Shown in pieces: positions 1 through 64,000 of a DNA stretch of 64,000 nucleotides (position 1 is the first letter of the stretch; every line of letters begins with the position of its first letter). The notes under the pieces are model-generated. The model was given only the letters and a program-made list of their open reading frames with translations, did no database searches and was not told the origin of the DNA. Position numbers and translations under genes: made by a program. The stretch covers positions 2,064,001-2,128,000 of the forward strand of contig NZ_CP097269.1 in NCBI RefSeq assembly GCF_028473645.1. Reading direction: 5' to 3'. Source of the stretch: Acidovorax sp. GBBC 1281 (lineage in GTDB: Bacteria > Pseudomonadota > Gammaproteobacteria > Burkholderiales > Burkholderiaceae_C).

Positions 1-8
1 CGCCTGCC

Positions 9-1628
9 ATGCAACACCAGAAAATCCTCATCCTCGATTTTGGCTCCCAGGTCACCCAACTCATCGCGCGACGAGTGCGCGAGGCGCATGTGCTCAGCGA
101 AGTGCACCCCTGCGATGTCACGGATGAATGGATCCGCGAATATGCCAAGGACGGCTCGCTCAAAGGGGTGATCCTCTCCGGCAGCCATGCCAGCGTGTAC
201 GAGGACACCACCGACAAGGCCCCGCAAGCCGTGTTCGAACTGGGCGTTCCCGTCCTGGGCATCTGCTACGGCATGCAGGCCATGGCCCATCAACTGGGCG
301 GCAAGGTCGAGGGCGGGCACAAGCGCGAGTTCGGTTTCGCGGCGGTGCGCGCACGGGGCCACACGGAGCTGCTGCGCGACATTGCCGACTTCACCACGGA
401 AGAAGGCCACGGCATGCTCAATGTGTGGATGAGCCATGGCGACAAGGTCACGGAATTGCCCCCGGGCTTCAAGCTCATGGCCAGCACCGAGAGCTGCCCC
501 ATCGCCGGGATGGCGGATGAAGAGCGCAAGTTCTATGCGGTGCAGTTTCACCCGGAAGTCACGCATACCGTGCAGGGCAAGGCGCTGCTGGAGCGTTTCG
601 TGCTCGGCATCTGCGGCGTGCGTCCCGACTGGATCATGGGGGACTACATCTCCGAAGCGGTCCAGAAAATCCGAGACCAGGTGGGCGACGAAGAAGTCAT
701 CCTGGGGCTGTCCGGCGGGGTCGATTCCTCGGTGGCCGCCGCGCTGATTCACCGCTCCATCGGCGATCAGCTGACCTGCGTTTTCGTGGACCACGGCCTG
801 CTGCGTCTGAACGAAGGCGACTTGGTCATGGAGATGTTCCAGGGCAAGCTGCATGCGAATGTCATTCGCGTCGATGCGAGCGATCTGTTCTTGGGCAAGC
901 TGGCAGGCGTGAACGACCCGGAAGCCAAGCGCAAGATCATCGGCGGCGAGTTCGTGACGGTGTTCAAGCAAGAGGCCGCCAAACTGAAGGCGGGCGACAA
1001 GGGCCACAAGGGCGCCACATTCCTCGCGCAAGGCACGATCTATCCCGATGTGATCGAGTCAGGTGGCGCGAAGAGCAAGAAGGCCGTCACCATCAAGAGC
1101 CACCACAACGTCGGCGGTCTGCCTGAGCAACTCGGCTTGAAGCTGCTGGAGCCGCTGCGCGATCTGTTCAAGGATGAGGTGCGCGAACTGGGCGTCGCCC
1201 TCGGGCTGCCGCCCGAAATGGTGTACCGCCATCCATTCCCCGGGCCGGGCCTGGGCGTGCGCATTCTTGGCGAAGTGAAGAAGGAATACGCCGATCTACT
1301 GCGGCGCGCCGACGACATCTTCATTCAGGAACTGCGCAATTTCATCGATCCAGGCACTGGCAAAAGCTGGTACGAGCTGACGAGCCAGGCTTTCACGGTA
1401 TTTCTGCCCGTGAAAAGCGTAGGTGTCATGGGCGATGGGCGCACGTACGACTACGTGGTGGCCCTGCGCGCCGTGCAAACCAGTGACTTCATGACTGCGG
1501 ATTGGGCAGAGCTGCCTTACGCGTTGCTCAAGAAAGTGTCCGGACGGATCATCAATGAGGTGCGTGGGATCAATCGAGTGACCTACGACGTCTCCAGCAA
1601 GCCGCCAGCGACGATCGAGTGGGAGTGA
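9..1628 (+). CDS. guaA: GMP synthase (glutamine-hydrolysing)
   Basis: Amidates XMP to GMP in the cytoplasm in the last step of de novo guanine nucleotide synthesis. The 539-residue protein is full length. An N-terminal class I glutamine amidotransferase domain has the nucleophile Cys86 in GICYGMQ and His181/Glu183 in FHPE. The ATP-pyrophosphatase domain carries the PP-loop SGGVDSS at 235-241, and the C-terminal dimerisation domain ends in TIEWE. The sequence resembles Burkholderiales GuaA. This is host chromosome: its 3' end is the presumed ICE attachment site, and the reading frame is intact up to the TGA, as expected when insertion regenerates the gene end. Confidence 0.98.
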
Positions 1629-1927
1629 AATCGGGTCCTTCGGGTACTATCGCCAGCAATCGAAAAGTCTTCGTAAGTCGTTGATTTAAAACGGTTTACG
1701 TCTCGAAGGCTATCGGTGGCTATCGCCGACCAGCGAAACGGTTTGGCGGTAAAGCTGACGGTAAGAACCGAGCCCGGATTCAGACCCGCTTGTTTACTAT
1801 CCAGTCTTTCTCGGTCTGGACGGTAAAAAGCTCGCTGAAAAGCTAGGTTTCATGCGGGTTCCAAGGCATCTTCAGGTCTCCTGACCCCTGACGGTAAAAA
1901 CCGTCATAACCAGGAGGTAAATCCTCG
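1629..1927. other. Presumed attL junction between guaA and the integrase
   Basis: A 299-bp non-coding stretch between the guaA stop and the integrase start. The guaA 3' end followed directly by a P4-type integrase is a known genomic-island arrangement. The first part holds paired TATCGCC/CTATCGG words (about 1648-1720), and the second part holds the GACGGTAA repeats annotated separately. The crossover core cannot be delimited, because no second copy of the guaA tail was recognised in the window to define attR. The call rests on context. Confidence 0.6.
1745..1905 (+). repeat. GRCGGTAA repeats, candidate integrase arm-binding sites
   Basis: The word GRCGGTAA occurs at 1745, 1757, 1819 and 1890. 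The last copy forms a perfect palindrome GACGGT-AAAA-ACCGTC (1890-1905) just upstream of the integrase ribosome binding site AGGAGGT at 1912-1918. Repeated short words between the crossover site and the int gene are typical of arm-type integrase sites or an autoregulatory operator. The function is inferred. Confidence 0.45.
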
Positions 1928-3184
1928 ATGCTTACCGACACTGCGCTACGCAACCTCAAGCCCAAAGCCGCGCCGTACAAGGCTTCTGACCGTGACGGCA
2001 TGTACGTGACGGTATCGACGGCAGGCACCATCGCTTTCCGTTACGACTACCGTCTCAATGGCCGCCGGGAGACACTCACTCTGGGCCGGTATGGCCCGGC
2101 CGGCATATCGCTCGCTATGGCGCGCGAAAAGCTGCTGGACGCCAAACGGGCCGTCGCCCGTGGCGAATCTCCCGCCCACGAAAAACAACGCGAGAAGCGG
2201 CGCCTGACCGCCGCGAAGACCTTCGGCGACATGACAGGCCGATGGCTGGTCGATGCGCGGATGGCCGAGACCACGCGCGCGATGCGCAAGAGCATCGTTG
2301 ATCGCGACATCCTGCCGGCGTTCAAGAACCGTCTTCTCGTCGAAATCAGTGCCGACGACCTGCGAGCCTTGTGCAACAAGGTGAAGGCCCGCGGCGCACC
2401 AGCTACGGCCGTCCACGTCCGCGACATCGTGAAGCAGGTCTATGCCTTCGCTATCCTCCACGGCGAAAAGGTGGACAACCCGTCCGATGGGGTGGGGGCC
2501 GCTTCGATCGCGACCTTCGTGCCCAAGGATCGCTCGCTGTCGCCGATGGAGATCCGGCTAATGTGTCGGCAGATGGAGTCGGTGGCCACGTACCCGACCA
2601 TCCGGCTGGCGCTGCGTCTGATTCTGTTGACGCTGGTTCGCAAGAGCGAACTCATCGAAGCGACGTGGGCCGAGATCGATTTCGAGAACGCAACCTGGAC
2701 GATCCCGAAGTCGCGGATGAAGGGGCGCAATCCACACGTCGTCTATCTGTCGCGCCAGGCCGTGGATATCTTCGTCGCGCTGCACACCTGCGCAGCGGGG
2801 TCCAAGTTCATCCTGCCTTCGCGTTACGACCCGGACCGTTGCATGTCGAAGGCGACGCTCAATCGGGTGACCCAAATCGTGTCGCAGCGGGCCAAGGCTG
2901 CAGGTCTGCCGCTGGAGTCGTTCACCGTCCACGACCTGCGTCGTACGGGATCGACGCTACTGAACGAAGTCGGCTTCAACGGCGACTGGATCGAAAAATG
3001 CCTTGCCCATGAAGACGGCCGCTCCTCGCGCGCGGTCTACAACAAAGCCGAGTACGCCGAGCCGCGGCGCCACATGCTGCAGGAGTGGGCCAACATGATC
3101 GATGCCTGGGTGGAGGGCGGCGCCTATGCGCCGGCACTGTTACCGAGCAACACGGTCGTGCCGATGCTGAGCGCATCGGTTTGA
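1928..3184 (+). CDS. int: P4-type tyrosine site-specific integrase
   Basis: Catalyses integration and excision at the guaA 3' end. The 418-residue protein starts with the DUF4102-type arm-binding domain (about 1-90, with LTLGRYGP), followed by a core-binding domain. The catalytic domain has Arg238 (LTLVRKSEL), His335/Arg338 (VHDLRRT), His361 (LAHEDG) and the probable nucleophile Tyr371 (AVYNKAEY). The start is fixed by a strong AGGAGGT nine bases upstream. All catalytic residues are present, so the enzyme looks functional, unlike several transfer genes of the same element. It is transcribed away from guaA. Confidence 0.95.
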   Translation: MLTDTALRNLKPKAAPYKASDRDGMYVTVSTAGTIAFRYDYRLNGRRETLTLGRYGPAGISLAMAREKLLDAKRAVARGESPAHEKQREKRRLTAAKTFGDMTGRWLVDARMAETTRAMRKSIVDRDILPAFKNRLLVEISADDLRALCNKVKARGAPATAVHVRDIVKQVYAFAILHGEKVDNPSDGVGAASIATFVPKDRSLSPMEIRLMCRQMESVATYPTIRLALRLILLTLVRKSELIEATWAEIDFENATWTIPKSRMKGRNPHVVYLSRQAVDIFVALHTCAAGSKFILPSRYDPDRCMSKATLNRVTQIVSQRAKAAGLPLESFTVHDLRRTGSTLLNEVGFNGDWIEKCLAHEDGRSSRAVYNKAEYAEPRRHMLQEWANMIDAWVEGGAYAPALLPSNTVVPMLSASV

Positions 3185-3192
3185 GCAAGTCT

Positions 3193-3235
3193 GCGTGGTT
3201 GTCAGTTGACAACCACGCGATTGATCCCCATACTG
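3193..3235 (+). promoter_or_regulatory. 26-bp palindromic operator overlapping a promoter
   Basis: A perfect inverted repeat with 12-bp arms and a 2-bp centre (3193-3204 / 3207-3218) lies between int and the next small gene. A consensus -35 TTGACA (3206-3211) sits inside it, followed after 18 bp by CATACT (3230-3235). A dimeric repressor bound here would block the -35 box, which fits autoregulation by the downstream HTH gene. Confidence 0.55.
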
Positions 3236-3245
3236 GAGACCATGA

Positions 3246-3521
3246 ATGGCCCGTCCCTCTCACCCGAAAAAGGAGGTTGAAGACGCGCTCAAGCATGCGG
3301 AAACGCAAGGCTGGCGCGTCACGGTTGGCGGCAGCCACGCATGGGGCAGGATCTACTGCCCCTACAACGACGACGAGTGCCGCTGCGGCGAGTTTTGCAT
3401 CACCAGCGTGTGGAGCACGCCGAAGAACCCCGGCAACCATGCCCGAGCGCTGCGGCGAGTCGTGGACAACTGCACGAGGCACAAGCAAGAAGACGAAGCT
3501 GGCTCTTCATCCGAGGAATGA
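3246..3521 (+). CDS. Small HicA-like protein, possible toxin
   Basis: A 91-residue basic protein. The N-terminal helix (EVEDALKHAETQGW), a GGSHAW segment with His31, a Cys-rich turn (CRCGEFC) and a C-terminal TPKNPGNHARALRRVV segment resemble the HicA double-stranded-RNA-binding-like fold, where a GSH histidine is catalytic. The similarity is by eye and weak. The start at 3246 has GGAG seven bases upstream; an overlapping ATG at 3242 reads only a 12-codon frame. It is followed 3 bp later by an HTH gene, an arrangement like a hicAB pair. Confidence 0.5.
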   Translation: MARPSHPKKEVEDALKHAETQGWRVTVGGSHAWGRIYCPYNDDECRCGEFCITSVWSTPKNPGNHARALRRVVDNCTRHKQEDEAGSSSEE

Positions 3522-3524
3522 CGC

Positions 3525-4049
3525 ATGGAATACACATTCACCTTGAAGTACCAGCTTGCCGAACAGGACAGCGATGCCGATGCACTGGTCGAGCGTTTGG
3601 GGGAGGCCGGTTGCGACGACGCCCTGGTGGGCCTCGGGCAGCCGGGCCGCTTGGCGTTGGAGTTCACCCGCAAAGCTGAAAGCGCGCAAGCCGCCGTACG
3701 CAGTGCGCTTGCCGATGTGAAGCGTGCCGTCCCCTCAGCGAAGCTGGTGGAGGCGGTACCAGATTTCGTCGGTCTGACCGATGTCGCTGAAATGATCGGC
3801 GTGTCGCGCCAGGCGATGCGTAAGCTGATGCTCTCCCATGCCGCCACCTTCCCCGCGCCCGCGCATGAAGGCAGCGCCGCCATCTGGCATCTTGCCGAGG
3901 TGTTGGGCTGGTTGGAAGTGAAGGGCGGCTACGCCCTTGAGCCGACGATGCTGGAGACGGCGCGTGCGACGTTGGAGGTGAATTTGACCAAGGAAGTGCA
4001 ACGACTGCCTGTCGCCGGGGCACGCGAACTGAAGCTGCTGATTGCCTAG
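3525..4049 (+). CDS. Helix-turn-helix protein, possible antitoxin/regulator
   Basis: A 174-residue protein with two parts. The N-terminal half (about 1-75, alternating charged strands and helices) is of unknown fold. The middle has a MerR/excisionase-like HTH (FVGLTDVAEMIGVSRQAMRKLML). It is separated from the HicA-like gene by 3 bp and shares its promoter region, so a DNA-binding antitoxin that represses the palindromic promoter is the simplest reading. The 3' end overlaps the convergent alpA-type gene by four bases. No membrane segment or signal is seen. Confidence 0.55.
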   Translation: MEYTFTLKYQLAEQDSDADALVERLGEAGCDDALVGLGQPGRLALEFTRKAESAQAAVRSALADVKRAVPSAKLVEAVPDFVGLTDVAEMIGVSRQAMRKLMLSHAATFPAPAHEGSAAIWHLAEVLGWLEVKGGYALEPTMLETARATLEVNLTKEVQRLPVAGARELKLLIA

Positions 4050-4429
4050 GCAGTTCGCGATCGAGCAGCCATGTCGCGCACCGGGCGGATCTTGCGCTGC
4101 CTGACATCCGGTCCGGTCGACTTGGCGACGCCGCCGGATCGAGAGGCTTGCTTGCGTGCCTCGATCCAGGCTTCGACTTCCTCTAAATCCCACACGACGC
4201 AGCGGGCGGTGAGATTAAACCGACGTGGAAATTCGCCGCGCTGCTCCATTTCGTAGATCGTCGTCTCTGCCAGAGGAACGATCTGGTGCAGTTCCTGGCG
4301 GCGGATTGTTCGACTGAAAGGCAATGGAAGCCTTGCACCAAACTGCGGCAGGTGCTCGTAGCCATCCGTGCCTGGATGCGGTGCGTGCCCCGGCTGAGAC
4401 GGCACCTTGTTTTCAGAGCTGTGTTCCAT
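4046..4429 (-). CDS. AlpA-family transcriptional regulator / excisionase-like
   Basis: A 127-residue protein whose core (LHQIVPLAETTIYEMEQRGEFP ... VVWDLEEVEAWI) is the AlpA/MerR-like winged HTH used by P4-type islands to activate integrase expression or act as an excisionase. The chosen start is the second Met (MEHSS); an upstream Met ten residues earlier is possible. The N-terminal 40 residues are low-complexity. It converges on the preceding HTH gene and probably belongs to the integration module. Confidence 0.8.
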   Translation of the reverse strand: MEHSSENKVPSQPGHAPHPGTDGYEHLPQFGARLPLPFSRTIRRQELHQIVPLAETTIYEMEQRGEFPRRFNLTARCVVWDLEEVEAWIEARKQASRSGGVAKSTGPDVRQRKIRPVRDMAARSRTA

Positions 4430-4764
4430 AGTGTCCAATCGATGCTTCCCAATATCCACAGGGAACCATGGTGGCTATTGACAATGATCCAAACAACCCG
4501 CTGAGGCTAAGCGGGGAGGGCACCATCCACGTCGCGCCTTTGAACGGGCGTTGCGCCGCGACCGAGGCCAGCATCAGGGTGTGATGGTGAAGGTCGAACT
4601 GATGATGCCGAAGACCAGAGTCAGAGTGATAAAGCGGCCAGCTTCGACTCGGGTACCTGCGCGGAAGAAGACTCCCAATCGCAGAAGTGCATGTTTCGTG
4701 ACGCAGCATGCCGGACAATGGTGCAAGCATTCAAATGATGTCGAACCTGAGAGAGGGGGTAGCC
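4430..4764. other. Intergenic region between alpA-like gene and protease cassette
   Basis: About 335 bp without a convincing gene. It should hold the divergent promoters for the AlpA-like gene (minus) and the protease cassette (plus). A TTGACA word lies at 4478-4483, but no good -10 follows. No strong inverted repeat was found. Confidence 0.5.
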
Positions 4765-6264
4765 ATGGCACAAGCGGCTCAGGGGAAATCACTGTTCGTG
4801 ATTCTTCCCAATCTGAATATCTGGAACGCCGATAACCCCGGGAACGGGCAGACATTTCTGCACTCGGCCAGTCGGCAACTGCACGCCAGTACGCGATCTT
4901 TTGTCGCGTTATCTCCTGGTAAGACCGACCTGGATGTCACGCTGGTCGATGAGGTCGCTCCAAGCGACACGGTGCTCGTGTCGATGGGGGAGCCCGAGCG
5001 GGTGAATCTGCTGCGTGCCCACCCTGGATTGCGTGTCGTGCCCGTTGGAGAGCTGGAGCCTTTGTGGCTTCAGCGCTTCAGGCTCGCCCCGGTTCTGGGC
5101 GTATCCGCAGGGCCCAAGGTGGTCTTGGAGGTCACGGTGACGGATGCGGCGACCGGTGCCGGCTTGCCTAACGTGGATGTCGTCGGGCTGACCGACCGCG
5201 CGGGCCGCATCGGCGCCAGCAACAAGACGAACAGCAAGGGCGTGGCCAAACTCATGTTCCCGGCCAGCACCGCGGTACTGGAATCCGTGGAGGCCTTTGT
5301 GCCCTCGGGCTACTGGCCCGGCCAAGCCACGGGGGTTGCGATGTCGAATGGCGCCGTCACCTTGTCCTGTGCGCCCATCGACCTGGCCGTGCAGGATGTG
5401 CGTGGGTATTTTGGCTTTGAAGGGGCGGATACCGACGGGCAGGGCGTTAAGGTCGGTGTGGTCGATACCGGCGTTAGCAAGCACCCGGACCTGCGCTTTG
5501 CCAAGGGACTCAATGTCGTCAAGGGCGAGCCTGCCAGGAACTTCTCCGATCTTCTCGGCCACGGTACTCATGTGGCCGGGATCATTGCTGGGCGAGGTCA
5601 GCCTGGTAAGGGCGTGCGCGGCGTCGCACCTGGGGTCGATCTGCACGTCTACCGTGTGTTCGGCAAAGGGCAGGAGAAGGCGCTGTCGTTCAACATCGCC
5701 AAAGGCATTCGGCAGGCCGTGGACGACGGCTGCGACCTCATCAACCTGTCGTTGGGTGGCGAGGCCGATGTGCCGGACGTGCTCCGAGAAATCCACCGGG
5801 CACGAGCCATGGGAGTGCTGTGCATCGCCGCCGCCGGCAACGACTACCGCAGCGCGGTGAACTACCCTGCGCGCTACAGCCCAGTGATGGGCATCTCTGC
5901 CTTTGGCCGCAAGGGCACCTGGCCGGCGGGTGCGGCACAGGACCTCGAGGTGCTTAAACCCCTGGGAACCGACAAGAAGAATTTCGTGGCGTCGTTCAGC
6001 AACGTCGGCAGCGAAGTCGACCTGGTGGGACCCGGTGTCGGCGTGGTGTCGACCTATCCTGGTGGCTATGCTGTCATGGATGGGACTTCGATGGCCTGTC
6101 CTGTGACGTCCGGCGCGCTGGCCCGGCTCCTGGGGCGCAACCCCAAGATACTGGGGATGGATCGTGATCAAAAGCGCTCGGATGCCATCGTCAAACTGGC
6201 GCTCAATGCCACGCAACTCATGGGTTTCGGTGCGAAATTTGAGGGCGCAGGCCTTTTGATGTAG
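4765..6264 (+). CDS. Subtilisin-like (S8) serine protease, apparently cytoplasmic
   Basis: A 499-residue protein. The N-terminal ~110 residues are unknown and are followed by an Ig/carboxypeptidase-regulatory-like beta domain (about 118-180, VTDAATGAGLPNVDV). The C-terminal peptidase S8 domain has the full triad: Asp234 (GVVDTGV), His266 (GHGTHVAG) and Ser442 (DGTSMACP), with oxyanion Asn359 (AAGND). There is no signal peptide or transmembrane segment, which is unusual because most S8 enzymes are secreted. The start at 4765 has a purine-rich GAGAGGGGG; an in-frame Met lies 19 codons upstream. It is followed after 12 bp by a small propeptide-like gene and then by a nuclease gene, suggesting regulated intracellular proteolysis. 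The natural substrate is unknown. Confidence 0.9.
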   Translation: MAQAAQGKSLFVILPNLNIWNADNPGNGQTFLHSASRQLHASTRSFVALSPGKTDLDVTLVDEVAPSDTVLVSMGEPERVNLLRAHPGLRVVPVGELEPLWLQRFRLAPVLGVSAGPKVVLEVTVTDAATGAGLPNVDVVGLTDRAGRIGASNKTNSKGVAKLMFPASTAVLESVEAFVPSGYWPGQATGVAMSNGAVTLSCAPIDLAVQDVRGYFGFEGADTDGQGVKVGVVDTGVSKHPDLRFAKGLNVVKGEPARNFSDLLGHGTHVAGIIAGRGQPGKGVRGVAPGVDLHVYRVFGKGQEKALSFNIAKGIRQAVDDGCDLINLSLGGEADVPDVLREIHRARAMGVLCIAAAGNDYRSAVNYPARYSPVMGISAFGRKGTWPAGAAQDLEVLKPLGTDKKNFVASFSNVGSEVDLVGPGVGVVSTYPGGYAVMDGTSMACPVTSGALARLLGRNPKILGMDRDQKRSDAIVKLALNATQLMGFGAKFEGAGLLM

Positions 6265-6276
6265 TATGTTTCTGCC

Positions 6277-6516
6277 ATGAGCCGTTTTGTTCTTCTCTAC
6301 CAAGGTACCAGCGATCCTTCGCGTCAGGAGGAGCGCTCGGTCGTGTCCGCCCTGAAGACGGCGAAAGTAGTTGACCGTACGCCAGGTTCTATTCTGGTGG
6401 AGGGGCCCGAATCCGAAGTGGCGTCCGTGGTTCAACAGTGTCAGAACTGGACATTCTCTCCGGTGCGCAGCGTAGGGGTCTCCCCGCCGCACAAACGCGT
6501 CAAATTGACGGCTTAG
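6277..6516 (+). CDS. Small protein, possible stand-alone protease propeptide/inhibitor
   Basis: A 79-residue soluble protein starting 12 bp after the protease stop. The pattern of an N-terminal strand (SRFVLLYQG), helix (ERSVVSALKT), strand (GSILVEGP), helix (SEVASVVQQC) and final strand (FSPVRSVGV) resembles the inhibitor I9 fold that chaperones and inhibits subtilisins, here encoded separately. This is a by-eye fold guess, not a family match. A short hairpin terminator follows, so protease and small protein form one transcription unit with reduced read-through into the nuclease. Confidence 0.55.
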   Translation: MSRFVLLYQGTSDPSRQEERSVVSALKTAKVVDRTPGSILVEGPESEVASVVQQCQNWTFSPVRSVGVSPPHKRVKLTA

Positions 6517-6528
6517 GCTGGATCCACA

Positions 6529-6550
6529 AGCCCGGGAAACCGGGCTTTTT
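6529..6550 (+). terminator. Rho-independent terminator inside the protease-nuclease cassette
   Basis: Stem AGCCCGG / CCGGGCT with GAAA loop followed by TTTT, 13 bp after the small gene. It lies between the protease pair and the nuclease and would lower nuclease expression relative to the upstream genes. Confidence 0.7.
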
Positions 6551-6570
6551 CACGGGCGGAGGACATCAAG

Positions 6571-7506
6571 ATGGTCAAAAAAGCGAAGCTCACCCCCCGT
6601 TTTCGGTTCACGCCGGTCCAAGAGCTGGATGCACAGCGGGTGCGCCTGACCCCGGATCCGGTCGAGAGCTACGAGGACCGGACCGGCTACGCGCCGGATT
6701 TCATCGATCCGGCCATCCTCATCGAACTGCCGCGCCTGGACGCTGCAGCCAAACGCGATGCGGTGTCCTTCACGTGGAAGGGGGCCAAGACGCACGTACT
6801 GGATTACACCCACTTTTCCACGGCGGTCTCGAAATCGCGACGCATGCCCATCTTCAGCGCCTGCAACATCGATGGCGCCAAGGCCAAGACGGTGGACCGG
6901 GGTGATATCTGGAAATTCGACCCACGCATTCCCCAGGAATTCCAGATCCTCAAGGAGGTGTACGGCAATGAGCGTGATGGCTACTTCAGCCGTGGGCACA
7001 TGACGCGGCGCAAGGATCCCGATTGGGGCTCCAAGGCTGTGGCTTTGCTGGCGGACGCCGACACCTTCCACGCGACGAATGCCGCGCCCCAAGTGCAGCA
7101 TTTCAACGCGGGGCTATGGGGTGGCATCGAAGACTACATTCTGGCCAACACGCAAAGCGACAAGATGCGGGTCAGTGTGTTCACGGGACCGGTCTTTGCC
7201 GCTAACGATCCGGTGGTGAAGGGGATCAAGATTCCGGTGCGGTTTTGGAAGGTCGTGGCCTTTCTCCACGACGAGACGGGCGAACTCACAGCCACAGGCT
7301 ATGTGGCTTCGCAAGCCAAGGCCGTGGCGGAGCTCAAACCCACGTTCGTCTTCGGTGACTTCGAGAACCAGCAGCGTCCACTGTCTGCCATTGAGAAGAT
7401 GGCAGGACTGTCGTTCGGCGCCCTTACGGCGCGGGACGTCCTAGCTGAGGCAGGAGAGGCCTTTGCGGCATCGCTTCGCGATGTTCGCGACATCATGCTG
7501 GCATGA
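6571..7506 (+). CDS. DNA/RNA non-specific endonuclease (NUC family)
   Basis: A 311-residue relative of NucA/EndA-type beta-beta-alpha-metal nucleases. The core motif is SRGHM (140-144), with the general base His143 retained but the usual first Asp of DRGH replaced by Ser. The metal-binding segment TNAAPQVQHFN (Asn170) and the conserved WGGIEDYI follow. There is no signal peptide, so it would act inside the cell, where it would be toxic unless controlled. It has about 105 N-terminal residues before the catalytic core, which could be a regulatory or cleavable region. GGAGG precedes the start at 6571. Its position after a protease gene suggests proteolytic control (inference). Confidence 0.88.
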   Translation: MVKKAKLTPRFRFTPVQELDAQRVRLTPDPVESYEDRTGYAPDFIDPAILIELPRLDAAAKRDAVSFTWKGAKTHVLDYTHFSTAVSKSRRMPIFSACNIDGAKAKTVDRGDIWKFDPRIPQEFQILKEVYGNERDGYFSRGHMTRRKDPDWGSKAVALLADADTFHATNAAPQVQHFNAGLWGGIEDYILANTQSDKMRVSVFTGPVFAANDPVVKGIKIPVRFWKVVAFLHDETGELTATGYVASQAKAVAELKPTFVFGDFENQQRPLSAIEKMAGLSFGALTARDVLAEAGEAFAASLRDVRDIMLA

Positions 7507-7608
7507 CGCCCGCCGGGTCGGCTGAAGTCGACAATATGACAGCTGTGAAAGATGTCAGATCCTGTTCTCAATTGCGGAGGCTGGACGGCATCGGTGTTGT
7601 GTTGCACC

Positions 7609-8004
7609 ATGCAGAACATGAAGCAAGCTGACATTCCTTACTTTGATGCACTGACCCCCGAACAAATCGGTCGTGTCCAGACGCTGGTTGATGAGGGTTT
7701 GACGCTGGAGCAACGCTGGCTTCTCTATGGCGAACTCTATGGTGCTGGTGCCGCAGGCGGAGACCCGCTTACACGTGTGAAGGATGCTGTGCTAGACCGG
7801 CTTTCTGAACTTCAGGCCCACCTGTGCTCGGATGCCGGTTTACTTAAGGTGGCGGCGTCGCCCGCAACCGGTGTTGCGCTGAGCTTGGCGTTCGCGGTCA
7901 CCGGCAAGCTGGTCAGTGCCAAGTTCCAGGACGTGGACGTCGTGCAACTGGGCGTACTGATTGCCCAGGCGGGGCTGTTCGCCATTTGCTCCGGCAAGCT
8001 TTGA
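7609..8004 (+). CDS. Hypothetical protein of the protease-nuclease cassette
   Basis: About 131 residues from the chosen Met (MQNMKQADIPYF); starts at 7552 and 7618 are also possible, and no clear ribosome binding site decides. The N-terminal part is helical (LTPEQIGRVQTLVDEGL), and the C-terminal part is rich in Ala, Val and Leu (GVALSLAFAVTGKLV, LGVLIAQAGLFAIC), forming one or two amphipathic or membrane-associated helices. It is not recognised as a known family. The small helical size resembles effector-associated adaptor domains found beside proteases in conflict systems. Its 3' end overlaps the next gene by 19 bp, so the two are translationally coupled. Confidence 0.55.
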   Translation: MQNMKQADIPYFDALTPEQIGRVQTLVDEGLTLEQRWLLYGELYGAGAAGGDPLTRVKDAVLDRLSELQAHLCSDAGLLKVAASPATGVALSLAFAVTGKLVSAKFQDVDVVQLGVLIAQAGLFAICSGKL

Positions 8005-9269
8005 GATCGCACGACGGTTGTGCTTTCGCTGTGGAACTGCGTGCGCAATGGCACGCCGTCGTGCACTCCTTCGATGGCAACGTGGCGCATTCCGACGTGC
8101 GGGAAATCCTGGCGCGCGCCAGTTGGGACGACAAGGCGTTCGATGACCAACTTGTGGGGCTCCGCCAGGGGCTGGCTGACCTGCATGAGCTGGGGATTTT
8201 GGTGCGCTACGAATGGGCGCTGTGCCGGCAGGCTTACGACTTTATTCCGGAATCGCTCTATCAGCATGTGCTGCTCAGCACGTTGTGCGGCCTGTGGCAA
8301 GCCAGCGAGGACAACCTGCGCCGCCCGGAGGCCTTCGAGCGGATCGTTGTGCGCCAGCCCCACGGCTGGCTCATCAGCAACCGGCGTGCCGAGCCGGTGG
8401 CACTGGAGATCGCGCAGAGCCAGACCGGGTGGATCCAGATTCCATTCGCCTGGGACGACCTGCTCCAATTGTCCCTCGAAGGTCTGCTGGATGTCGTGGG
8501 TTTCGACCGTGGCCGCTCGCTGGGCGAACTGTGCCAAGCGTTGGAGGGCGCCGACGAGAAGGGCGCCGACTGGAGCCGGGCACATTCGAGGTGGAATGGC
8601 CTGTTTGCACGCACTCTGCTCGGGCGGCTGCGCGTGCCCCACCTCGAAGAAGCCAACCAAGTCGAAGCCCTGTGCGCCAGTGCTCCCGTCTTGTCGCCGT
8701 TTATCGCGCACCAGCAGGGGGTGGTGGGGCAAGATTTGGGCAACACGTTGGCCCACCTGGCCAAGGTCTTCACTATCGCGCATGAAGCTGCGCACATCGT
8801 CCGAAAGCGGCAGGGCATGGTGTTCCAGAGCATCGAAGATGCGGAAGTAGACGCCGACAGCATGGCCGCGTCGGCGCTTTGGAATCACCGTCTTGCCATC
8901 CATTGCGAGGTGAGGCACGGCCAGGGTTTCGAAGCGCTCTGGTTTGCGGGTGGGCTTTCCTTCTACTTCGGTCTGCTGGTGTTCGGCAACCTCCTACGCT
9001 GCGTCGGGGAGCCGGCCGGGGCCAACGACCCGCGTACCGCGCAGGCGGCCGCACAGCACCAACGCACCGTGCTAAGGATGCGAGCTTGGCAGGAGCACGT
9101 CATGACGATCTGCGCGAGCGCCTTGAAACACGGCGACAACACGCCCCTGATCAGCGTCCAGGCCCAGCACAAGCTGATGCGCTGGATGGTCCGCTATTGC
9201 AATGCGATGCTGGATTACGGGCGTATCGTGGTCCCCATTGCGGTCCGCCAGGCCTCGATTCCCCTGTAA
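7986..9269 (+). CDS. Zincin-type metalloprotease-like protein
   Basis: A 427-residue protein if the TTG at 7986 is used; a GTG at 8031 is an alternative. The N-terminal 250 residues are unrecognised, mainly helical and acidic. At 262-300 there is a clear gluzincin signature: HEAAH (266-270) in FTIAHEAAHIV, with downstream glutamates in SIEDAEVDADSMAA that could give the third zinc ligand. The hydrophobic stretch about 318-340 (FAGGLSFYFGLLVFGNLL) may be buried or membrane-associated. It is the last plus-strand gene of the cassette. A second protease beside an S8 enzyme and a nuclease suggests a processing cascade; substrate unknown. Confidence 0.6.
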   Translation: MLRQALRSHDGCAFAVELRAQWHAVVHSFDGNVAHSDVREILARASWDDKAFDDQLVGLRQGLADLHELGILVRYEWALCRQAYDFIPESLYQHVLLSTLCGLWQASEDNLRRPEAFERIVVRQPHGWLISNRRAEPVALEIAQSQTGWIQIPFAWDDLLQLSLEGLLDVVGFDRGRSLGELCQALEGADEKGADWSRAHSRWNGLFARTLLGRLRVPHLEEANQVEALCASAPVLSPFIAHQQGVVGQDLGNTLAHLAKVFTIAHEAAHIVRKRQGMVFQSIEDAEVDADSMAASALWNHRLAIHCEVRHGQGFEALWFAGGLSFYFGLLVFGNLLRCVGEPAGANDPRTAQAAAQHQRTVLRMRAWQEHVMTICASALKHGDNTPLISVQAQHKLMRWMVRYCNAMLDYGRIVVPIAVRQASIPL

Positions 9270-9405
9270 TTCCCCATGTCATATCGCTGCCCCTAGTCAA
9301 TGCCAACGGAAAAACGGAAGGTCACAAGCATGGAGCACGGCCACCAGGGCCTGGAGACTTTCTGCAAGTCATCCATTACGCCCACGGATTCTTAGAATCA
9401 GTTCC

Positions 9406-9978
9406 ATGAAGCTGATCGACCGCTACCTGCCCGACCACCACTTCGCAGAGGAACACAGTCGATTCATTCCAGCCCCGCCAGCGTGTGTACTCGATGTTGT
9501 AGATCGGCCTGATGTGGTGGACGACCCGATCGCTCGCAGCCTGATTGCGTTGCGCGAGGCGCCCAATCGCCTCGCTGGTCGACTGGGCTTTGCGTCCAAT
9601 CTCCAACATCGTCCATCGTTCGGGTTTGCCAACTTCACCTTCCTAGGGCGAGATGGCGACCGTGAACTGGCCTACTGCTTGGCTGGCCGCTTCTGGCAAT
9701 CGGACTACGGACTCGTCGCGGTGGCCGATGCGACAGCCTTCTCTGCATTGAACCCATCTGGCATCGCAAAGCTGGTGATGAACTTCACGGTGGAGGCTGA
9801 GGGGGCTGGTACCCGACTGACTACCCGGACCCGCGTCTGCTGCGGCGACGATGCGACCAAGCGCAGCTTCACGCCCTATTGGTTGTTGATCAGGCCGGCG
9901 AGCGGGTTGATCCGGCGGCGTCTGCTGAAGCGCGCGCATGACGCGGCAATTCGGTCGTTGATGATGACCCCTTCTTAA
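9406..9978 (+). CDS. Hypothetical protein, possibly START/SRPBCC-like
   Basis: A 190-residue soluble protein beginning MKLIDRYLP. The start of the conserved part (FAEEHSRFIPAPPACVLDVV) and the following beta-rich segment resemble the START/polyketide-cyclase-like fold (beta strand, helices, then antiparallel strands). No catalytic motif can be named. The 3' end overlaps the convergent DUF2274 gene by 89 bp, which suggests the two were joined by recombination. It may be unrelated to the protease-nuclease cassette. Confidence 0.55.
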   Translation: MKLIDRYLPDHHFAEEHSRFIPAPPACVLDVVDRPDVVDDPIARSLIALREAPNRLAGRLGFASNLQHRPSFGFANFTFLGRDGDRELAYCLAGRFWQSDYGLVAVADATAFSALNPSGIAKLVMNFTVEAEGAGTRLTTRTRVCCGDDATKRSFTPYWLLIRPASGLIRRRLLKRAHDAAIRSLMMTPS

Positions 9979-10180
9979 ACCCTCGATCCCCCGCCATGAA
10001 GGCCTCTAGCATGTGCGGGATCAACGTCGCCACATCTACTGCCTCGCCATAGGTCTGCGTGTACAGCGTCGCATAGCGGTCGAGATCGGACTTCAAACTG
10101 ACGGCGCACGCGAAGGCCAGCTTGACGGTCTCCGTCTTCGGCAACGGCCCTAGCCGCAACTTCTTGGTCGACGTGCTCAT
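9890..10180 (-). CDS. DUF2274 family protein
   Basis: A 96-residue protein at the 3' end of the trb operon. The conserved part is the first 70 residues (KKLRLGPLPKTETVKLAF ... IPHMLEAFMAGDRGF), a family always found after trbI in Tn4371-like elements and probably a small ribbon-helix-helix-type protein. The start overlaps the trbI stop (ATGA). The last ~25 residues are Ser/Ala/Arg-rich and lie opposite another coding gene, so the natural C-terminus may have been replaced at a cargo-insertion junction. Confidence 0.8.
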   Translation of the reverse strand: MSTSTKKLRLGPLPKTETVKLAFACAVSLKSDLDRYATLYTQTYGEAVDVATLIPHMLEAFMAGDRGFKKGSSSTTELPRHARASADAAGSTRSPA

Positions 10181-11469
10181 TGCGATCTTTTCAGTTGGAA
10201 GAACATCGGCTGGTAAACCCGCAACACCAAATCGCGATTCACGATGATCCGCACCGGCAAGCCAGGCCGGCTCGTCAACGTCGGCTGGATGTTCATGTTG
10301 CGCCGGGTCATCTCTTGCCCGGTCTGGTTGACTGAGTCCTGCAGGCTGTCGCGCCCCGCTATGAGGATGCGGTTGCCATCTGTGCGGTTCTCCGGGGCGG
10401 CCAACTCGGCGCCAACGCCCAGCAGCGTCGTCAGCGCAGCGCCGGCCACGATGCGATCCCAGTGCCAATCGACTCCATCCTCCAAGCCGGCGTAGCCGGC
10501 AGGGTCTGAACCCACCAGGTTGTCGAGCTGGAACGAAGACGTGTCCGGCAGGATCACCCGGTTCCACACCACTTGCGTGCGGCTCTGCCCGTAGCTCACC
10601 TGGCTGTTGTACCTACCCATCAGCCGCGCACCTTGCGGGATCAGCAGGAATTTGCCAGTGGCCGTGTCGTAGACCGGCTCCGTCACCGTGGCGATCACGT
10701 CGCCCGGCAGGTCCGACTTGATGCCGGTGACCAGCGCTGCCGCGATCACCGTTCCGGCCATCACCTGGTACGGCGAAGCAGGCATCTTCAGAGAACCGGA
10801 GTTACGCGTTTGTGTGGAGCTGGCTTTGGACACAAACGCCTCCTTCTGATCCTGCCGGTTCTGCGCCACCGTCGGGTCAGTGGGCTGCGCAGCCGTCGAG
10901 ACCGGGCCTGCTGCCATCGGATCGAACGCGGTGTTCGCAGCTTGCCCCGCAATAGGCGCGGCCTGCACCGACGGCGCAGCAGCCACCCTCGGCCCACCCG
11001 ACGAACGGAAGAAGACCGACGAAGCCGCTGCTTCTTCGGCCTCCTTCAAGCGCGCCAGACGCGCTGCCTCGGCCGGATCGTGCCCCGGCTGCGCGTAGCC
11101 AGGCCCCTGGGCCTGCTGCTCGGCCCTTAGGATCGGCCCGCCCAGATCCCCCGGAAGCGGTGCTCCCAACTGCGGCACCGCCGGTGGCAGCTTCGAGTAG
11201 TCGGCCGGAAGTTGATTCAGCCCTTCGGAGCGCGACACCCGGTCCACGTTGTACAGCTCAGCCGGTTCGCTTGTATTGCGCCGCTGCGGCTGCAGCGACC
11301 ACATCAAGGCCCCGAGCACGGCCACCGACAGCCCACCCAGCAGGGCCGCCAGCATGCGTCGGTTCAGGCGCGTGACCGCGCGCGGCTGGGCGCGCAGCGT
11401 GACGTTCTCCGGCGCCACCTTGGGCGGAGTGTCCGGCACCGGAACCTCTACAGTGATGTCCTGGTCCAT
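10177..11469 (-). CDS. trbI: Type IV secretion protein TrbI (VirB10-like)
   Basis: A 430-residue protein linking the inner and outer membrane parts of the mating channel. It has a short cytoplasmic Pro-rich start, a single transmembrane segment (about 40-58, MLAALLGGLSVAVLGALM), a low-complexity Pro/Ala periplasmic linker and the conserved beta-barrel domain (about 225-425, VMAGTVIAAALVTGIKSDLPG ... LIPQGARLMGRY). The frame is complete. It starts 2 bp after the trbG stop and overlaps the DUF2274 start. Confidence 0.95.
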   Translation of the reverse strand: MDQDITVEVPVPDTPPKVAPENVTLRAQPRAVTRLNRRMLAALLGGLSVAVLGALMWSLQPQRRNTSEPAELYNVDRVSRSEGLNQLPADYSKLPPAVPQLGAPLPGDLGGPILRAEQQAQGPGYAQPGHDPAEAARLARLKEAEEAAASSVFFRSSGGPRVAAAPSVQAAPIAGQAANTAFDPMAAGPVSTAAQPTDPTVAQNRQDQKEAFVSKASSTQTRNSGSLKMPASPYQVMAGTVIAAALVTGIKSDLPGDVIATVTEPVYDTATGKFLLIPQGARLMGRYNSQVSYGQSRTQVVWNRVILPDTSSFQLDNLVGSDPAGYAGLEDGVDWHWDRIVAGAALTTLLGVGAELAAPENRTDGNRILIAGRDSLQDSVNQTGQEMTRRNMNIQPTLTSRPGLPVRIIVNRDLVLRVYQPMFFQLKRSQ

Positions 11470-11471
11470 GG

Positions 11472-12482
11472 TCAGTTCCTCCGCGCGCCGGTGATCCCGT
11501 CCGTGCGTTCGATGCGCACCACGTCACCCTTGTCTGCGCCCAAGCGGAGTTCGGCCGCGCCGAACAGCCGGTCCACGATGTAGTACGGCGACCGGAAACG
11601 GTAGTTCACGAGCTGCCCATCCCCTTGCGCGCCGATCACGAACAGCGGCGGCAGCTCGCCCTGCGCGATGCCGCCGGGGAACTGGATGTAGACCTTCTCG
11701 CCGTCGTCGAAGGCGCGCAGCGGCTTCCACGACGGTTCGCTGCCCGAGATCGCGTAGCGGAAGCGGATCTTCTCCAGCGACAGGCCCGCATCGACCGGCG
11801 TGGCTGCGCTGGCCGCCTGCGCATGCCGTTGCAAGGCCAGCATGCGATCCTTCGGATAGTCCCACGACACCGACGCCATCCACGCCTTCTCGGTCGAGGT
11901 CAGCTCGATCAGGTAGGTGCGCCGGCTGGTGGTGATGACGAGATTGGTCTTGAGGTTGCTGCGCGTGGGTTTGACCAGCACGCTCACGCGCAGATCGGCC
12001 CCCGTGCCGCTGGAAGTGTCGCCAACGATCCAGCGCACCGTATCTCCGGCGGCGACCGTCACGAGTTCCTCGCCGGGCTGGAGCGACACCACCGTCACAC
12101 GGCCCGGGCTCGCATAGACCTGGTACAGCGCACCGTCCGTGTACGGCCAGACCTGGATCGCATTGACGTAGCCCTCGCGCGTCGGCGCCATGCGCGCCTC
12201 CTCGTTGGCACGGGAGACACGCACTTTCTCATCCACCGGCTCTGGCGTGGCGACGGCTTGCTGCTCCAGCGGCACGGGCTTGAGTTGCGCCGGCAGTGCC
12301 AGCGGCTCCGGCACGGCCACCACCTCGATGGGCGTGGGCGGCTCAGGCATCGCCTGCGCCGCCACCGGCTCGTCCAGCGTGATGGTCGGAGGTGGCTTGC
12401 CCTGTGAGGCGCAGCCGGCGAGCGTGACGGCTGCAGCCATCATCAAAGATGGCCATACGTGAATGCACAAAGACGATTTCAT
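11472..12482 (-). CDS. trbG: Type IV secretion protein TrbG (VirB9-like lipoprotein)
   Basis: A 336-residue outer-membrane-complex subunit. The N-terminus is a lipoprotein signal with lipobox LAGC, then a Pro/Val-rich linker, then the CagX/VirB9 beta domains (VNAIQVWPYTDGALYQVYASPGRVT; later GYRLS-type strands ending FGAAELRLG). It would pair with TrbI and the TrbH/VirB7 function; the lipobox may make a separate VirB7 unnecessary. The start overlaps the trbF stop. Confidence 0.95.
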   Translation of the reverse strand: MKSSLCIHVWPSLMMAAAVTLAGCASQGKPPPTITLDEPVAAQAMPEPPTPIEVVAVPEPLALPAQLKPVPLEQQAVATPEPVDEKVRVSRANEEARMAPTREGYVNAIQVWPYTDGALYQVYASPGRVTVVSLQPGEELVTVAAGDTVRWIVGDTSSGTGADLRVSVLVKPTRSNLKTNLVITTSRRTYLIELTSTEKAWMASVSWDYPKDRMLALQRHAQAASAATPVDAGLSLEKIRFRYAISGSEPSWKPLRAFDDGEKVYIQFPGGIAQGELPPLFVIGAQGDGQLVNYRFRSPYYIVDRLFGAAELRLGADKGDVVRIERTDGITGARRN

Positions 12483-13182
12483 GGCTTGGTTCCTTCGGAA
12501 GAATCGAGTTCACGGCTCCACGACAAGCCGTTGACGTAGAGGCCCAGGGGATTGCGGCGCAGCTTCTCTTCGGTGCGCGGCGGCTGCAGGACGATGGAGA
12601 TCACCGCCGTCCAGCGCTCGAGCCCGGCGGCCGCGCCGTTGACGTAGCGCCGCTCGGTCCATCGCGCCTGGAACGAGTTGTCGCTGGCCCGCACGACGCT
12701 GGTGACCTGCACCGTTACCGACTCCTTGCCGACGCGGGTGAAGGGGTCGTTGGTGCGCGCGTACTCGTTGAGCACCGCCGCGCCGCGGTCGGTGGTCACG
12801 TCGTAGGCGTCGAGCCAGTTCTGCCGCACGACGATGGGGTCGATGGAGAGGGACCGCACCAGCGTGATGAAGCGCGCGAGTTGATGGGCCGTCTGCGCAT
12901 CGGTGGGTTTGTACGGCGTGGCGGCCTCGCCAACCGCACGCACTTGGCCGGCGTTGTCCACTTCCACCACGTAGGGCGTGACGATGACTGCGCCGAGCGC
13001 CAGACCAGGCCGCCGGCCATCAGCAGGGCCAGCGCCAAGCAGCCGAACGCCATCAGCCGCCAGTTCTTCGCCTGCACGCGGGACGAGCCGATGCGGTCGT
13101 CCCAGACCTGTTCGGCGGATTGGTAGGGGGTGGCGGGCTGCGGCGTGTCCCCGTAGCGCACCTGAGGTCGTTTGAATCGCAT
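12479..13182 (-). pseudogene. trbF: trbF (VirB8-like), interrupted by a single-base frameshift
   Basis: The start frame from 13182 (MRFKRPQVRYGD) reads through the transmembrane segment (LMAFGCLALALLMAGGLVW) to AQS and then leaves the family sequence. The expected continuation VTPYVVEVDNAGQVRAVG and the rest of the periplasmic VirB8 domain, ending at 12479, lie in another frame. The break is at about 12981-12988, where one extra base would restore QSxVTPYVVEVD. TrbF is an essential assembly scaffold, so a true frameshift would abolish secretion. A sequencing error cannot be excluded. Confidence 0.85.
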
Positions 13183-13194
13183 GAAGTGTTCTCC

Positions 13195-14583
13195 TTAGGA
13201 ATCCGCGGGATCGCGCAGGCTGGGCGCGGAGCCCGCGCCACCGCCGTCCCCGCCGCGCAGCGTGTGGGCGACGGTCGACGCGGCGTGGCTGATCTGCTGT
13301 TTGCGCTGCAGCCGTTTGGCCCAGCCGGGCTGGGCGGTTGCGCTGGAGGGAGCAGCTGATGAACCCGCCGAGGCGGCGTCCGCAGAAGGACTGCTGGCGC
13401 CCGAAGGCGCCGCCGCATCCCCCACGAAACTCGCCACGCGGTCCTTCACTGCCTTGGCACCCGAGGTGACGCGTTTCCCGGCGGCATTGGCGCCGCTCTT
13501 GGCGACGTTGGCAAAGCCAGCCCCGGCTGCACGGACACCGCTTTCGCCCGAGGCAGCAGCGCCTGCTTGGTAGGCCGACTTCGCACCACTCGCCATGGAA
13601 CTGGCCGAACGCGCTGCAGCAGCGCCGCCGCCAATGGCCGCACGTGCAGCGCCGGGTGCCATGCGTGCACCCGCCGCGACGGCCGAGCCCGCACCCGCCA
13701 CCGCCGCACCGCCGGCAACGGCCAAGCCGGCCGCACCCAAGGCGGTACCCGCCACCGCACCGGCACCGAGTTGTGGCGCACCGGACACCAGCCCCGTCGC
13801 GATCCCCGGTCCGAAGATTCCCAGGCCCAGCATCGACAGCGCCGCCAGCATGATGACCAGCGCGTGGTCGATGGAAGGTTCCGTGCCGGGCGGCGCCCGG
13901 AACTCTGCGAAGAGCCCTGTACCGATGCCCACGATCACGGCCAGCACCAGCACCTTGATGCCTGAAGACACGACGTTGCCCAGCACCTTCTCTGCCAGGA
14001 ACGAGGTCTTGTTCCACAGCGCGAAGGGAACGAGCACGAAGCCCGCGAGCGTGGTCAGCTTGAACTCGATCAGCGTGACGAAGAGCTGCACCGCCAGCAC
14101 GAAGAAACTCACGATCAACACCAGCCAGGCCAGGAACAGCACCACGATGGCGTCGATGTTCGCTAACACCTCGGGAAACCCCGCCATGTCGCTGATCTGC
14201 GCCAGGATCGGCGCCCCGGCGTCGATGCCGACCTTGGCCAGTCGGCCCGGCTGCAGGAACTCGGCCTGGTTAATGGCCGAACCCGAGGCCAGCAGCCCCA
14301 GTCCCGAGAACGACCGGAACACGATGCTGGCCAGCATGTTGAAGTTGCCGATGATGTAGGCGAAGGCGCCCACGTACAGCACCTTCTTGATCAGCTTGCC
14401 CATGACGTCGTCGCCGCCACCACTGGCATGGTTCATGGCCCAGAATAGGCCGGCGAGCGTCATGTCGATCACCACCAGCGTGGCTGTGAGGAACGCCACC
14501 TCACCCCGCAGCAGGCCGAAGCCGGAGTCGATGTAGGTCGAGAAGACGATGAGGAAGCGGTCGATGACGGCGACGTCGTTCAT
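13195..14583 (-). CDS. trbL: Type IV secretion protein TrbL (VirB6-like)
   Basis: A 462-residue polytopic inner-membrane channel component. It has several transmembrane segments in the first 280 residues (FLTATLVVIDMTLAGLFW, LVLIVSFFVLAVQLFVTL, VLVLAVIVGIGTGLF, LVIMLAALSMLGLGIFG), then a long Ala/Gly/Ser-rich low-complexity C-terminal tail (about 290-462), as usual for TrbL. The frame is intact. It sits between trbJ and trbF with spacers of about 10 bp. Confidence 0.93.
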   Translation of the reverse strand: MNDVAVIDRFLIVFSTYIDSGFGLLRGEVAFLTATLVVIDMTLAGLFWAMNHASGGGDDVMGKLIKKVLYVGAFAYIIGNFNMLASIVFRSFSGLGLLASGSAINQAEFLQPGRLAKVGIDAGAPILAQISDMAGFPEVLANIDAIVVLFLAWLVLIVSFFVLAVQLFVTLIEFKLTTLAGFVLVPFALWNKTSFLAEKVLGNVVSSGIKVLVLAVIVGIGTGLFAEFRAPPGTEPSIDHALVIMLAALSMLGLGIFGPGIATGLVSGAPQLGAGAVAGTALGAAGLAVAGGAAVAGAGSAVAAGARMAPGAARAAIGGGAAAARSASSMASGAKSAYQAGAAASGESGVRAAGAGFANVAKSGANAAGKRVTSGAKAVKDRVASFVGDAAAPSGASSPSADAASAGSSAAPSSATAQPGWAKRLQRKQQISHAASTVAHTLRGGDGGGAGSAPSLRDPADS

Positions 14584-14592
14584 GACCGTTCC

Positions 14593-15321
14593 TCAGTTTC
14601 CGTAGAAGTCGACGGCTTGCGGCGTGTACGGAGTGCCCGTCCCGATGAAACGGCGGCGCACCTCTCGCGCACGCTCCTGCACCGCGATCACGCGCGCCTG
14701 TTCGAGCGCGGCGGCCCGGTCCTGCGTGATCTGCAGCTGCTGCGCCTGGATAGCCTGCCGGGCTTGCAGGGCCAGCAATTGGTTCGTCGCCTGCGTGGCC
14801 TGCAAGGCACCCACAGCCGACTGGCTGCGGTTCACCAGATCCGTCAGCGTGGATTCGTCAGAGGCGAAGTTCTGCACCGCCTGCGACTGCACCTTGGTGG
14901 CCGTGCGCAGTGCTTCGAGCGAGTTGCGCCAGCGCGAGCGCGCATCGGTCGCCATCTGCGTGCCGGAGATCGCCGCCGTGTACGACTCAGGATAGAGCCG
15001 CTGGAACTCGGCCTCCATCTGCGAGACGTTGAAGGCCAGGCCTTGCGCCTGCTGAATGAGTTGGTTGGTGGCCGACAGCGCGGCGCGCAGTTCATTCAAG
15101 GCGCTGAAGTCCAGGCTGGTCAGATTCTTCGCCTGGTTCATCAGCGACTGCGACTGGTTCTGCAACTGCTTGATCTGGTTGTTGATCTGCTCGAGCGTGT
15201 TGGCCGCAGTCATGATGTTCTGCGCGAGATTCGTGGGGTCGATCACGACCCATTGGGCGTGCGCGACTGGCATGCCGCCAATCAGCGCTGCGGCGGCAAG
15301 GGCGAGCAAGGTCTTCTTCAT
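14593..15321 (-). CDS. trbJ: Type IV secretion protein TrbJ (VirB5-like)
   Basis: A 242-residue periplasmic pilus-tip or assembly protein. It has a signal peptide (MKKTLLALAAAALIGGMPVAHA) and long coiled-coil helices rich in Gln/Asn (LEQINNQIKQLQNQSQSLMNQ). The last residues RRRFIGTGTPYTPQ closely match the tail of the EexN-like lipoprotein encoded at 21885-22133. It overlaps the trbE stop. Confidence 0.93.
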   Translation of the reverse strand: MKKTLLALAAAALIGGMPVAHAQWVVIDPTNLAQNIMTAANTLEQINNQIKQLQNQSQSLMNQAKNLTSLDFSALNELRAALSATNQLIQQAQGLAFNVSQMEAEFQRLYPESYTAAISGTQMATDARSRWRNSLEALRTATKVQSQAVQNFASDESTLTDLVNRSQSAVGALQATQATNQLLALQARQAIQAQQLQITQDRAAALEQARVIAVQERAREVRRRFIGTGTPYTPQAVDFYGN

Positions 15322-17774
15322 GGCGTGTGCTCCTGTGGAGTGGGTGAAGTGGATGGAGGGGGCGGAGGGGGCAGGAAGGACGACACGAGATCGGCCGCCC
15401 AGTCGAGGCCGCGATGACGCAGCCAGGCAGCAGAGAAGTCGTGCGACGGCGCCGATGCCAACACGGCGTCGATATCGCGCTGGTCTTGCGGCGACGAAGC
15501 CCCCGCAAAGGCCAGCGTCACCGGCCCCAGATCGAGATCGAACAGCCGGTTGCCCAACCGCGACTGGTAGTAGTACTCACGCTTCGGGATGGCCTGCGCC
15601 ACGATGTCGATCTGGCGGCGGTTCAGGCCGAAACCCTCGTAGATCACCTTGATCTGCGGTTCCGTCGCCTGCGGGTTCGGCAGGAAGATGCGGCTCGCGC
15701 AGCTTTCCACGATGGCCGGGGCAATGCTGGAGTTCTGGATGTCGGCCAGCGACTGCGTCGCGAAGATGACGCTCACGTTCTTCTTGCGCAGCGTCTTCAG
15801 CCACTGGCGGATGCGCGCGGCGAAGACCGGGTCGTCGAGGAAGAGCCAGGCCTCGTCGAGGATCAACAGCGTCGGTGCGCCATCGAAGCGTTCGTCGAAG
15901 CGCGCGAACAGATAGCCCAGCACGGCCAGCACTGCGGCCTTGCTGTGCATCAGCTCTTCCATCTCGAAGCATTGGATGGCGCCAGTGCCCAGGCGGTCCG
16001 TATCCGCGTCGAGCAGCTTGCCGTGGGCACCGCCGAGCACGTAAGGCGCGAGCGCCTGGCGCAGCGCGTTGCTCTGCAAGAGCACCGACAGGCCGGTCAG
16101 CGTGCGCTGCTCCACCGGGGCACCGGCCAAGCTTCCCAGCGCCGACCAGATCGCGGCCTTCTCGTCGGGACCGACGGTGATGCCTTCTTGCAGCAGCCGG
16201 CCTTCCACCCATTCGGAGGCCCAGGTGCGGTCGCCCTCCTGGTCGATGCGCGAGAGTGGTTGAAAAGCGATGCTTCCGTCCGAACCGAGGTCGTAGTGCT
16301 CCCCGCCCAGCCCCAGGATCGTGGCCCGCATCGAGCGCCCCATGTCGAAGACGAAGATACGCGAGCCGGCGTAGCGCCGGAACTGCATCGCCAGCGTTGC
16401 GAGCAACACCGACTTGCCCATGCCGGTCGGCCCGACCACCAGCGTGTGGCCCACGTCACCGATGTGCGTCACCAGCCGAAACGGCGTCGCACCGTCGGTG
16501 CGCGTCACGATCAGCGGCGGGCCATCGAGATGGGCGTTGCACTCAGGGCCTGCCCACACAGCCGACACCGGCATCAGGTGCGCCAGGTTCAGCGTCGAGA
16601 TGATGGGCTGGCGCAGGTTGGCGTAGGCGTTGCCGGGGATCGACGACAGCCACGCATCCACAGCATTGAGGGTTTCCGGAATCGTCACGAAGCCACGTCC
16701 CTGGATCGCACGCTCCACCCGGCGCAGCTTCTCGTCGGCCGCGCCGGCATCGGCGTCGAGCACCGTCACGGTTGCGGTGACGTAGCCGAAGGCCACTTGG
16801 TCGCTGCCCAACTCCTGCAGCGCCGCATCGGCGTCCGATGCTTTGTTCGAGGCGTCGGTGTCCACAAGCGGAGTCTCCTGCTGGAAGATGGTTTCGCGCA
16901 GCAGCGCGACCACGTTCTTGCGCTTGGCGAACCACTGGCGGCGCAGCCGGCCGAGTTCTCTCTCGGCCTCGGCCTTGTCCATGCAGATGAAGCGCGTGGA
17001 CCAGCGATACGCAAAACCGAGCCGGTTCAGATCGTCCAGCAGTCCCGGCCAGGTAGAGGTCGGGAAGCCGCGCACCGACACCACGCGCAGGTGCTGGTTG
17101 CCCAGCATGGGTGCCAGTCCGCCGACCAAGGCCGAATCCACCAGCAAGGCGTCGAGGTGGAACGGGTGCTCCGGCATCCTGACGCAGTAGCGCCGCGTCG
17201 AGACCGTCGCGTGCAGGTAGGTCAGGGTCTGGCTGCCGTCCAGCCAGGCGATCTCCGGCATCACGCCGTCGAGCAGGTCGAAGAAGCGATCCGTCTCCGC
17301 CATGAAGGCGGTCAGACGTTCCCGCCAGTCCACGCCTTTCTGCGGCGAGTTCTCGTAGAGAAGTTTGGCCGCGCGGGCACTCGACTCCTCGGCCGGAAGG
17401 TACACGAGCGTCAGGTGGTAGCTGCTTTCAAAGTGGCTGGCTTCCGACTCGAAGGCAGCCCGCCGCTCTTCGTCGACCAGCCAGGACAGCGGTTCGGGGA
17501 AGTCGGACTGTGGGTAGTCCGCAGCGGTACGGCGTTCGGCCTCCACGAACAAGGCCCAGCCCGACCCGAGCCTGCGCAGCGCGTTGTTCAGACGCGCCGA
17601 TGTGGCGATCAGCTCGCCCTGCGTCGCGCTGTCCAGGTCCGGTCCCCGGAAGCGCGCCGTGCGCTGGAACGAACCGTCCTTGTTGAGCACGACACCGGAG
17701 GCGATCAGCCCGGCCCAGGGCAGCCAGTCGGCCAGCAGCGCCGGGCGCTTGCGGTATTCGGCAAGGTTCAGCAT
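15318..17774 (-). CDS. trbE: Type IV secretion ATPase TrbE (VirB4-like)
   Basis: An 818-residue cytoplasmic/inner-membrane ATPase powering pilus biogenesis and transfer. It starts at MLNLAEYRKRP. The N-terminal CagE_TrbE_VirB domain is followed by the ATPase domain with Walker A VVGPTGMGKS and Walker B LLILDEAWLFLDD, then a conserved IFATQSLADI segment. The frame is complete and of normal length. It is preceded by trbD with 10 bp between them. Confidence 0.96.
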   Translation of the reverse strand: MLNLAEYRKRPALLADWLPWAGLIASGVVLNKDGSFQRTARFRGPDLDSATQGELIATSARLNNALRRLGSGWALFVEAERRTAADYPQSDFPEPLSWLVDEERRAAFESEASHFESSYHLTLVYLPAEESSARAAKLLYENSPQKGVDWRERLTAFMAETDRFFDLLDGVMPEIAWLDGSQTLTYLHATVSTRRYCVRMPEHPFHLDALLVDSALVGGLAPMLGNQHLRVVSVRGFPTSTWPGLLDDLNRLGFAYRWSTRFICMDKAEAERELGRLRRQWFAKRKNVVALLRETIFQQETPLVDTDASNKASDADAALQELGSDQVAFGYVTATVTVLDADAGAADEKLRRVERAIQGRGFVTIPETLNAVDAWLSSIPGNAYANLRQPIISTLNLAHLMPVSAVWAGPECNAHLDGPPLIVTRTDGATPFRLVTHIGDVGHTLVVGPTGMGKSVLLATLAMQFRRYAGSRIFVFDMGRSMRATILGLGGEHYDLGSDGSIAFQPLSRIDQEGDRTWASEWVEGRLLQEGITVGPDEKAAIWSALGSLAGAPVEQRTLTGLSVLLQSNALRQALAPYVLGGAHGKLLDADTDRLGTGAIQCFEMEELMHSKAAVLAVLGYLFARFDERFDGAPTLLILDEAWLFLDDPVFAARIRQWLKTLRKKNVSVIFATQSLADIQNSSIAPAIVESCASRIFLPNPQATEPQIKVIYEGFGLNRRQIDIVAQAIPKREYYYQSRLGNRLFDLDLGPVTLAFAGASSPQDQRDIDAVLASAPSHDFSAAWLRHRGLDWAADLVSSFLPPPPPPSTSPTPQEHTP

Positions 17775-17784
17775 GGTGGCCTCC

Positions 17785-18069
17785 TCACACGTCCAGCAGC
17801 GCGCGGTGCTTGAGGTGCCGTGCGAACACGGCCATGAACTGCGGATCGAGCCGCGCACCCCAGACCGCCAGCGAGTGGCCGACGATCCAGAGCACTGCGC
17901 CCGGAATCCACAGCTGCAGGCCCAGGCCGACCGCCGCGGCCAAAGTCCCGTTGGCGATCGCCACGGTGCGCGGCGCGCCGCCCAGCAGGATTGGCTCGGT
18001 CAGGGACCGGTGCAGGGGCACCTCGAAGCCGGGCGCGAGGCCCGAAGCGAATTCGTTGGCCGCACTCAT
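17785..18069 (-). CDS. trbD: Conjugal transfer protein TrbD (VirB3-like)
   Basis: A 94-residue inner-membrane protein with the VirB3 pattern: a short N-terminal segment (GFEVPLHRSLTEPILLGGAPRT), then hydrophobic helices (GTLAAAVGLGLQLW, AVLWIVGHSLAVWG), ending with the DPQFMAVFARHL motif. It overlaps trbC by four bases and precedes trbE, the standard order. Confidence 0.93.
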   Translation of the reverse strand: MSAANEFASGLAPGFEVPLHRSLTEPILLGGAPRTVAIANGTLAAAVGLGLQLWIPGAVLWIVGHSLAVWGARLDPQFMAVFARHLKHRALLDV

Positions 18070-18437
18070 GCGATCACCGCGCCGCCAGAGAAGCTGAAGA
18101 ACGACAGGAAGAACGACGAGGCGGCGAACGCGATCGACAGGCCGAACACGATCTGGATCAGCTTGCGGAAGCCACCGCTAGTGTCGCCGAAGGCCAGCGC
18201 CAACCCGGTGGAGATGATGATGATCACCGCGACGATCCGAGCCACCGGCCCCTGGATCGATTCGAGGATGGAGGTCAGCGGTCCTTCCCACGGCATGCTG
18301 GAGCCGGCCGCGTGTGCGGAGGACGCAAAGAGCAGCATCAGCGCCGCGAGTGCGGCCGAGTTCAGCGCTAGCCGCAGAAGCGGATCTGCGGAAAAGCGGG
18401 AGGTCGAAACGTGGGTGCGCGAAACGGTGGTGCTCAT
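18066..18437 (-). CDS. trbC: Pilin subunit TrbC (VirB2-like)
   Basis: A 123-residue prepilin. It has a long N-terminal leader ending near HAAGSSMPWEGPL, then two hydrophobic helices (VARIVAVIIIISTGLALAFG and FGLSIAFAASSFFLSFFSF). TrbC is the pilus subunit; in IncP-type systems the TraF peptidase processes it, and a traF gene is present at 44249-44848. It overlaps trbD (ATGA) and the remains of trbB. Confidence 0.93.
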   Translation of the reverse strand: MSTTVSRTHVSTSRFSADPLLRLALNSAALAALMLLFASSAHAAGSSMPWEGPLTSILESIQGPVARIVAVIIIISTGLALAFGDTSGGFRKLIQIVFGLSIAFAASSFFLSFFSFSGGAVIA

Positions 18438-19215
18438 GGCAGTTCTCCAGGGGTGGTTGAGGGAGGGAAATCAAGCGGTGGTAGCGGTGGGAAAGGCGGC
18501 AAAGCGGTTTCGGCGAGCGCATCGACCAGCCGGTAGCCGTTCGCGTCGAAGCCGACGACCCGCGCGATGGTCTGCACGTGCCGGAACCGGCCACGCCCCG
18601 CGATGAAGATCACGACGTTCACCGCCTCGGCGATCAGCGCGCGCGGCGGTGTCAGGGCGACTTCGAGGATCAACTGCTCCAGCCGCATCAGTGCGCCCTG
18701 GGCCGAACTGGCATGGACGGTCGCGATGCCGCCGGGGTGCCCGGTGCCCCAGACCTTGATCAGGTCCAGCGCTTCACCGCCGCGCACTTCGCCGACGATC
18801 ACGCGGTCCGGGCGCAGGCGCATCGTGGCGCGCACCAGCTCGGCCATCGAGACGATGCCGGGCAGCGTGCGCAGCGGCACGTGGTCGCGGGCGGTGCATT
18901 GCAGCTCCACCGTGTCTTCGAGCACCAGCACCCGGTCGCCGGTGGCGGCGATCTCTGCCGCCGGATGATGCGCTCGCCATCGGCAGGCGACAGCGACGCA
19001 CCCATCGGCGAGCGACCTGACGACAGGCGGTCGATCCACAACGTGCCGTCCGGGTTCAGCATGATCTCCACCACGTCCGAGTCTTCCAGCGCGGTGGCGA
19101 TCAGCGGCCCCATGGCCGTGCGCAGCATGCGGATGCGGCGGTCCATAGAGGTGGCTGCGGACGAAGGTGGAGATGAACGTGCCGGCTCAGGCTTCGGCTT
19201 CGGAACGGCGCTCAT
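18434..19215 (-). pseudogene. trbB: trbB (VirB11-like ATPase) with internal deletion removing Walker A
   Basis: The start frame from 19215 (MSAVPKPKPEP) matches TrbB up to DGERIIR; the other frame resumes at AEIAATGDRVLVLEDTVELQC and continues to 18434. The junction is near 18955-18966. The missing piece should hold the rest of the N-terminal domain and the phosphate-binding loop; family members are roughly 320-350 residues, while only about 260 codons remain here, in two frames. Later motifs (PDRVIVGEVRGGEALDL, ATVHASSAQGALMRLEQ) are preserved. The product cannot be a functional traffic ATPase. Confidence 0.9.
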
Positions 19216-19676
19216 GATCCGTTCTCCTGCAGGGCGGCTTCCGCCAGCCGTGCGCCGTCGTTGCTTGGTTGGGGTTGGATCTCTTCGACCACGTCCTTGA
19301 CCAGGCTGCGCCCGCGCAGCAGGTGGCGGCCAAGCTGTTCGATGAACTGCTCGAAGCGGGCCTTGCCCTGGGCCTTGGCCGCCTCCTGATGCGCTTCGGG
19401 CACCGGTGTGCTCACCGTCAGGAAGTAGCGGACGAACAAGGCCAGCGTCTCGATCTGGATGTTCTGGTCGCGTTCCAGGCGCTCGAACTGGCGGGAGAGA
19501 CGATCCAGGCGTTTCGCGATAGCGGCTTCACGCTGGTCGCCAGCATCGGGAGACAGCCAGGACGCCAGGGCAGCGGCAACGATGGACGACTTCGACACGC
19601 CTTTCTTGGCGGCCAGTTCATCGAGCCGCCGAGCGTGCTCGGGCTGGATGAAGAGATTCAAACGGGCGTGGGTCAT
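19212..19676 (-). CDS. Ribbon-helix-helix (CopG-type) protein of the tra operon
   Basis: A 154-residue protein with an N-terminal RHH DNA-binding motif (THARLNLFIQPEHARRLDELAAKKGVSKSSIVAAALASWL), then a long helical region. It lies between traG and trbB with four-base overlaps on both sides, the standard place for this gene in Tn4371-like elements. It is probably an autoregulator of the transfer operon or an accessory factor; the role is inferred. Confidence 0.85.
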   Translation of the reverse strand: MTHARLNLFIQPEHARRLDELAAKKGVSKSSIVAAALASWLSPDAGDQREAAIAKRLDRLSRQFERLERDQNIQIETLALFVRYFLTVSTPVPEAHQEAAKAQGKARFEQFIEQLGRHLLRGRSLVKDVVEEIQPQPSNDGARLAEAALQENGS

Positions 19677-21664
19677 AGATCGATTCCGTCGTTGGGGTCG
19701 AGGGATGCCAGCCGGGCCGTGCGCTGCAGCGTCGGATCGAGCTGGCTCGGGAGGGGAAGCACGAAGTCGTCGTCATCGAGCAGCGAGAGGTCACTGCTGT
19801 GCTGCTCGGATTCGGGGCTGTAGATGGCGACCTCGGTGAGTTCGGGTTGCTGGCGTGGGCCGCCGTCATCGGCGGTGCCGGTACCGCTGGCCGATGCGAG
19901 CGACACAGGCATCGCCGGGACCGCCAAGGCACTCCAGTCATCGGCGCGTGCGGCTGGCGCGTCGGCATAGCGGCCCGGCGCCAGCACGGGCGGTGGCAGC
20001 ACGCGCCGCTTGAAGTTGGTGTCGGCGTAGTAGCGGAGCTTCTTCGCCTTGATCGGCGCCTGGCCGGAAACCATGACCACCGATTCATCCGGCGGCAGCT
20101 GCATGACTTCACCAGGCGTCAGCAGCGGCCGCGCCGTCTCTTGGCGCGACACCATCAGATGACCCAGCCACGGTGCCAGCCGATGGCCAGCGTAGTTGCG
20201 CTGCGCGCGCAACTCGGTGGCCGTGCCCAGGGTCTCGGATATGCGCTTGGCGGTGCGTTCGTCGTTGGTGGCGAAGGTCACGCGCACGTGGCAGTTGTCC
20301 AGGATCGAATGGTTCTGGCCGTAAGCCTTGTCGATCTGGTTGAGGGACTGCGAGATGAGGAAGGCGCGCAGGCCGTAGCCGGCCATGAAGGCCAAGGCCG
20401 ACTCGAAGAAGTCCAGGCGCCCCAGTGCCGGGAACTCGTCGAGCATCAGCAGCAACTTGTGGCGGCGCTCCACGCCATCGGAACCATCCAGCGACTCGGT
20501 GAGGCGACGCCCGATCTGGTTGAGGATCAGGCGGATCAGCGGCTTGGTGCGGCTGATATCCGAAGGCGGTACGACCAGGTACAGCGACACCGGGTGCTTG
20601 GCAGAGATCAGGTCGGCGATGCGCCAGTCACAGCGCGAGGTGACTTCGGCCACCGTGGGGTCGCGGTACAGGCCGAGGAAACTCATGGCCGTGGACAGCA
20701 CGCCGGAGCGTTCGTTGTCGCTCTTGTTGAGCACCTCGCGGGCAGCCGATGCGACCACCTGGTGTGGGGCGTCACCAAGATGCTTCGTGCTCATCATCCG
20801 GTGCAGCGTCACCTCGAAGGGGCACGCCGGATCAGACAGGAAGTTGGCCACGCCTCGCAGCGTCTTGTCCTCACCCGCGTAGAGCACGTGCAGGATGGCG
20901 CCGACCAGCAGCGCGTGCGAAGTCTTCTCCCAGTGGTTGCGCTTCTCCAGCGCGCCTTCGGGGTCCACCAGGATGTCGGCGATGTTCTGCACGTCGCGCA
21001 CTTCGTGTGCGCCACGGCGGACTTCGAGCAACGGGTTGTACACGGCCGACTTCGGATCGGTGGGGTTGAACAGCAGACAGTGCGAGAAGCGTGAGCGCCA
21101 GCCCGCGGTGATGTTCCAGTTCTCGCCCTTGATGTCGTGGATGACGGCGGATGCCGGCCACGAAAGCAAGGTCGGCACGACAAGGCCAACGCCTTTGCCT
21201 GAACGCGTGGGCGCGAAGGTCAGGATGTGTTCGGGGCCTTCGTGCCGCAGGTACTGGTCGTCATGCAGGCCGAGGAAGACACCGGCGGGACCCGTCAGCC
21301 CGGCCTTGCGGATCTCAGCTGCATCGGCCCAACGCGCAGAGCCGTAGGTTGTGACCAGCTTCGACTGCCGCGACCGCCAGATCGACATGCCGATCGCGAC
21401 CACGACGGCCACCAGACCGCTGCCGCCCGCGATGGCGCCGCCGGTGTCGAACACGTTCGGCGCGTAGGCATCGAAGAAGAACCACCACTCGAACAGGCGC
21501 CACGGGTAGTAGACCGGCGTGCCGAAGCATTCGAACCAGGGCGTGCCCAGGCAGAGCTGATAGCTCAGCGCGGCGGCCGTCCATTGCGTGGCAGCCCACA
21601 CGCCGACGATGACGATGCCGAACACCGTCAATACTTGGCCAAACAGCACACTGGTTCCCTGCAT
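19673..21664 (-). CDS. traG: Type IV coupling protein TraG (VirD4-like)
   Basis: A 663-residue inner-membrane ATPase that delivers the relaxosome to the secretion channel. It has N-terminal transmembrane segments (VLTVFGIVIVGVWAATQW; SGLVAVVVAIGMSIW), Walker A APTRSGKGVG and Walker B LLLMLDEFPALGRL. The start at MQGTS is preferred; a Met 12 codons upstream is possible. The frame is complete. It is the first gene of the minus-strand transfer operon running to position 9890. Confidence 0.95.
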   Translation of the reverse strand: MQGTSVLFGQVLTVFGIVIVGVWAATQWTAAALSYQLCLGTPWFECFGTPVYYPWRLFEWWFFFDAYAPNVFDTGGAIAGGSGLVAVVVAIGMSIWRSRQSKLVTTYGSARWADAAEIRKAGLTGPAGVFLGLHDDQYLRHEGPEHILTFAPTRSGKGVGLVVPTLLSWPASAVIHDIKGENWNITAGWRSRFSHCLLFNPTDPKSAVYNPLLEVRRGAHEVRDVQNIADILVDPEGALEKRNHWEKTSHALLVGAILHVLYAGEDKTLRGVANFLSDPACPFEVTLHRMMSTKHLGDAPHQVVASAAREVLNKSDNERSGVLSTAMSFLGLYRDPTVAEVTSRCDWRIADLISAKHPVSLYLVVPPSDISRTKPLIRLILNQIGRRLTESLDGSDGVERRHKLLLMLDEFPALGRLDFFESALAFMAGYGLRAFLISQSLNQIDKAYGQNHSILDNCHVRVTFATNDERTAKRISETLGTATELRAQRNYAGHRLAPWLGHLMVSRQETARPLLTPGEVMQLPPDESVVMVSGQAPIKAKKLRYYADTNFKRRVLPPPVLAPGRYADAPAARADDWSALAVPAMPVSLASASGTGTADDGGPRQQPELTEVAIYSPESEQHSSDLSLLDDDDFVLPLPSQLDPTLQRTARLASLDPNDGIDL

Positions 21665-21810
21665 CCTGACCTCCGATTCGTTCTGCAAGCCGTGCGGCAC
21701 GAAGGCGTGCCGCAGGCGTCAGGATCGGTGTCGGGTCAGTGCCGGTCAAAGACCGTTATCGGGACAAAGGTCGAGAAGAAAGCAAGACTTATTGCTGGGG
21801 CGCAGACGAA

Positions 21811-21843
21811 GAAAACGCCGCAAGCGATGTCGCATTGCGGCGT
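21811..21843 (-). terminator. Terminator downstream of the LysR-eexN pair
   Basis: On the minus strand, a 9-bp perfect stem ACGCCGCAA / TTGCGGCGT with an 11-nt loop is followed by a T-rich tail (TTTCTT). It lies about 40 bp beyond the eexN stop and separates that pair from traG. Confidence 0.7.
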
Positions 21844-21884
21844 GTTGATCGGGCGTTGAAGTGAGTGTGTCGACTCGCCAACGA

Positions 21885-22133
21885 TCAAAACTTCGACGAC
21901 TCTTTGGGCGGTGTGTACGGCACCTTGCCGCCGCCCATGAATCGGCGGCGCGTGGCCTCTGCCACGGCGTTGCACAGCGCGTCGCCGAGCTTGGCGCGGT
22001 CGGCCTTGCACTGCTCGCGCAGTTCCTTCAATCGTTCGGGGTTCGCGGCCAGCGATTCGACCGTGTCGGTCTGCGCGGACGGCTCGCAACCAGCGGCGAG
22101 CACAGCAGCGAGGAAGAAGATGGACGTTTTCAT
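21885..22133 (-). CDS. EexN/TrbK-like entry-exclusion lipoprotein
   Basis: An 82-residue protein with a lipoprotein signal and lipobox LAAGC (Cys16), then a helical segment (ERLKELREQCKADRAKLGDALCNAV) and a C-terminal RRRFMGGGKVPYTPPKE. Family members sit in the inner membrane of recipient cells and block redundant conjugation. The start overlaps the stop of the upstream LysR gene. The tail motif resembles that of TrbJ in the same element, hinting at how exclusion might recognise the transfer machine. Confidence 0.82.
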   Translation of the reverse strand: MKTSIFFLAAVLAAGCEPSAQTDTVESLAANPERLKELREQCKADRAKLGDALCNAVAEATRRRFMGGGKVPYTPPKESSKF

Positions 22134-23074
22134 GGTTCGTTTTCCCCGGGGACATCGGCGTCTGGTGAGGATGTGCGCCCATCGAAAGGCGGAGGCTCAA
22201 TGGCGCCCACGCGTTCGATGAAATGGCTGAGTGTTTCCGAAGGATCGGTAGCCAACCGCAGCAGGTAGGTCGTAAGAATCGGTGAACGGCCTGCCAAGGG
22301 GCGCGCGACGATGCCGGGCTCATGGCTGGCTGCGATCTGTGAGGCGCCCGCAAGACCCAGGGCGAATCCCGCCGAAACCAAAGTCATCATCAGGTCAAAC
22401 GACGTGACATGCTCGGCAACCAGCGGGTCCCTGTCCACAGCGCGTAGCAAGCGTGCGACTTGCCGGCTGTAGCCCTCGTAGAGGTGCGGATCGCATACGG
22501 CCAAGGGATAGCGCAGCAATTCATCGAGCAGAATGCGTTGATGGGCCAGCAGAGGATGACGCGCAGGAACTGCCACCATCAACGGTTCACTCCAGGCGAA
22601 CTCAGCCATTACTCCATCGCCCACGTCATCAGATTGCGCGAACCCGACGTCGTAGAGATCATCGTGCAGCCCTTGAATCTGCTGCGACAAAGGCACTTCG
22701 AACAGACGGATATCGACTTCTGGTTCTTCTTGTCTGCACAGGGCCAACAACGCAGGCAGGCGTGTTGGCATGACGCCGTCGGACACGGCAATACGCAGTT
22801 GACCGTGGTACCCGGCCGCAGCAGCCTTGACGCTGTCGCGAGCCTGCTGCAGAGCCGCGAAGACACGAGGGACATGCACCAAGAACAGCTTGCCAGCGCG
22901 GGTTAGTCGTGTGCTGCGCGTTGTGCGCGCAAACAGTGGAACACCCAGGTCTTCTTCCAACTCCTTGATTGCGCGCGATAACGGTGACTGCTCGATATGA
23001 AGCTTCTGAGCCGCGCGGGCGAAATGCAGCTCCTCAGATACCGCCATGAAGCAGCGCAGGTGTCGAAGCTCCAT
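22130..23074 (-). CDS. LysR-family transcriptional regulator (TraR position)
   Basis: A 314-residue LTTR. The N-terminal winged HTH (MELRHLRCFMAVSEELHFARAAQKLHIEQSPLSRAIKELE) is followed by a periplasmic-binding-protein-like effector domain. It is encoded directly upstream of, and overlapping, the exclusion lipoprotein and upstream of traG, where Tn4371-like elements carry a LysR gene called traR. It probably controls transfer-gene expression. The C-terminus is Pro/Asp-rich. Confidence 0.85.
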   Translation of the reverse strand: MELRHLRCFMAVSEELHFARAAQKLHIEQSPLSRAIKELEEDLGVPLFARTTRSTRLTRAGKLFLVHVPRVFAALQQARDSVKAAAAGYHGQLRIAVSDGVMPTRLPALLALCRQEEPEVDIRLFEVPLSQQIQGLHDDLYDVGFAQSDDVGDGVMAEFAWSEPLMVAVPARHPLLAHQRILLDELLRYPLAVCDPHLYEGYSRQVARLLRAVDRDPLVAEHVTSFDLMMTLVSAGFALGLAGASQIAASHEPGIVARPLAGRSPILTTYLLRLATDPSETLSHFIERVGAIEPPPFDGRTSSPDADVPGENEP

Positions 23075-23121
23075 GTTTCACTTTCGTGGAAAAGTCGTCA
23101 TTTCCTAACGCGCATCGGGGG

Positions 23122-23727
23122 CTATTGCGTGGCCTCGATACGCAACGCTGTTTGAACACTTGGGCGCCGTCCAATCGCTCTCGAATAGGTTGCGATGGCA
23201 GGCCAGCGACCGAGATCGATCGCAAAGAATTTGCACCAGCTCAGGACCGTGAACAGGTAGGCATCGGCCACGCTGAACGAGGAGCCGAGCAAGTAGGGCT
23301 GCTGCTGGAGCGCTGTTTCGAGCACCTCGAAGCGCTTGAAAAGCTTCTCGCGGAAGAAGACCTTGGCTTCTTCTGGCAATGCCGCATTGAAAAGCGGTGC
23401 GGAGCCAGCGTGGATCTCGCTGGTAATGAAGTTCAGCCATTCTTGAAGCCGTACGCGGGCCCAGGTGCCGGCGGGCGGTGCCAAGTCCTTGTCGGGCTTC
23501 TGGTCCGCAAGGTACTGGACTATGGCCGGTCCTTCGGTCAGGACCTCGCCGCTGTCCAGTTCCAACGCGGCGACGTAGCCCTTGGGATTGATCGCGTAAA
23601 AGTCCCTGCCGTCAGCCGTCTGCTTGGTCTTGTTGTCGACCTTGACCAGCTCGAACGGCAGGTCGAGCTCCCGCAGGACGATATGCGGTGACAGCGAGCA
23701 TGTGTAGGGGGCGTAGTAGAGCTTCAT
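23122..23727 (-). CDS. Glutathione S-transferase
   Basis: A 201-residue cytosolic GST. The N-terminal thioredoxin-like domain (MKLYYAPYTCSLSPHIVLRELDLPFELV) has a Cys-Ser pair at the active-site position, and the TEGPAIVQYLAD segment gives the Glu/Ser gamma-glutamyl contact. The C-terminal helical domain follows (SVADAYLFTVLSWCKFFAIDL). The beta-class Cys suggests a bacterial detoxification or dehalogenation type. It is divergent from the LysR gene at 23860, which probably regulates it. Confidence 0.9.
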   Translation of the reverse strand: MKLYYAPYTCSLSPHIVLRELDLPFELVKVDNKTKQTADGRDFYAINPKGYVAALELDSGEVLTEGPAIVQYLADQKPDKDLAPPAGTWARVRLQEWLNFITSEIHAGSAPLFNAALPEEAKVFFREKLFKRFEVLETALQQQPYLLGSSFSVADAYLFTVLSWCKFFAIDLGRWPAIATYSRAIGRRPSVQTALRIEATQ

Positions 23728-23792
23728 GGGCACCTTCGGGAGGGGTGTGGTTGGAAGGGAGTCACTGCGTGACGTATTGAAACGGGAGTGTG

Positions 23793-23817
23793 ATCGTCGA
23801 AAAGGATTCTGTATAAT
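23793..23817 (+). promoter_or_regulatory. Candidate LysR box and -10 in the GST/LysR divergent promoter
   Basis: ATC-N9-GAT at 23793-23807 matches the T-N11-A core of NodD-like LysR boxes. A perfect TATAAT follows at 23812-23817 in an AT-rich stretch, unlike the surrounding GC-rich DNA. It lies 43-67 bp upstream of the LysR start and 66-90 bp upstream of the divergent GST start. Confidence 0.5.
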
Positions 23818-23859
23818 TAATATCTAATCTTCGATGTATTACGTTTTCTACTGAAAAAG

Positions 23860-24777
23860 ATGATGAACCTCCTGCACTGGCGTCTGCTCGTGGCCGTGGC
23901 TGACGCCGCCAATATTTCCCGCGCTGCGGAGCGTGTGGGCATCACCCAGTCCGGGGCAAGCCAAGCCATTGCCCATGTTGAAGCAGCACTGGGCATTCAA
24001 GTGTTCACACGCGAACGACGCCGCATCGGCCTTACCGCGTTGGGCGAGCAGGTCATCGATCACGCCCGCGCCATGCTTTTTCGTTTTGAAGCGATCCGGG
24101 CGCTGTCGGACGAGAGCAAGGGCTTGGACTTGAAACGCATACGTCTGGCGAGCTTTCCGTCGGTCATCTCGACGGTTCTGCCTCCCTTGCTCAGGGAATT
24201 CCAGCGACGTCATCCACGCATCGAACTGGTTGCCCTTGAAGGGACCGACGAAGAGGTCGAGGGTTGGCTCGCAGACGGTACTGTTGATTTGGGTGTCGTA
24301 CTGAACCCCGAGGCGGAGCGTTCCGCAACCATCCTCGGGCAAGATGCCTGGGTGGCGGCGTTGCCAAACAACCATCCGCTGGCACGACGTTCCAGCACGC
24401 AAGGCATCACCCTTGGCGAATTGGCGGGGGAGCCCTTCATCCTTGCCACCGGCGGCTGCAGAGTGAATGGGCAAAGCTTGGTGGAGCAAGCCGGCCTTGC
24501 ACTGTCCGACATTCGTGTCACTGTTCGGGACTGGAACAGCGCCTGCATGCTGGTCAAGGAGGGGCTCGGCGTTACGTTGATACCCGATTCGGCGCTACCG
24601 ACTGAACAACGAGGCATGCGTGTGATGCAACTCGCACCCCCTGTTTATCGGAAGTTTGGACTGGTCTGTTCGGGCACCGGCCGCTCGGCTCCGGCTGTTC
24701 AGCTTCTCATGGAAAGCTTGTCAGGCAAGCGTGGTGGGAACCGTGCCAGCGTCGATCTCGTTTTTGAAGCGCCTTGA
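23860..24777 (+). CDS. LysR-family transcriptional regulator
   Basis: A 305-residue LTTR. The HTH is at 5-40 (LHWRLLVAVADAANISRAAERVGITQSGASQAIAHVE), with a complete effector domain ending around 290. It is divergent from the glutathione S-transferase gene across 132 bp holding an ATC-N9-GAT box, so GST is the likely target. The effector is unknown. It converges on the next LysR gene, with 22 bp between the stops. Confidence 0.92.
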   Translation: MMNLLHWRLLVAVADAANISRAAERVGITQSGASQAIAHVEAALGIQVFTRERRRIGLTALGEQVIDHARAMLFRFEAIRALSDESKGLDLKRIRLASFPSVISTVLPPLLREFQRRHPRIELVALEGTDEEVEGWLADGTVDLGVVLNPEAERSATILGQDAWVAALPNNHPLARRSSTQGITLGELAGEPFILATGGCRVNGQSLVEQAGLALSDIRVTVRDWNSACMLVKEGLGVTLIPDSALPTEQRGMRVMQLAPPVYRKFGLVCSGTGRSAPAVQLLMESLSGKRGGNRASVDLVFEAP

Positions 24778-24799
24778 CACACTGCCTCATGCCATCAAC

Positions 24800-25702
24800 C
24801 TACGCATCCGACTTGGGACAGGATCTGGCGATGTGCTGAAGCATTTCCGTCGCACTTGCTGAAAGCTCTCGGTCCGCTCTCTTACACACGGACATGGTGC
24901 CGATCAGTGAGTCACTGTCGACCAGCGGAATTGCCACCAATCTCTTGCTTGCCAGTTCGGCGCGGGAGGCGAAGCGTGATGACAAAGTGACTGCAGCGCC
25001 TTCGCAGGCCATTCCTCGGGCGAGCCCTAGCGAGTTGGTCGTCAAAAGCATGCGCAAATTGATGTTACGCGCCTGCAGAGCACGGTCCAGTACTTTCCGA
25101 ATGCCGAACGACGGTTCAGGCATTGCCACGCGATGTGATGCGATTTCTCGCAGAGATGTCTTGCGCTTTCTTGCAAGAGGATGGGCGGGTGCAACCAAGG
25201 CGTACAGCTTGTATCTGTAGGCCTGCAAGATGTCGATGCTTTCCTCGCGCCCCATGTTGTAAGTGATACCGATATCGGATGCGTAGCCTCGAAGAGACTC
25301 GACGATTTCCTCAGTGCTGCCGGACCGAACGGCAAAAGTGATGTCGGGATGGCGACGATGGAATTCCGCAAGAAATCGGGGGGCAATCTCCTGTACAGCG
25401 GCGTCAATGCAATGCAGCGTGACTTCGCCGCGACGTAGGCCTTGCAGTTCCGAGATCTTCATCTCAGCATCCTTGATCTGCGCCACCACGCCGCTGAGTT
25501 GACGTGCAAGCAGGTGTCCTGCTGGAGTCAATGCCATGCCGTCTGCTCGGCGCTCGAAAAGAGTCGCACGGAATCGATGCTCGACCTTCTTGATCATGCG
25601 ACTGATGGCCGACGCCGAGATGTGCAACTGTTCAGCCGCCTGCCGGACTGATCCCGTTTTGGCGACTTCATGGAAATATAGAAGACTGGTGTCAGGCAGC
25701 AT
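24800..25702 (-). CDS. LysR-family transcriptional regulator
   Basis: A 300-residue LTTR from MLPDTSLLYFHEVAKTGS; a longer frame begins 29 codons upstream but lies outside the conserved domain. The HTH (SVRQAAEQLHISASAISRMIKKVE) is followed by a substrate-binding-like domain. It is divergent from the RidA-Bug-hydrolase operon beginning at 25831, across 128 bp, so it probably regulates that operon. Confidence 0.92.
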   Translation of the reverse strand: MLPDTSLLYFHEVAKTGSVRQAAEQLHISASAISRMIKKVEHRFRATLFERRADGMALTPAGHLLARQLSGVVAQIKDAEMKISELQGLRRGEVTLHCIDAAVQEIAPRFLAEFHRRHPDITFAVRSGSTEEIVESLRGYASDIGITYNMGREESIDILQAYRYKLYALVAPAHPLARKRKTSLREIASHRVAMPEPSFGIRKVLDRALQARNINLRMLLTTNSLGLARGMACEGAAVTLSSRFASRAELASKRLVAIPLVDSDSLIGTMSVCKRADRELSASATEMLQHIARSCPKSDA

Positions 25703-25830
25703 CAAAGCACCCTTGAAGTTTGCAGGCGATGGACACGGTGTGCGAATTTTAGCAACACCCATGAGCATGAATTTTGATTCTCGAAGCACACGTTGCGTCG
25801 ATAAAGTTCGTCAAACACGAAAGGATTGCC

Positions 25831-26250
25831 ATGTCGAAAACCATTGTTGTGCCAAAGAACTCACCTCCTCCTTTGGCTCCGTACACGCCTGGCGTAGTCG
25901 CCAACGGTGTTCTGTACGTATCGGGGATGTTGGCAATTGACACAGCGGGACAAAGTGTCGGCGTCGGGGACATCCGAGTACAAACACGTCACGTTCTCGA
26001 GGCGATACGTGCTGTTGTCGACGCTGCCGGCGGCAGCATGAGCGACATCACCTACAGCATGATCTTTCTGAAGGACTTGGCCGACTACCAAGCGATGAAC
26101 GAAACCTATGCCGAGTATTTCGACGCCGCCCCACCAGCGCGCTATTGCATTAGGGCAGATCTGGTGAGGCCAGAGTTTCTTGTGGAAATTGGTGCTGTTG
26201 CCCATCTTCGACATACCAGCACGAGCGGTTCGTCGGAAGTTGTCCTGTGA
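25831..26250 (+). CDS. RidA/YjgF family protein
   Basis: A 139-residue Rid-family protein, first gene of a three-gene operon. It has the conserved core (YTPGVVANGVLYVSGMLAID ... VFLKDLADYQAMNETYAEYF) and the RidA-type arginine near the C-terminus (ARYCIRADLV). Rid proteins hydrolyse reactive enamines/imines or serve as specific deaminases or amidohydrolases in catabolic pathways such as Rut. Its placement next to a solute receptor and a hydrolase supports a catabolic role. The stop is 62 bp before the next start. Confidence 0.88.
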   Translation: MSKTIVVPKNSPPPLAPYTPGVVANGVLYVSGMLAIDTAGQSVGVGDIRVQTRHVLEAIRAVVDAAGGSMSDITYSMIFLKDLADYQAMNETYAEYFDAAPPARYCIRADLVRPEFLVEIGAVAHLRHTSTSGSSEVVL

Positions 26251-26312
26251 TCAAAGCGATAGCTCATCGACAAAAAGCAACATCCATCAGTCAGTCACCA
26301 TCCGCATGCATC

Positions 26313-27278
26313 ATGAACATCAAAACTCTCATAACCTCGGTCGTCGTGTTTACCGCCTGCACCGCGGCCGGGGCGCAGGCATGGCCGAACCGGCCTATAA
26401 CACTCATCATTCCAGCGGCACCAGGAACTGCTGCAGACATGTTAGGGCGAAAAGTAGGAAGTCAGCTGAGCAGCGATTTCGGTCAGCCGGTCGTCATTGA
26501 CAACAAGGTGGGCGCCGGAGGGACCATCGCCTACGACCACGTGGCTCGCCAGAAGCCCGACGGATACACGCTTACCATCGCAGTAGGAGGACTGGCGATT
26601 GCACCCACCATCTACAACGGGCTGCGATTCGACCCGACGCACGACTTCACTCCGATTGCGCAACTTGCGTTGACACCCATGATATTCGTGACCCGTCCCG
26701 AATCTCCTCTTCATGGCCTCCAGGATCTCGTGAGCGCGGCAAAAAAAGAGCCCGATAGGCTGATGTACGGAAGCTTCGGCAGCGGTTCTACGTCTCACCT
26801 CGTGGGCGAAAGCTTCAAGCGGGTTGCTGGGGTCCAGTTGACACACGTGCCGTACAAGAGCGGGGTCGCCGCGGTGCCTGACGTAGTCTCCGGTCAATTG
26901 GACGTGGCCATCATTGATCCGGTTGCCGCACTGTCGCTGATCAAGGCAGGTCGCCTCAAGGCTTTGGGTGTAGCCAGTCCCACGCGTCTCTCTGTTCTCC
27001 CGGAAGTTCAAACTACCGCGGAGGCAGGTGTTCCATTCAGCGCAGTGGGCTGGGTGGGGTTGTTTGGTCCTGCGGGTCTTCCTAAGGACATCGCCTCGAA
27101 AGTTAATTCATCGGTCAATACCACCATGGCTTCTCTGGCGATGAGGGAATGGCTGGCTGGAAGCGGCTCCGTCGCGGTAGAGCCAGCCTTGAGTTCGGAC
27201 CAATGGCGCCAGCGCTTCGACAGCTATGTCCAGTCTTGGACGTTGATTGCCCGCGAAGCGAGAATGAAAGTCGAATGA
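26313..27278 (+). CDS. Bug/TctC-type periplasmic solute-binding protein
   Basis: A 321-residue tripartite tricarboxylate-transporter receptor. The signal peptide (MNIKTLITSVVVFTACTAAGAQA) is followed by the family signature WPNRPITLIIPAAPGT and the second-domain DVAIIDPVAALSLIKAGRLKALGV. These proteins bind small carboxylates or related solutes. No TctA/TctB membrane genes occur in the window, so it is an orphan receptor. It overlaps the hydrolase start by ATGA. Confidence 0.92.
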   Translation: MNIKTLITSVVVFTACTAAGAQAWPNRPITLIIPAAPGTAADMLGRKVGSQLSSDFGQPVVIDNKVGAGGTIAYDHVARQKPDGYTLTIAVGGLAIAPTIYNGLRFDPTHDFTPIAQLALTPMIFVTRPESPLHGLQDLVSAAKKEPDRLMYGSFGSGSTSHLVGESFKRVAGVQLTHVPYKSGVAAVPDVVSGQLDVAIIDPVAALSLIKAGRLKALGVASPTRLSVLPEVQTTAEAGVPFSAVGWVGLFGPAGLPKDIASKVNSSVNTTMASLAMREWLAGSGSVAVEPALSSDQWRQRFDSYVQSWTLIAREARMKVE

Positions 27279-28183
27279 TGCGATCTGACAAACGAGTAGG
27301 CAGGCGCCGGTATCCGCTGCGGATCACGCGCGACGTTGTTTATGCCAAGCACGGTATTGGTCACCGATCGGCTCACCCCTCGTTGCGTGACATGAAGCTT
27401 GACGTGTATGAGCCGGTGGGCGATGAAGAGACGTCCAGTCGCGCAGCTGTGGTGCTCGTATTCGGTGGTGCGTTTCATCGAGGCTCAAAGGAGGGAGACT
27501 CGTTCAGTCAAGGCGCTAGCCACAACAGCTCGGTCACGCACTATGCAGAGCGGTGGGCTGAACTCGGGTTTGTGACGTTTTGCATTGACTATCGCCTAAT
27601 ACCGGAAGATCCTGATCCCGGTCCGACAATCGTTCTGACCCATCAGGGAAACGTTGGAGCTCAACGGATGAATGCGGCTCGCATATCGATGGGGCTTGAT
27701 CCCGCCACCCCCGAGATGCTGGCGAACGGCGTTGAGGCAGGCGCAGATGACACGCATGCGGCTGCGACTTTTGTTCGGGACCACGCCGCGCAATGGCGCG
27801 TGGATCCACGGCGAATCGCATTGTGGGGCTGGTCCGCCGGAGCCCGAAATGTCCTGAATGCAGTGTTCGCCGAGGGATTTGACGCGGCTGCAGTCATTGC
27901 GCTTTCACCCTACGTTCACACTTTGGACCTAATGCACCACATCCCGTCTTTCCGAGATGCAGGTCCGCTGTTCCTTGCGAGCGCCGAACGTGACCTGCCC
28001 CACATCTCGGAGCAAATGCCAGTGCTGGTCTCTCACTTCGCACAGAGACTGCCTAAGGTGATTCATCTAAAAATACTTGAGAATGACCATTTTTATCCCG
28101 CTCAATCGACGGTGGTAGGACATCAGACAGAATTGCTAACGCTTGAGGATGCCATGACCGAATTTCTACTCTTGAATGTTTAG
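27275..28183 (+). CDS. Alpha/beta hydrolase (carboxylesterase-like)
   Basis: A 302-residue cytosolic hydrolase. It has an oxyanion-hole segment VFGGAFHRGS (63-71), the nucleophile elbow GWSAG with Ser187, and a C-terminal DHFYPAQ segment that should supply the catalytic His. It has the shape of esterases of the BD-FAE/HSL group. It is translationally coupled (ATGA) to a Bug receptor and follows a RidA gene, suggesting hydrolysis of an imported ester, lactone or amide. The substrate cannot be told from sequence. Confidence 0.85.
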   Translation: MMRSDKRVGRRRYPLRITRDVVYAKHGIGHRSAHPSLRDMKLDVYEPVGDEETSSRAAVVLVFGGAFHRGSKEGDSFSQGASHNSSVTHYAERWAELGFVTFCIDYRLIPEDPDPGPTIVLTHQGNVGAQRMNAARISMGLDPATPEMLANGVEAGADDTHAAATFVRDHAAQWRVDPRRIALWGWSAGARNVLNAVFAEGFDAAAVIALSPYVHTLDLMHHIPSFRDAGPLFLASAERDLPHISEQMPVLVSHFAQRLPKVIHLKILENDHFYPAQSTVVGHQTELLTLEDAMTEFLLLNV

Positions 28184-28206
28184 CCTAACTCAAGGCAGAC
28201 TGTAAG

Positions 28207-28285
28207 GTAAGCGTCTTCTCAGTACCCTCTGTTTTTGCTGAGGGCTGATGTGCAGGATCGGTGGTCCATGTACGCTGCGATGGTG
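28207..28285 (+). repeat. Left 79-bp terminal inverted repeat of IS66 element
   Basis: Identical to the reverse complement of 31476-31554 over 79 bases, compared base by base, ending at GCGATGGTG. This is much longer than the usual 20-30 bp imperfect IS66 ends. Confidence 0.9.
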
Positions 28286-28332
28286 GTAGGCGCCGTCTCA
28301 GCCCCCCTCTTGACGCGGGATCGACGGAAGAA

Positions 28333-28578
28333 CTACAGCAGGTCGCTCTCGCCGTCGTTGACCTCGTCAACGAACGTGTCGTTTGACCAAGCCAGGCCGA
28401 TGGCCTTGTTCAAGCGTTTGAGCAGGACGTTGAGGCTCTCACCGTCGCGACGCACGAGCATGGCCAGGCAGTTGCTGCCATCGGCGGCCGTGGCGACGCA
28501 CTCGTGCGGTGGCAGCGCACCGATCGTGATGTCGCCGCCGTCCTCGATCAGGGCCTTGATGTAGTTCGTCCGAGACAT
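28333..28578 (-). CDS. Hypothetical passenger protein of IS66 element
   Basis: An 81-residue acidic protein (MSRTNYIKALIEDGGDITIG ... NDTFVDEVNDGESDLL). The segment SLNVLLKRLNKAIGLAWSNDTFVDEVN is predicted helical and ends acidic. Not a recognised family. It lies 6 bp after the pRiA4b ORF-3-like gene on the same strand within the inverted repeats, so it moves with the element. Confidence 0.6.
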   Translation of the reverse strand: MSRTNYIKALIEDGGDITIGALPPHECVATAADGSNCLAMLVRRDGESLNVLLKRLNKAIGLAWSNDTFVDEVNDGESDLL

Positions 28579-28584
28579 CGTCGC

Positions 28585-29166
28585 TCAGACCTTGATCGCG
28601 GCGAGCCGGTCGTTGATCTCGATGCTGTCGAAGGCCAACGGGTCCCAGGTATCGGCACCGATCCATTCGACCAGGTTGTCGTGCTCGGGATCGTCAGGGT
28701 TCGCCATGGCCCGCACGAACTCCGCATAGCCCGGTGCGCCTCCGCAATCCTCCGGCGGCGTTGCACAGGCACCGCCGGCACAGAACGGGAGCACGAACTG
28801 CGGCATCGGTGCGATCTTCTTCTCGACCTTGATGCGGTGGTCCCAGTAGTCCCCGAAGTCGTAGACGTAGCTCAGCGTCGACCGGTTCAGGGCAGTGGTC
28901 AGTCGCGTGCTTTCGCTGGTGATCGAGCCAGGCTCGTCGTGCATCGGGTCTGGCGTGCCATAGCGCTCGCCGTCGCCAGCGATGAACTCGTGCAGATGCG
29001 AGTGGCCCCAGCCGAAGGCAGCCTGGACCACAAGATGCAGCTTGGCCAGGGTGATCGTCTCTGGCACCAGGACGCGGCGCCAGACCTTGGGCTTGGTGCC
29101 GCGCAATTCAATGTGCAGTTGCAGGATCGCCGCTGGTGCCTTGATCCGTTGGACCTTGCTCGCCAT
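28585..29166 (-). CDS. Plasmid pRiA4b ORF-3 family protein
   Basis: A 193-residue protein from MASKVQRI with the family pattern LQLHIELRGTKPKVWRRVLVPETITLAKLHLVVQAAFGW, then YDFGDYWDHRIKVEK and a Cys-containing GGACATPPEDCGG region. The biochemical role is unknown. Members are often plasmid-borne or IS66-linked. The gene starts 3 bp before the tnpC stop, so it is co-transcribed with the transposase genes. Confidence 0.85.
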   Translation of the reverse strand: MASKVQRIKAPAAILQLHIELRGTKPKVWRRVLVPETITLAKLHLVVQAAFGWGHSHLHEFIAGDGERYGTPDPMHDEPGSITSESTRLTTALNRSTLSYVYDFGDYWDHRIKVEKKIAPMPQFVLPFCAGGACATPPEDCGGAPGYAEFVRAMANPDDPEHDNLVEWIGADTWDPLAFDSIEINDRLAAIKV

Positions 29167-29168
29167 GC

Positions 29169-30625
29169 TCAAGCTGCTTGTCGTTGGTCTTCGGCGTGTC
29201 GGCCGATGTTCCACGGCAGCAACTCGTCGATGCGATTGATCGGATGGTCCGCAATGCGCCCGAGCACATCGCGCAGGTAAGCCTCGGGGTCGAGCCCGTT
29301 CAGCTTGGCCGTCTCCACCAGGCTGTAGATGGCCGCGGCGCGCTCGCCCCCAGCGTCCGAGCCCATGAACATGAAGTTCTTGCGGCCCAGGCTCACGCCG
29401 CGCAGCGCGCGCTCGGCGGCGTTGTTGTCGATCTCGATGCGACCGTCGTCACGGTAGCGCGTCAACGACCGGAGCCGTGTGAGCGTGTAGCCGATGGCGC
29501 GTGCGAGTTCCGACTTGGCACACACCTGCCCGAGCATCCCTCGCAACCAGGCGAACAGTTCCTCGAGCAACGGCCCGGCTCGCGCCTGCCGCTCCCGGCA
29601 GCGCTCATCCGGTGGGCGGCCGCGGATGTCGGATTCGATCGCATACAGCGCACCGATGCGCCGAAGGGCCTGTTCTGCAACCGAGCCCTGCGCCCGCCCC
29701 TGGCTCTCGTGCAGATCCCAGAATGGTCTGCGCGCATGCGCCCAGCACGAAGCCTCGATGACGTTGCCGTTTGCATAGAGCTTGGCGAAGCCGGCATACG
29801 CATCGGCCTGCAACACGCCCTTGAAGTTCTTCAGGTGCGCCTGAGGATGTTCACCCTTGCGGTCGGGCGAGTAACGCAACCACGCCGCGGGCGCGTCTGC
29901 ACTCGCAGATGACCGATCGTCACGCACGTAGACCCAGAGCCGCCCGGTCTTGGTCTTGCCCCGCCCGGGCGAGAGCACCGCCACTGGCGTGTCGTCGGCG
30001 TGGAGCTTGGAGCCCGCCAGCACGTAGCGCCCGAGCGCTGCGACCAGTGGGTGCAAGAGCTTCTCGCTCTGGCCGACCCAGCCAGCCATCGTGGAGCGCT
30101 CGATCAGGACGCCCTCGCGTGCGTAGATCCGGCTCTGGCGGTACAGCGGTTGGTGGTCGCAATACTTGGCGACCAGCACGTGGGCCAGCAGCCCGGGGCC
30201 GGCCACGCCGCGTGCGATGGGCCGGCTGGGCGCTGGCGCCTGGAAGATCGATTCGCACGCCATGCAGGCGAGCTTGGGGCGCACGTGGCGGATCACCTTG
30301 AAGCGCGAGGGCACGTACTCCAGTTGTTCCGAGACGTCCTGGCCGATCTGCCGCAGCCGACCACCACATGCGCTGCAGCCGCAGGCCTGGCCGGCGGCAT
30401 CGCGCCGCGCATCCGATGTCTCGGGCCGGTACACATGGTTCTCCCGCGGCAGGTGTGTGGGCAGGCTGCGGTCGAAGCCTTCGCTGTTGGCCGCTTGCGC
30501 CTTCGGTGTCTTGCCGACCGGTGCGAGTTCATGAGCAGTTTGAGCAGGGCGACTTCCGCGTCACGGGCCTGCACGACACGCAGCAGCGAGTCGACGGTGT
30601 GGGGTGCGTTGGCGGTGTTCGGCAC
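29169..30625 (-). pseudogene. IS66 transposase tnpC, frameshifted with N-terminal deletion
   Basis: A GTG-started frame ([22 protein letters not shown]) matches the IS66 N-terminal leucine-rich start but leaves the family after LLKLLMN, near 30520-30530. The zinc-ribbon ([14 protein letters not shown]) and the DDE transposase domain with HADDTPVAV and the C-terminal [18 protein letters not shown] are intact in another frame down to 29169. About 50 residues of the coiled-coil region appear lost. The element is probably immobile unless another copy supplies TnpC. Confidence 0.8.
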
Positions 30626-30702
30626 GCCATCTACTATGCCATCGGACCTACCCGGAATCGACCGCGACCAGCGCGTTCAGAAGACGAATTCTTGAGCCCA
30701 GT

Positions 30703-31050
30703 TCAAGCTGCGAGCGCAGGCTGATCTGTGCGCATCGGCATGCGCCAGTCGATGCCTTCGAGCAGCATCGAGAGCTGTGCCGGCGTGAGCGAGACCTTGC
30801 CGCCTTGCGCCTGCGGCCAGACGAATCGGCCGCGCTCCAGGCGCTTGGCCAGCAGAAGCAATCCCTGGCCATCGAACCACAGCACCTTGAGCATGTCGCC
30901 GCGCCGGCCGCGGAAGACGAAGACGTGACCGCAGAAGGGGTTGGCCGCCAGCGCCGTCTGCACCATCGCAGACAGGCCGTTGAAGCCCTTCCTCATGTCG
31001 GTGTGGCCGGCAACGATCCAGACGCGGGTGCTCGTGGGAAGGCCGATCAC
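30703..31050 (-). CDS. tnpB: IS66 accessory protein TnpB
   Basis: A 115-residue IS66 Orf2 protein with a GTG start at 31050 overlapping the tnpA stop. The signature VWIVAGHTDMRKGFNGL and VFVFRGRRGDMLKVLWFDGQG is complete. It is required with TnpA and TnpC for IS66 transposition. Confidence 0.93.
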   Translation of the reverse strand: MIGLPTSTRVWIVAGHTDMRKGFNGLSAMVQTALAANPFCGHVFVFRGRRGDMLKVLWFDGQGLLLLAKRLERGRFVWPQAQGGKVSLTPAQLSMLLEGIDWRMPMRTDQPALAA

Positions 31051-31448
31051 GCCAGCGCCTTGAGCGTCTGCAGGACATGGCGCACGCTGGCTTCGTCGAC
31101 TGCACCGCGCAATCGCACCCTCGCCCCGCCGACATCGATCTCGATGGTCCCGCCAGGCTGACGAGGCGCCGCCGCCGTGGGTGAAGGGCATGGCGCAACC
31201 GGAGCAGCTTCGATGGTGACGGGCAGCAACATCGGCGAGGGCTGCGGCGGCGCTGGCGTCTGGGGCTGCTCTTGCGTGCTCAGGTGCATCCGGCGCCATG
31301 CGAACAGCAGGTTCGAGTTGATGCCGGCCTGCAGCGCGACGGCGGCCACTGACGCGCCGGGCACCAGGCTTCGTGCGACCAGCTCGCGCTTGAACATCGG
31401 GCTGTGCTCGCGCCGACGGCGCTTGCTCGGGGTGTCTTGATCGTTCAT
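31047..31448 (-). CDS. tnpA: IS66 protein TnpA
   Basis: A 133-residue IS66 Orf1 protein with an N-terminal HTH (RRREHSPMFKRELVARSL ... VALQAGINSNLLFAWRR). It starts 28 bp inside the right terminal repeat and is the first gene of the tnpA-tnpB-tnpC set. Intact. Confidence 0.92.
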   Translation of the reverse strand: MNDQDTPSKRRRREHSPMFKRELVARSLVPGASVAAVALQAGINSNLLFAWRRMHLSTQEQPQTPAPPQPSPMLLPVTIEAAPVAPCPSPTAAAPRQPGGTIEIDVGGARVRLRGAVDEASVRHVLQTLKALA

Positions 31449-31475
31449 TGATGTGCATTAGCGGTTCTTCATGCA

Positions 31476-31554
31476 CACCATCGCAGCGTACATGGACCAC
31501 CGATCCTGCACATCAGCCCTCAGCAAAAACAGAGGGTACTGAGAAGACGCTTAC
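31476..31554 (-). repeat. Right 79-bp terminal inverted repeat of IS66 element
   Basis: The mate of the left repeat, located just upstream of tnpA. The 8-bp duplicated target ACTGTAAG follows directly, so the ends are exact. Confidence 0.9.
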
Positions 31555-31674
31555 ACTGTAAGCACCTTTCATCGCGGTTCTCCTGCTGCTAAGTACTACG
31601 GGCGACGACTGCGATGTTGCTGGTATCTTCATGCTGGCGTGCTGACTTGAATCTCAGCGAGCCGCGCCCGAAGC

Positions 31675-32649
31675 TCAGTCGACTTTTGCGCCGGAGAACT
31701 TGACTAGCTCAGCGTACTTCTTGATCTCGCTGCGAATGAAGTTTGCCGCTTCCACCCGATTGGTGCCGAATACCTCAATGCCTCGCTCGGTCAGCGTGTC
31801 GCGGATCGCCGGCTCATGCAGCATGGAGACGATCTGGTCGTTCAAGCGATCCAAGATCTCAGGCGTCGTGGCACGCGGCGCAAAGAAAATAAACGTCGAA
31901 TTGGACGCGAAGTCCGGATAGCCTTGCTCAGCGATCGTCATCACGTCGGGCAGTTGAGCTACGCGTTTGGGATGCGCCACCGCGATCGCGCGCAGCTTTC
32001 CACTCTTTACCAGCGGCGCAGCACTCGGCGTGTTGGCAAACGCCAACTGAACGCTGTTGCCCATGACGTCTGTCAACACCGCGCTCATTCCACGATAAGG
32101 TACATGCACCATGTAGAGGCCACTGCGCTTCTTAAGTTCTTCCATGCCTAGATGAAATGATGTGCCGTTGCCGACCGAGCCATAAGACAACTGCCCTGGT
32201 CGGGCTTTGGCATACGCAATCAGTTCCTTCAGGCTGTGCACGGGCAGATCGTTGTTGACCACCAGGGTATGCGGCGTCACGCCGGCGTAGGTGATCGGTT
32301 CCAGATCCTTCAGTGTGTCGTACGGTAGCTTGGCGAACAGGCTTGGGTTGATGGTCACGGTGTTGGACACCAGCAGCAAGGTATGGCCATCTGGTTTCGC
32401 GTTGACCACTGCGCCGGTACCGATCTGCGTGGCCGCACCGGCGCGGTTATCCAGCACGAAAGGCTGGCCCAGGCGCTGACGGGCGCCTTCAACCAGCACG
32501 CGCACCATGATGTCTGCGGTGCCGCCCGCGCCGTAAGGGATGATCACCCGGATCGGCTGGGTGGGTGCCCATGTATGCGCACGGGTCATGGAGGGGAGCA
32601 GCGTCAAAGCGGCCGTGGCGCCGACTGCCTTCAAGAAGTCTCGTTTCAT
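31675..32649 (-). CDS. Bug/TctC-type periplasmic solute-binding protein
   Basis: A 324-residue orphan receptor. The N-terminal export signal is MKRDFLKAVGATAALTLL, then the signature TQPIRVIIPYGAGGTADI and a complete C-terminal domain ending KFSGAKVD. It is the last gene of a minus-strand catabolic set (deacetylase-like, Bug, FAH, SMP-30, Bug) and lies 70 bp after the lactonase gene. Confidence 0.92.
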   Translation of the reverse strand: MKRDFLKAVGATAALTLLPSMTRAHTWAPTQPIRVIIPYGAGGTADIMVRVLVEGARQRLGQPFVLDNRAGAATQIGTGAVVNAKPDGHTLLLVSNTVTINPSLFAKLPYDTLKDLEPITYAGVTPHTLVVNNDLPVHSLKELIAYAKARPGQLSYGSVGNGTSFHLGMEELKKRSGLYMVHVPYRGMSAVLTDVMGNSVQLAFANTPSAAPLVKSGKLRAIAVAHPKRVAQLPDVMTIAEQGYPDFASNSTFIFFAPRATTPEILDRLNDQIVSMLHEPAIRDTLTERGIEVFGTNRVEAANFIRSEIKKYAELVKFSGAKVD

Positions 32650-32719
32650 TGAATGGAATCCTGGAGTGCTGGTGCGCGAAAAAGAGAGAGATAAAGAGCA
32701 AGGAAATGGGCGGGCCGAA

Positions 32720-33772
32720 TCAAGGCAACCCTGCAACGTTCACGCGCACCTTGTAGATGCTCGTTTTTGCGGAGACGTACAAGGTCTTCCTGTCCTCATC
32801 TCCGAAGACAAGGTTGGTCGTGTCTTCAGGGAGGTAGATCACCCCAAGCGCCTTGCCTTCCGGCGAGATCGCCCAGATGCCCCCTGGACCGGTCGTCCAG
32901 AGGTTGCCTTTGGAGTCCACCTTCATTCCATCCGTGATTCCCTTTGACTTCTCGCCACGCAGGTCAATGAACATCGTGGACGCGGAGAGTGAACCGTCCT
33001 GGGCGACGGCGTAGCGACGGATGAAGCGGTCGCGCGACCCGTTGGCATACAGGAACGTCCCGTCGGGGGAGAAGGCCAGACCATTGGTGTTCGGGATGTC
33101 ATCGACGACGCGTTGCACCCTGCCGTTGCGGAGCATGTAGACGGCATTGAGCTCGATCTCCTTGGCCGGGTCCTTGTCCCCCTGCAGCAATCCCCCGTAC
33201 GTGTCGGTGAAGTAGATCGTCCCGTCCTTGCGGACTACGACATCGTTCGGTCCGCCGAATCGCTTGCCCTGATAGCGGTCTGCGAGCACGGTGCGCTGGC
33301 CGTTGTGTTCGACGCGATCGATCGTCCTACCTGCCCAGGTGGCGATCACCAGTCGCCCCTGCGGGTCCAGCGCCATGCCGTTGGAGCCGATCATGTTGAA
33401 CTTCTCGAAGGCGGGATCGTCCTGCGGCTTGCCGTTGTTGAACGGCATGCCCGCACGCCAGACGTCCGCCTTCTGGTACCCGGTCTTTTCTCGAAATACG
33501 GTGACCTTGCCATCCGGCGTGTAGCGATGGATCACATTGGCCGGGATGTCACTGAATAACAGATAGCCCTGTTTTCCTTTTTGAACCCAGGTCACGCCTT
33601 CTGTGAAGCCGAAGCCCCCGGCCACCTTGATGATCGGCGCGTTGGGTGAAACGAGCGCCGTGAATGCTGGGTCCTTGACCGTGGACGCATCCTGGACGCG
33701 GGAATCGGCGGCGAATGCGCCCACAGCGGTAGCAAGCGCTAGTGTTGCGATGACGGTGTTGAAGAAATTCAT
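32720..33772 (-). CDS. SMP-30/gluconolactonase-like hydrolase, exported
   Basis: A 350-residue beta-propeller protein with a signal peptide (MNFFNTVIATLALATAVGAFA). Repeats carry the family residues GFTEGVTWV, GGPNDVVVRKDGTIYFTDTYGG and NGLAFSPDGTFLYANG, giving the Glu, Asn and Asp metal ligands. Family enzymes open sugar-acid or aromatic lactones; here it would act in the periplasm. It sits between FAH and Bug genes, fitting a hydrolytic pathway for an imported or surface-processed substrate. Confidence 0.88.
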   Translation of the reverse strand: MNFFNTVIATLALATAVGAFAADSRVQDASTVKDPAFTALVSPNAPIIKVAGGFGFTEGVTWVQKGKQGYLLFSDIPANVIHRYTPDGKVTVFREKTGYQKADVWRAGMPFNNGKPQDDPAFEKFNMIGSNGMALDPQGRLVIATWAGRTIDRVEHNGQRTVLADRYQGKRFGGPNDVVVRKDGTIYFTDTYGGLLQGDKDPAKEIELNAVYMLRNGRVQRVVDDIPNTNGLAFSPDGTFLYANGSRDRFIRRYAVAQDGSLSASTMFIDLRGEKSKGITDGMKVDSKGNLWTTGPGGIWAISPEGKALGVIYLPEDTTNLVFGDEDRKTLYVSAKTSIYKVRVNVAGLP

Positions 33773-33841
33773 GGTGCGATGCGTGGTGGGTCGATGCGTT
33801 GCTTGAGGGAAGACGTGCTGGGCGGCACTGGAGTGAAAGGT

Positions 33842-34708
33842 TCATCCGGCAGGCTCGGCCGCCACACGATTGCGCAAGATGCCGATGGCATCGACCTCGA
33901 CTTCGACCACGTCGCCGTGCCGCAAGTAAATGGGCGGATCGCGCTTGAAACCGACACCGCCCGGCGTGCCGGTGACGATCACGTCACCGGGTGCGAGGGG
34001 CGCGAAGGTCGAGACGTAGGCGATGAGCGAGGGAATGTCGTGGATCAGCAGGTCGGTGGTCGAGCGCTGCATCTCCACTCCGTTGAGCCGTGTGATCAAC
34101 GTCATCGCCTGGCCGGGTCGGATGTTGTCGGCCGTCACCATCCAGGGGCCAAACGCGCCGGTGCGCCAGAAGTTCTTCCCCGGCGTCCATTGGGATGTGG
34201 CGGACTGCCAGTCGCGGACGCTGGCGTCGTTGTAGCAGGCGTAGCCGCAGACGTGATCCCAGGCGTTGGCTGGCGAAATCCGTCGGCCGCCTTTGCCGAT
34301 TATCAGCGCGATCTCGCCTTCGAAGTCGAGCGCGATTGACTCGGGTGGCAACAGGATGTCCTGCCCATGCCCCACCTGCGAGGAAGCAGCACGCAGGAAC
34401 ACCGTCGGCGCTTGTGCTGGTTGACCAACCTCACGCCCGGTCTCGCGCACGTGGTCGGCGTAGTTGAGTCCGACGCAGACGATCAGTTCGGGGGTCGGGA
34501 TCACGGGCAGGAACCGCACTTCTCGCGCATCGATCGTTTCACGCACGGAGGCCGCCAGGCTGCTGGCCTCGTGCAGCAGACCCAACGCGATCAACGCGCG
34601 CAGGTCGGGGGCGCGTTCCCGTAGTCGCACGCCCAGATCGACCAGGCGGTCCTCGTTGAACACACCATACGTGGCGATGCCACGGTGCTCGAAACTGGCG
34701 AATTTCAC
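33842..34708 (-). CDS. Fumarylacetoacetate hydrolase family protein
   Basis: A 288-residue cytosolic FAH-fold enzyme. It has the small N-terminal domain and then the catalytic domain with metal ligands in LDFEGEIALIIGKGGR and the C-terminal TGTPGGVGFKRDPPIYLRHGDVVEVEVDAIG. Members cleave C-C bonds of acylpyruvates, decarboxylate oxaloacetate or hydrate dienoates. With a lactonase, SDR and hydroxyacid oxidase nearby, breakdown of an acidic ring-opening product is plausible. Confidence 0.92.
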   Translation of the reverse strand: MKFASFEHRGIATYGVFNEDRLVDLGVRLRERAPDLRALIALGLLHEASSLAASVRETIDAREVRFLPVIPTPELIVCVGLNYADHVRETGREVGQPAQAPTVFLRAASSQVGHGQDILLPPESIALDFEGEIALIIGKGGRRISPANAWDHVCGYACYNDASVRDWQSATSQWTPGKNFWRTGAFGPWMVTADNIRPGQAMTLITRLNGVEMQRSTTDLLIHDIPSLIAYVSTFAPLAPGDVIVTGTPGGVGFKRDPPIYLRHGDVVEVEVDAIGILRNRVAAEPAG

Positions 34709-34739
34709 GGGTTGATCTCCTTCGACGATTGGCTGTACT

Positions 34740-35741
34740 TCAATTCAGCTCGATCCCGGCCGCCGTGATGGCCTGCTTCCAGTAAGCGAACTCGGACTTC
34801 CAGAAGAGGTCCATCGCGCGTGCCCCCATGGGGGTTGGCTCCGCGCCCAGGTCTCTCAGCTTCGCGAGCGCCTCAGGCTGCGCGCAGCCGTCGAGCACAC
34901 CTTTCTCCAGGCGTAACAGCACATCGGCAGGCGTACCGGCGCGCGTGAAAACGCCGAACCAACTCGCATTGGCGAAGCCGGGCACGCCGGACTCCGCGAA
35001 GGTGGGCACGTCCGGCAGCGCGACGGAACGGTGCTCGGTCGACACGCCGATGGCGCGCACGCTGCCGGCGCGAATGGCCCCCATGACACCGGTGATGTTG
35101 TCCAGCACCGCAGCCACGTTGCCGGCCATGAGGTCCTGGAGGGCCGGTGCCGCGCCGCGGTAGGGCACGTGAACCATGCTGAATTTCCCGTCGCGCTTAA
35201 GCAGTTCGCCGGTCAGGTGCATCACGCTGCCAGTGCCGCCCGTTCCGTAGCTCGCGCGCGAGGGATGGGCACGGGCCCATGCGGCGAACTCTTTGAGGGT
35301 GCGCGCCGGAATGTCGTTGTTGACGACGAGCACGTTGGGCAGTTTGCAGACCATGGCCACGGGTTGGAAGGCGGCCACCGGGTCGTACGCGAGGTTCTTC
35401 CCCTGCGTGATCGGCATGATCACCGCCGAGGTCACGATGTTGGCCAGCAAGGTATAGCCGTCGGCCGCCGAGCGCGCGACATCGGAGGAGCCAATGGCAC
35501 CGGCAGCTCCGCCCTTGTTGTCGACCACGACGTTGCCCTTGATCGCTTCGCCCAATTGCTTTGCAACGAGGCGCGCCACGATGTCGGTCGAGCCGCCAGC
35601 GGGGTAAGGCACCACCAGGCGGATGGGACGATCCGGGAAGGCGGCGGCAAAGGACGCGCGGCTACCCGACAGCGCGGCCAAGCCCGCGCCGCCGGCGACG
35701 AAGCCGCGGCGCGTGATGCCGGGGAAGTGGAAATCGGTCAT
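34740..35741 (-). CDS. Bug/TctC-type periplasmic solute-binding protein
   Basis: A 333-residue orphan receptor. The N-terminus has a twin-arginine-like signal (GITRRGFVAGGAGLAAL) before FPDRPIRLVVPYPAGGSTDIVARLV. The Tat-like leader is unusual next to the Sec-type leaders of most family members here. It is 31 bp from FAH and 19 bp from the deacetylase-like gene. Confidence 0.92.
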   Translation of the reverse strand: MTDFHFPGITRRGFVAGGAGLAALSGSRASFAAAFPDRPIRLVVPYPAGGSTDIVARLVAKQLGEAIKGNVVVDNKGGAAGAIGSSDVARSAADGYTLLANIVTSAVIMPITQGKNLAYDPVAAFQPVAMVCKLPNVLVVNNDIPARTLKEFAAWARAHPSRASYGTGGTGSVMHLTGELLKRDGKFSMVHVPYRGAAPALQDLMAGNVAAVLDNITGVMGAIRAGSVRAIGVSTEHRSVALPDVPTFAESGVPGFANASWFGVFTRAGTPADVLLRLEKGVLDGCAQPEALAKLRDLGAEPTPMGARAMDLFWKSEFAYWKQAITAAGIELN

Positions 35742-35760
35742 CTGCAAACTCCTTGAAAAA

Positions 35761-36651
35761 TCAGCGCACGGCGTGGCCCAGCGCCTGGCGCAGGTGGCGA
35801 ACCGCATCGCCCTGGCGGCCGATCCAACAGTCGTCCAGGGCACGGGCGCGCCGTATCAATTCCTCGAACACACCAATGCCGGAGAGGCGACCGAACACAT
35901 GCCCGTGGATGGAGGGGTTGAGTCGTACCGCACCACGCTCGTGATGCACGACGTAGTCGAGCCAGTCCTCGAACAGCTCCAACATCTGTCGCGGCGCGTT
36001 ACCGTAGCGGATGGCGTGCGGCGTATCGTTCATCTCCATGCCGCCTGGAAACGCCGTGATGCTGCGTTCGCCAAAACGCACCACATAGGGCAGGTCATCA
36101 TTCATGGTGTCGCCATGCCATGCGTAGCCAGCTTCGGCCAGCAGGCGCGCGGTGCGCGCACTGGGCGAGGCGCGCGGGCTGATCCATCCCATGGGTCGCA
36201 CACCGCAGGCCCGTTCCAGCGCGTCGGTAGTCCGGCCGATGTTGGCGCGCTCAGCGTCTTCGTCCAGGTAGGCGGGGATCACGTCCATGCCCCATGAATG
36301 CGCCACGATCTCGTGGCCCGTCTCGGCGATTCGGCGCAGCATGTCCGGATAGCGCTCGGCCAGCACGCCGCACACCAGCATGCTGGTGCTGAGACCTTGG
36401 CGCTCCAACACGTCGAGGATGCGGTGGATGCCGCGCCGCGCGCCGTACTCCACCCACCCCAATGCATTCAGATCGGGCGTCCCGGGCTGGAGCGGATTGC
36501 CCATGGGACCGAATGAAGGCCACGTGCCATCAGACCATCCTTCGAGCGCCACACGAAAGAAGATGCCCAGGCGCGCGCCTCCGGGCCAGCGGAAGTCTGC
36601 TGGTGGAAAGGTTTCGATCCCGCCTACGTGGACGTCGAGTGAATGAGGCAT
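35761..36651 (-). CDS. Polysaccharide deacetylase-family hydrolase (PuuE/cyclic-imide-hydrolase-like)
   Basis: A 296-residue NodB-fold protein starting MPHSLDVHVGG, chosen because GGAG lies five bases upstream; upstream Mets at 36675 and 36687 are alternatives. There is no signal peptide. The second metal motif EIVAHSWGMD is clear, while the classical first motif is replaced around ARLGIFFRVALEGWSDG. That pattern is seen in cytosolic allantoinase-like (PuuE) and imide hydrolase relatives rather than chitin deacetylases. It probably hydrolyses a C-N bond in a small cyclic amide or imide. First gene of its operon. Confidence 0.8.
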   Translation of the reverse strand: MPHSLDVHVGGIETFPPADFRWPGGARLGIFFRVALEGWSDGTWPSFGPMGNPLQPGTPDLNALGWVEYGARRGIHRILDVLERQGLSTSMLVCGVLAERYPDMLRRIAETGHEIVAHSWGMDVIPAYLDEDAERANIGRTTDALERACGVRPMGWISPRASPSARTARLLAEAGYAWHGDTMNDDLPYVVRFGERSITAFPGGMEMNDTPHAIRYGNAPRQMLELFEDWLDYVVHHERGAVRLNPSIHGHVFGRLSGIGVFEELIRRARALDDCWIGRQGDAVRHLRQALGHAVR

Positions 36652-36798
36652 GGGCGCTCCGAAGTTCGTTTGCATGACGCCATGCAATGCATTGGGTCTG
36701 CCGGGGAGCTTATGGAGCGGCAGCGATCCTCACAAACGACTTCTTTCGCACACAGCGTTGAACGATGCGCAACACTCGCACGCACGCAGCGGACCGCA

Positions 36799-37707
36799 TC
36801 ACTCAGCGGTGTGTGCGGTGCGGATGAGGTGATCGAGAAACGCCGCCGCCGCCACGGGTAGCTTGCGGTGGCCGAGCGTACAGACATCGATGCCGCCTTG
36901 ACTGAGCAGGGTATCGGCCAGTGGGATGCCCACCAACTGCCCCGCGGCCAGTTCGCTGCGGATCGACATGCGCGAGAGCAGCGTGATGCCGCCGCCGCTG
37001 CGCGCGAAGCCGCGCAGCACGGCGAGCGAATTGGCTTCCAGCGCTGGCGCGATGCGGACTTTCGACAACTGGCTTTGCAGATCGATCAACCGGCGCACGC
37101 CGAAAGAGGTGTCCGGCAGCGCTAACCGTTGCGAGACGAGCTGCGACAACGTGAGGCTGTTGCGCGCCGCCAGCGGATGACCAGGCGCCATGACGGCCAG
37201 CAAAGGCACGTGCAGATGCAGCACGGAGTGCAACTCTTCCGTGGGTTGCAGATTGAACACCAGCCCGATGTCGGCTTCGCCGCTACCGATGCCGCTGACC
37301 ACCGCGCTGGCGCCCGTGATGCGCAGCGAGAAGGTGATATTGGGGTAGTTGTCCTGGAACTGTGCGATGGCCGGCGCTAGGAAGTCGGAGGCGTAGCCCT
37401 CGACCGACAGTATCGACACGTGCCCACGGTGCAAGTTCTGCAGCGCATCGAGTTCCGATCGCATGCGCTCGATGTCGTTGAGCGCATCGCGCACGTGGTT
37501 GAGATAGACCTTGCCGGCGGCGGTGAGCACCATGCCACGCGCGCGGCGCTCGAACAGCGTAACGCCCAAGTCCTCTTCCAGCTTCTGCAGCTCGCGGCTG
37601 AGCGCCGAAGGCGTGATGAACAGGCGCTCGGAGGCGGCGCGGATGGAACCGCTATGTGCGATCTCCTGAAAGCGCAGGAGAGAGGTTTGCAGAATCACGC
37701 TCGCCAC
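36799..37707 (-). CDS. LysR-family transcriptional regulator
   Basis: An LTTR of about 302 residues. GTG starts at 37707 or 37698 (VILQTSLLRFQEIAHSGS) fit the conserved domain; a longer frame to 37794 is unlikely. HTH SIRAASERLFITPSALSRELQKLEEDLG. It lies between the minus-strand hydrolase operon and the divergent RidA operon (start 37816), so it can regulate both. Effector unknown. Confidence 0.88.
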   Translation of the reverse strand: MASVILQTSLLRFQEIAHSGSIRAASERLFITPSALSRELQKLEEDLGVTLFERRARGMVLTAAGKVYLNHVRDALNDIERMRSELDALQNLHRGHVSILSVEGYASDFLAPAIAQFQDNYPNITFSLRITGASAVVSGIGSGEADIGLVFNLQPTEELHSVLHLHVPLLAVMAPGHPLAARNSLTLSQLVSQRLALPDTSFGVRRLIDLQSQLSKVRIAPALEANSLAVLRGFARSGGGITLLSRMSIRSELAAGQLVGIPLADTLLSQGGIDVCTLGHRKLPVAAAAFLDHLIRTAHTAE

Positions 37708-37815
37708 TGTAAGGGCGGTGTTGCGTGATGCGCAACACCTTGTGCAAAAAGAATCGTTTGTCGTTACGCCAGTGCGCGGGCACATTGCATGCATTCATTC
37801 CACGAAGGAGTTCGC

Positions 37816-38205
37816 ATGACCAAGCAAGTGATCTACAGCCCCAAGGTGACGCGCACGAAGGCCCCTCACGCGCACGCTGTAAGGACGGGCAACCTCGTGT
37901 TCGTGTCGGGCTGTCCCGCTTATCACGGTGAGATGCAATTGGCGAAGGGCGACTTTCCCGCGCAGATGCGCCAGTGCATGACCAATGTGAAAAACATCCT
38001 GGAGGAAGCCGGCTCGTTGTTGTCCCACGTCGTCAAAGTCAACGTGTTCCTTGATCGCCGCGCCGACTTCGACGAGATGAACGAGATCTACCGCGAGTTC
38101 TTCGGCAACGACCCGGCCACATGGCCCGCGCGCACGACCGTCGAGGCCCGCCTGCCGCGCAAAGACTTCTTGCTGGAGATCGAGTGCGTGGCCGAGGTGG
38201 CGTGA
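37816..38205 (+). CDS. RidA/YjgF family protein
   Basis: A 129-residue Rid-family protein, first gene of a five-gene plus-strand operon. It has AHAVRTGNLVFVSGCPAYHGEM, VKVNVFLDRRADFDEMNEIYREFF and the C-terminal ARTTVEARLPRKDFLLEIE with the key Arg. GAAGGAG precedes the start. It is followed 2 bp later by a second, longer Rid protein. Confidence 0.9.
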   Translation: MTKQVIYSPKVTRTKAPHAHAVRTGNLVFVSGCPAYHGEMQLAKGDFPAQMRQCMTNVKNILEEAGSLLSHVVKVNVFLDRRADFDEMNEIYREFFGNDPATWPARTTVEARLPRKDFLLEIECVAEVA

Positions 38206-38207
38206 GC

Positions 38208-38687
38208 ATGGGTGCCATCGACGCGCGCCTGCGCGAGCTCGGCATCGTGTTGCCCGACGCGCCGGTGATCAAGGCCAATACGGCACTGGTACCAGGCGTG
38301 GCGGCCGGCAATCTGTTCTTTTGCCAGGGAACGCTGGGCCACATCAACGGCGAATTTCCCTACCTGGGCAAGGTGGGCGACAAGGTCTCCGTCGAAGAGG
38401 CTTACCAGTCGGCACGGCTGTGCGCCATCAACCACCTCGCGCAGGCCAAAGCCGTGCTGGGCGACCTCGACCGCATCCTGCGCGTGGTGCAGTTGCTGGT
38501 CTACGTGAACGGTGCACCCGGCTTCGAACATGCACCCTATGTCTCCAACGGCGCCTCCGACCTGTTCGCGGAGGTCTTCGGCGCAGAGCGAGCGGCCATG
38601 GCGCGCGCCAGTCTCAGCGTGCCGGACCTGATCTACACGGCGCCGGTGGAAACCGTCTGCACGTTTGAGATCCAGCCGTTGGCGTGA
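38208..38687 (+). CDS. RidA-like (YjgF/TdcF subgroup) protein
   Basis: A 159-residue member of the longer Rid subgroup (LGIVLPDAPVIKANTALVPGVAAGNLFFCQGTLG ... LVYVNGAPGFEHAPYVSNGASDLFAEVFG). Two adjacent Rid genes plus a third at 25831 point to a pathway with reactive enamine, imine or carbamate intermediates. The start is 2 bp after the preceding stop. Confidence 0.88.
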   Translation: MGAIDARLRELGIVLPDAPVIKANTALVPGVAAGNLFFCQGTLGHINGEFPYLGKVGDKVSVEEAYQSARLCAINHLAQAKAVLGDLDRILRVVQLLVYVNGAPGFEHAPYVSNGASDLFAEVFGAERAAMARASLSVPDLIYTAPVETVCTFEIQPLA

Positions 38688-38706
38688 AGAAAGAAAGGAA
38701 CCCCTC

Positions 38707-39678
38707 ATGCAGCGGCGTCACCTTCTCCAAGCCCTTGGCCTTGGTAGCCTTGCCCATGCACTGCCGGCGTTCGCCGATGCGTATCCCTCGCGCCCAATCA
38801 CGCTGGTGAGTCCGTGGGCGGCGGGCGGCACCAATGACCTACTGTGCCGCCTGCTGGCGCGTGAGGCCGGCCGGCTGCTTGGCCAACCCATGGTGGTGGA
38901 GAACAAGCCGGGCGCCAGCGGCGTGATCGGCACCACGGCGGTCGCCCGCGCGAAGGCCGATGGCTACACCCTCACGCTGGGCAGCACGCCGGGCTATGCG
39001 ACGGCGCAGGCGCTCTATCCACAGCTGCCCTACGACCCGTTGCGCGACTTCGCGCCGGTGATCGGAGTGGCCACCGTGCCCAACGTGCTGGTGGTACCGC
39101 CGTCGCTGCCGGTGCACTCAGTGCGCGAGCTCATCGCCTATGTCAAAGCGCGACCTGGGCAACTCAGCTACAGCTCGGTGGGCCAAGGTTCGACGCAGCA
39201 CCTGTGTGCCAAGCTCTTCGAGCGCATGACCGGCACCGAGATGATCCACGTGCCGTACAAGGGCACTGCACCCGCGCTGCAGGATCTGCTGGCCGGCCGC
39301 ATCACACTGGCGTTCGAGAACATGCCACCGCTCCTGCCGCAGATCAGGAGCGGCGCGCTCACCGCCTTGGCGGTGACTTCCGCAACACGCGTCAGCCAGT
39401 TGCCGCAGGTACCCACCGTTGCCGAGTCCGGCCTGCCGGAGTTCACTGCCTCGGTCTGGTATGCGGTGTTCGCGCCCGCCGGGGTGCCGGCATCCATCAT
39501 GGCGCGGCTGCAGGAAGCCTTCACCTCCGCGCTGGCGCTATCCGAGGTGGCGTCGCAATTGGCGGGCCTGGGGCTGACCACGCTGGCGTCCGATGCTGCC
39601 GCCACCCGTGCCTTCGTGCAGGCGGATGCAGCGAAATGGGGCGGCATCATCCGCGCCGCCGGCATCAAGCCGGAATGA
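38707..39678 (+). CDS. Bug/TctC-type periplasmic solute-binding protein
   Basis: A 323-residue orphan receptor with leader MQRRHLLQALGLGSLAHALPAFA and the signature YPSRPITLVSPWAAGGTNDLL. Complete. It lies 19 bp after the second Rid gene in the same operon and is the fourth Bug gene of the cargo region; no membrane subunits are present in the window. Confidence 0.92.
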   Translation: MQRRHLLQALGLGSLAHALPAFADAYPSRPITLVSPWAAGGTNDLLCRLLAREAGRLLGQPMVVENKPGASGVIGTTAVARAKADGYTLTLGSTPGYATAQALYPQLPYDPLRDFAPVIGVATVPNVLVVPPSLPVHSVRELIAYVKARPGQLSYSSVGQGSTQHLCAKLFERMTGTEMIHVPYKGTAPALQDLLAGRITLAFENMPPLLPQIRSGALTALAVTSATRVSQLPQVPTVAESGLPEFTASVWYAVFAPAGVPASIMARLQEAFTSALALSEVASQLAGLGLTTLASDAAATRAFVQADAAKWGGIIRAAGIKPE

Positions 39679-39694
39679 TCAGAGAGCGCGACGC

Positions 39695-40486
39695 ATGAAC
39701 GATCCAACTACGACCCTCGCACCGCGCGCGTCCAGCACGCCACTGCAAGGACGCGTGGCGCTGGTCACTGGCGCAAGCAAAGGACTGGGACGCGCGATTG
39801 CGCAGGGCCTGGCCCAGGCTGGCGCCGACGTGGTGCTGGTCTCGCGCACACGCGCCGACCTGGAAGCCGTCGCGCGTGAGATCGAAGCCTGCGGCCGACG
39901 CCCGCTGGTGGCTGTCGCGGACACCACCGACACCGCCCAGATCGAGGCGGCCACGCAGGCGGCATTGGTCGCATTCGGGCGTATCGACGTGCTCGTGCAC
40001 GCGGCCGGCGGCAGCCTGCGCAAGCCGACGCTGGACGTCACCGACGCCGAATGGGATGCGGTGATCGCGGCGAACCTATCGTCCGCCTTCAAGGTCTGTC
40101 GTGCCGTGGGTCGCCACATGGTGCAGCGCCAAGCAGGATCGATCATCACCATCGCCTCCACCGCCGGGCTGCGCGGACGGGCTGGCAACGCACCGTACTC
40201 CGCGGCCAAGGCCGCCGTGATCAACCTCTCGCGTGCCCTGGCGATGGAGTGGGCGCCCCTCGGCGTGCGTGTCAATGTGTTGGCTCCCGGCCGCTTCCTC
40301 ACACCGCTCACCGAGACCGAGATGTCCATCCCCGAAAAATACGAAGCATTCGTGCGTCAGGTCCCTCTCGGTCGCATCGGACGACCGGAGGAACTCAAGG
40401 AGATTGCCGTCTGGCTCGCCTCGGACGCATCGGCCTACGTCACCGGCAGCACCATCACCGTCGACGGTGGGCAGACGCTCGCCTGA
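39695..40486 (+). CDS. Short-chain dehydrogenase/reductase
   Basis: A 263-residue classical SDR. It has the NAD(P)-binding TGASKGLGR, AADTTD-like acidic position, HAAGG (NAG-type) segment, the catalytic Ser (IASTAG) and YSAAK tetrad, and C-terminal GSTITVDGGQ. Probably a cytosolic alcohol or 3-oxoacyl-type dehydrogenase. It starts 16 bp after the Bug stop and 14 bp before the oxidase gene. Confidence 0.93.
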   Translation: MNDPTTTLAPRASSTPLQGRVALVTGASKGLGRAIAQGLAQAGADVVLVSRTRADLEAVAREIEACGRRPLVAVADTTDTAQIEAATQAALVAFGRIDVLVHAAGGSLRKPTLDVTDAEWDAVIAANLSSAFKVCRAVGRHMVQRQAGSIITIASTAGLRGRAGNAPYSAAKAAVINLSRALAMEWAPLGVRVNVLAPGRFLTPLTETEMSIPEKYEAFVRQVPLGRIGRPEELKEIAVWLASDASAYVTGSTITVDGGQTLA

Positions 40487-40500
40487 CTCGCCTCCATCCC

Positions 40501-41661
40501 ATGCATTCCCGTCTGGCGAGCGTTCTTGCGCTCAAAGATTTCGAGCCACTTGCACGGCGAATTCTGCCGCGTCCCATTTATGGCTACGTCGAGGGCGCTG
40601 CGGAGGACAACCGTTCACTGAGTGCTAACCGCACGGCTATGGACGCATGGAGTCTGGTGCCGCGTGTGTTGGTCAATGTGTCGGCGCGCACACAGCAGCA
40701 ACAGATTTTCGGCGTTACCTACGCGAGTCCATTTGGAATCGCGCCCATGGGACTGGCGGCGCTTTCCTGCTATCGGGGTGATATCGCGCTCGCGCGCGCG
40801 GCGCGAGAAGCGAACATTCCCGCCGTGCTCAGTGGTTCGTCACTGACGCCGCTAGAAGCGGTGGCCGAGGCTGCACCTGGCACATGGTTCCAAGCCTACT
40901 TGCCAGGTGACATCGGCCGTATCCTCTCGCTGCTAGAGCGCGTACGTCGCGCGGGGTACGAAACGCTCGTGATAACGGTTGATATTCCCGTTGGCGCTAA
41001 CCGGGAGAACAACATCCGCACAGGTTTCTCGACGCCGCTTAAACCAAGCGTGCGGCTCGCGATAGACGGACTCACTAGACCACAGTGGTTGCTGGGCACC
41101 TTCGCTCGCACTTTTCTTAGGGATGGCATGCCTCATTTTGAGAATTCGTTTGCTGAACGCGGCGCACCGATTCTCTCGCGCAATGTACTTCGCGACTTCT
41201 CCGCACGAGATCATTTGGATTGGTCGCATATCGCACGCATACGCTCCGCGTGGCGCGGATCATTGGTGCTCAAAGGCATCTTAAGTGCGGACGACATGGC
41301 GCATGCGGTCAAAGCTGGTGTGGATGGCGTGATCGTCTCCAACCACGGAGGCAGGCAATTGGACTGCGCTGTAGCGCCTATGCTGGTCCTTGAGCGCATC
41401 ATCGACGCGGCGGGATCGCTTGCTGTGATGGTTGACGGGGGCTTTCGGCGAGGCTCTGACGTCCTCAAGGCTCTAGCGTTGGGCGCACGATTCGCATTCA
41501 TAGGACGTCCATTCAACTACGCGGCCGCTGTGGCAGGAGGAGAAGGTGTTGCCCACGCAATTCAATTGTTGCGTTACGAAGTCGATCGAAACATGGCAAT
41601 GCTTGGCGTAAATTGTTGCGATGACATGACGCGGACGCGACTGCTTCCGCTTGTCAAATGA
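40501..41661 (+). CDS. FMN-dependent alpha-hydroxy-acid oxidase/dehydrogenase
   Basis: A 386-residue enzyme of the lactate/glycolate/mandelate oxidase family. It has the N-terminal Y(G)YVEGAAED substrate segment, FGIAPMGLAAL, the catalytic lysine-containing LVLKGILSADD, active-site His/Arg in SNHGGRQLD and the FMN-phosphate site DGGFRRGSD and ARFAFIGRP. It converts a 2-hydroxyacid to a 2-oxoacid. Last gene of the RidA-RidA-Bug-SDR-oxidase operon; it ends 49 bp from the convergent relaxase stop. The early part of the gene is less GC-rich than the neighbouring SDR. Confidence 0.92.
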   Translation: MHSRLASVLALKDFEPLARRILPRPIYGYVEGAAEDNRSLSANRTAMDAWSLVPRVLVNVSARTQQQQIFGVTYASPFGIAPMGLAALSCYRGDIALARAAREANIPAVLSGSSLTPLEAVAEAAPGTWFQAYLPGDIGRILSLLERVRRAGYETLVITVDIPVGANRENNIRTGFSTPLKPSVRLAIDGLTRPQWLLGTFARTFLRDGMPHFENSFAERGAPILSRNVLRDFSARDHLDWSHIARIRSAWRGSLVLKGILSADDMAHAVKAGVDGVIVSNHGGRQLDCAVAPMLVLERIIDAAGSLAVMVDGGFRRGSDVLKALALGARFAFIGRPFNYAAAVAGGEGVAHAIQLLRYEVDRNMAMLGVNCCDDMTRTRLLPLVK

Positions 41662-41709
41662 ATGCTGCAAGTGCGTTGCCTTACTTCTACCGCCAGAGCT
41701 TTCGTGATG

Positions 41710-43689
41710 TCATCGAGACAGGTTCCGCTGTCGACCAAACTCCCATGACACGCTACTCCCTCGCACCGTCGCATCAATGGTTTGCCCCAAACGCTGCTCG
41801 ATCGCCGGCTTCCAAGGCACCAGCCTGAATCCAAGCCCGTCAACCAGCACGGCAAAGCGCCCGCTGGCGAGCATCACGCTACGCCGGTAGACCCCGCTGA
41901 CGAGCTCTCCATCGGCTATCGGCCGATGCTGCAACCCAGTCTCGGCCGCAATGGTCTGGCCTGCTGCCACGAGCTCCCGACCTCGCAGCGTCGCCCACAG
42001 GTTGCTCGCAAGGATCACGCGCTGCCCACGCCGCTCGGCGAGCCCCTGATCGGTCAGGAAATCCGAGCGCTGTTGAAGCGCGGCGCGTACCTCACTACCA
42101 AAACCCAGTTCGCTCAAACCTTTGCTTCCACCGATCAACTGCTGATCCAGCCAGGTCGCGCCGAGCACACGGGCCTGCCGTTCGATGGGCAGGTGCGAGC
42201 GCAACTCCACCGCCACGCCGCCGAGTCGCTGCGCATCGTACTGACGGCCTCGCTCGGGCAAGTCGCCCGGCACCCGCCAAACACCCTCGGCCACGCGTTC
42301 CACAATGCCGGCACGGCGCAGTGCTTCCAGCCGGCGGACGTGGGCGTCGACCACCTCACGCGGATCGCGTCCAGCGGTGGTTTGGGACTGGGCCTGTGCC
42401 TTCGAAACCGCGAGATGGTGATCGGTGCGGTAGAGGCCATCGGCCGCCAGCGCGGCGATGTTCTTGTCGGCGGAACGAACCTCTGTTGAACCGCGCGCTT
42501 CGACCACCGCGCCAACCGGGTACTGTTCCAGTTCGGTCCTGGCCGGCAGCGCCACGTAGTGCGCCTTGCCGTCGGTGCCATCGAGCACCAGGTAGCCTTT
42601 GTCGTACAGCTCATCGGCCAGGCCCTTAGCGGCAACGCGCCCGACGATGGAACGGCCGTCCTCGCTAGCCTGGAACACTGCCAGCTCGCGTTGCTGGCCA
42701 CCCATCGCACGCTGCATCGTGCGGATGATGTCACCGCGTTCGCCCATCGCGCGCAACGTCTGCTCGGCATCGGTATGGATGGCCCAGACGCCTGGGCGCT
42801 CTTCGATGGCCAAGCCCATGCGCTGCAGACGCTGCAGGCGACCCACCATCAGCACGCGCTGCTGCTGCATCTTCGGGTCGTCAGTTGGTTGATCGACAAG
42901 ATTCAAACCGTCCCGCGCTTCGCGCTGCAAGGTGCGATCCAGGCTGGTCCAACGCTCCTGATCGACTTCGCGGGACAACGTGCGCTGGATCTCCAGCTCT
43001 GTGCGCGGCCCCAGCCATTCGGTGGCCAGCTCCGCGGCACGCTCGCGCATGCCCCGGGTGATGTAGGCCTGCGAGATGACGAGGTCCTTGCCCGTGTCGT
43101 CCTTGCCTCGCAGAACGATGTGCGTGTGCGGGTTGTCGGTGTTCTAGTGGTTCACTGCGACCCAGTCCAACCGTGTGCCCAGGTCCGCTTCCATGCGGCC
43201 CATCAGATGTCGGGTGTAGGTGCTCAGGTCATCTAGCTGTTCGGCATCCTCGGGCGAGACGATCAGGCGGAACTGGTGCCGGTCTTCCCGACCGCGCTCC
43301 TCGAACGCCGCCACATCCGCCTCGTCGGTCAGCGGCCCATAGGCCTTGCCGGCGTCCTGCTCTCGGCCCACGCCTTCGCGCTCGATGTAGCGCAGGTGAG
43401 TGATCGTCGAGCGCGCGCCGGCCGTCTTCAGGTAAACCAGCCGCACCTTGACCGTGGCACGCCGCGAACTGGCGGACAGGGACTGCCCAGTGAAACGTGC
43501 TGCAACATGGCCGCGTCCCAGCCGCGAGCCAGGTGCTTTACCGCCTTTGCCACGCTTGCCGCCAGTGGCGTTGGCAGCCTTTGTGGTCTGGCGCAGCACC
43601 TGCGAGACGAAGGTCTGGCCGCGCTGCTTCGGAGCGCCGGGCTGGACGCGGAAATTGTCCTCGCCGCCCGAGTTTCCGCGTTTTCTCAT
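41710..43689 (-). pseudogene. rlxS: VirD2-like relaxase (RlxS) with premature amber codon
   Basis: One frame of 660 codons from MRKRGNSGG, broken only by TAG at 43144-43146. The N-terminal part has the relaxase region (TVKVRLVYLK ... RDWVAVNH-type). The amber replaces the Trp expected in NHWNTDNPHTHIVLRG, the metal-binding motif, so the His triad lies just after the stop. Downstream residues continue correctly through MRERAAELATEWLG to a complete C-terminus. A restart at 43050 would lack the catalytic domain. Read-through or a suppressor could rescue it. Confidence 0.88.
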
Positions 43690-44248
43690 GGAGTTGCTCC
43701 GGCTAAGGTCAACGCGTCAAGGCGTGCCAGGCACGCGGTTTTGCCAACACTGACAAGGTGTTGCCGAACCTCGCGGCACGGTGCCGCCCAATGGCGCGTG
43801 CCGCGCCAACCCCACGTGCAGACTCGCTTCCAGGCCGGCAGCGTGCCGGCCCCTTTAATCTTGCCCTGCATCTTTCCCCGGCCTGACGGCACGGGGATGC
43901 GATGCCCCGGCGGCGCTGCGCAGGGCGCAGCCAACCGGCCGGCGAGCGCGGTCCATGCCACCGGCATGGTGCGCTCGGGGCAAGCCATCTGCACGTGGGG
44001 GCGCACGCGAGCGTGCGCGGGAACACGTAGCAAATCGGTCAGCGGATGCAGCGCGGAGTGCAGTGCCAGATGCGGTGCGACTGCACGAAGTCTGCACGCG
44101 CAACGACGCATCAGCCGCGTCGAGAGCGACATGCTGGATAGCACGTCATCGACGTGCAGCGACCTACGAAAAGAACGAGGTTCAGCGCACACGCGAGCCC
44201 AATGCGCTCGTTGCTGCGACCGATCAGTCTGCGCACGATGGAATCGGG
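43690..44248. other. Non-coding region upstream of relaxase, candidate oriT
   Basis: 559 bp without a supported gene between traF and the relaxase, the usual place for oriT. Inverted repeats: GCGTGCC-A-GGCACGC (43722-43736); GCCGGCA-GCG-TGCCGGC (43834-43850), followed by CCCTTTAATCTTGCCC, where ATCTTGC resembles the IncP/VirD2-type nick word; and an imperfect repeat 43944-43976 centred on CCATGCC-ACC-GGCATGG. Which one carries the nick is unknown. Confidence 0.5.
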
Positions 44249-44848
44249 TCATGGCCGCTTCTCCAGATGAATCGGCTGCGCAATGCCGATCACGTCGGAC
44301 ACATCAATCGGCCCGAAGTACCGGCTGTCGAACGACGCCGGATTGGTCGTGCTCAAGAGGAACAGTTCGTCCTCGACCAGCACCCGGCACTGCGGCCAAG
44401 ATGGCAGCAGACGGCCCAGCCGATCAGCGCGCAGCACGGCGGCCACCGGCACGCCGTCGATGCTCACTTCGCCATCCACGATGCAAACACGTTGAGGCGC
44501 CATCGCACCCACACGTTTGAGCAACGGGATGTGCGACGGCAGGTAGCCGCGCTGCGCAGCCAGTGCGGCTACGTCTGCAGGCAAATGCGCCAGCACGATG
44601 CTGCCGACGGACAACGGCGGTTGCAGCTCGTCGGTGAGCGAACGAATTGGCTCGATGCGATACCAGCCGACCGGCATGCTGTCGGTCGGGTTGTAGACGA
44701 CGTGCGCCTTAGGCCGCACGAAAGACGCCCAGGCCATCGCCGCAAGGCCACAGGCGGACAGCATCGCGAGCAGGATGCGAACACACCGACGCGAGCGAGG
44801 GCGCTGCGTGATTTCTGGCGCGGTATTCGACGGATGGGTGGCCGTCAT
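44249..44848 (-). CDS. traF: TraF-type S26 signal peptidase for pilin processing
   Basis: A 199-residue inner-membrane serine peptidase. It has one N-terminal transmembrane segment (ILLAMLSACGLAAMAWASF), the catalytic Ser in YNPTDSMPVGWYRI and Lys in LLKRVGAMAP, plus the C-terminal SFDSRYFGPI signature. In IncP-type transfer systems TraF trims and helps cyclise the TrbC pilin. It overlaps the DUF2840 gene by ATGA, completing a tightly coupled parA-RHH-DUF2840-traF operon. Confidence 0.92.
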   Translation of the reverse strand: MTATHPSNTAPEITQRPRSRRCVRILLAMLSACGLAAMAWASFVRPKAHVVYNPTDSMPVGWYRIEPIRSLTDELQPPLSVGSIVLAHLPADVAALAAQRGYLPSHIPLLKRVGAMAPQRVCIVDGEVSIDGVPVAAVLRADRLGRLLPSWPQCRVLVEDELFLLSTTNPASFDSRYFGPIDVSDVIGIAQPIHLEKRP

Positions 44849-45390
44849 TGCAGCGCCCTCCCGGCCAGCCAAGCGGCATGCCGCTCGGCCATGTATTCCG
44901 GCAGCGGCTGGTGCGCCGCCACACGGTTGCCCAGCGTACGCCAATACGCGGGAGACACGTCGACGGGAGCGATGCCCAGCGCCTCGATGGCGTCGATCAG
45001 CGGCAATACGGCCTGCACTTTCCGCTCGCCCTCGACGTGCAGCAGGATGCGCGCGCCAGGCTGCACGCCGGGGATGCGCTGCACCGCGTCGAGCGGCGTA
45101 CACGCCTGCATCACCATGAGCTGCCAGCGCGTCGTGCCGTAGTCGTTCGACTCCCAGCGGATGCGGCAGAAGATGGACGCTGGCAGGAACGCCACACTGC
45201 GCCGCCAGCGGTCGAGTTGGATGGTGCGCACCGGCTCACCGAAGCGCAGATAGAGATTGATGCGCTTGTCCACGAAGGCGAGTGCAACGCGGGTCAGCGG
45301 CACGCCGCCGGACTGTCCGGCGAGTGCGTGCGGTGTTGGCCAAGGTGCGTTCGTGTCGGCGCTTGCCTGCGCCTGGCTGTTCGCAGTCAT
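44845..45390 (-). CDS. DUF2840 family protein
   Basis: A 181-residue protein of unknown function conserved in Tn4371-like ICEs between parA and traF. The core is VALAFVDKRINLYLRFGEPVRTIQLDRWRR and FCRIRWESNDYGTTRWQLMVMQA, ending YMAERHAAWLAGRALQ. No signal peptide. Four-base overlaps on both sides show translational coupling with the RHH gene and traF. Confidence 0.85.
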   Translation of the reverse strand: MTANSQAQASADTNAPWPTPHALAGQSGGVPLTRVALAFVDKRINLYLRFGEPVRTIQLDRWRRSVAFLPASIFCRIRWESNDYGTTRWQLMVMQACTPLDAVQRIPGVQPGARILLHVEGERKVQAVLPLIDAIEALGIAPVDVSPAYWRTLGNRVAAHQPLPEYMAERHAAWLAGRALQ

Positions 45391-45647
45391 GGTGTCTTCT
45401 CCGGGAATTCGCGTTCGAGCAAAGCGCGTAGCAGTTCGGCCACCGTGGTGTTCTGCGTGAACGCAGACACCTTGATGCGGGCGCGCAGCGCAGGCGTCAC
45501 GTCGAGGGTCAGGCGAGCGGTATAGAGGTCGCCCTTGGTGAGGTCAGCGCCATCGCCCTGGCGAATCCAAGCCTCTACTTGCGGATTCGCCGGCGGCCGC
45601 GCGCCGATGGGGATGCGCGTGGCGCGCTTGCTTGGCGCGCCGCTCAT
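45387..45647 (-). CDS. Ribbon-helix-helix partition-associated protein
   Basis: An 86-residue protein. The C-terminal half (YTARLTLDVTPALRARIKVSAFTQNTTVAELLRALLEREF) is an RHH DNA-binding motif. It immediately follows parA with an ATGA overlap, so it is the probable centromere-binding partner of this small ParA, in the manner of ParG-type systems. The start at MSGAPS is chosen for the overlap; three codons upstream is another Met. Confidence 0.82.
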   Translation of the reverse strand: MSGAPSKRATRIPIGARPPANPQVEAWIRQGDGADLTKGDLYTARLTLDVTPALRARIKVSAFTQNTTVAELLRALLEREFPEKTP

Positions 45648-46282
45648 GGCGACCACCGCAGCAGTTCATCGACCAGCGCGGTGATCTCGCGTGCAGCCGC
45701 ACCGTCCGAAGCCAGTTCTCGCGCCAGCCGGCCAGCAGCCACGCTGTCGGCGAAGATGATGCGCTGGCGTACCTCGGCACGCAGCGCGGGCAGCGGTTGA
45801 TCGGCGAGCGAGTTGCGCGCCTCACGCCCGATTACCGTCGTGCCGATGCGCCGGTTGATGACGAAGGCCGCGCGCAGCGCAGGCCGGAACACCTGAGCCT
45901 CGCGGATCAGTGCCACCATCTCCGCGCTGGCCCAGAGGTCGTAAGGGCTGGGCTGCACCGGGATCAGCACGCAATCCGCAGCGAGCAGCGCTGAGCGCGC
46001 GAGTGCGGCAATTCGGGGTGGCCCATCGATCACGATGTGATCGGCCCGCCTGGCGAGTTCTGGCGCTTCCTGGTGGAGGGTTTCCCTTGCCAAGCCGACG
46101 GCGCTGAAGAGGCGCGGCAGTCCTTGCTGGCTGCGCCGTTGCGTCCAGTCCAGGGATGACCCCTGCGGGTCGGCATCCAGCAGGATGATCGATTGCCCGC
46201 GCATCGCCAGTTCACCGGCGATGTGGGTGGCGAGTGTGGTCTTGCCGACGCCGCCTTTCTGGTTGAGCAGGGCGACGATCAT
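45644..46282 (-). CDS. parA: ParA-family partition ATPase
   Basis: A 212-residue short ParA (type Ib size). It has the deviant Walker A LNQKGGVGKTT at 6-16, LLDADPQGSS, and IDGPPR. It would segregate the excised element when replicating. It is preceded by an iteron region and repA upstream and followed by an RHH partner. Confidence 0.95.
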   Translation of the reverse strand: MIVALLNQKGGVGKTTLATHIAGELAMRGQSIILLDADPQGSSLDWTQRRSQQGLPRLFSAVGLARETLHQEAPELARRADHIVIDGPPRIAALARSALLAADCVLIPVQPSPYDLWASAEMVALIREAQVFRPALRAAFVINRRIGTTVIGREARNSLADQPLPALRAEVRQRIIFADSVAAGRLARELASDGAAAREITALVDELLRWSP

Positions 46283-46595
46283 GGCGTGGCTCTCCGTGCT
46301 GGAAAGCTGTCTGCTGATCGGCCTGCCGATCGACCTGGTGAATGAGCCGATTCCTGGCTTCGGTTTGGCGGCGGTTTTTGACTTTCAGCAGTTGTCCACC
46401 GAGCCGGCGCGCTCCTACTAAAAGTTAGATCTCTGTAGTTAGGTAAGTTAAGGAGGCCCGAAACCCGCGCCAGCATTGGCTCTCCGGCCGATCCGTTCTC
46501 CTGATAGCACGAGGGTCGTACTCCCGATAGCACGACACCTCTTGCGCCTGATAGCACGAGCCCGTCCACTGGTCGCTCACCGGTTGTCCACAAAA
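46283..46595. other. Candidate iteron-type replication origin
   Basis: 313 bp between repA and parA. Three direct repeats CYGATAGCACGA start at 46501, 46524 and 46548 (spacing 23-24 bp, about two helical turns). A DnaA-box-like TTGTCCACA lies at 46584-46592, and an AT-richer patch at about 46418-46455. Another near-box TTATCCACC (minus strand) lies just inside repA. This is the layout of an iteron-controlled theta origin. Confidence 0.65.
46501..46559 (+). repeat. Three 12-bp iterons
   Basis: CTGATAGCACGA (46501-46512), CCGATAGCACGA (46524-46535), CTGATAGCACGA (46548-46559): 12-bp repeats with one variable base, phased at about two turns. Likely RepA-binding sites because repA is adjacent. 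Confidence 0.75.
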
Positions 46596-47456
46596 TCACC
46601 GTCTGCCGACCTGGAATGGGTTCGCGGTGGATAACTTTGGCCGGAACACCAGAAGCTCCGGCTCCTCCGGCAAGCGTTCGATAGTCAGGGTGTAGCCCGG
46701 CAAGGCCTGGCGTGCCACCAGGGCGCGCAGGTCGTAGGCGAAGTCCGAGAACCGCGCCGCGCTGCCTGACTTGCGGTGCAGGTGCCGGAAGTCGAACTGC
46801 CAGCCGGATTCCTGCTTGCCACCGTGCTTGCGCACCAGACGGTACAGCCAGCGCTCGATGCCGCCCGTGAGCTTGAAGTACGCTGGGTCGATGGTCAGCA
46901 CCAGCGCTTCGTCCAGCACGCCGGCATAGAACCAGTCCGGCAGGATGAGTTCGAGGCCCAGCGGCACGCCCTTGGTGTCGGCCCGTTCCTTCCACTCGTT
47001 GATCCAGGAGAAGCGGTGCAGCCGCCGACCGGTGGTCTCGCGGATCGAGGTGGCAATCGTGGTCGACTGCAGGCGATCCAGTGCGGCCTTCAGGCGCTGG
47101 TAGTCGCGTAGCGACGTGCCGCGGCCGATGAAACGCAGGATCTCGTACGGCGTGGCCTGCATCCAGCGCGACGGGCGGATGCCCGCGTCGCGCGCCTCGA
47201 CGATCTGGCTGGCGGCCCAGATCAGGATGTCGGCATCCCAGATCGTCGCGATGCCGTGCTCCTGCGTTCCCTCCACACGCACCGTTACGCCGCCCGAGCG
47301 GAAGTCGATCGGCGCCACACGCCGTGACTTGGCCAGCGAGAAGAAGGGATAGGCCATCAGGTCCTGGGCGTCGCGCGGCGCCATGTCGCCCGGCAGTGCG
47401 CGGAACAGGTCGAGCTGTTCGCGTTGCGGCCGAGGGATGGACGAAGCAAGGACCAC
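46596..47456 (-). CDS. repA: Replication initiator protein RepA
   Basis: A 286-residue initiator of the Replic_Rep_A type: MAYPFFSLAKSRRVAPIDFRSG, IWDADILIWAASQIVEARD, TSLRDYQRLKAALDRLQSTTI and SGWQFDFRHLHRKSGSAARFSDFAYDLR (a winged-helix DNA-binding region). It probably binds the iterons just downstream and allows autonomous replication of the excised circle. It starts 15 bp after the AlpA-like stop. Confidence 0.93.
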   Translation of the reverse strand: MVLASSIPRPQREQLDLFRALPGDMAPRDAQDLMAYPFFSLAKSRRVAPIDFRSGGVTVRVEGTQEHGIATIWDADILIWAASQIVEARDAGIRPSRWMQATPYEILRFIGRGTSLRDYQRLKAALDRLQSTTIATSIRETTGRRLHRFSWINEWKERADTKGVPLGLELILPDWFYAGVLDEALVLTIDPAYFKLTGGIERWLYRLVRKHGGKQESGWQFDFRHLHRKSGSAARFSDFAYDLRALVARQALPGYTLTIERLPEEPELLVFRPKLSTANPFQVGRR

Positions 47457-47470
47457 TGTCGCGCCGGGGA

Positions 47471-47767
47471 TCAGCGGCCATCACGGTGATCACCCGCATG
47501 GCGTTCGGCGTATTCGGGATCGGATGTGGCCTCGAAGCTGCGGGCGTCGGCCCAGGCCTCGAGATCGGCGACGGAGTACATGACGCGCCGGCCGAACTTG
47601 CGGAAGCGCGGGCCGCCGCCAATGACACGCTGCTTCTCCAGCGTACGCGGCGACAGCCGCAGGAACTCGGCAGCCTCGTCGTTGGTTAGGTAGCGGGCGG
47701 GCTGCACGGTCGCGGGCTTGGTCGGGGTGGCGGGTGCGGCAGCGGGCCGCAACGGAGCGGGTCTCAT
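47471..47767 (-). CDS. AlpA/MerR-like helix-turn-helix protein
   Basis: A 98-residue protein. After a Pro/Ala-rich start comes an excisionase-type winged HTH (ARYLTNDEAAEFLRLSPRTLEKQRVIGGGPRFRKFGRRVMYSVADLEAW). Located directly before repA in the same direction; probably regulates repA or acts in excision. Confidence 0.88.
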   Translation of the reverse strand: MRPAPLRPAAAPATPTKPATVQPARYLTNDEAAEFLRLSPRTLEKQRVIGGGPRFRKFGRRVMYSVADLEAWADARSFEATSDPEYAERHAGDHRDGR

Positions 47768-47850
47768 GGTGTGAACCTCCATCGGTCTGGGTCGCCGGTC
47801 ACAACAGCGCGACCGGATGGAGGCAGTCTCAAGAAAGCAAGGCGTCCTGC

Positions 47851-48612
47851 TCAGGGACGTTTTGCACCGCCCGCAGAACGTCCCTGTTTGAGCGGCGGGA
47901 GCTGTGCCAGGCGGCGATAGCCGCCGCGCATCAGGTTTTGGCCCCGCCGCACCAAGCGGCGCACGCGGGCGCGCAGCTCGCCGTCTGCGTGCCAGCCCAT
48001 GGCCACCGCATCTGCGCCGTACACGCCTTCGGCGGCTTCGCGAAAGGACGCACCCGCCAGGATCGCGTCCAGCGCCTGCAGGGTGTGCAGTTCCAGCAGC
48101 GCAGCCGGCGCCGGTCTGGGCTTGACGATGCCAAGCACCGGCCCCAGTTCACGGCGAGGAATGGATGGCGCAGCCCCACCGCGATGCGCGCACACCACGG
48201 CCATGCCATCGTCCAAGCCAGGCGCCAGCGCAAAGCGCAGGCAACGGCCGCTGCTGCGCGCGATCAACGCCAGACTCTTGCCGTCGTGCATCAACTGCTT
48301 GTGCCCAGGGATGGACCAGAACGCGAAGACGTTGGCACTCCAGGACGGGTCTGCGTCGGGGTGGAGTTGCACCACAGCCGCATGGCCGGGCAGCCAGGCC
48401 GGGTGCGCATCCCGCGCGTCCAGATCCGGACTTTCCAGCAGCCGCAAGCCCCAACGCTGCGCCGCCTTCGAATGGTCGCGGCGGCGCAGCCAGTCGAGCC
48501 GGTAGTCCGGGTGCCTGCGCAGGTACTCCCAGGCCAAGGCCAGCTCGTCCAGGTGCAGGACGTAGAGGTACGCCGCTGTGGCGTACCAGGGTTCGGCTCT
48601 GCGATCGGCCAT
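47851..48612 (-). CDS. DUF2285/transcriptional-regulator-domain protein
   Basis: A 253-residue protein. The N-terminal part (WYATAAYLYVLHLDELALAWEYLRRHPDYRLDWLRR) is the regulator-like domain common in Tn4371-like elements, the middle is beta-rich, and the C-terminal DUF2285 part reads AALLELHTLQALDAILAGASFREAAEGVYGADAV with a second HTH-like helix pair. It may bind DNA; exact role unknown. It precedes the AlpA-repA pair. Confidence 0.85.
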   Translation of the reverse strand: MADRRAEPWYATAAYLYVLHLDELALAWEYLRRHPDYRLDWLRRRDHSKAAQRWGLRLLESPDLDARDAHPAWLPGHAAVVQLHPDADPSWSANVFAFWSIPGHKQLMHDGKSLALIARSSGRCLRFALAPGLDDGMAVVCAHRGGAAPSIPRRELGPVLGIVKPRPAPAALLELHTLQALDAILAGASFREAAEGVYGADAVAMGWHADGELRARVRRLVRRGQNLMRGGYRRLAQLPPLKQGRSAGGAKRP

Positions 48613-48933
48613 GACGTCACCTCCCTGTGCTGGGGTGCGTCGCCACGGCGAACCGGCGGGCTATGAAGCCATCGTCAAGGTGTCATTGAAAAGGCGTTAC
48701 GCTGGCCATGTCAAGACCGATGGGCTCCGTTGCGTTGCGAGGATCGTCCGAATGCGACGACGACACTGCGCCGAAATGGCGCGTCGCACGGACCAGGGTG
48801 CCGCGGGCCGCGCCAGACATCGAGACTGTTTCGGTCAGGCACGCACCGCTGCGGTGCAACAGTGCCGACTGAGACCCAGCACGTCACAGGCCAGACCGAA
48901 ACGGACTCGATGCGCCGTCTCAGCCTTGCCTCC
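48613..48933. other. Intergenic region, no feature recognised
   Basis: About 320 bp between DUF2285 and DUF2958 genes. Open frames here lack family signatures. It probably holds the promoter of the DUF2285-AlpA-repA operon (minus). Confidence 0.4.
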
Positions 48934-49281
48934 TCAGTCGAGGATCGAGCCGTTCTCTTCGGCCAAGCGCAGGTATTCCGACAGCCGCCTCACGGGCTGG
49001 AAATAGCGGTCACGCATCACGGGCTGCTGGCGTGGCCCGACGATGGACGCCAAGTCGGAAATGCGGATGGAGCCGAGCGCCGGCATGCCGATCCCCAGGT
49101 CGATGACACCATGCGCCGTATCGCCATCGGCCGGATCGAGCCAGGCCAGCAGCCAGGTGGCGTGGGCATCCGGGGTGAACAGGCGCACCACGGGGATCGG
49201 ATCGGTGTCTTGCCCGGCGGCGCGGGCCTCGCCGTTGGCCAGCAGGTGCCAGCGGTCGTCGTCGGTGAGAAGTGGGTTCAT
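48934..49281 (-). CDS. DUF2958 family protein
   Basis: A 115-residue protein (MNPLLTDDDRWHLLANGEA ... PVVRLFTPDAHATWLLAWLDPADGDTAHGVIDLGIGMPALGSI). The family is a plasmid and ICE housekeeping protein of unknown function. It is intact and stands alone, with 260 bp upstream. The upstream plus strand has a run of A/C-rich words (CACAAAAACACGAAG, GCACGAAAGCACAC) that is not explained. Confidence 0.85.
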   Translation of the reverse strand: MNPLLTDDDRWHLLANGEARAAGQDTDPIPVVRLFTPDAHATWLLAWLDPADGDTAHGVIDLGIGMPALGSIRISDLASIVGPRQQPVMRDRYFQPVRRLSEYLRLAEENGSILD

Positions 49282-49541
49282 CTACATCTCCACAAAAACA
49301 CGAAGCCGCTGAACCGCATCCGTGCCTTCGCACGAAAGCACACATGCACAAACCCACAGATCCGTAGAAGCGCAAAGACTCACAGGCGTAATGGCGGAAG
49401 TCAGCAAAGAGTCGGATCAGGTTCTGTGCGTTGGAGGAAATGCGTCGATGCGGATTTCCGTAAAGGCACCAACAGCAGCTCGCGGCACATAGGTTAAAGA
49501 TAACGTGGTTTTAATTGTGCTGCGACGTGACGCTTCTGTCC

Positions 49542-49832
49542 ATGGAGAAGCGCACCATCCAGCGCGGCCGTCCGGCCGGCGCGACCACCTTCGACGCCGA
49601 GCTGGCCCAAGCCTTCGGCGCGGCGGTGCGCGCGCTACGGACGGAGCGTGGCATCGCGCAAGAGACCTTGGCGCACCTGGCTGGCATCGAGCGTTCACAC
49701 ATGGGCAAGATCGAGCGCGGCGAGCACATGCCTACGCTGGCGATCATCTTCAAGATCGCCGGCGCCCTCGAATGCAGTACGGCCGTGTTGATGAGCGAGG
49801 CCGAAGGCCAACTCGCGGCAGCACGGGCATAG
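49542..49832 (+). CDS. XRE-family HTH transcriptional regulator
   Basis: A 96-residue protein. The HTH_3 domain is at about 22-80 (FGAAVRALRTERGIAQETLAHLAGIERSHMGKIERGEHMPTLAIIFKIAGAL). The start MEKRT is preferred; a Met nine codons upstream exists. It is divergent from DUF2958 and likely a repressor of ICE maintenance or transfer genes. Confidence 0.92.
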   Translation: MEKRTIQRGRPAGATTFDAELAQAFGAAVRALRTERGIAQETLAHLAGIERSHMGKIERGEHMPTLAIIFKIAGALECSTAVLMSEAEGQLAAARA

Positions 49833-49964
49833 GTTCCGGCATTCCGGCATTCCAATACCCGGCTCCTCTCTGCAGGAGTGACTACAGGTTTTCCCTAGTC
49901 TTTGGGCCGTTGAAATCCACGGATTCCGCAACAACCTGTGAATCTTCAGCTTCAGGAGTGACAC

Positions 49965-50216
49965 ATGGCGGAACTGGGCGACTGGTCGGATCACGATAAC
50001 AAGCGGTACATCGGCAAAATCGACCGCATCTATGTGGCGATGTCTGAGACTTATGAGGTCGAATTCTTCATCGACCAATACCTCAAGACGCGCAACTACG
50101 CGATCTCCAACGAGAACCGCGACAAGGTTGCGAAGGCGATGGAAAGCTACAGCGGCCGAGCGCCCATCAAGCGTGACGAGCTGCACCAGTACCTGGACGG
50201 CTACTGGAAGAAGTAG
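49965..50216 (+). CDS. Small acidic/basic hypothetical protein
   Basis: An 83-residue soluble protein (MAELGDWSDHDNKRYIGKIDRIYVAMSETYEVEFFIDQYL ... RDELHQYLDGYWKK), helical with a mixed-charge surface. AGGAG lies 8 bp upstream, supporting the start. No family recognised. It converges on DUF736 with a shared bidirectional terminator between them. Confidence 0.7.
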   Translation: MAELGDWSDHDNKRYIGKIDRIYVAMSETYEVEFFIDQYLKTRNYAISNENRDKVAKAMESYSGRAPIKRDELHQYLDGYWKK

Positions 50217-50236
50217 CGCGCGCCGATTCGATCACC

Positions 50237-50264
50237 CGTGCCCCGCTGCCATAGACGGGGCACG
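50237..50264. terminator. Bidirectional hairpin between convergent genes
   Basis: Perfect 9-bp stem CGTGCCCCG / CGGGGCACG with a 10-nt loop in the 60-bp gap between two convergent genes. No long T-run, so its efficiency is uncertain. Confidence 0.55.
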
Positions 50265-50276
50265 GAAGAGCGGCCG

Positions 50277-50591
50277 TCAGGCCGCCTGTGGCTTGTTGCG
50301 CGACCAGATCAGGTCGTGCGTGCCGTCCTCGCCTGCAATTAGGCGGGCATAGATCGTCGCCGGGAACGAAGGATCGTCGAGGCTCACGGACAGGTACTCG
50401 CGCCCGGCTTCGCTGATCTTCTTCCACGCTGCGCCGATGTCGTGACTAGCCGCCTGGAGGCGGAAGTCAGGGGCGTTTTCCTTATCGCCTTTGTCGTTGG
50501 GAACCAGCTTGACCTTGACGTTGAGCGTCAGGGTGCGAAGCGTGCCGGAGAAGCCGTCTTTGTCTGCGGTGAAAGTGCCGATGTTGGCCAT
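50277..50591 (-). CDS. DUF736 family protein
   Basis: A 104-residue protein ([33 protein letters not shown] ... [23 protein letters not shown]), the DUF736 beta-rich small protein present in most Tn4371-like and related ICEs. Function unknown. GGAAA-type purine stretch precedes the start. Confidence 0.92.
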
Positions 50592-51421
50592 GATGAAGTT
50601 TCCTTTCGGTTGAACAAGGTTCGCGCCCATCGCGTCCTTGTTGTGATCCGGCCGGCGGGGGGCGGGCCGGCTGCACCGCCTGCGGTCGCAACGCAGTGGA
50701 GAGCCGGATGGCGAAAAGAATTTGTCCCGCGAGGAATGCGCCGAATGCAGTGAAGAAGCAGGGGAAATTGTTTTCGCCGGACGGTTGCAGCCATGAAGCC
50801 CGAGGCGCAGCTGCGCCACCGCCAGGATTCACAACAACACAAGGACGCCTTGGGCCGAACCGCTCCGAAAGGAAGCTGGCCCGACTCGGCATCGCCGCAT
50901 AAGGGCTGTTCTGGCTCGCTGACTGACGCCTGCCAGGTCACCAACCCAACGACAGGCGATAACGCCTCCGCCGCAATTGTCGGCGTCGGGCCAGAGGTGT
51001 GGCGTGGAAACTCCATGGCAATGCTGGGTGCCGATCCTGGATCGTCGTGAACCGTCCTTCGTGACGCGATGGGCAGGATCTGCCAGCGTCGAGGAGGGCA
51101 CGCATCCGCACAACCTGTCGCAGCAAGCCACGGCGTGCTCGCCACGCCCCGGCCATTGCGGCTGGGGTGACGGTGGGGCCGATCCGGTTACCTACCGGTT
51201 CGGCGGTATTTCAGGGGCGCCGAGCTGCGCGCGGCGGGGATGGGCCTTGTGCCGATCCCCGGAAGGCAAGCGAAGCGCGCAGCGACGCAGGCGCGAAGGC
51301 GTGAGGGATTGGAGCCGAATGGCCATGACGTCAAAGACGGCATGGGGCGCAGCCCGCAAAGCCCGGCGGTGCATCGCGCCGACACGCGAAGCCCCGAAAC
51401 CGACACGACACGATGACTCGC
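50592..51421. repeat. Non-coding block with dispersed GC-rich ICE repeat (copy A)
   Basis: 830 bp without a supported gene. The part from about 51230 (GCGGCGGGGATGGGC, then GGCAAGCGAAGCGCGCAG, then GGATTGGAGCCGAATGGCC) recurs in related form at about 55868 and 59990 in other gene-free gaps. Function unknown; these look like a structured or recombinogenic element family of the backbone. Confidence 0.5.
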
Positions 51422-52174
51422 CTACATGAAGAAGCTGCCCTGGACGGCGTAACCCGCAGGCTCGATCGCCACATCCGCAAGGTGGGACTGCAAGGCACGC
51501 TTGCAATGAACGTTTTCCCCGCCGTCTTGAAGCCAGGCACCAAGTCGCCGCTCCACCCAGCCACAAGCCACCGCCTCCCCGGTGGTCAAGTCGCTATACC
51601 ACTCCGGCTCTATGTCGGCCTTCCGGGGTCTCAGAACCACGTTGATGGAAAGCTCGCCGCCGCTGATGGCATCCACACGGGCGATCGCCGGAAGATCCTC
51701 GTCGACCATGAAACGATAGGTGGTCTGCACACAGTGGTGGCTGTCCTCTGCTCCACCCGGCCACCAGTTCTCGCCCTCGGACAACCCGAATAGCCGCTGC
51801 TCGAGGCCGGCATTGATCGCCGCCACCATCAAATTCCGCCAGACCCGCCAGCGCGCGCTCCGCTGTGTTCGCAGCGGGAAGGTCTTGAACGGCGAATAGG
51901 AGTGCTCGAACTCGGGCAGCAGCCGCAGGTCATCGGGGGCGGCGTAGCCGAACTGCCGCAAGCGCTGCACCAGCCGGGCATTGCTGGGCTTCTGCGCTTC
52001 GGCCGTCGCGTTATCCGCGAGGGCTGCGCGCAGCGCAGCATGGGTCTGGAACCCCAAAGCGGCGGCGACCGCTTCGCTCAGGTGGGACGAAGAAACACCT
52101 TTGACGCCGCGTTGCGCCCTCTGCTTGAGGGTACGCAGGGCGGCTTCGGAAACAAAAAACGTCGAGACAGTCAT
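51422..52174 (-). CDS. Hypothetical protein of the ICE backbone
   Basis: A 250-residue soluble protein from MTVSTFFVSEAALRTLKQRAQ. The N-terminal third is helical (SSSHLSEAVAAALGFQTHAALRAAL) and resembles a helix-bundle found at the start of ICE accessory proteins. The rest is mixed alpha/beta with conserved-looking WWPGGAEDSHHCVQTTYRF. No catalytic motif can be named. Mets upstream extend the frame by 20 codons. Confidence 0.7.
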   Translation of the reverse strand: MTVSTFFVSEAALRTLKQRAQRGVKGVSSSHLSEAVAAALGFQTHAALRAALADNATAEAQKPSNARLVQRLRQFGYAAPDDLRLLPEFEHSYSPFKTFPLRTQRSARWRVWRNLMVAAINAGLEQRLFGLSEGENWWPGGAEDSHHCVQTTYRFMVDEDLPAIARVDAISGGELSINVVLRPRKADIEPEWYSDLTTGEAVACGWVERRLGAWLQDGGENVHCKRALQSHLADVAIEPAGYAVQGSFFM

Positions 52175-52361
52175 GCCAAATTCCTCTGAACTGGTCGATG
52201 TCTGCCGATTACGCATCGACCGGGGAATGGGCACGGTCAGCGAAGGGGATTTGTGGAAACGTCGTTTAACCCGGCAGCAGGTTCAGCATGACGCGGCTGT
52301 ACTGCCAATCATACGGCAGGGCCGTGCATTCAGTCACGGCGTCCAGCCGTGGGTTTGAACA

Positions 52362-52395
52362 CCGGGCGCGGCCGCCGGCGCGCCCGGATTTTTTG
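52362..52395 (+). terminator. Strong plus-strand hairpin terminator
   Basis: Stem CCGGGCGCG / CGCGCCCGG with an 8-nt loop, followed by ATTTTTTG. It is oriented for plus-strand transcription, although no plus-strand gene lies just upstream; it may block antisense read-through into parB's 3' end. Confidence 0.55.
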
Positions 52396-52430
52396 ACTCA
52401 CTGGCTTTGGGGTCGGAACACCCCAAGCAA

Positions 52431-52456
52431 AGCGCCCCGGCCAAAGCCGGGGCGCT
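52431..52456 (-). terminator. Terminator after the ParB gene
   Basis: Perfect 10-bp stem AGCGCCCCGG / CCGGGGCGCT with a 6-nt loop, 17 bp beyond the parB stop. On the minus strand it is followed by TTTGCTT. Confidence 0.6.
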
Positions 52457-52472
52457 GCTCTCCAAGTGCAGG

Positions 52473-54527
52473 TCAAGCGACCAGTGCTTCGGGTTCGTCC
52501 GCCATGGTCTTGGCATCCGCCTGGGTATCCTGCCCCTGCGTTTCTTCCGTCGCCGTTTCCTGCCTTTCAGTCTTGAAGATGACCGGCATCCAGCCCGTGC
52601 CATCGGCAAGCCGCTCGGCCTCGCTGGCAGTGTCGGCCTTCTTCAATTTCGCCAGCCGGTTGACGTGCTCCGGCGCGTACTCGCCCACGGCTTGCAGGAT
52701 CGCGGCCTTCGGAACGTGCTTGAAGTAGCCTTCGGCGCTCGGCTGCCACCATGCGGCCATATCGAGGCCCACGGCCTGCGCGAGTTCCTCGCCGGGCTGG
52801 CGTGGCGTTGCGCGAGGGGTCACCACGTCCACCGTGGCCGCCACGCATACCGCCAGCAGTCGCACCAGTTCGTCTTGCGACTTCCTCAGCAGCACGGCGA
52901 ACAGTTCGGCGCTGTCCTGCGGCAAGGCAACACCTGCCACCTGTTGCAGTTCGCGCAGTGCCACGGCGGCGGACGATCCAGGCCAGTCCGGGGCCATGGC
53001 TTCCAGCCGGTCTTGCACTGTGAGGCACACGCCCAGCGGCAGGCCGTCGCCGTAGGCGTCGGGCTGCAAGACGGCTTGCACCATGCCGTGCACCAGCGCG
53101 GCCAGCGCGACATGCGGATGCCGGGCGACTTCGATTTGCAGCGCGGCGGTGCGATGGGCACTCAGCCGCTGCGTCAGCCGGTCGGACAGGCTCGCGGTCC
53201 TGGGTGCGTCGCCGGCGTCCTCGCCTTCATCGTTGGCCGCTTCGCCTTCCACGTTGCCGACACCGCGCCGCAGCTTGTCCAGCGTGCGCAGCGCCTTCGC
53301 CTCGGCCTCGCGCAGCAGGCCGCGATGAATGACGGCTTCGCCGTTGCGGTCGATGGCGACGATCGCACCGGCTGCGGCCCGCACGTTCGGGGCATAGTCC
53401 AACAAGCCATTTTCCAGCGCCTGCAACTGCGCGCCCAGGCGCTCGCCTTCTTCCTGCAAGGCTTCGACCTTGTCCTCGTCGTCAGCATCCATCGCTGCAT
53501 CCACAGCTTCGCCAATGGCCTGCATCTTCGCTTGCAGCTTCTCGATGCGCTGCACCTCGCGCTTGCCCGGCGTGCGGCGTTCCCTCGGTGCACGCTGGAA
53601 AGCTTGCAGATCGGCGTGGCTGGCGGCGAGCGTGGCATCCACCCATGCCCAGCCTTCGGCCTTCACCTCGGCAGCGACGCCCGCCAGCTTGTCGTGCGCC
53701 AGCCGTTCCAGCAGGACCGCATCGTTAAGGTACACGCCCGCATCGCCTTCGGCGAACAGATCGCGGCGAATGCCGCCGCCTGCGGCTTCGTAGGTGTCCA
53801 GCCCGACGAACCGCACCAGCGGATGCCGGTAAGCATCGATCTCGCGCTCGGTGAGGCGTTCGCGCAGCGCGGACGGGCTGCGCTGCCACTGTGGCGCATC
53901 GTAGAACGCGGCGTCTTGCGAAGCATGGTCGTCGGTGACGGCCAGCGCCATGAGTTGGTCGAGCGTGACGGCATCGGCCCGGTAGTCGGCCATCAGGCGC
54001 GGCGAGACGTTCGCCAGCTTCAAGCGTCGCTGCACCACCAGCGGCGTGACGCTGAAATCCGCTGCGATGTCCTCGATGGGCCGGCCTTCGGCCACCAGTG
54101 CAGCGAATGCCTCGAACTGGTCTGCGGGGTGCATGGCTTCGCGCTGCACGTTCTCGGTGAGGCTCGCGGTACGTGCCGTGCCATTGGCCACCCGCAGGCA
54201 AGGCACGTCCCAGTCCTTGGCGATGCGGTGTTTCTTCGCCAGCAGCTTGAGCGCAGCGAAGCGTCGCCCACCGGCGATCACCTCATACCGTTCGCCATCG
54301 GGAGCGGCGATCACGATCAGGTTTTGCAGCAGCCCCACGCGCTGGATCGAAGCGGCCAACTGAGGGACGGACATGCGCGGGACGGTCTTGCGCACGTTGC
54401 GGCCTGAGGAGCGCAGCACCAGCCGCGACAGCGGCACCAGGATCATGTGCTTGCTCGGGTCGGCGGCTTGCAGCACGTTTGCAGTGGTGGTGACGGCTTG
54501 GGCTTCGGTGTAGTTAACGGCGTTCAT
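52473..54527 (-). CDS. parB: ParB/RepB/Spo0J-family protein, large ICE type
   Basis: A 684-residue protein. The ParB N-terminal domain is at about 27-130 (VPLSRLVLRSSGRNVRK, VIAGGRRFAALKLL with the CTP-binding GRRR-like GGRR, LTENVQREAMHP), then an HTH (EDIAADFSVTPLVVQRRLKLANV). It continues with a long acidic helical region and a C-terminal domain of unknown role (TPRATPRQPGEELAQAVGLDMAAWWQPSAEGYFKHVPKAA). Much longer than chromosomal ParB (about 290). It probably works with element partition or as a DNA-loading factor. The start MNAVNYTEA is supported by a purine-rich GGAGATT upstream. Confidence 0.92.
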   Translation of the reverse strand: MNAVNYTEAQAVTTTANVLQAADPSKHMILVPLSRLVLRSSGRNVRKTVPRMSVPQLAASIQRVGLLQNLIVIAAPDGERYEVIAGGRRFAALKLLAKKHRIAKDWDVPCLRVANGTARTASLTENVQREAMHPADQFEAFAALVAEGRPIEDIAADFSVTPLVVQRRLKLANVSPRLMADYRADAVTLDQLMALAVTDDHASQDAAFYDAPQWQRSPSALRERLTEREIDAYRHPLVRFVGLDTYEAAGGGIRRDLFAEGDAGVYLNDAVLLERLAHDKLAGVAAEVKAEGWAWVDATLAASHADLQAFQRAPRERRTPGKREVQRIEKLQAKMQAIGEAVDAAMDADDEDKVEALQEEGERLGAQLQALENGLLDYAPNVRAAAGAIVAIDRNGEAVIHRGLLREAEAKALRTLDKLRRGVGNVEGEAANDEGEDAGDAPRTASLSDRLTQRLSAHRTAALQIEVARHPHVALAALVHGMVQAVLQPDAYGDGLPLGVCLTVQDRLEAMAPDWPGSSAAVALRELQQVAGVALPQDSAELFAVLLRKSQDELVRLLAVCVAATVDVVTPRATPRQPGEELAQAVGLDMAAWWQPSAEGYFKHVPKAAILQAVGEYAPEHVNRLAKLKKADTASEAERLADGTGWMPVIFKTERQETATEETQGQDTQADAKTMADEPEALVA

Positions 54528-54592
54528 GGTGAATCTCCAATCGAGTGAGAAGAAGGAATGGAGGGGAACCGCCCCTCCGGCGGGGGAGCGGT

Positions 54593-55420
54593 TCAGGCCT
54601 TGAGTTGGCGCATGCCATCGGCCAGCAGCCACAGGGCGCGGTTCAGGCGAATGTCCGAATCGATGCCTTGCACGGGTCGGGTCTGCTGCCTGCGGCCATT
54701 GGCGGTGCGTCCAGACAATCCGCCCTTGGTCAGGTTCTCCTGCGTGCGGTTGAAAACGCTCCACAGGTCGGGGCGGCGGTCGTCGAAGCGGCGCGGCATC
54801 AGCACCTGGGTTTCCGTGATCGGCGCAGGCTTGTCCGGATCGTCATACTTGAGGGCGAGTGCTGTACGGGCGAACACCTCAGATTCGCCAGCGTCCAGCG
54901 TCACGGCCTGCATGGATTCGCGTGATGCCTGCGCACGCTCGAAACCACCGAGCACCTCATAGGCGCCCTCGATGACCTGCCCGGCCACGTCGCCCTTGTG
55001 AGGCACGCGCACGTCGGCCACGGTGTCGCCGCAGACCAGTCCGTTTTTGCAGACGAACCTGAACATGCCACCCAATAATTGGTAGCTGCTCGTTCCGTCG
55101 TGGGAGTTCAGCAGAATGATTTCGTTGGCTTCGGCGGCGTTGATCTGGTTGGCATGGCGCAGGCGCAGCATGTGTTTGGTGTGCTCGCGCCGGCCCTCGT
55201 TGCGCACGCGGGTCTGGCACGCCATGAAGGGCTGGAACCCTTCTTTCCGCAGTTCAGTCAGCACCGCCCCGGTGGGGATGTAGCTGTACCGCTCGGAACG
55301 GCTCTCATGCGGGGCGTCCGCGAAGATGGACGGGGCCACCCTGCGAATCTGGTCGTCGGACAGCGGGGAATCGCTGCGCAGCGCCGGGGAATGGGAAGCG
55401 AAACGTGATGCGAGTTGCAT
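54593..55420 (-). CDS. DUF932 family protein
   Basis: A 275-residue protein (phage/plasmid-like DUF932, related to LGT_TIGR03299): SRSERYSYIPTGAVLTELRKEGFQPFMACQ, HMLRLRH, NEIILLNSHDGTSSYQLLGGMFRFVCKNGLVCGD. Common on plasmids and ICEs; function unknown. Just upstream of, and in the same direction as, parB, with 65 bp between them. Confidence 0.92.
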   Translation of the reverse strand: MQLASRFASHSPALRSDSPLSDDQIRRVAPSIFADAPHESRSERYSYIPTGAVLTELRKEGFQPFMACQTRVRNEGRREHTKHMLRLRHANQINAAEANEIILLNSHDGTSSYQLLGGMFRFVCKNGLVCGDTVADVRVPHKGDVAGQVIEGAYEVLGGFERAQASRESMQAVTLDAGESEVFARTALALKYDDPDKPAPITETQVLMPRRFDDRRPDLWSVFNRTQENLTKGGLSGRTANGRRQQTRPVQGIDSDIRLNRALWLLADGMRQLKA

Positions 55421-56083
55421 GATCTTTCTCCAATAAACGAAGTTGCTGTTGCGGTTTCAAAGCTGACCGGATTCCAAGATTCGGAGCCCGTTGTGGCTTC
55501 GGTGGGTTCGGCGCATGGACCTGGGCCGGTCCCTGTTTGCCGCCGTCTTTCCTGAGTTCATCGCCCGCGAGGAACCGGGCCAGCGAGGGACTGGCCGTCA
55601 AGGGAGAAGCGCAGGGTTGGTGCGGCCCGCAGCGCAGCGAGGACTCGGCCCTGCGCGCCTTGACGGCCAGGCACCGCGGGCCACGGTCGCGGGAGAAAGC
55701 GATGGACTTGGGGAAAGACGATCAGCGGCCGAAGGGCCAGGGCATGCGCTGAAACCCACGCCGCGCGGCGAGCGCCCCCGCGTGCCGACGGCACGCCTGA
55801 TCAGATGAATTCAGCCGATCAGGCGCAGCCTGTTCGGCGGCATGGCAGGGGCGCCAAACGCAGTGCGGCGGGGATGGGCTGACGAGCCGGTCCCCTGGAG
55901 GCAAGCGGAGCGCGCAGGCGTCAGCCGACCGCGGGGAGGGAACGATGGAAGCCCGCAGGGGGCGAGACGCGTAGCGGCTCGATGCGCGAGCACGACAGCG
56001 CGGCCGGTCATATTCACTTGACCGGAGGCGCCCGGAATCCGCTACCTTTGAGGAAGCGCAGACCCAGAAATACACAATTCCGG
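55421..56083. repeat. Non-coding block with dispersed GC-rich ICE repeat (copy B)
   Basis: About 660 bp without a supported gene. From about 55868 it has GCGGCGGGGATGGGC and GGCAAGCGGAGCGCGCAGG (as copy A), then GGGGGCGAGACGCGTAGCGG, CTCGATGCGCGAGCACGAC and AGCGCGGCC (as copy C at about 60080). Other parts are unexplained. Confidence 0.55.
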
Positions 56084-56902
56084 ATGAGCACCATTTCCAC
56101 ACCAGCAGAGACACGCGTGGCCGTCTTGGTCGATTGCGACAACGTTCCGCCCGACATCCTCGAGCACGCGCTGCGTATGGTTGCGCAGTTCGGCCGCGTC
56201 GTTCTGCGCCGTGGCTACGGCAACCAGGGCACGCTGGCCCACAAATGGCAGGACGCCCTGGTGCGACTGGCCTTCACACCTTGCCTGCAATACCAGTACG
56301 CCGCCGGCAAGAACACCGCCGACATCGCACTTGCGCTGGATGCGCTCGAAGCCCTGTTCGACAAGCGGGCCGACACGTTCTGCCTGGTCACCAGCGATTC
56401 CGATTTCGCCTATCTTTGTCGCAAGCTGCGCGAGCGCGGCGCCACCGTCTGCATCGTCGGTGAGCCCAAGACACCCGATGCACTGCGCAACGCCAGCGAC
56501 CAGTTTTTCGAATGGGTGCGCCCGGAGCCGACAGTGGAGGCCCTTGGCGAGACCATACCCAAAGCCACGGCGAAGACGGAACCAGTCAAGGCCGAACCGC
56601 CGAAGCTGGAGTCATCCAAGCCAGCCGTCAAACGCCGGCCGCGCTTTCTGATCGACGCTGTGTCACTGTTGGCCAGCGATACCTCCGAAGGCAAGGTCGG
56701 ACTGGGCGCCCTCGGCCAGTACCTCAAGCGCACCGACCCCGCCTTTTCACCGCAGACCTACGGCCACTCCGGGCTGCTGAACATGGTCAAGACTTACGAC
56801 CTTCTGGCCGCCCGACAAGAGGAAGGTGGGCATTGGTCGGTGAGCCTGGTGCCCAAGGCCGAAGCCACGGGAGAAGCCGATGGCGACCCGCCTGGCGCGT
56901 AG
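56084..56902 (+). CDS. NYN-domain nuclease with C-terminal OST-HTH/LOTUS domain
   Basis: A 272-residue protein. The N-terminal PIN-like NYN domain (AVLVDCDNVPPDILEHAL; NTADIALALDALEAL; FCLVTSDSDFAYLCRKLRE) retains the catalytic Asp residues. A charged linker (about 155-185) follows, then a LOTUS/OST-HTH domain (FLIDAVSLLASDTSEGKVGLGALGQYLKRTDPAFSPQTYG). This combination acts on RNA; likely a ribonuclease or RNA-binding regulator carried by the ICE. Confidence 0.88.
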   Translation: MSTISTPAETRVAVLVDCDNVPPDILEHALRMVAQFGRVVLRRGYGNQGTLAHKWQDALVRLAFTPCLQYQYAAGKNTADIALALDALEALFDKRADTFCLVTSDSDFAYLCRKLRERGATVCIVGEPKTPDALRNASDQFFEWVRPEPTVEALGETIPKATAKTEPVKAEPPKLESSKPAVKRRPRFLIDAVSLLASDTSEGKVGLGALGQYLKRTDPAFSPQTYGHSGLLNMVKTYDLLAARQEEGGHWSVSLVPKAEATGEADGDPPGA

Positions 56903-57036
56903 AGCGCGCCGTCAAGAGGCTGATGCTTCTGGACTCCCGCGACAGCTCTCCGCAAGAGAACACAACATTGGCCTCGGCACTATCGTGGGCCTTCCAAAAA
57001 TCAGTGGCCTGCGCCGTCGTCGCTCATCGTCCAGGT

Positions 57037-57996
57037 CTACTCTTCGGTTACCGCGCCGCCGCCCTTTGGGCGTATCAGCGTTCTCAGCGGCACGGTCGGC
57101 AGGACGTGCTCACCTGATGGCGGGGGACTGTTGTCCTCCTCGGGTTCATGCGGCACCTTTTCGATCAACACCGGCTCACCCATCCAGTCGCACTTGTCGC
57201 AGGCCGGCCATTCCAGTTCGTCGTCCGGAAAATCCTCGTGGAATCCACGTTGCGGGGACAGACGATGCGATCCGCAGGCGGGGCACTCCTCGGGCACCTT
57301 CCGCAGCAGTCGAACCACCACGGCCGAACAATGCCCGATGGCATGCTCCGTGATCGAGAAGGCGGCCTCTGCGTCATGCCACTTCGAATTCTTGCTGTGG
57401 GTCAGCCAGTTGACGAACTTCCACGCGCTCTCCAGCAGCGTCTTGAAGAGATGCCGTCTGTGCTCGTGCGTTGCGCCAGGCAGTGCCGTCGCGCAAATGT
57501 GATCAGCCCAAGCCTTCAGGTCCGCACGCTTCGGCTTCTCTTCGATGGATGTCCAGGGGATAACAGTTTGCGCGGCCCCGACCAGCGAGAGCAGCGCTTC
57601 GCGACATCGCACACCGACTGCCTGGTAGTCGCCGACCTCGTGCGCATGCCGAACCGCCTCGGATGCTTCTTCTAGGTAGCGATAGCACTCCCCGAAGGGC
57701 TCGATCGGCAGCTCGTCCAGCTTGGACCGATGATTCATCGGGATGCGCAGGCACAGCCCGATGTGGAACGTCAGCGCAAGGTCCATGCTCGGGAACTGCT
57801 CTTGCGAGTAGAGGTTGGTCATCCCGGTGATGACCCACCACCGGTCCACGTTGGTGTGCACATCCCACACATCGTGCTTCGAACTGAGGACATTCTCCGA
57901 GTACACCTTCTGAAGGAACTCGACGGTCAAGTCGGGTGCCTGCCACTTCATATACGCGGAGATCGTGTCGGCTTCTTCTTGGGTGGATGCGAGCAT
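57037..57996 (-). CDS. Hypothetical protein with C-terminal zinc ribbon
   Basis: A 319-residue protein from MLASTQEEADTIS, with a Met 12 codons upstream as an alternative. The large N-terminal helical part (FHIGLCLRIPMNHRSKLDELPIEP, ASEAVRHAHEVGDYQAVGVRCREALLSLVGAAQ) resembles an AbiJ/HEPN-like helical repeat, but no Rx4-6H motif was confirmed. It ends with a zinc ribbon CPACGSH ... CDKCDW. Function unknown; nucleic-acid binding is plausible. Confidence 0.65.
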   Translation of the reverse strand: MLASTQEEADTISAYMKWQAPDLTVEFLQKVYSENVLSSKHDVWDVHTNVDRWWVITGMTNLYSQEQFPSMDLALTFHIGLCLRIPMNHRSKLDELPIEPFGECYRYLEEASEAVRHAHEVGDYQAVGVRCREALLSLVGAAQTVIPWTSIEEKPKRADLKAWADHICATALPGATHEHRRHLFKTLLESAWKFVNWLTHSKNSKWHDAEAAFSITEHAIGHCSAVVVRLLRKVPEECPACGSHRLSPQRGFHEDFPDDELEWPACDKCDWMGEPVLIEKVPHEPEEDNSPPPSGEHVLPTVPLRTLIRPKGGGAVTEE

Positions 57997-58317
57997 GGCG
58001 AGAAGTATCGACGCAGCCACCCAGCCACTCAAGCGTCAGATCGCCGCTCCGGCCTACGAGGTGAGACCGCAGCGTCGTCGTCTCGACAGCAATGCCGCAT
58101 GAGCCCGCCACGCACTTGCGCATTCATATGGGTCATCGGTCAAAATCGCTTCATCGACTGAGTGGCAACTAGGGTTCCGCACGACCGAGAGGCGCGTGGT
58201 CTGGACCGAGCGTAGCGAAAACCACGGCCTGCGCCGTGGCTGCACCCGAGGGACAAAAGCCCAGAGGAGGAGACGTCGAGTCCCTCCCGTGCTTGTTCCC
58301 TTTACTCGGAGTGCCTC
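57997..58317. other. Intergenic region before EamA gene
   Basis: About 320 bp separating the divergent zinc-ribbon and EamA genes. Overlapping frames have no family signature. It probably contains both promoters; GGAGTGCCTC lies just upstream of the EamA start. No structured repeat seen. Confidence 0.4.
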
Positions 58318-59190
58318 ATGTCGATGTCATCCCTCCTGCTGGTCGTCCTGGCCGCGTTAGTCCACGCCCTTTGGAATCTGCTCGCCAAGCGCGCTGCGGA
58401 CGTGGGGCCGCCGTTCGTCTTTGCCTACACCGCCGTCGGCGCCGTCCTCTACCTGCCCTGGGTCTGCTGGATTCTCTTGCGCGACGGCATGCCGTGGAGC
58501 ATGGCCGTTGTTGGCATCATCGCGCTGAGCGGCGTGCTGCACCTGGGCTACAGCCTGTGCTTGCAGAAAGGCTACCGGGTGGCCGACCTGTCGGTTGTCT
58601 ATCCCGTCGCGCGTGGCACGGGGCCTCTGTTCTCGACGCTCGGCGCCTTCGTGTTGCTTGCCGAGACACCCACGCCCCATGGTTTGCTGGGCGTGGGCGC
58701 CGTGCTCGCCGGCATCGGCCTCATCGCTACCCAAGGACGCTGGGCCATGTTCCGGCAATCGTCCGCGCAGAAAGGCATCCGCTGGGGCATTGCCACCGGC
58801 CTGCTGATCGCGTCGTACACGGTGGTGGACGCGTACGGCGTGAAGACGCTGGCGATCGCGCCCGTCGTCCTGGACTGGTGCGCGAACACGGTGCGGCTTA
58901 GCATGCTGCTGCCCTGGATGGTTCCCGGCCGCGCACAGGCAATGCGCGCGATGCAAGGCCGCTGGCATCTCGCCCTGGCCGTGGGCGCGCTGGCACCACT
59001 GTCGTACATCCTCGTGCTCGGGGCGCTGAGCAGCGGCGCGCCGCTGAGCCTGGTCGCGCCGGCGCGCGAGATGTCGATGATGATCGGCGCCTTACTGGGG
59101 ATGCTGGTGCTGCGTGAGCCGTTGGGGCGGTGGCGCCTGGCTGGATGTCTTCTGCTGACGGTCGGTGTGATCCTGCTCGGCGCATCCTGA
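58318..59190 (+). CDS. EamA/DMT-family membrane transporter
   Basis: A 290-residue protein with ten predicted transmembrane helices in two EamA repeats (LLLVVLAALVHALWNLLAKRA; GIATGLLIASYTVVDAYGVKT). Members export or import metabolites such as amino acids or nucleotides across the inner membrane. No neighbouring enzyme suggests a substrate; probably cargo. Confidence 0.9.
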   Translation: MSMSSLLLVVLAALVHALWNLLAKRAADVGPPFVFAYTAVGAVLYLPWVCWILLRDGMPWSMAVVGIIALSGVLHLGYSLCLQKGYRVADLSVVYPVARGTGPLFSTLGAFVLLAETPTPHGLLGVGAVLAGIGLIATQGRWAMFRQSSAQKGIRWGIATGLLIASYTVVDAYGVKTLAIAPVVLDWCANTVRLSMLLPWMVPGRAQAMRAMQGRWHLALAVGALAPLSYILVLGALSSGAPLSLVAPAREMSMMIGALLGMLVLREPLGRWRLAGCLLLTVGVILLGAS

Positions 59191-59286
59191 TGCAAGGGTC
59201 GCGCAGAGCGACCTTGCAGCGACACCCGGTCAAGCGATCGCTGAAGCGAGCCTGTCCGCGCACAGCGCGCACAAACAGAAAGAAAA

Positions 59287-59309
59287 GCAAAGGGCCGTCG
59301 GCCCTTTGC
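59287..59309 (-). terminator. Terminator of the radC-like gene
   Basis: Perfect 10-bp stem GCAAAGGGCC / GGCCCTTTGC with a 3-nt loop, followed on the minus strand by TTTTCTTTCTG. Sits 1 bp beyond the radC stop and may also stop the convergent EamA transcript. Confidence 0.8.
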
Positions 59310-59310
59310 G

Positions 59311-59847
59311 TCACAGCAGCCCGCGCTCTGCGAAGCTCATCACGTCGCTGCCCGCGACGATCAGGTGATCCAGCACCCGCACGTCGACCAGCGCGGCAGC
59401 CGACTTCAACGTTTGCGTCAGGAGTTCGTCAGCCCGCGACGGCTCCGGCGAACCACTCGGATGGTTGTGTACGAGCAAAAGCGCACTGGAGTTCCGGCTC
59501 AGCGCGTCCTTGACCACCTCCCGCGGATACACCGATGTCTGGCTCACCGTGCCCCGAAACATCTCTACGTAGTCAAGTACCCGGTGCTGCGCATCCAGAT
59601 GGACCACCGCGAAGATCTCATGCGGCAGGTTCCCCAGGCGTGCCCGCAGGAAGTCCTTGACCACCGCCGGCGACGTCAGCACGTCAGTCCTACGCACCCG
59701 GCCCGCCAACACGCGTTGCGCGGCCTGCAGCACCTCGTTGGCCTCGGCCGGACGGTACTCGCCCGCGACATCGCGAACGAGCAGCGAAGAGGCAGCAGAC
59801 GAAACGGCAACGAAGGAATCGAGGGAAGAGAACAGATCGTGCGACAT
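59311..59847 (-). CDS. radC: RadC-family JAMM-fold protein
   Basis: A 178-residue short RadC-like protein from MSHDLFSS. It has the MPN+/JAMM signature EIFAVVHLD ... LLVHNHPSGSPEPSRAD with all metal ligands. RadC-like genes of this size are a conserved backbone marker of Tn4371-like ICEs. Function remains unsettled, perhaps deubiquitinase-like or linked to DNA repair. Confidence 0.92.
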   Translation of the reverse strand: MSHDLFSSLDSFVAVSSAASSLLVRDVAGEYRPAEANEVLQAAQRVLAGRVRRTDVLTSPAVVKDFLRARLGNLPHEIFAVVHLDAQHRVLDYVEMFRGTVSQTSVYPREVVKDALSRNSSALLLVHNHPSGSPEPSRADELLTQTLKSAAALVDVRVLDHLIVAGSDVMSFAERGLL

Positions 59848-60262
59848 GGCGAACTCCAGTGATCGGGCGGGATTGCCCGAGACCGGAACCGGCACGCCGC
59901 AGCGCAGCTGTCACAGGTTCAAAGACGGCCGGCAGGACGCCAGCGTGCGCAGCACGCGCAGACCTTGACCGCGAGAACGGTGTGCAAGGATGAAGGGAAC
60001 AGCAAGCCAGCCCCCACCCGCAGCGCGCAGCGGCACCGCCGCGAAGGCATCAGCGATGGGAGCCGAAGGGGCGAGACGCCGCAGGTGGCTCGATGCGCAG
60101 CACGTACAGCGCGGCCCGGCATCGCCGGGGAGGCACGGTGCTCGGTTTGATGCTGGACAACTTGCCAGGAAATTCGCTTATGACCGAGCCTGCTCGCGCT
60201 GAAAGTGTGCCTGCGGCGCGCCGTGCATGTCATGCGCATCGACCAGAGGGGCCGAAGCCCTG
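59848..60262. repeat. Non-coding block with dispersed GC-rich ICE repeat (copy C)
   Basis: 415 bp without a supported gene. From about 60050 it reads ATCAGCGATGGGAGCCGAAG, GGGGCGAGACGCCGCAGG, GGCTCGATGCGCAGCACG and ACAGCGCGGCC, matching copy B at about 55945 and partly copy A. It lies upstream of radC, as copy B does upstream of DUF932. Confidence 0.55.
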
Positions 60263-61078
60263 TCAATTGCCTGGAAGGCCGAACATCCGTCGGCTATTGG
60301 AACTGCAGGCCTGAATGATCTCGTCGACGTCGCGGCCCAAGAGCTCTGCCACGCTTGCCGCGACCCAGGGTAGATTCGCCGGCTCGTTGTGCCCACGACG
60401 CGTTTCGGCGTTCTTGGGAAATAGGTAAGGAGCATCCGTTTCAAGGTGCATTCGATCCATCGGAATGGCTGGCAGGGCTTCGCGAAGTGCCTGGCCGCGT
60501 TGGAGATCTGTGACCCAGCCCGTGATGCCGATGTCGAGCCCCATCGCGAGAAAGGCTTCCGCCTCCGCGCGGCTGCCCGTGAAACAGTGCACGACGCCGC
60601 GCGCTCCGTCGGCCACCACAGGGGTAAGCATGTCGTGGAAATCGGTGAAGGCGTCGCGGCAGTGAAGGAAGAGCGGCTTGCGAGTCTCTACAGCCATTGA
60701 CAGCTGCTGCTCAAAGGCAATGCGCTGCGCTTGGGGAGTCGAAAAGTTGCGGTTGTAGTCAAGGCCGCACTCTCCGATCGCCACGACTTCCGGGCATGCC
60801 CAGAGTTCGGTGAGCTTGCGGAAGGTGCTTGGGTCGAATGACTTTGCGTCATGGGGGTGCACCCCCGCAGTCGCGAAGACGGTGCCCGGATTGGCTCTGG
60901 CAAGCTCAAGGGCCAGACGACTGGATGCCGCCGATGTGCCTGTGGCGAGGATCTGGGTTACGTTTGCCGCCCGTGCACGCATCAACAATTGGTCAGTCAG
61001 CGACACCAACTGCGCCGAGTGGAAGTTGACGCCGATGTCGACCAGTTGCGCTCGTTCGGATTGTGATCCCTTGCTCAT
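60263..61078 (-). CDS. TatD-family metal-dependent hydrolase
   Basis: A 271-residue TIM-barrel DNase or hydrolase. It has VDIGVNFHS (weak HxH replaced by NFH), AGVHPHDAKSF, AIGECGLDYNRN, PLFLHCRDAF, GVVHCFTG and LETDAPYLFP. The first HxH metal motif is degenerate. Stand-alone TatD is housekeeping, but the divergent TatD QatD occurs in the Qat defence system; no QatA-C partners are seen. It is divergent from the ACP-like operon. Confidence 0.85.
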   Translation of the reverse strand: MSKGSQSERAQLVDIGVNFHSAQLVSLTDQLLMRARAANVTQILATGTSAASSRLALELARANPGTVFATAGVHPHDAKSFDPSTFRKLTELWACPEVVAIGECGLDYNRNFSTPQAQRIAFEQQLSMAVETRKPLFLHCRDAFTDFHDMLTPVVADGARGVVHCFTGSRAEAEAFLAMGLDIGITGWVTDLQRGQALREALPAIPMDRMHLETDAPYLFPKNAETRRGHNEPANLPWVAASVAELLGRDVDEIIQACSSNSRRMFGLPGN

Positions 61079-61382
61079 GCGCCGATGGTACGGGGTGATG
61101 CATGCGGTCCACCTGCATTCAGGTCCGGTGCTGTGGTCGTGCAAGTCGGCGACCGACATCTCGCTGCGAGCGACCGTTCCAGCTTGGGTGCTGGCGATCG
61201 GCAGTCCCTAGCAAGGATGGACTGCCGCGCCCACCCCTGAAGCCGAGCGCGGCGCGAAGGGCTGCACCGGCGCAGAGTCGGATGTCTACGGCCGTCGCCG
61301 TGCGTCCACGTGCCGCTTGCAGCGATTCAGCAGGGGTGGTAAGATATCCTTACCGGCCGTAATGGCCAGCATAGAGGTCCAA

Positions 61383-61697
61383 ATGGATGCTGCTTTGATT
61401 CAGACGACCCTGGTGGAAGTGCTGCAAAACATACAAGCCACGAGCGAGCTTGAGTGCCCACCACTCGGCGGCGCGACGAAACCCATCGAAGACCTGCCGA
61501 AATTCGACAGCAAGATATGGCCCGTCGCCATTGGCATGCTGGGTGCGAAGCTCGGCATCAACATCGCCAATGATGTGAACATCTTTCGGCAGGACGATTC
61601 CTGCATTGCGCTGACGATCAACGAGATCGTGGCCAAGGTGGTTGCCCTCGTAGATGCCCAGGCCGTGGTTGAACCCAAGCAGGCGAACGCGCAATGA
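61383..61697 (+). CDS. Acyl-carrier-protein-like small protein
   Basis: A 104-residue protein from MDAALIQT, with AGAGG seven bases upstream; a Met 7 codons earlier is possible. The pattern of a helix at the start, a loop, PKFDSKIW (Ser43 at the ACP phosphopantetheine position), helix MLGAKLGINI and helix LTINEIVAKVVALV resembles a four-helix ACP. Whether it is pantetheinylated cannot be said. It overlaps the XRE start by ATGA as the first gene of a coupled operon. Confidence 0.5.
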   Translation: MDAALIQTTLVEVLQNIQATSELECPPLGGATKPIEDLPKFDSKIWPVAIGMLGAKLGINIANDVNIFRQDDSCIALTINEIVAKVVALVDAQAVVEPKQANAQ

Positions 61698-62062
61698 CGG
61701 ACGGCCCGGAAACCCACCGTTCGGCGCTCGCCGAACGCTTGCGAGAGGCCAGAAAGGCCGCCGGCCTGTCGCAAGGCCAGGTGGCCAAACTGCTGCAGAT
61801 GCATCGGCCGACGGTTTCTGAGATCGAGGCCGGCAATCGCCGTGTTTCTGCAGAAGAACTGACGAAATTCGCGGAGACCTACGATGTCACCGTTTCATGG
61901 CTGCTTGGCGAAACGGCCGAACAGCTCGAGATGAATGATCCGCGACTTCAGCTTGCTGCACGCGAACTGAGCAAACTGAAGCCCGACGACCTGGATCGAT
62001 TGCTGCGCCTACTGGCGTCGATGCGCAGCTCGGACGCCGAAGAGGGAGGGGGGACCAAATGA
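61694..62062 (+). CDS. XRE-family HTH regulator
   Basis: A 122-residue protein. HTH_3 at about 12-70 (LAERLREARKAAGLSQGQVAKLLQMHRPTVSEIEAGNRRVSAEELTKFAE), followed by a helical, acidic tail. It overlaps the preceding ACP-like gene and the following ImmA/IrrE gene by four bases each. XRE plus ImmA pairs control phage, ICE and toxin-like operons by repressor cleavage. Confidence 0.9.
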   Translation: MTDGPETHRSALAERLREARKAAGLSQGQVAKLLQMHRPTVSEIEAGNRRVSAEELTKFAETYDVTVSWLLGETAEQLEMNDPRLQLAARELSKLKPDDLDRLLRLLASMRSSDAEEGGGTK

Positions 62063-62949
62063 GTGCTCAGCTCTCAAACATGTCGGCCGCGGGGCGAAAA
62101 GCCTTGGTGATGCAAGGCATGCAGGCGTCAATCGCGGCGCGCGTGAAGGCGGGCGTGGATCTCAAGAGTCCCACCTGCATTTATGGCTTGTGCGAGGCAC
62201 ATAACGTCGCAGTGCGCTTCAACGATATCAATATGGAGGGCATGTACGACCGGACGCCGAAACCGCGCATCCATGTCTCTGTGCTCAGGCCTTTGGCGAG
62301 ACGAACTTTCACGTGCGCGCATGAGCTGGGGCATCACGTCTTCGGGCACGGCTCGACCATCGACGAGTTACGGGAAGATCAGGCCAATAGCGTCGATCGC
62401 CCTCCGAACGAAATACTAGCTGACGCTTTCGCGGCCTTTGTTTTGATGCCAACGCTTGGCCTGCGGGAAGCTTTTGCGAAGCGTGGCCTGGACCCTAACC
62501 GCGCAACAGCCCTCGACATGTACACCATCGCCTGCAACTTCGGTGTAGGGCAAGCGACTTTGGTGAACCACCTTGCCTACGGCATCAACATGATCAACCA
62601 GGCGCAGCGTGATCGCCTGGGGCGGATCACGCCAAAGATGATCCGCACGGAACTGCTGGGCGCGGTCGTTTCCATGCCGCTCACGGTAGCGGATCAGCAC
62701 TGGAATTCACCGACGCTCGACCTTGAGCAGGACGCGCTGCTGCTACTTCCAGCGGGTGTCGTCGTGGACGTCTCAATGCTCGCGCCCGAGCGTGAACTGG
62801 CGGCCGGGCGCCTCTTTCGCGCTGCAAAGTCTGGCATCACGCGAGTGGCAATACCCGGCACACCGTGGGCGACCTATGTCCGTATTGCCCGGCGCCAGTA
62901 CGTTGGCCTGGCTCGATTTCGTCACCTTGAGGAGCCTGTCGATGAGTAA
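62059..62949 (+). CDS. ImmA/IrrE-family metallo-endopeptidase
   Basis: A 296-residue zincin. The catalytic motif is HELGHHVFGH in RRTFTCAHELGHHVFGHGST, with a downstream NEILADAFAAFVLMP that supplies the third ligand. The C-terminal ~120 residues after the peptidase domain (LTVADQHWNSPTLDLEQDALLLLPAGVVVD) are longer than in ImmA and could be a sensor. Probably cleaves the co-encoded XRE repressor. Overlaps its neighbours. Confidence 0.92.
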   Translation: MSAQLSNMSAAGRKALVMQGMQASIAARVKAGVDLKSPTCIYGLCEAHNVAVRFNDINMEGMYDRTPKPRIHVSVLRPLARRTFTCAHELGHHVFGHGSTIDELREDQANSVDRPPNEILADAFAAFVLMPTLGLREAFAKRGLDPNRATALDMYTIACNFGVGQATLVNHLAYGINMINQAQRDRLGRITPKMIRTELLGAVVSMPLTVADQHWNSPTLDLEQDALLLLPAGVVVDVSMLAPERELAAGRLFRAAKSGITRVAIPGTPWATYVRIARRQYVGLARFRHLEEPVDE

Positions 62950-63202
62950 ATACGCCTCCGCTATTAAGCCGCTGCTCGTGGATGAGCGCAATCTCTCTCA
63001 CGCCTGGGCGAGGGCTTTTCTTCATGTGATTGAACATCCAGGGAAGGAAATATCTCCTCTAATCATCAGCGTCACGGGATTTGAGGATGACGGCGCTGCT
63101 GTTGAGGACGAGAGGGTTCGGGGCGCTCTAGAGAAGGCCCTATCCATCAAGGGGCTTTGTTGCACAAATCGCGATGCTGATGCCCGTAGACTGACTGCGT
63201 GA
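62942..63202 (+). pseudogene. Fourth gene of ACP-XRE-ImmA operon, truncated by IS5
   Basis: The native part is MSKYASAIKPLLVDERNLSHAWARAF ... ISPLIISVTGFEDDGAAVEDERVRGALEKALSIK; beyond about 63150 the frame runs into the IS5 left end and stops at 63202. The SHAWARAF ... ISPLIISVTGF pattern recalls the N-terminus of thymidylate-synthase-like proteins, by eye only. It overlaps the ImmA gene stop by 8 bp, so it is a genuine operon member that lost its C-terminus. Confidence 0.65.
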
Positions 63203-63300
63203 CAGAGACGAAGAACAGGCAGCGGAGCAAGTACCGCACGACGAACTGGAAGGCGTACAACGCGGCGCTGAAAGCGCGAGGCTCGTTGACGATGTGGCTA
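63151..63300 (+). mobile_element. IS5-family left-end remnant
   Basis: Starts with GGGGCTTTGTTGCACAAATC, an IS5-type end. A GTG-started frame at 63199 (VTETKNRQRSKYRTTNWKAY) matches the N-terminus of an IS5 transposase, and it is cut at 63300 by the IS630 element. Its right part is not in the window. Confidence 0.75.
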
Positions 63301-64000
63301 GTGTCCTGTCCCGTTAATTCGCAGGCACGATAGCTGCATGGTTTCGGGCCATCCTTGAGGTGCCGCCATGCCCAATGCAACGACCCGAACAGAAATTGCG
63401 CTTAGTGAAGTGGAGCGCGCGGAACTGACGTCCATGGCGCGATCACGTTCGCTGCCAGCGGCGTTGTCGCTCAGGGCGCGCATCGTGCTGACTTGCGAAG
63501 GCACAGATAAAGCCAGCACCGCGGTTGCGCAGGCTCTGGGGATCAGTCGTAGCACTGTCACCAAGTGGCGCGGGCGCTATGCGCGCCATCGCATTGCAGG
63601 GCTTTACGACGAGTTGCGCCCGGGTCGCCCCCGCACGGTAGATGACGAGCGTGTTGCTGAGTTGATTACCAAGACGTTGCACACCAAGCCTGCTGATGGG
63701 GGTACCCACTGGAGCACCCGCACGCTGGCCGCCGATACGGGCATCAGCAAGAGCACGGTGGCGCGCTATCTGCAGACCTTCAACCTCAAGCCGCACCGGG
63801 CCGACAGCTTCAAGCTGTCGACCGATCCGCTGTTCATCGAGAAGCTGCGCGACGTTGTGGGGCTGTACCTGAACCCACCTGACAACGCGCTGGTGCTGTG
63901 CGTGGACGAGAAGAGCCAATGCCAAGCTTTGGAGCGTACGCAGCCGATGCTGCCAATGGGGTTTGGCTATGTCGAAGGTGTCACGCACGACTACGTGCGC
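63301..64000 (+). mobile_element. IS630-family element (left part)
   Basis: Begins GTGTCCTGTCCCGTTAAT directly after a TA dinucleotide (63299-63300), the IS630 target. It runs off the window. It interrupts the IS5 remnant, so it is the younger insertion. Confidence 0.75.
63368..64000 (+). CDS. IS630-family transposase, N-terminal part
   Basis: 211 codons to the window edge, from MPNATTRTEIALSEVERAEL. HTH region TAVAQALGISRSTVTKWRGRY, second HTH THWSTRTLAADTGISKSTVARYLQ, then the first catalytic Asp in LVLCVDEKSQCQALERTQP. Frame open to the last base; C-terminal DDE part lies outside. Confidence 0.9.
   Translation, partial: MPNATTRTEIALSEVERAELTSMARSRSLPAALSLRARIVLTCEGTDKASTAVAQALGISRSTVTKWRGRYARHRIAGLYDELRPGRPRTVDDERVAELITKTLHTKPADGGTHWSTRTLAADTGISKSTVARYLQTFNLKPHRADSFKLSTDPLFIEKLRDVVGLYLNPPDNALVLCVDEKSQCQALERTQPMLPMGFGYVEGVTHDYVR

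Follow-up and report, generated by a model that had tools for sequence, protein, structure and literature searches.

The window analysed here is a stretch of 64,000 nucleotides from Acidovorax sp. GBBC 1281 (contig NZ_CP097269.1), and the cassette of interest sits on mobile DNA within it, a conjugative element. Five consecutive ORFs on the plus strand, as claimed in the earlier note, were seen at 4708–9269 (Table 1), though the start given there (4765) falls inside the S8 ORF, which spans 4708–6264. GC3 exceeds GC2 in all five ORFs, and likewise in the neighbouring genes measured. Only the first three genes, encoding an S8 protease, a small protein and a nuclease, form the conserved core; the helical ORF and the zincin-like ORF, which overlap, lie outside it.

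Table 1. Genes and features of the cassette, in positions of the window
Feature	Position	Strand	Basis or remark
S8 (subtilisin-type) protease, 518 aa, core gene 1	4708..6264	+	Pfam PF00082, triad
Propeptide-like N-terminal domain of S8 protein, ~residues 28–119	4789..5064	+	aligned from L090 model
Beta-rich domain of S8 protein, ~residues 132–226	5101..5385	+	L090 model strands (residues 111–193), transferred by alignment
S8 catalytic domain (D253, H285, N378, S461)	5431..6261	+	Pfam and residue check
Small protein, 79 aa, propeptide-like fold (predicted), core gene 2	6277..6516	+	
Terminator-like GC-rich hairpin with a T run after it	6528..6550	+	between small gene and nuclease gene
Endonuclease_NS (EndoG/EXOG-like) nuclease, 311 aa, core gene 3	6571..7506	+	Pfam PF01223
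RxGYxxxF segment directly N-terminal to nuclease domain, residues 37–44	6679..6702	+	pattern in relatives
Helical ORF, 150 aa, outside conserved core	7552..8004	+	hydrophobic stretch near C-terminus
Zincin-like ORF, 427 aa, outside conserved core	7986..9269	+	HEAAH motif; TTG start

The S8 protein matches Pfam Peptidase_S8 (PF00082) with an E value of 1.9e-45, the PADLOC 'subtilase' model with 3.8e-38 and, weakly, the PADLOC IetS models (1.7e-5). The complete catalytic triad that had been claimed is there (D253, H285 and S461), together with the oxyanion N378, and a simple hydropathy scan found no hydrophobic N-terminus, in keeping with the claimed lack of a signal peptide. The S8 protein of a relative (L090) was modelled with its own propeptide docked; residues 3–493 match the fold of pro-subtilisin, and the propeptide occupies the inhibitor site in the model. 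The beta-rich domain may have a regulatory or sensing role.

The small protein matches no Pfam family above the cut-off and nothing significantly among the sequences of solved structures. Its model shows the beta-alpha-beta-beta-alpha-beta order found in subtilisin propeptides, and fold comparison with this model gave ties between subtilisin propeptides and other ferredoxin-like folds. Fold, length and position together suggest that it is propeptide-like, and it is presumed to act in trans as an inhibitor of the S8 protease. Its C-terminal tail is flexible, with low model confidence when modelled alone, and is disordered when fused to the S8 protein in the L090 model. This fused complex prediction gave no support for the small protein docking to S8, because the protease's own propeptide takes the inhibitor site and the small-protein tail is not ordered. 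POIA1 and the subtilisin propeptides, which we take to belong to inhibitor family I9, differ from the small protein in that it has no sequence match to them and has a gene to itself, next to that of a protease apparently equipped with its own propeptide.

The nuclease matches Pfam Endonuclease_NS (PF01223) with an E value of 1.1e-45, and the closest solved chains are EndoG and EXOG. H143, N179 and E187, which are presumably catalytic by comparison with Serratia nuclease, are kept in all 90 nuclease rows aligned, conservation around H143 among the 80 loci described below being partly by construction as the scan patterns cover that region. The claim that this nuclease is not exported agrees with the hydropathy scan, which found no hydrophobic N-terminus; the other Endonuclease_NS protein of the genome (L002), unlike the cassette nuclease, starts with a signal-like stretch. 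An RxGYxxxF pattern is found in 87 of the 90 rows irrespective of the partner protease, and this segment is a candidate gate or cleavage region.

Partners of the nuclease in other genomes

Genomes were scanned with the nuclease patterns FSRGHMTR and RM[CP][FIL][FYV]SA[VC]N, and the best 80 of 100 loci were kept. Of these 80 loci, 75 pair the nuclease with a serine protease. Thirty, from Beta- and Alphaproteobacteria plus an Acidobacterium, carry genes for an S8 protease and a protein of about 80 residues directly upstream of the nuclease gene, in the order and on the strand seen in the window. Another 44 have a fusion of the nuclease with a trypsin-like protease and no window-type S8 gene upstream (three of the 44 have fewer than 1000 bases before the nuclease frame), and in one the trypsin is in another frame. 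Neither protease was detected in the remaining five (L031, L032, L050, L063 and L099), of which L032 offers about 760 bases upstream, too few to judge whether a protease is absent; at a plasmid locus with the nuclease (L004), too, neither protease was detected. Strict exclusion between S8 and trypsin was considered and rejected, as S8-type genes of another make are present in four of the 44 trypsin loci (L040, L065, L097 and L102), in L102 directly upstream; none of the four matched the window S8 protein over its N-terminal half. The two proteases nevertheless appear, from sequence, to be largely alternative partners of one nuclease family. For the cassette itself, a home-made Trypsin_2 profile found nothing at E 1e-4 in window bases 1–17000, and none of the five cassette proteins has a Pfam Trypsin match.

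The earlier note had envisaged five co-occurring genes, with the nuclease under proteolytic control. Three of them recur in fixed order at 30 of the 80 nuclease loci while the five-gene set is not kept, and the idea of a protease governing an unexported nuclease survives the refuting test of co-occurrence that the note itself set, with the zincin falling away from it.

In the nuclease tree there is one S8 clade (support 99/88), made up of 31 S8 rows including the window and five protease-less rows, and the relatives around it are trypsin-fused. On pTiCFBP5877 and on a Rhizobium plasmid, the S8 and small genes adjoin a trypsin-nuclease, which is a second, separate association. Over 32 loci, pairwise distances are correlated at 0.988 for S8 and the small protein, 0.944 for S8 and the nuclease, and 0.939 for the small protein and the nuclease, and 2000 permutations gave at most 0.34; such correlations can arise from linkage alone, adjacent genes being inherited together even where their products do not cooperate, so that on their own they lend weak support.

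The S8 and small genes also occur with no nuclease, at seven plasmid loci (L013–L019, two of them near-copies, the small ORF in L019 being assigned by position only) and in two genomes (L103 and L104, with 1.5 kb downstream covered). Since the pair occurs without the nuclease, it would seem to have a use of its own. In the S8 tree, built without L029 whose S8 gene is split over two frames, the nuclease-less pairs are partly nested among nuclease-bearing ones, and the simplest reading of this tree would be loss of the nuclease inside Paracoccus. These observations bear on an alternative, which we consider unlikely but take seriously, that the S8 protease works as a unit with its small inhibitor, resembling a protease and antitoxin with some other target, and that the nuclease is a second, travelling effector under regulation of its own. 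The pair's correlation, the highest of the three, fits this, as does the terminator-like hairpin that parts the nuclease gene from the pair both in the window and, in similar form, in the near relatives L023–L028 (the window hairpin is absent from the list of a consensus terminator scan). Against it, the S8 and small genes alternate with a fused trypsin beside one nuclease family and have become associated with that family in two separate instances, and the S8-nuclease correlation is also high, though linkage alone can yield that.

Distribution, context and the genes outside the core

The distribution is rare and sporadic, with this conjugative element and plasmids as carriers. At E 1e-45 the S8 family was found in three of 399 genomes of the order and three of 398 genomes sampled from the phylum, the own genome being included in each count; for the phylum-sample matches L105 and L106 no small protein was shown. 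The earlier note looked to neighbouring defence genes, and few were found: across 17 of the 30 S8-type loci, 125 neighbours gave seven PADLOC matches at 1e-10, a figure that has no matched control. Among eight hand-picked proteins scanned, S8 and small pairs adjoin IetAS (L019) and a TmtA gene (L018). Transport and regulation are the commonest families among the 125 neighbours (best 25 of 134 Pfam families). A phage origin was also considered and rejected, since pattern matches on viral contigs for the zincin and nuclease were not confirmed by tblastn in any case; PHROGs gave generic protease and nuclease matches plus weak ones.

The prevalence of transport and regulation genes would suit an accessory module in which the protease switches the nuclease on and off for degradation of incoming DNA or for nucleic-acid turnover under stress, with no suicide involved. 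The core includes no sensor or NTPase gene, and no protease was detected beside certain members of the nuclease family; both points also fit. However, rare and sporadic occurrence on a conjugative element and plasmids fits conflict better than housekeeping, and we regard this alternative as improbable. Less probable again is that the proteins are antibacterial toxins for export, delivered by a secretion system and paired with an immunity protein. Endonuclease_NS and S8 domains are both found in exported proteins and a small partner gene is adjacent, but neither the S8 protein nor the nuclease has a hydrophobic N-terminus or long leader, and the small protein, with its predicted propeptide-like fold, is a conserved partner of S8 also where the nuclease is absent.

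The helical ORF has no convincing family match, and the zincin call is based solely on HEAAH at residue 266, the comparison with Pfam M78 giving an E value of 0.22, under the Pfam cut-off. At E 0.01, tblastn matched neither protein to any of the 97 loci examined. The zincin was found in one of 399 genomes of the order, its own, and on none of the plasmids searched; in the phylum sample (n=398) it was again convincing only in its own genome, four further weak matches (E 0.002–0.008) all being partial and in frames without HExxH, and the sole long-frame HExxH there being on another strand. The five-gene set therefore does not stand as a unit, the helical ORF and zincin not being common to related loci, and the two proteases said to lie beside the nuclease are reduced to one because the zincin has no relatives at those loci. 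A single system of all five genes, in which the zincin and helical protein would serve as a sensor or a second step of activation, is accordingly very improbable despite their contiguity, shared strand and overlap of the last two ORFs.

Relation to known systems

The earlier note could not name the system. In the open-licence PMC literature, searched by titles and abstract openings and so with incomplete coverage of the field, no description of the exact S8/propeptide/Endonuclease_NS gene set was found, but related NucA-trypsin conflict systems had been predicted before. Kaur et al. (eLife 2020, PMC7159879) predicted such a system ('System 3') with proteolytic deployment of the nuclease, and in some cases S8 domains flank NucA in one polypeptide. 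The cassette resembles System 3 in having a nuclease of the Endonuclease_NS family with a serine protease as constant partner. It differs in that there is no trypsin domain, the S8 protease is a separate gene, and a small propeptide-like gene stands between it and the nuclease gene; section 32 of that paper mentions neither a separate propeptide-like protein nor a trypsin-free S8 version.

Proteolytic activation of a paired nuclease has been proven by Tuck et al. (Science 2025, PMC12799240) for trypsin- or caspase-gated MBL pro-nucleases (HamMAB, AVAST and canu). Recurrent protease-nuclease gene pairs are common to both cases, theirs being a pro-nuclease activated by its partner protease. However, theirs combine an MBL-fold nuclease with a caspase or with a trypsin-like protease fused to a defence enzyme, whereas in the cassette a free S8 protease and a propeptide-like third gene accompany an EndoG-like nuclease. 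The main text of that paper does not contain 'subtilase' or 'IetS', and 'subtili' occurs only within a species name.

Fusions of trypsin and Endonuclease_NS include one in Fusobacterium (PMC2605481) and LypC of the CARD-NLR-like LypABC system of Caulobacter (PMC13236601), in which a trypsin-like peptidase is joined to an endonuclease domain aligned with NucA and EndA. LypC is a trypsin-nuclease fusion of the same kind as relatives of the cassette nuclease; its endonuclease residues are dispensable for lysis and the peptidase is needed, which counts against a protease-gated-nuclease reading. Unlike the cassette, LypC works with an NLR pair, and the main text on LypABC makes no mention of subtilisin. 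IetAS also uses an S8 protease, and one S8 and small pair adjoins it as noted above, but no IetA match was found by PADLOC among nine cassette and flank proteins.

A possible protease-gated nuclease module

We tentatively favour the view that the three core genes form a protease-gated pro-nuclease module, carried as cargo of a conjugative element and acting in defence as a suicide switch; it is best read as a version of the NucA-trypsin conflict system already predicted, here with a trans-acting propeptide inhibitor. The gene set, the parallel divergence of its members, the active-site residues and the lack of an export signal by hydropathy are observed. The proposed steps are these. The S8 protease would be a cytoplasmic zymogen, kept in check by its own N-terminal propeptide (the fold of which is predicted) and also by the small propeptide-like protein acting in trans. 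Synthesis of the nuclease would probably be kept low by the terminator-like hairpin upstream, and the EndoG-like nuclease that is made may be kept inactive by its own N-terminal segment. A signal of invasion, perceived via the beta-rich domain of S8 or through loss of the small inhibitor, would free the protease, which would then cut the N-terminus of the nuclease, and the activated nuclease would degrade nucleic acids so that the cell is killed or arrested.

A more far-reaching version is doubtful, though worth stating. The trans propeptide would be an antitoxin and perhaps a sensor of infection, and a subtilisin zymogen controlled in cis and in trans would have taken the place of trypsin, in one step, in an older trypsin-EndoG-like system and spread across the proteobacteria and beyond as a self-contained three-gene suicide switch, a new class of protease-gated immunity.

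If the protease-gated module is real, a third protease class combined with an EndoG-like nuclease and a stand-alone propeptide would mean that the same logic was invented again or rebuilt with other parts, and a compact three-gene system would offer a directly testable control step in its zymogen and trans inhibitor. That S8 and trypsin replace each other beside one nuclease family gives a clear evolutionary handle on which protease cuts what.

Position of the cassette in a conjugative element

The five consecutive ORFs on the + strand (4708-9269) of the window, which is G000:C1:2064001-2128000 in the 5.7 Mb source genome, are preceded by an integrase and followed by conjugation genes and, hence, the cassette was placed inside a conjugative element, with the integrase side on one flank and the transfer genes on the other. 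Among 200 genomes of the family, trbI-trbG matches of >1000 bits were counted from the search table in 33, and the nuclease was found at E 1e-40 in one, the source genome itself. The cassette is, therefore, cargo of the element and not part of its backbone. The two genes adjoining the integrase are strong PADLOC matches to the candidate defence pair PDC-M06A/M06B (E 1.1e-53 and 3.3e-80), and a literature search of open-licence PMC found no mention of the term PDC-M06.

Features in and around the cassette (window coordinates)
Feature	Position	Strand	Remark
guaA-like gene	9-1628		upstream; gene name presumed
Tyrosine integrase	1928-3184		upstream
PDC-M06 candidate pair	3246-4049 (3246-3521, 3525-4049)	+	upstream
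AlpA-like regulator		opposite to cassette	upstream
S8 protease	4708-6264	+	core
Small protein	6277-6516	+	core
Endonuclease_NS nuclease	6571-7506	+	core
Helical ORF (ORF4)	7552-8004	+	orphan pair, 7552-9269
HEAAH zincin-like ORF	7986-9269	+	orphan pair, overlaps ORF4
TrbI, TrbG, TrbF			downstream; named from annotation of matching plasmids
TraG-like coupling protein			downstream

The earlier note took all five ORFs as one candidate system. ORF4, which has a single hydrophobic stretch at its C-terminal side, and the zincin had no relative by tblastn in 97 loci. The zincin was found in 1 of 399 genomes of the order, was absent from the plasmids searched, and had no convincing relative in the genome (order and phylum samples included), plasmid, viral-contig and 97-locus searches. 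These two ORFs were treated as cargo separate from the three-gene core.

The core in other genomes

The order S8 protease, approximately 80 aa protein and nuclease was first seen in plasmid searches, in pTiCFBP5877 and a Rhizobium plasmid where, unlike in the window, a trypsin domain is fused to the nuclease. An alignment of five nuclease sequences was used to scan genomes; of the 100 relatives obtained, the best 80 were kept and assigned protease labels using profile scans on six-frame translations. An S8 gene lies directly upstream of the nuclease in 30 of these 80 loci and trypsin is fused to the nuclease in 44, with trypsin in a separate frame in one and neither protease in five. A small ORF immediately follows the S8 gene in all 30 S8 loci; the window's small protein (79 aa, predicted propeptide-like fold) was detected by tblastn at E 0.01 in 20, and the ORF in the remaining ten (nine Variovorax, one Acidobacterium) was called by position, length and alignment.

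The ten nearest of the best 80 loci (65-79% nuclease identity) are in records of Leptothrix, Vitreoscilla, Bordetella, Paracidovorax, Schauerella, Achromobacter and Glomeribacter; the S8 gene was not found in the two Glomeribacter loci, both on short contigs. In Schauerella fraxinea (L029, 6054-7551) the S8 gene is broken over two frames, and the small ORF and nuclease frame are open. A Pirellulaceae locus (L041, about 6195-8801) has two trypsin-like stretches and the nuclease in one polypeptide frame. The source genome encodes a second Endonuclease_NS-type protein (G000:C1:5290701-5291156) that, judging by its signal-like N-terminus, is probably of the ordinary secreted kind.

Protease partners and defence neighbours

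In a midpoint-rooted nuclease tree of 90 rows, the S8 type forms one clade of 36 rows (support 99/88, from a bootstrap that had not settled), made up of 31 S8 rows, including the window, and five without a detected protease. Of the 54 rows outside this clade, 50 have a trypsin-fused nuclease and two, both from plasmids, carry S8 and trypsin together; trypsin is in another frame in one further row, and the last row has neither protease. The simplest reading of this midpoint-rooted tree is that a fused trypsin was replaced by a separate pair of S8 and small protein. The plasmid rows that carry both proteases fall in the trypsin part and represent a second association of this pair.

Pairwise distance correlations across 32 loci were 0.988 (S8-small), 0.944 (S8-nuclease) and 0.939 (small-nuclease), values that co-inherited neighbours can likewise give. 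The pair occurs without the nuclease in seven plasmid loci (6 kb flanks covered) and two genomes (1.5 kb flanks covered), partly nested among nuclease-bearing loci in the S8 tree; thus, the pair holds together most tightly, and the nuclease often accompanies it. The main rival to the reading as a protease-gated suicide nuclease (see below) is a protease with its presumed inhibitor as a unit separate from the nuclease.

Known defence genes are scarce nearby: the 125 neighbour proteins of 17 S8-type loci gave 7 matches. IetAS and TmtA genes adjoin two plasmid loci with the pair: IetAS is just upstream of the family S8 gene, without a nuclease, in Cupriavidus sp. EM10 (L019, 2024-7531; small ORF called by position), and TmtA (PADLOC E 0) is directly 5' of the pair in Rhizobium leguminosarum pRL9b4 (L018, 11-7609). 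In a R. leguminosarum GLR17 plasmid (L004, 480-5942), CHAT and SIR2-pYEATS proteins lie 5' of a nuclease without a fused protease that groups with the S8 clade in the nuclease tree.

Possible function of the module

Among predicted systems, NucA-trypsin (PMC7159879) comes closest, and the nearest tested mechanism is that of gated MBL nucleases activated proteolytically by trypsin or caspase partners (PMC12799240). The Bradyrhizobium plasmid pB41S5 locus (L005, 3978-8642), where a trypsin-nuclease fusion precedes an EAD5-trypsin protein and then another trypsin-like protein, the third in the row, resembles the predicted NucA-trypsin system. In LypC, a trypsin-endonuclease fusion, the nuclease residues are described in PMC13236601 as dispensable for lysis, which argues against simple transfer of the proteolytic-activation idea.

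S8-type genes of another make are present in 4 of the 44 trypsin-fused loci, which loosens the alternation of S8 and trypsin a little. In Bosea caraganae (L102, 4682-8849) this gene is immediately 5' of the fusion, perhaps a further protease-nuclease combination. Our assessment is unchanged by these four loci because the presence of such a gene next to a trypsin-nuclease likewise favours protease partners. The likeliest reading of the three-gene module, to which we give slightly less than an even chance, is a protease-gated suicide nuclease.
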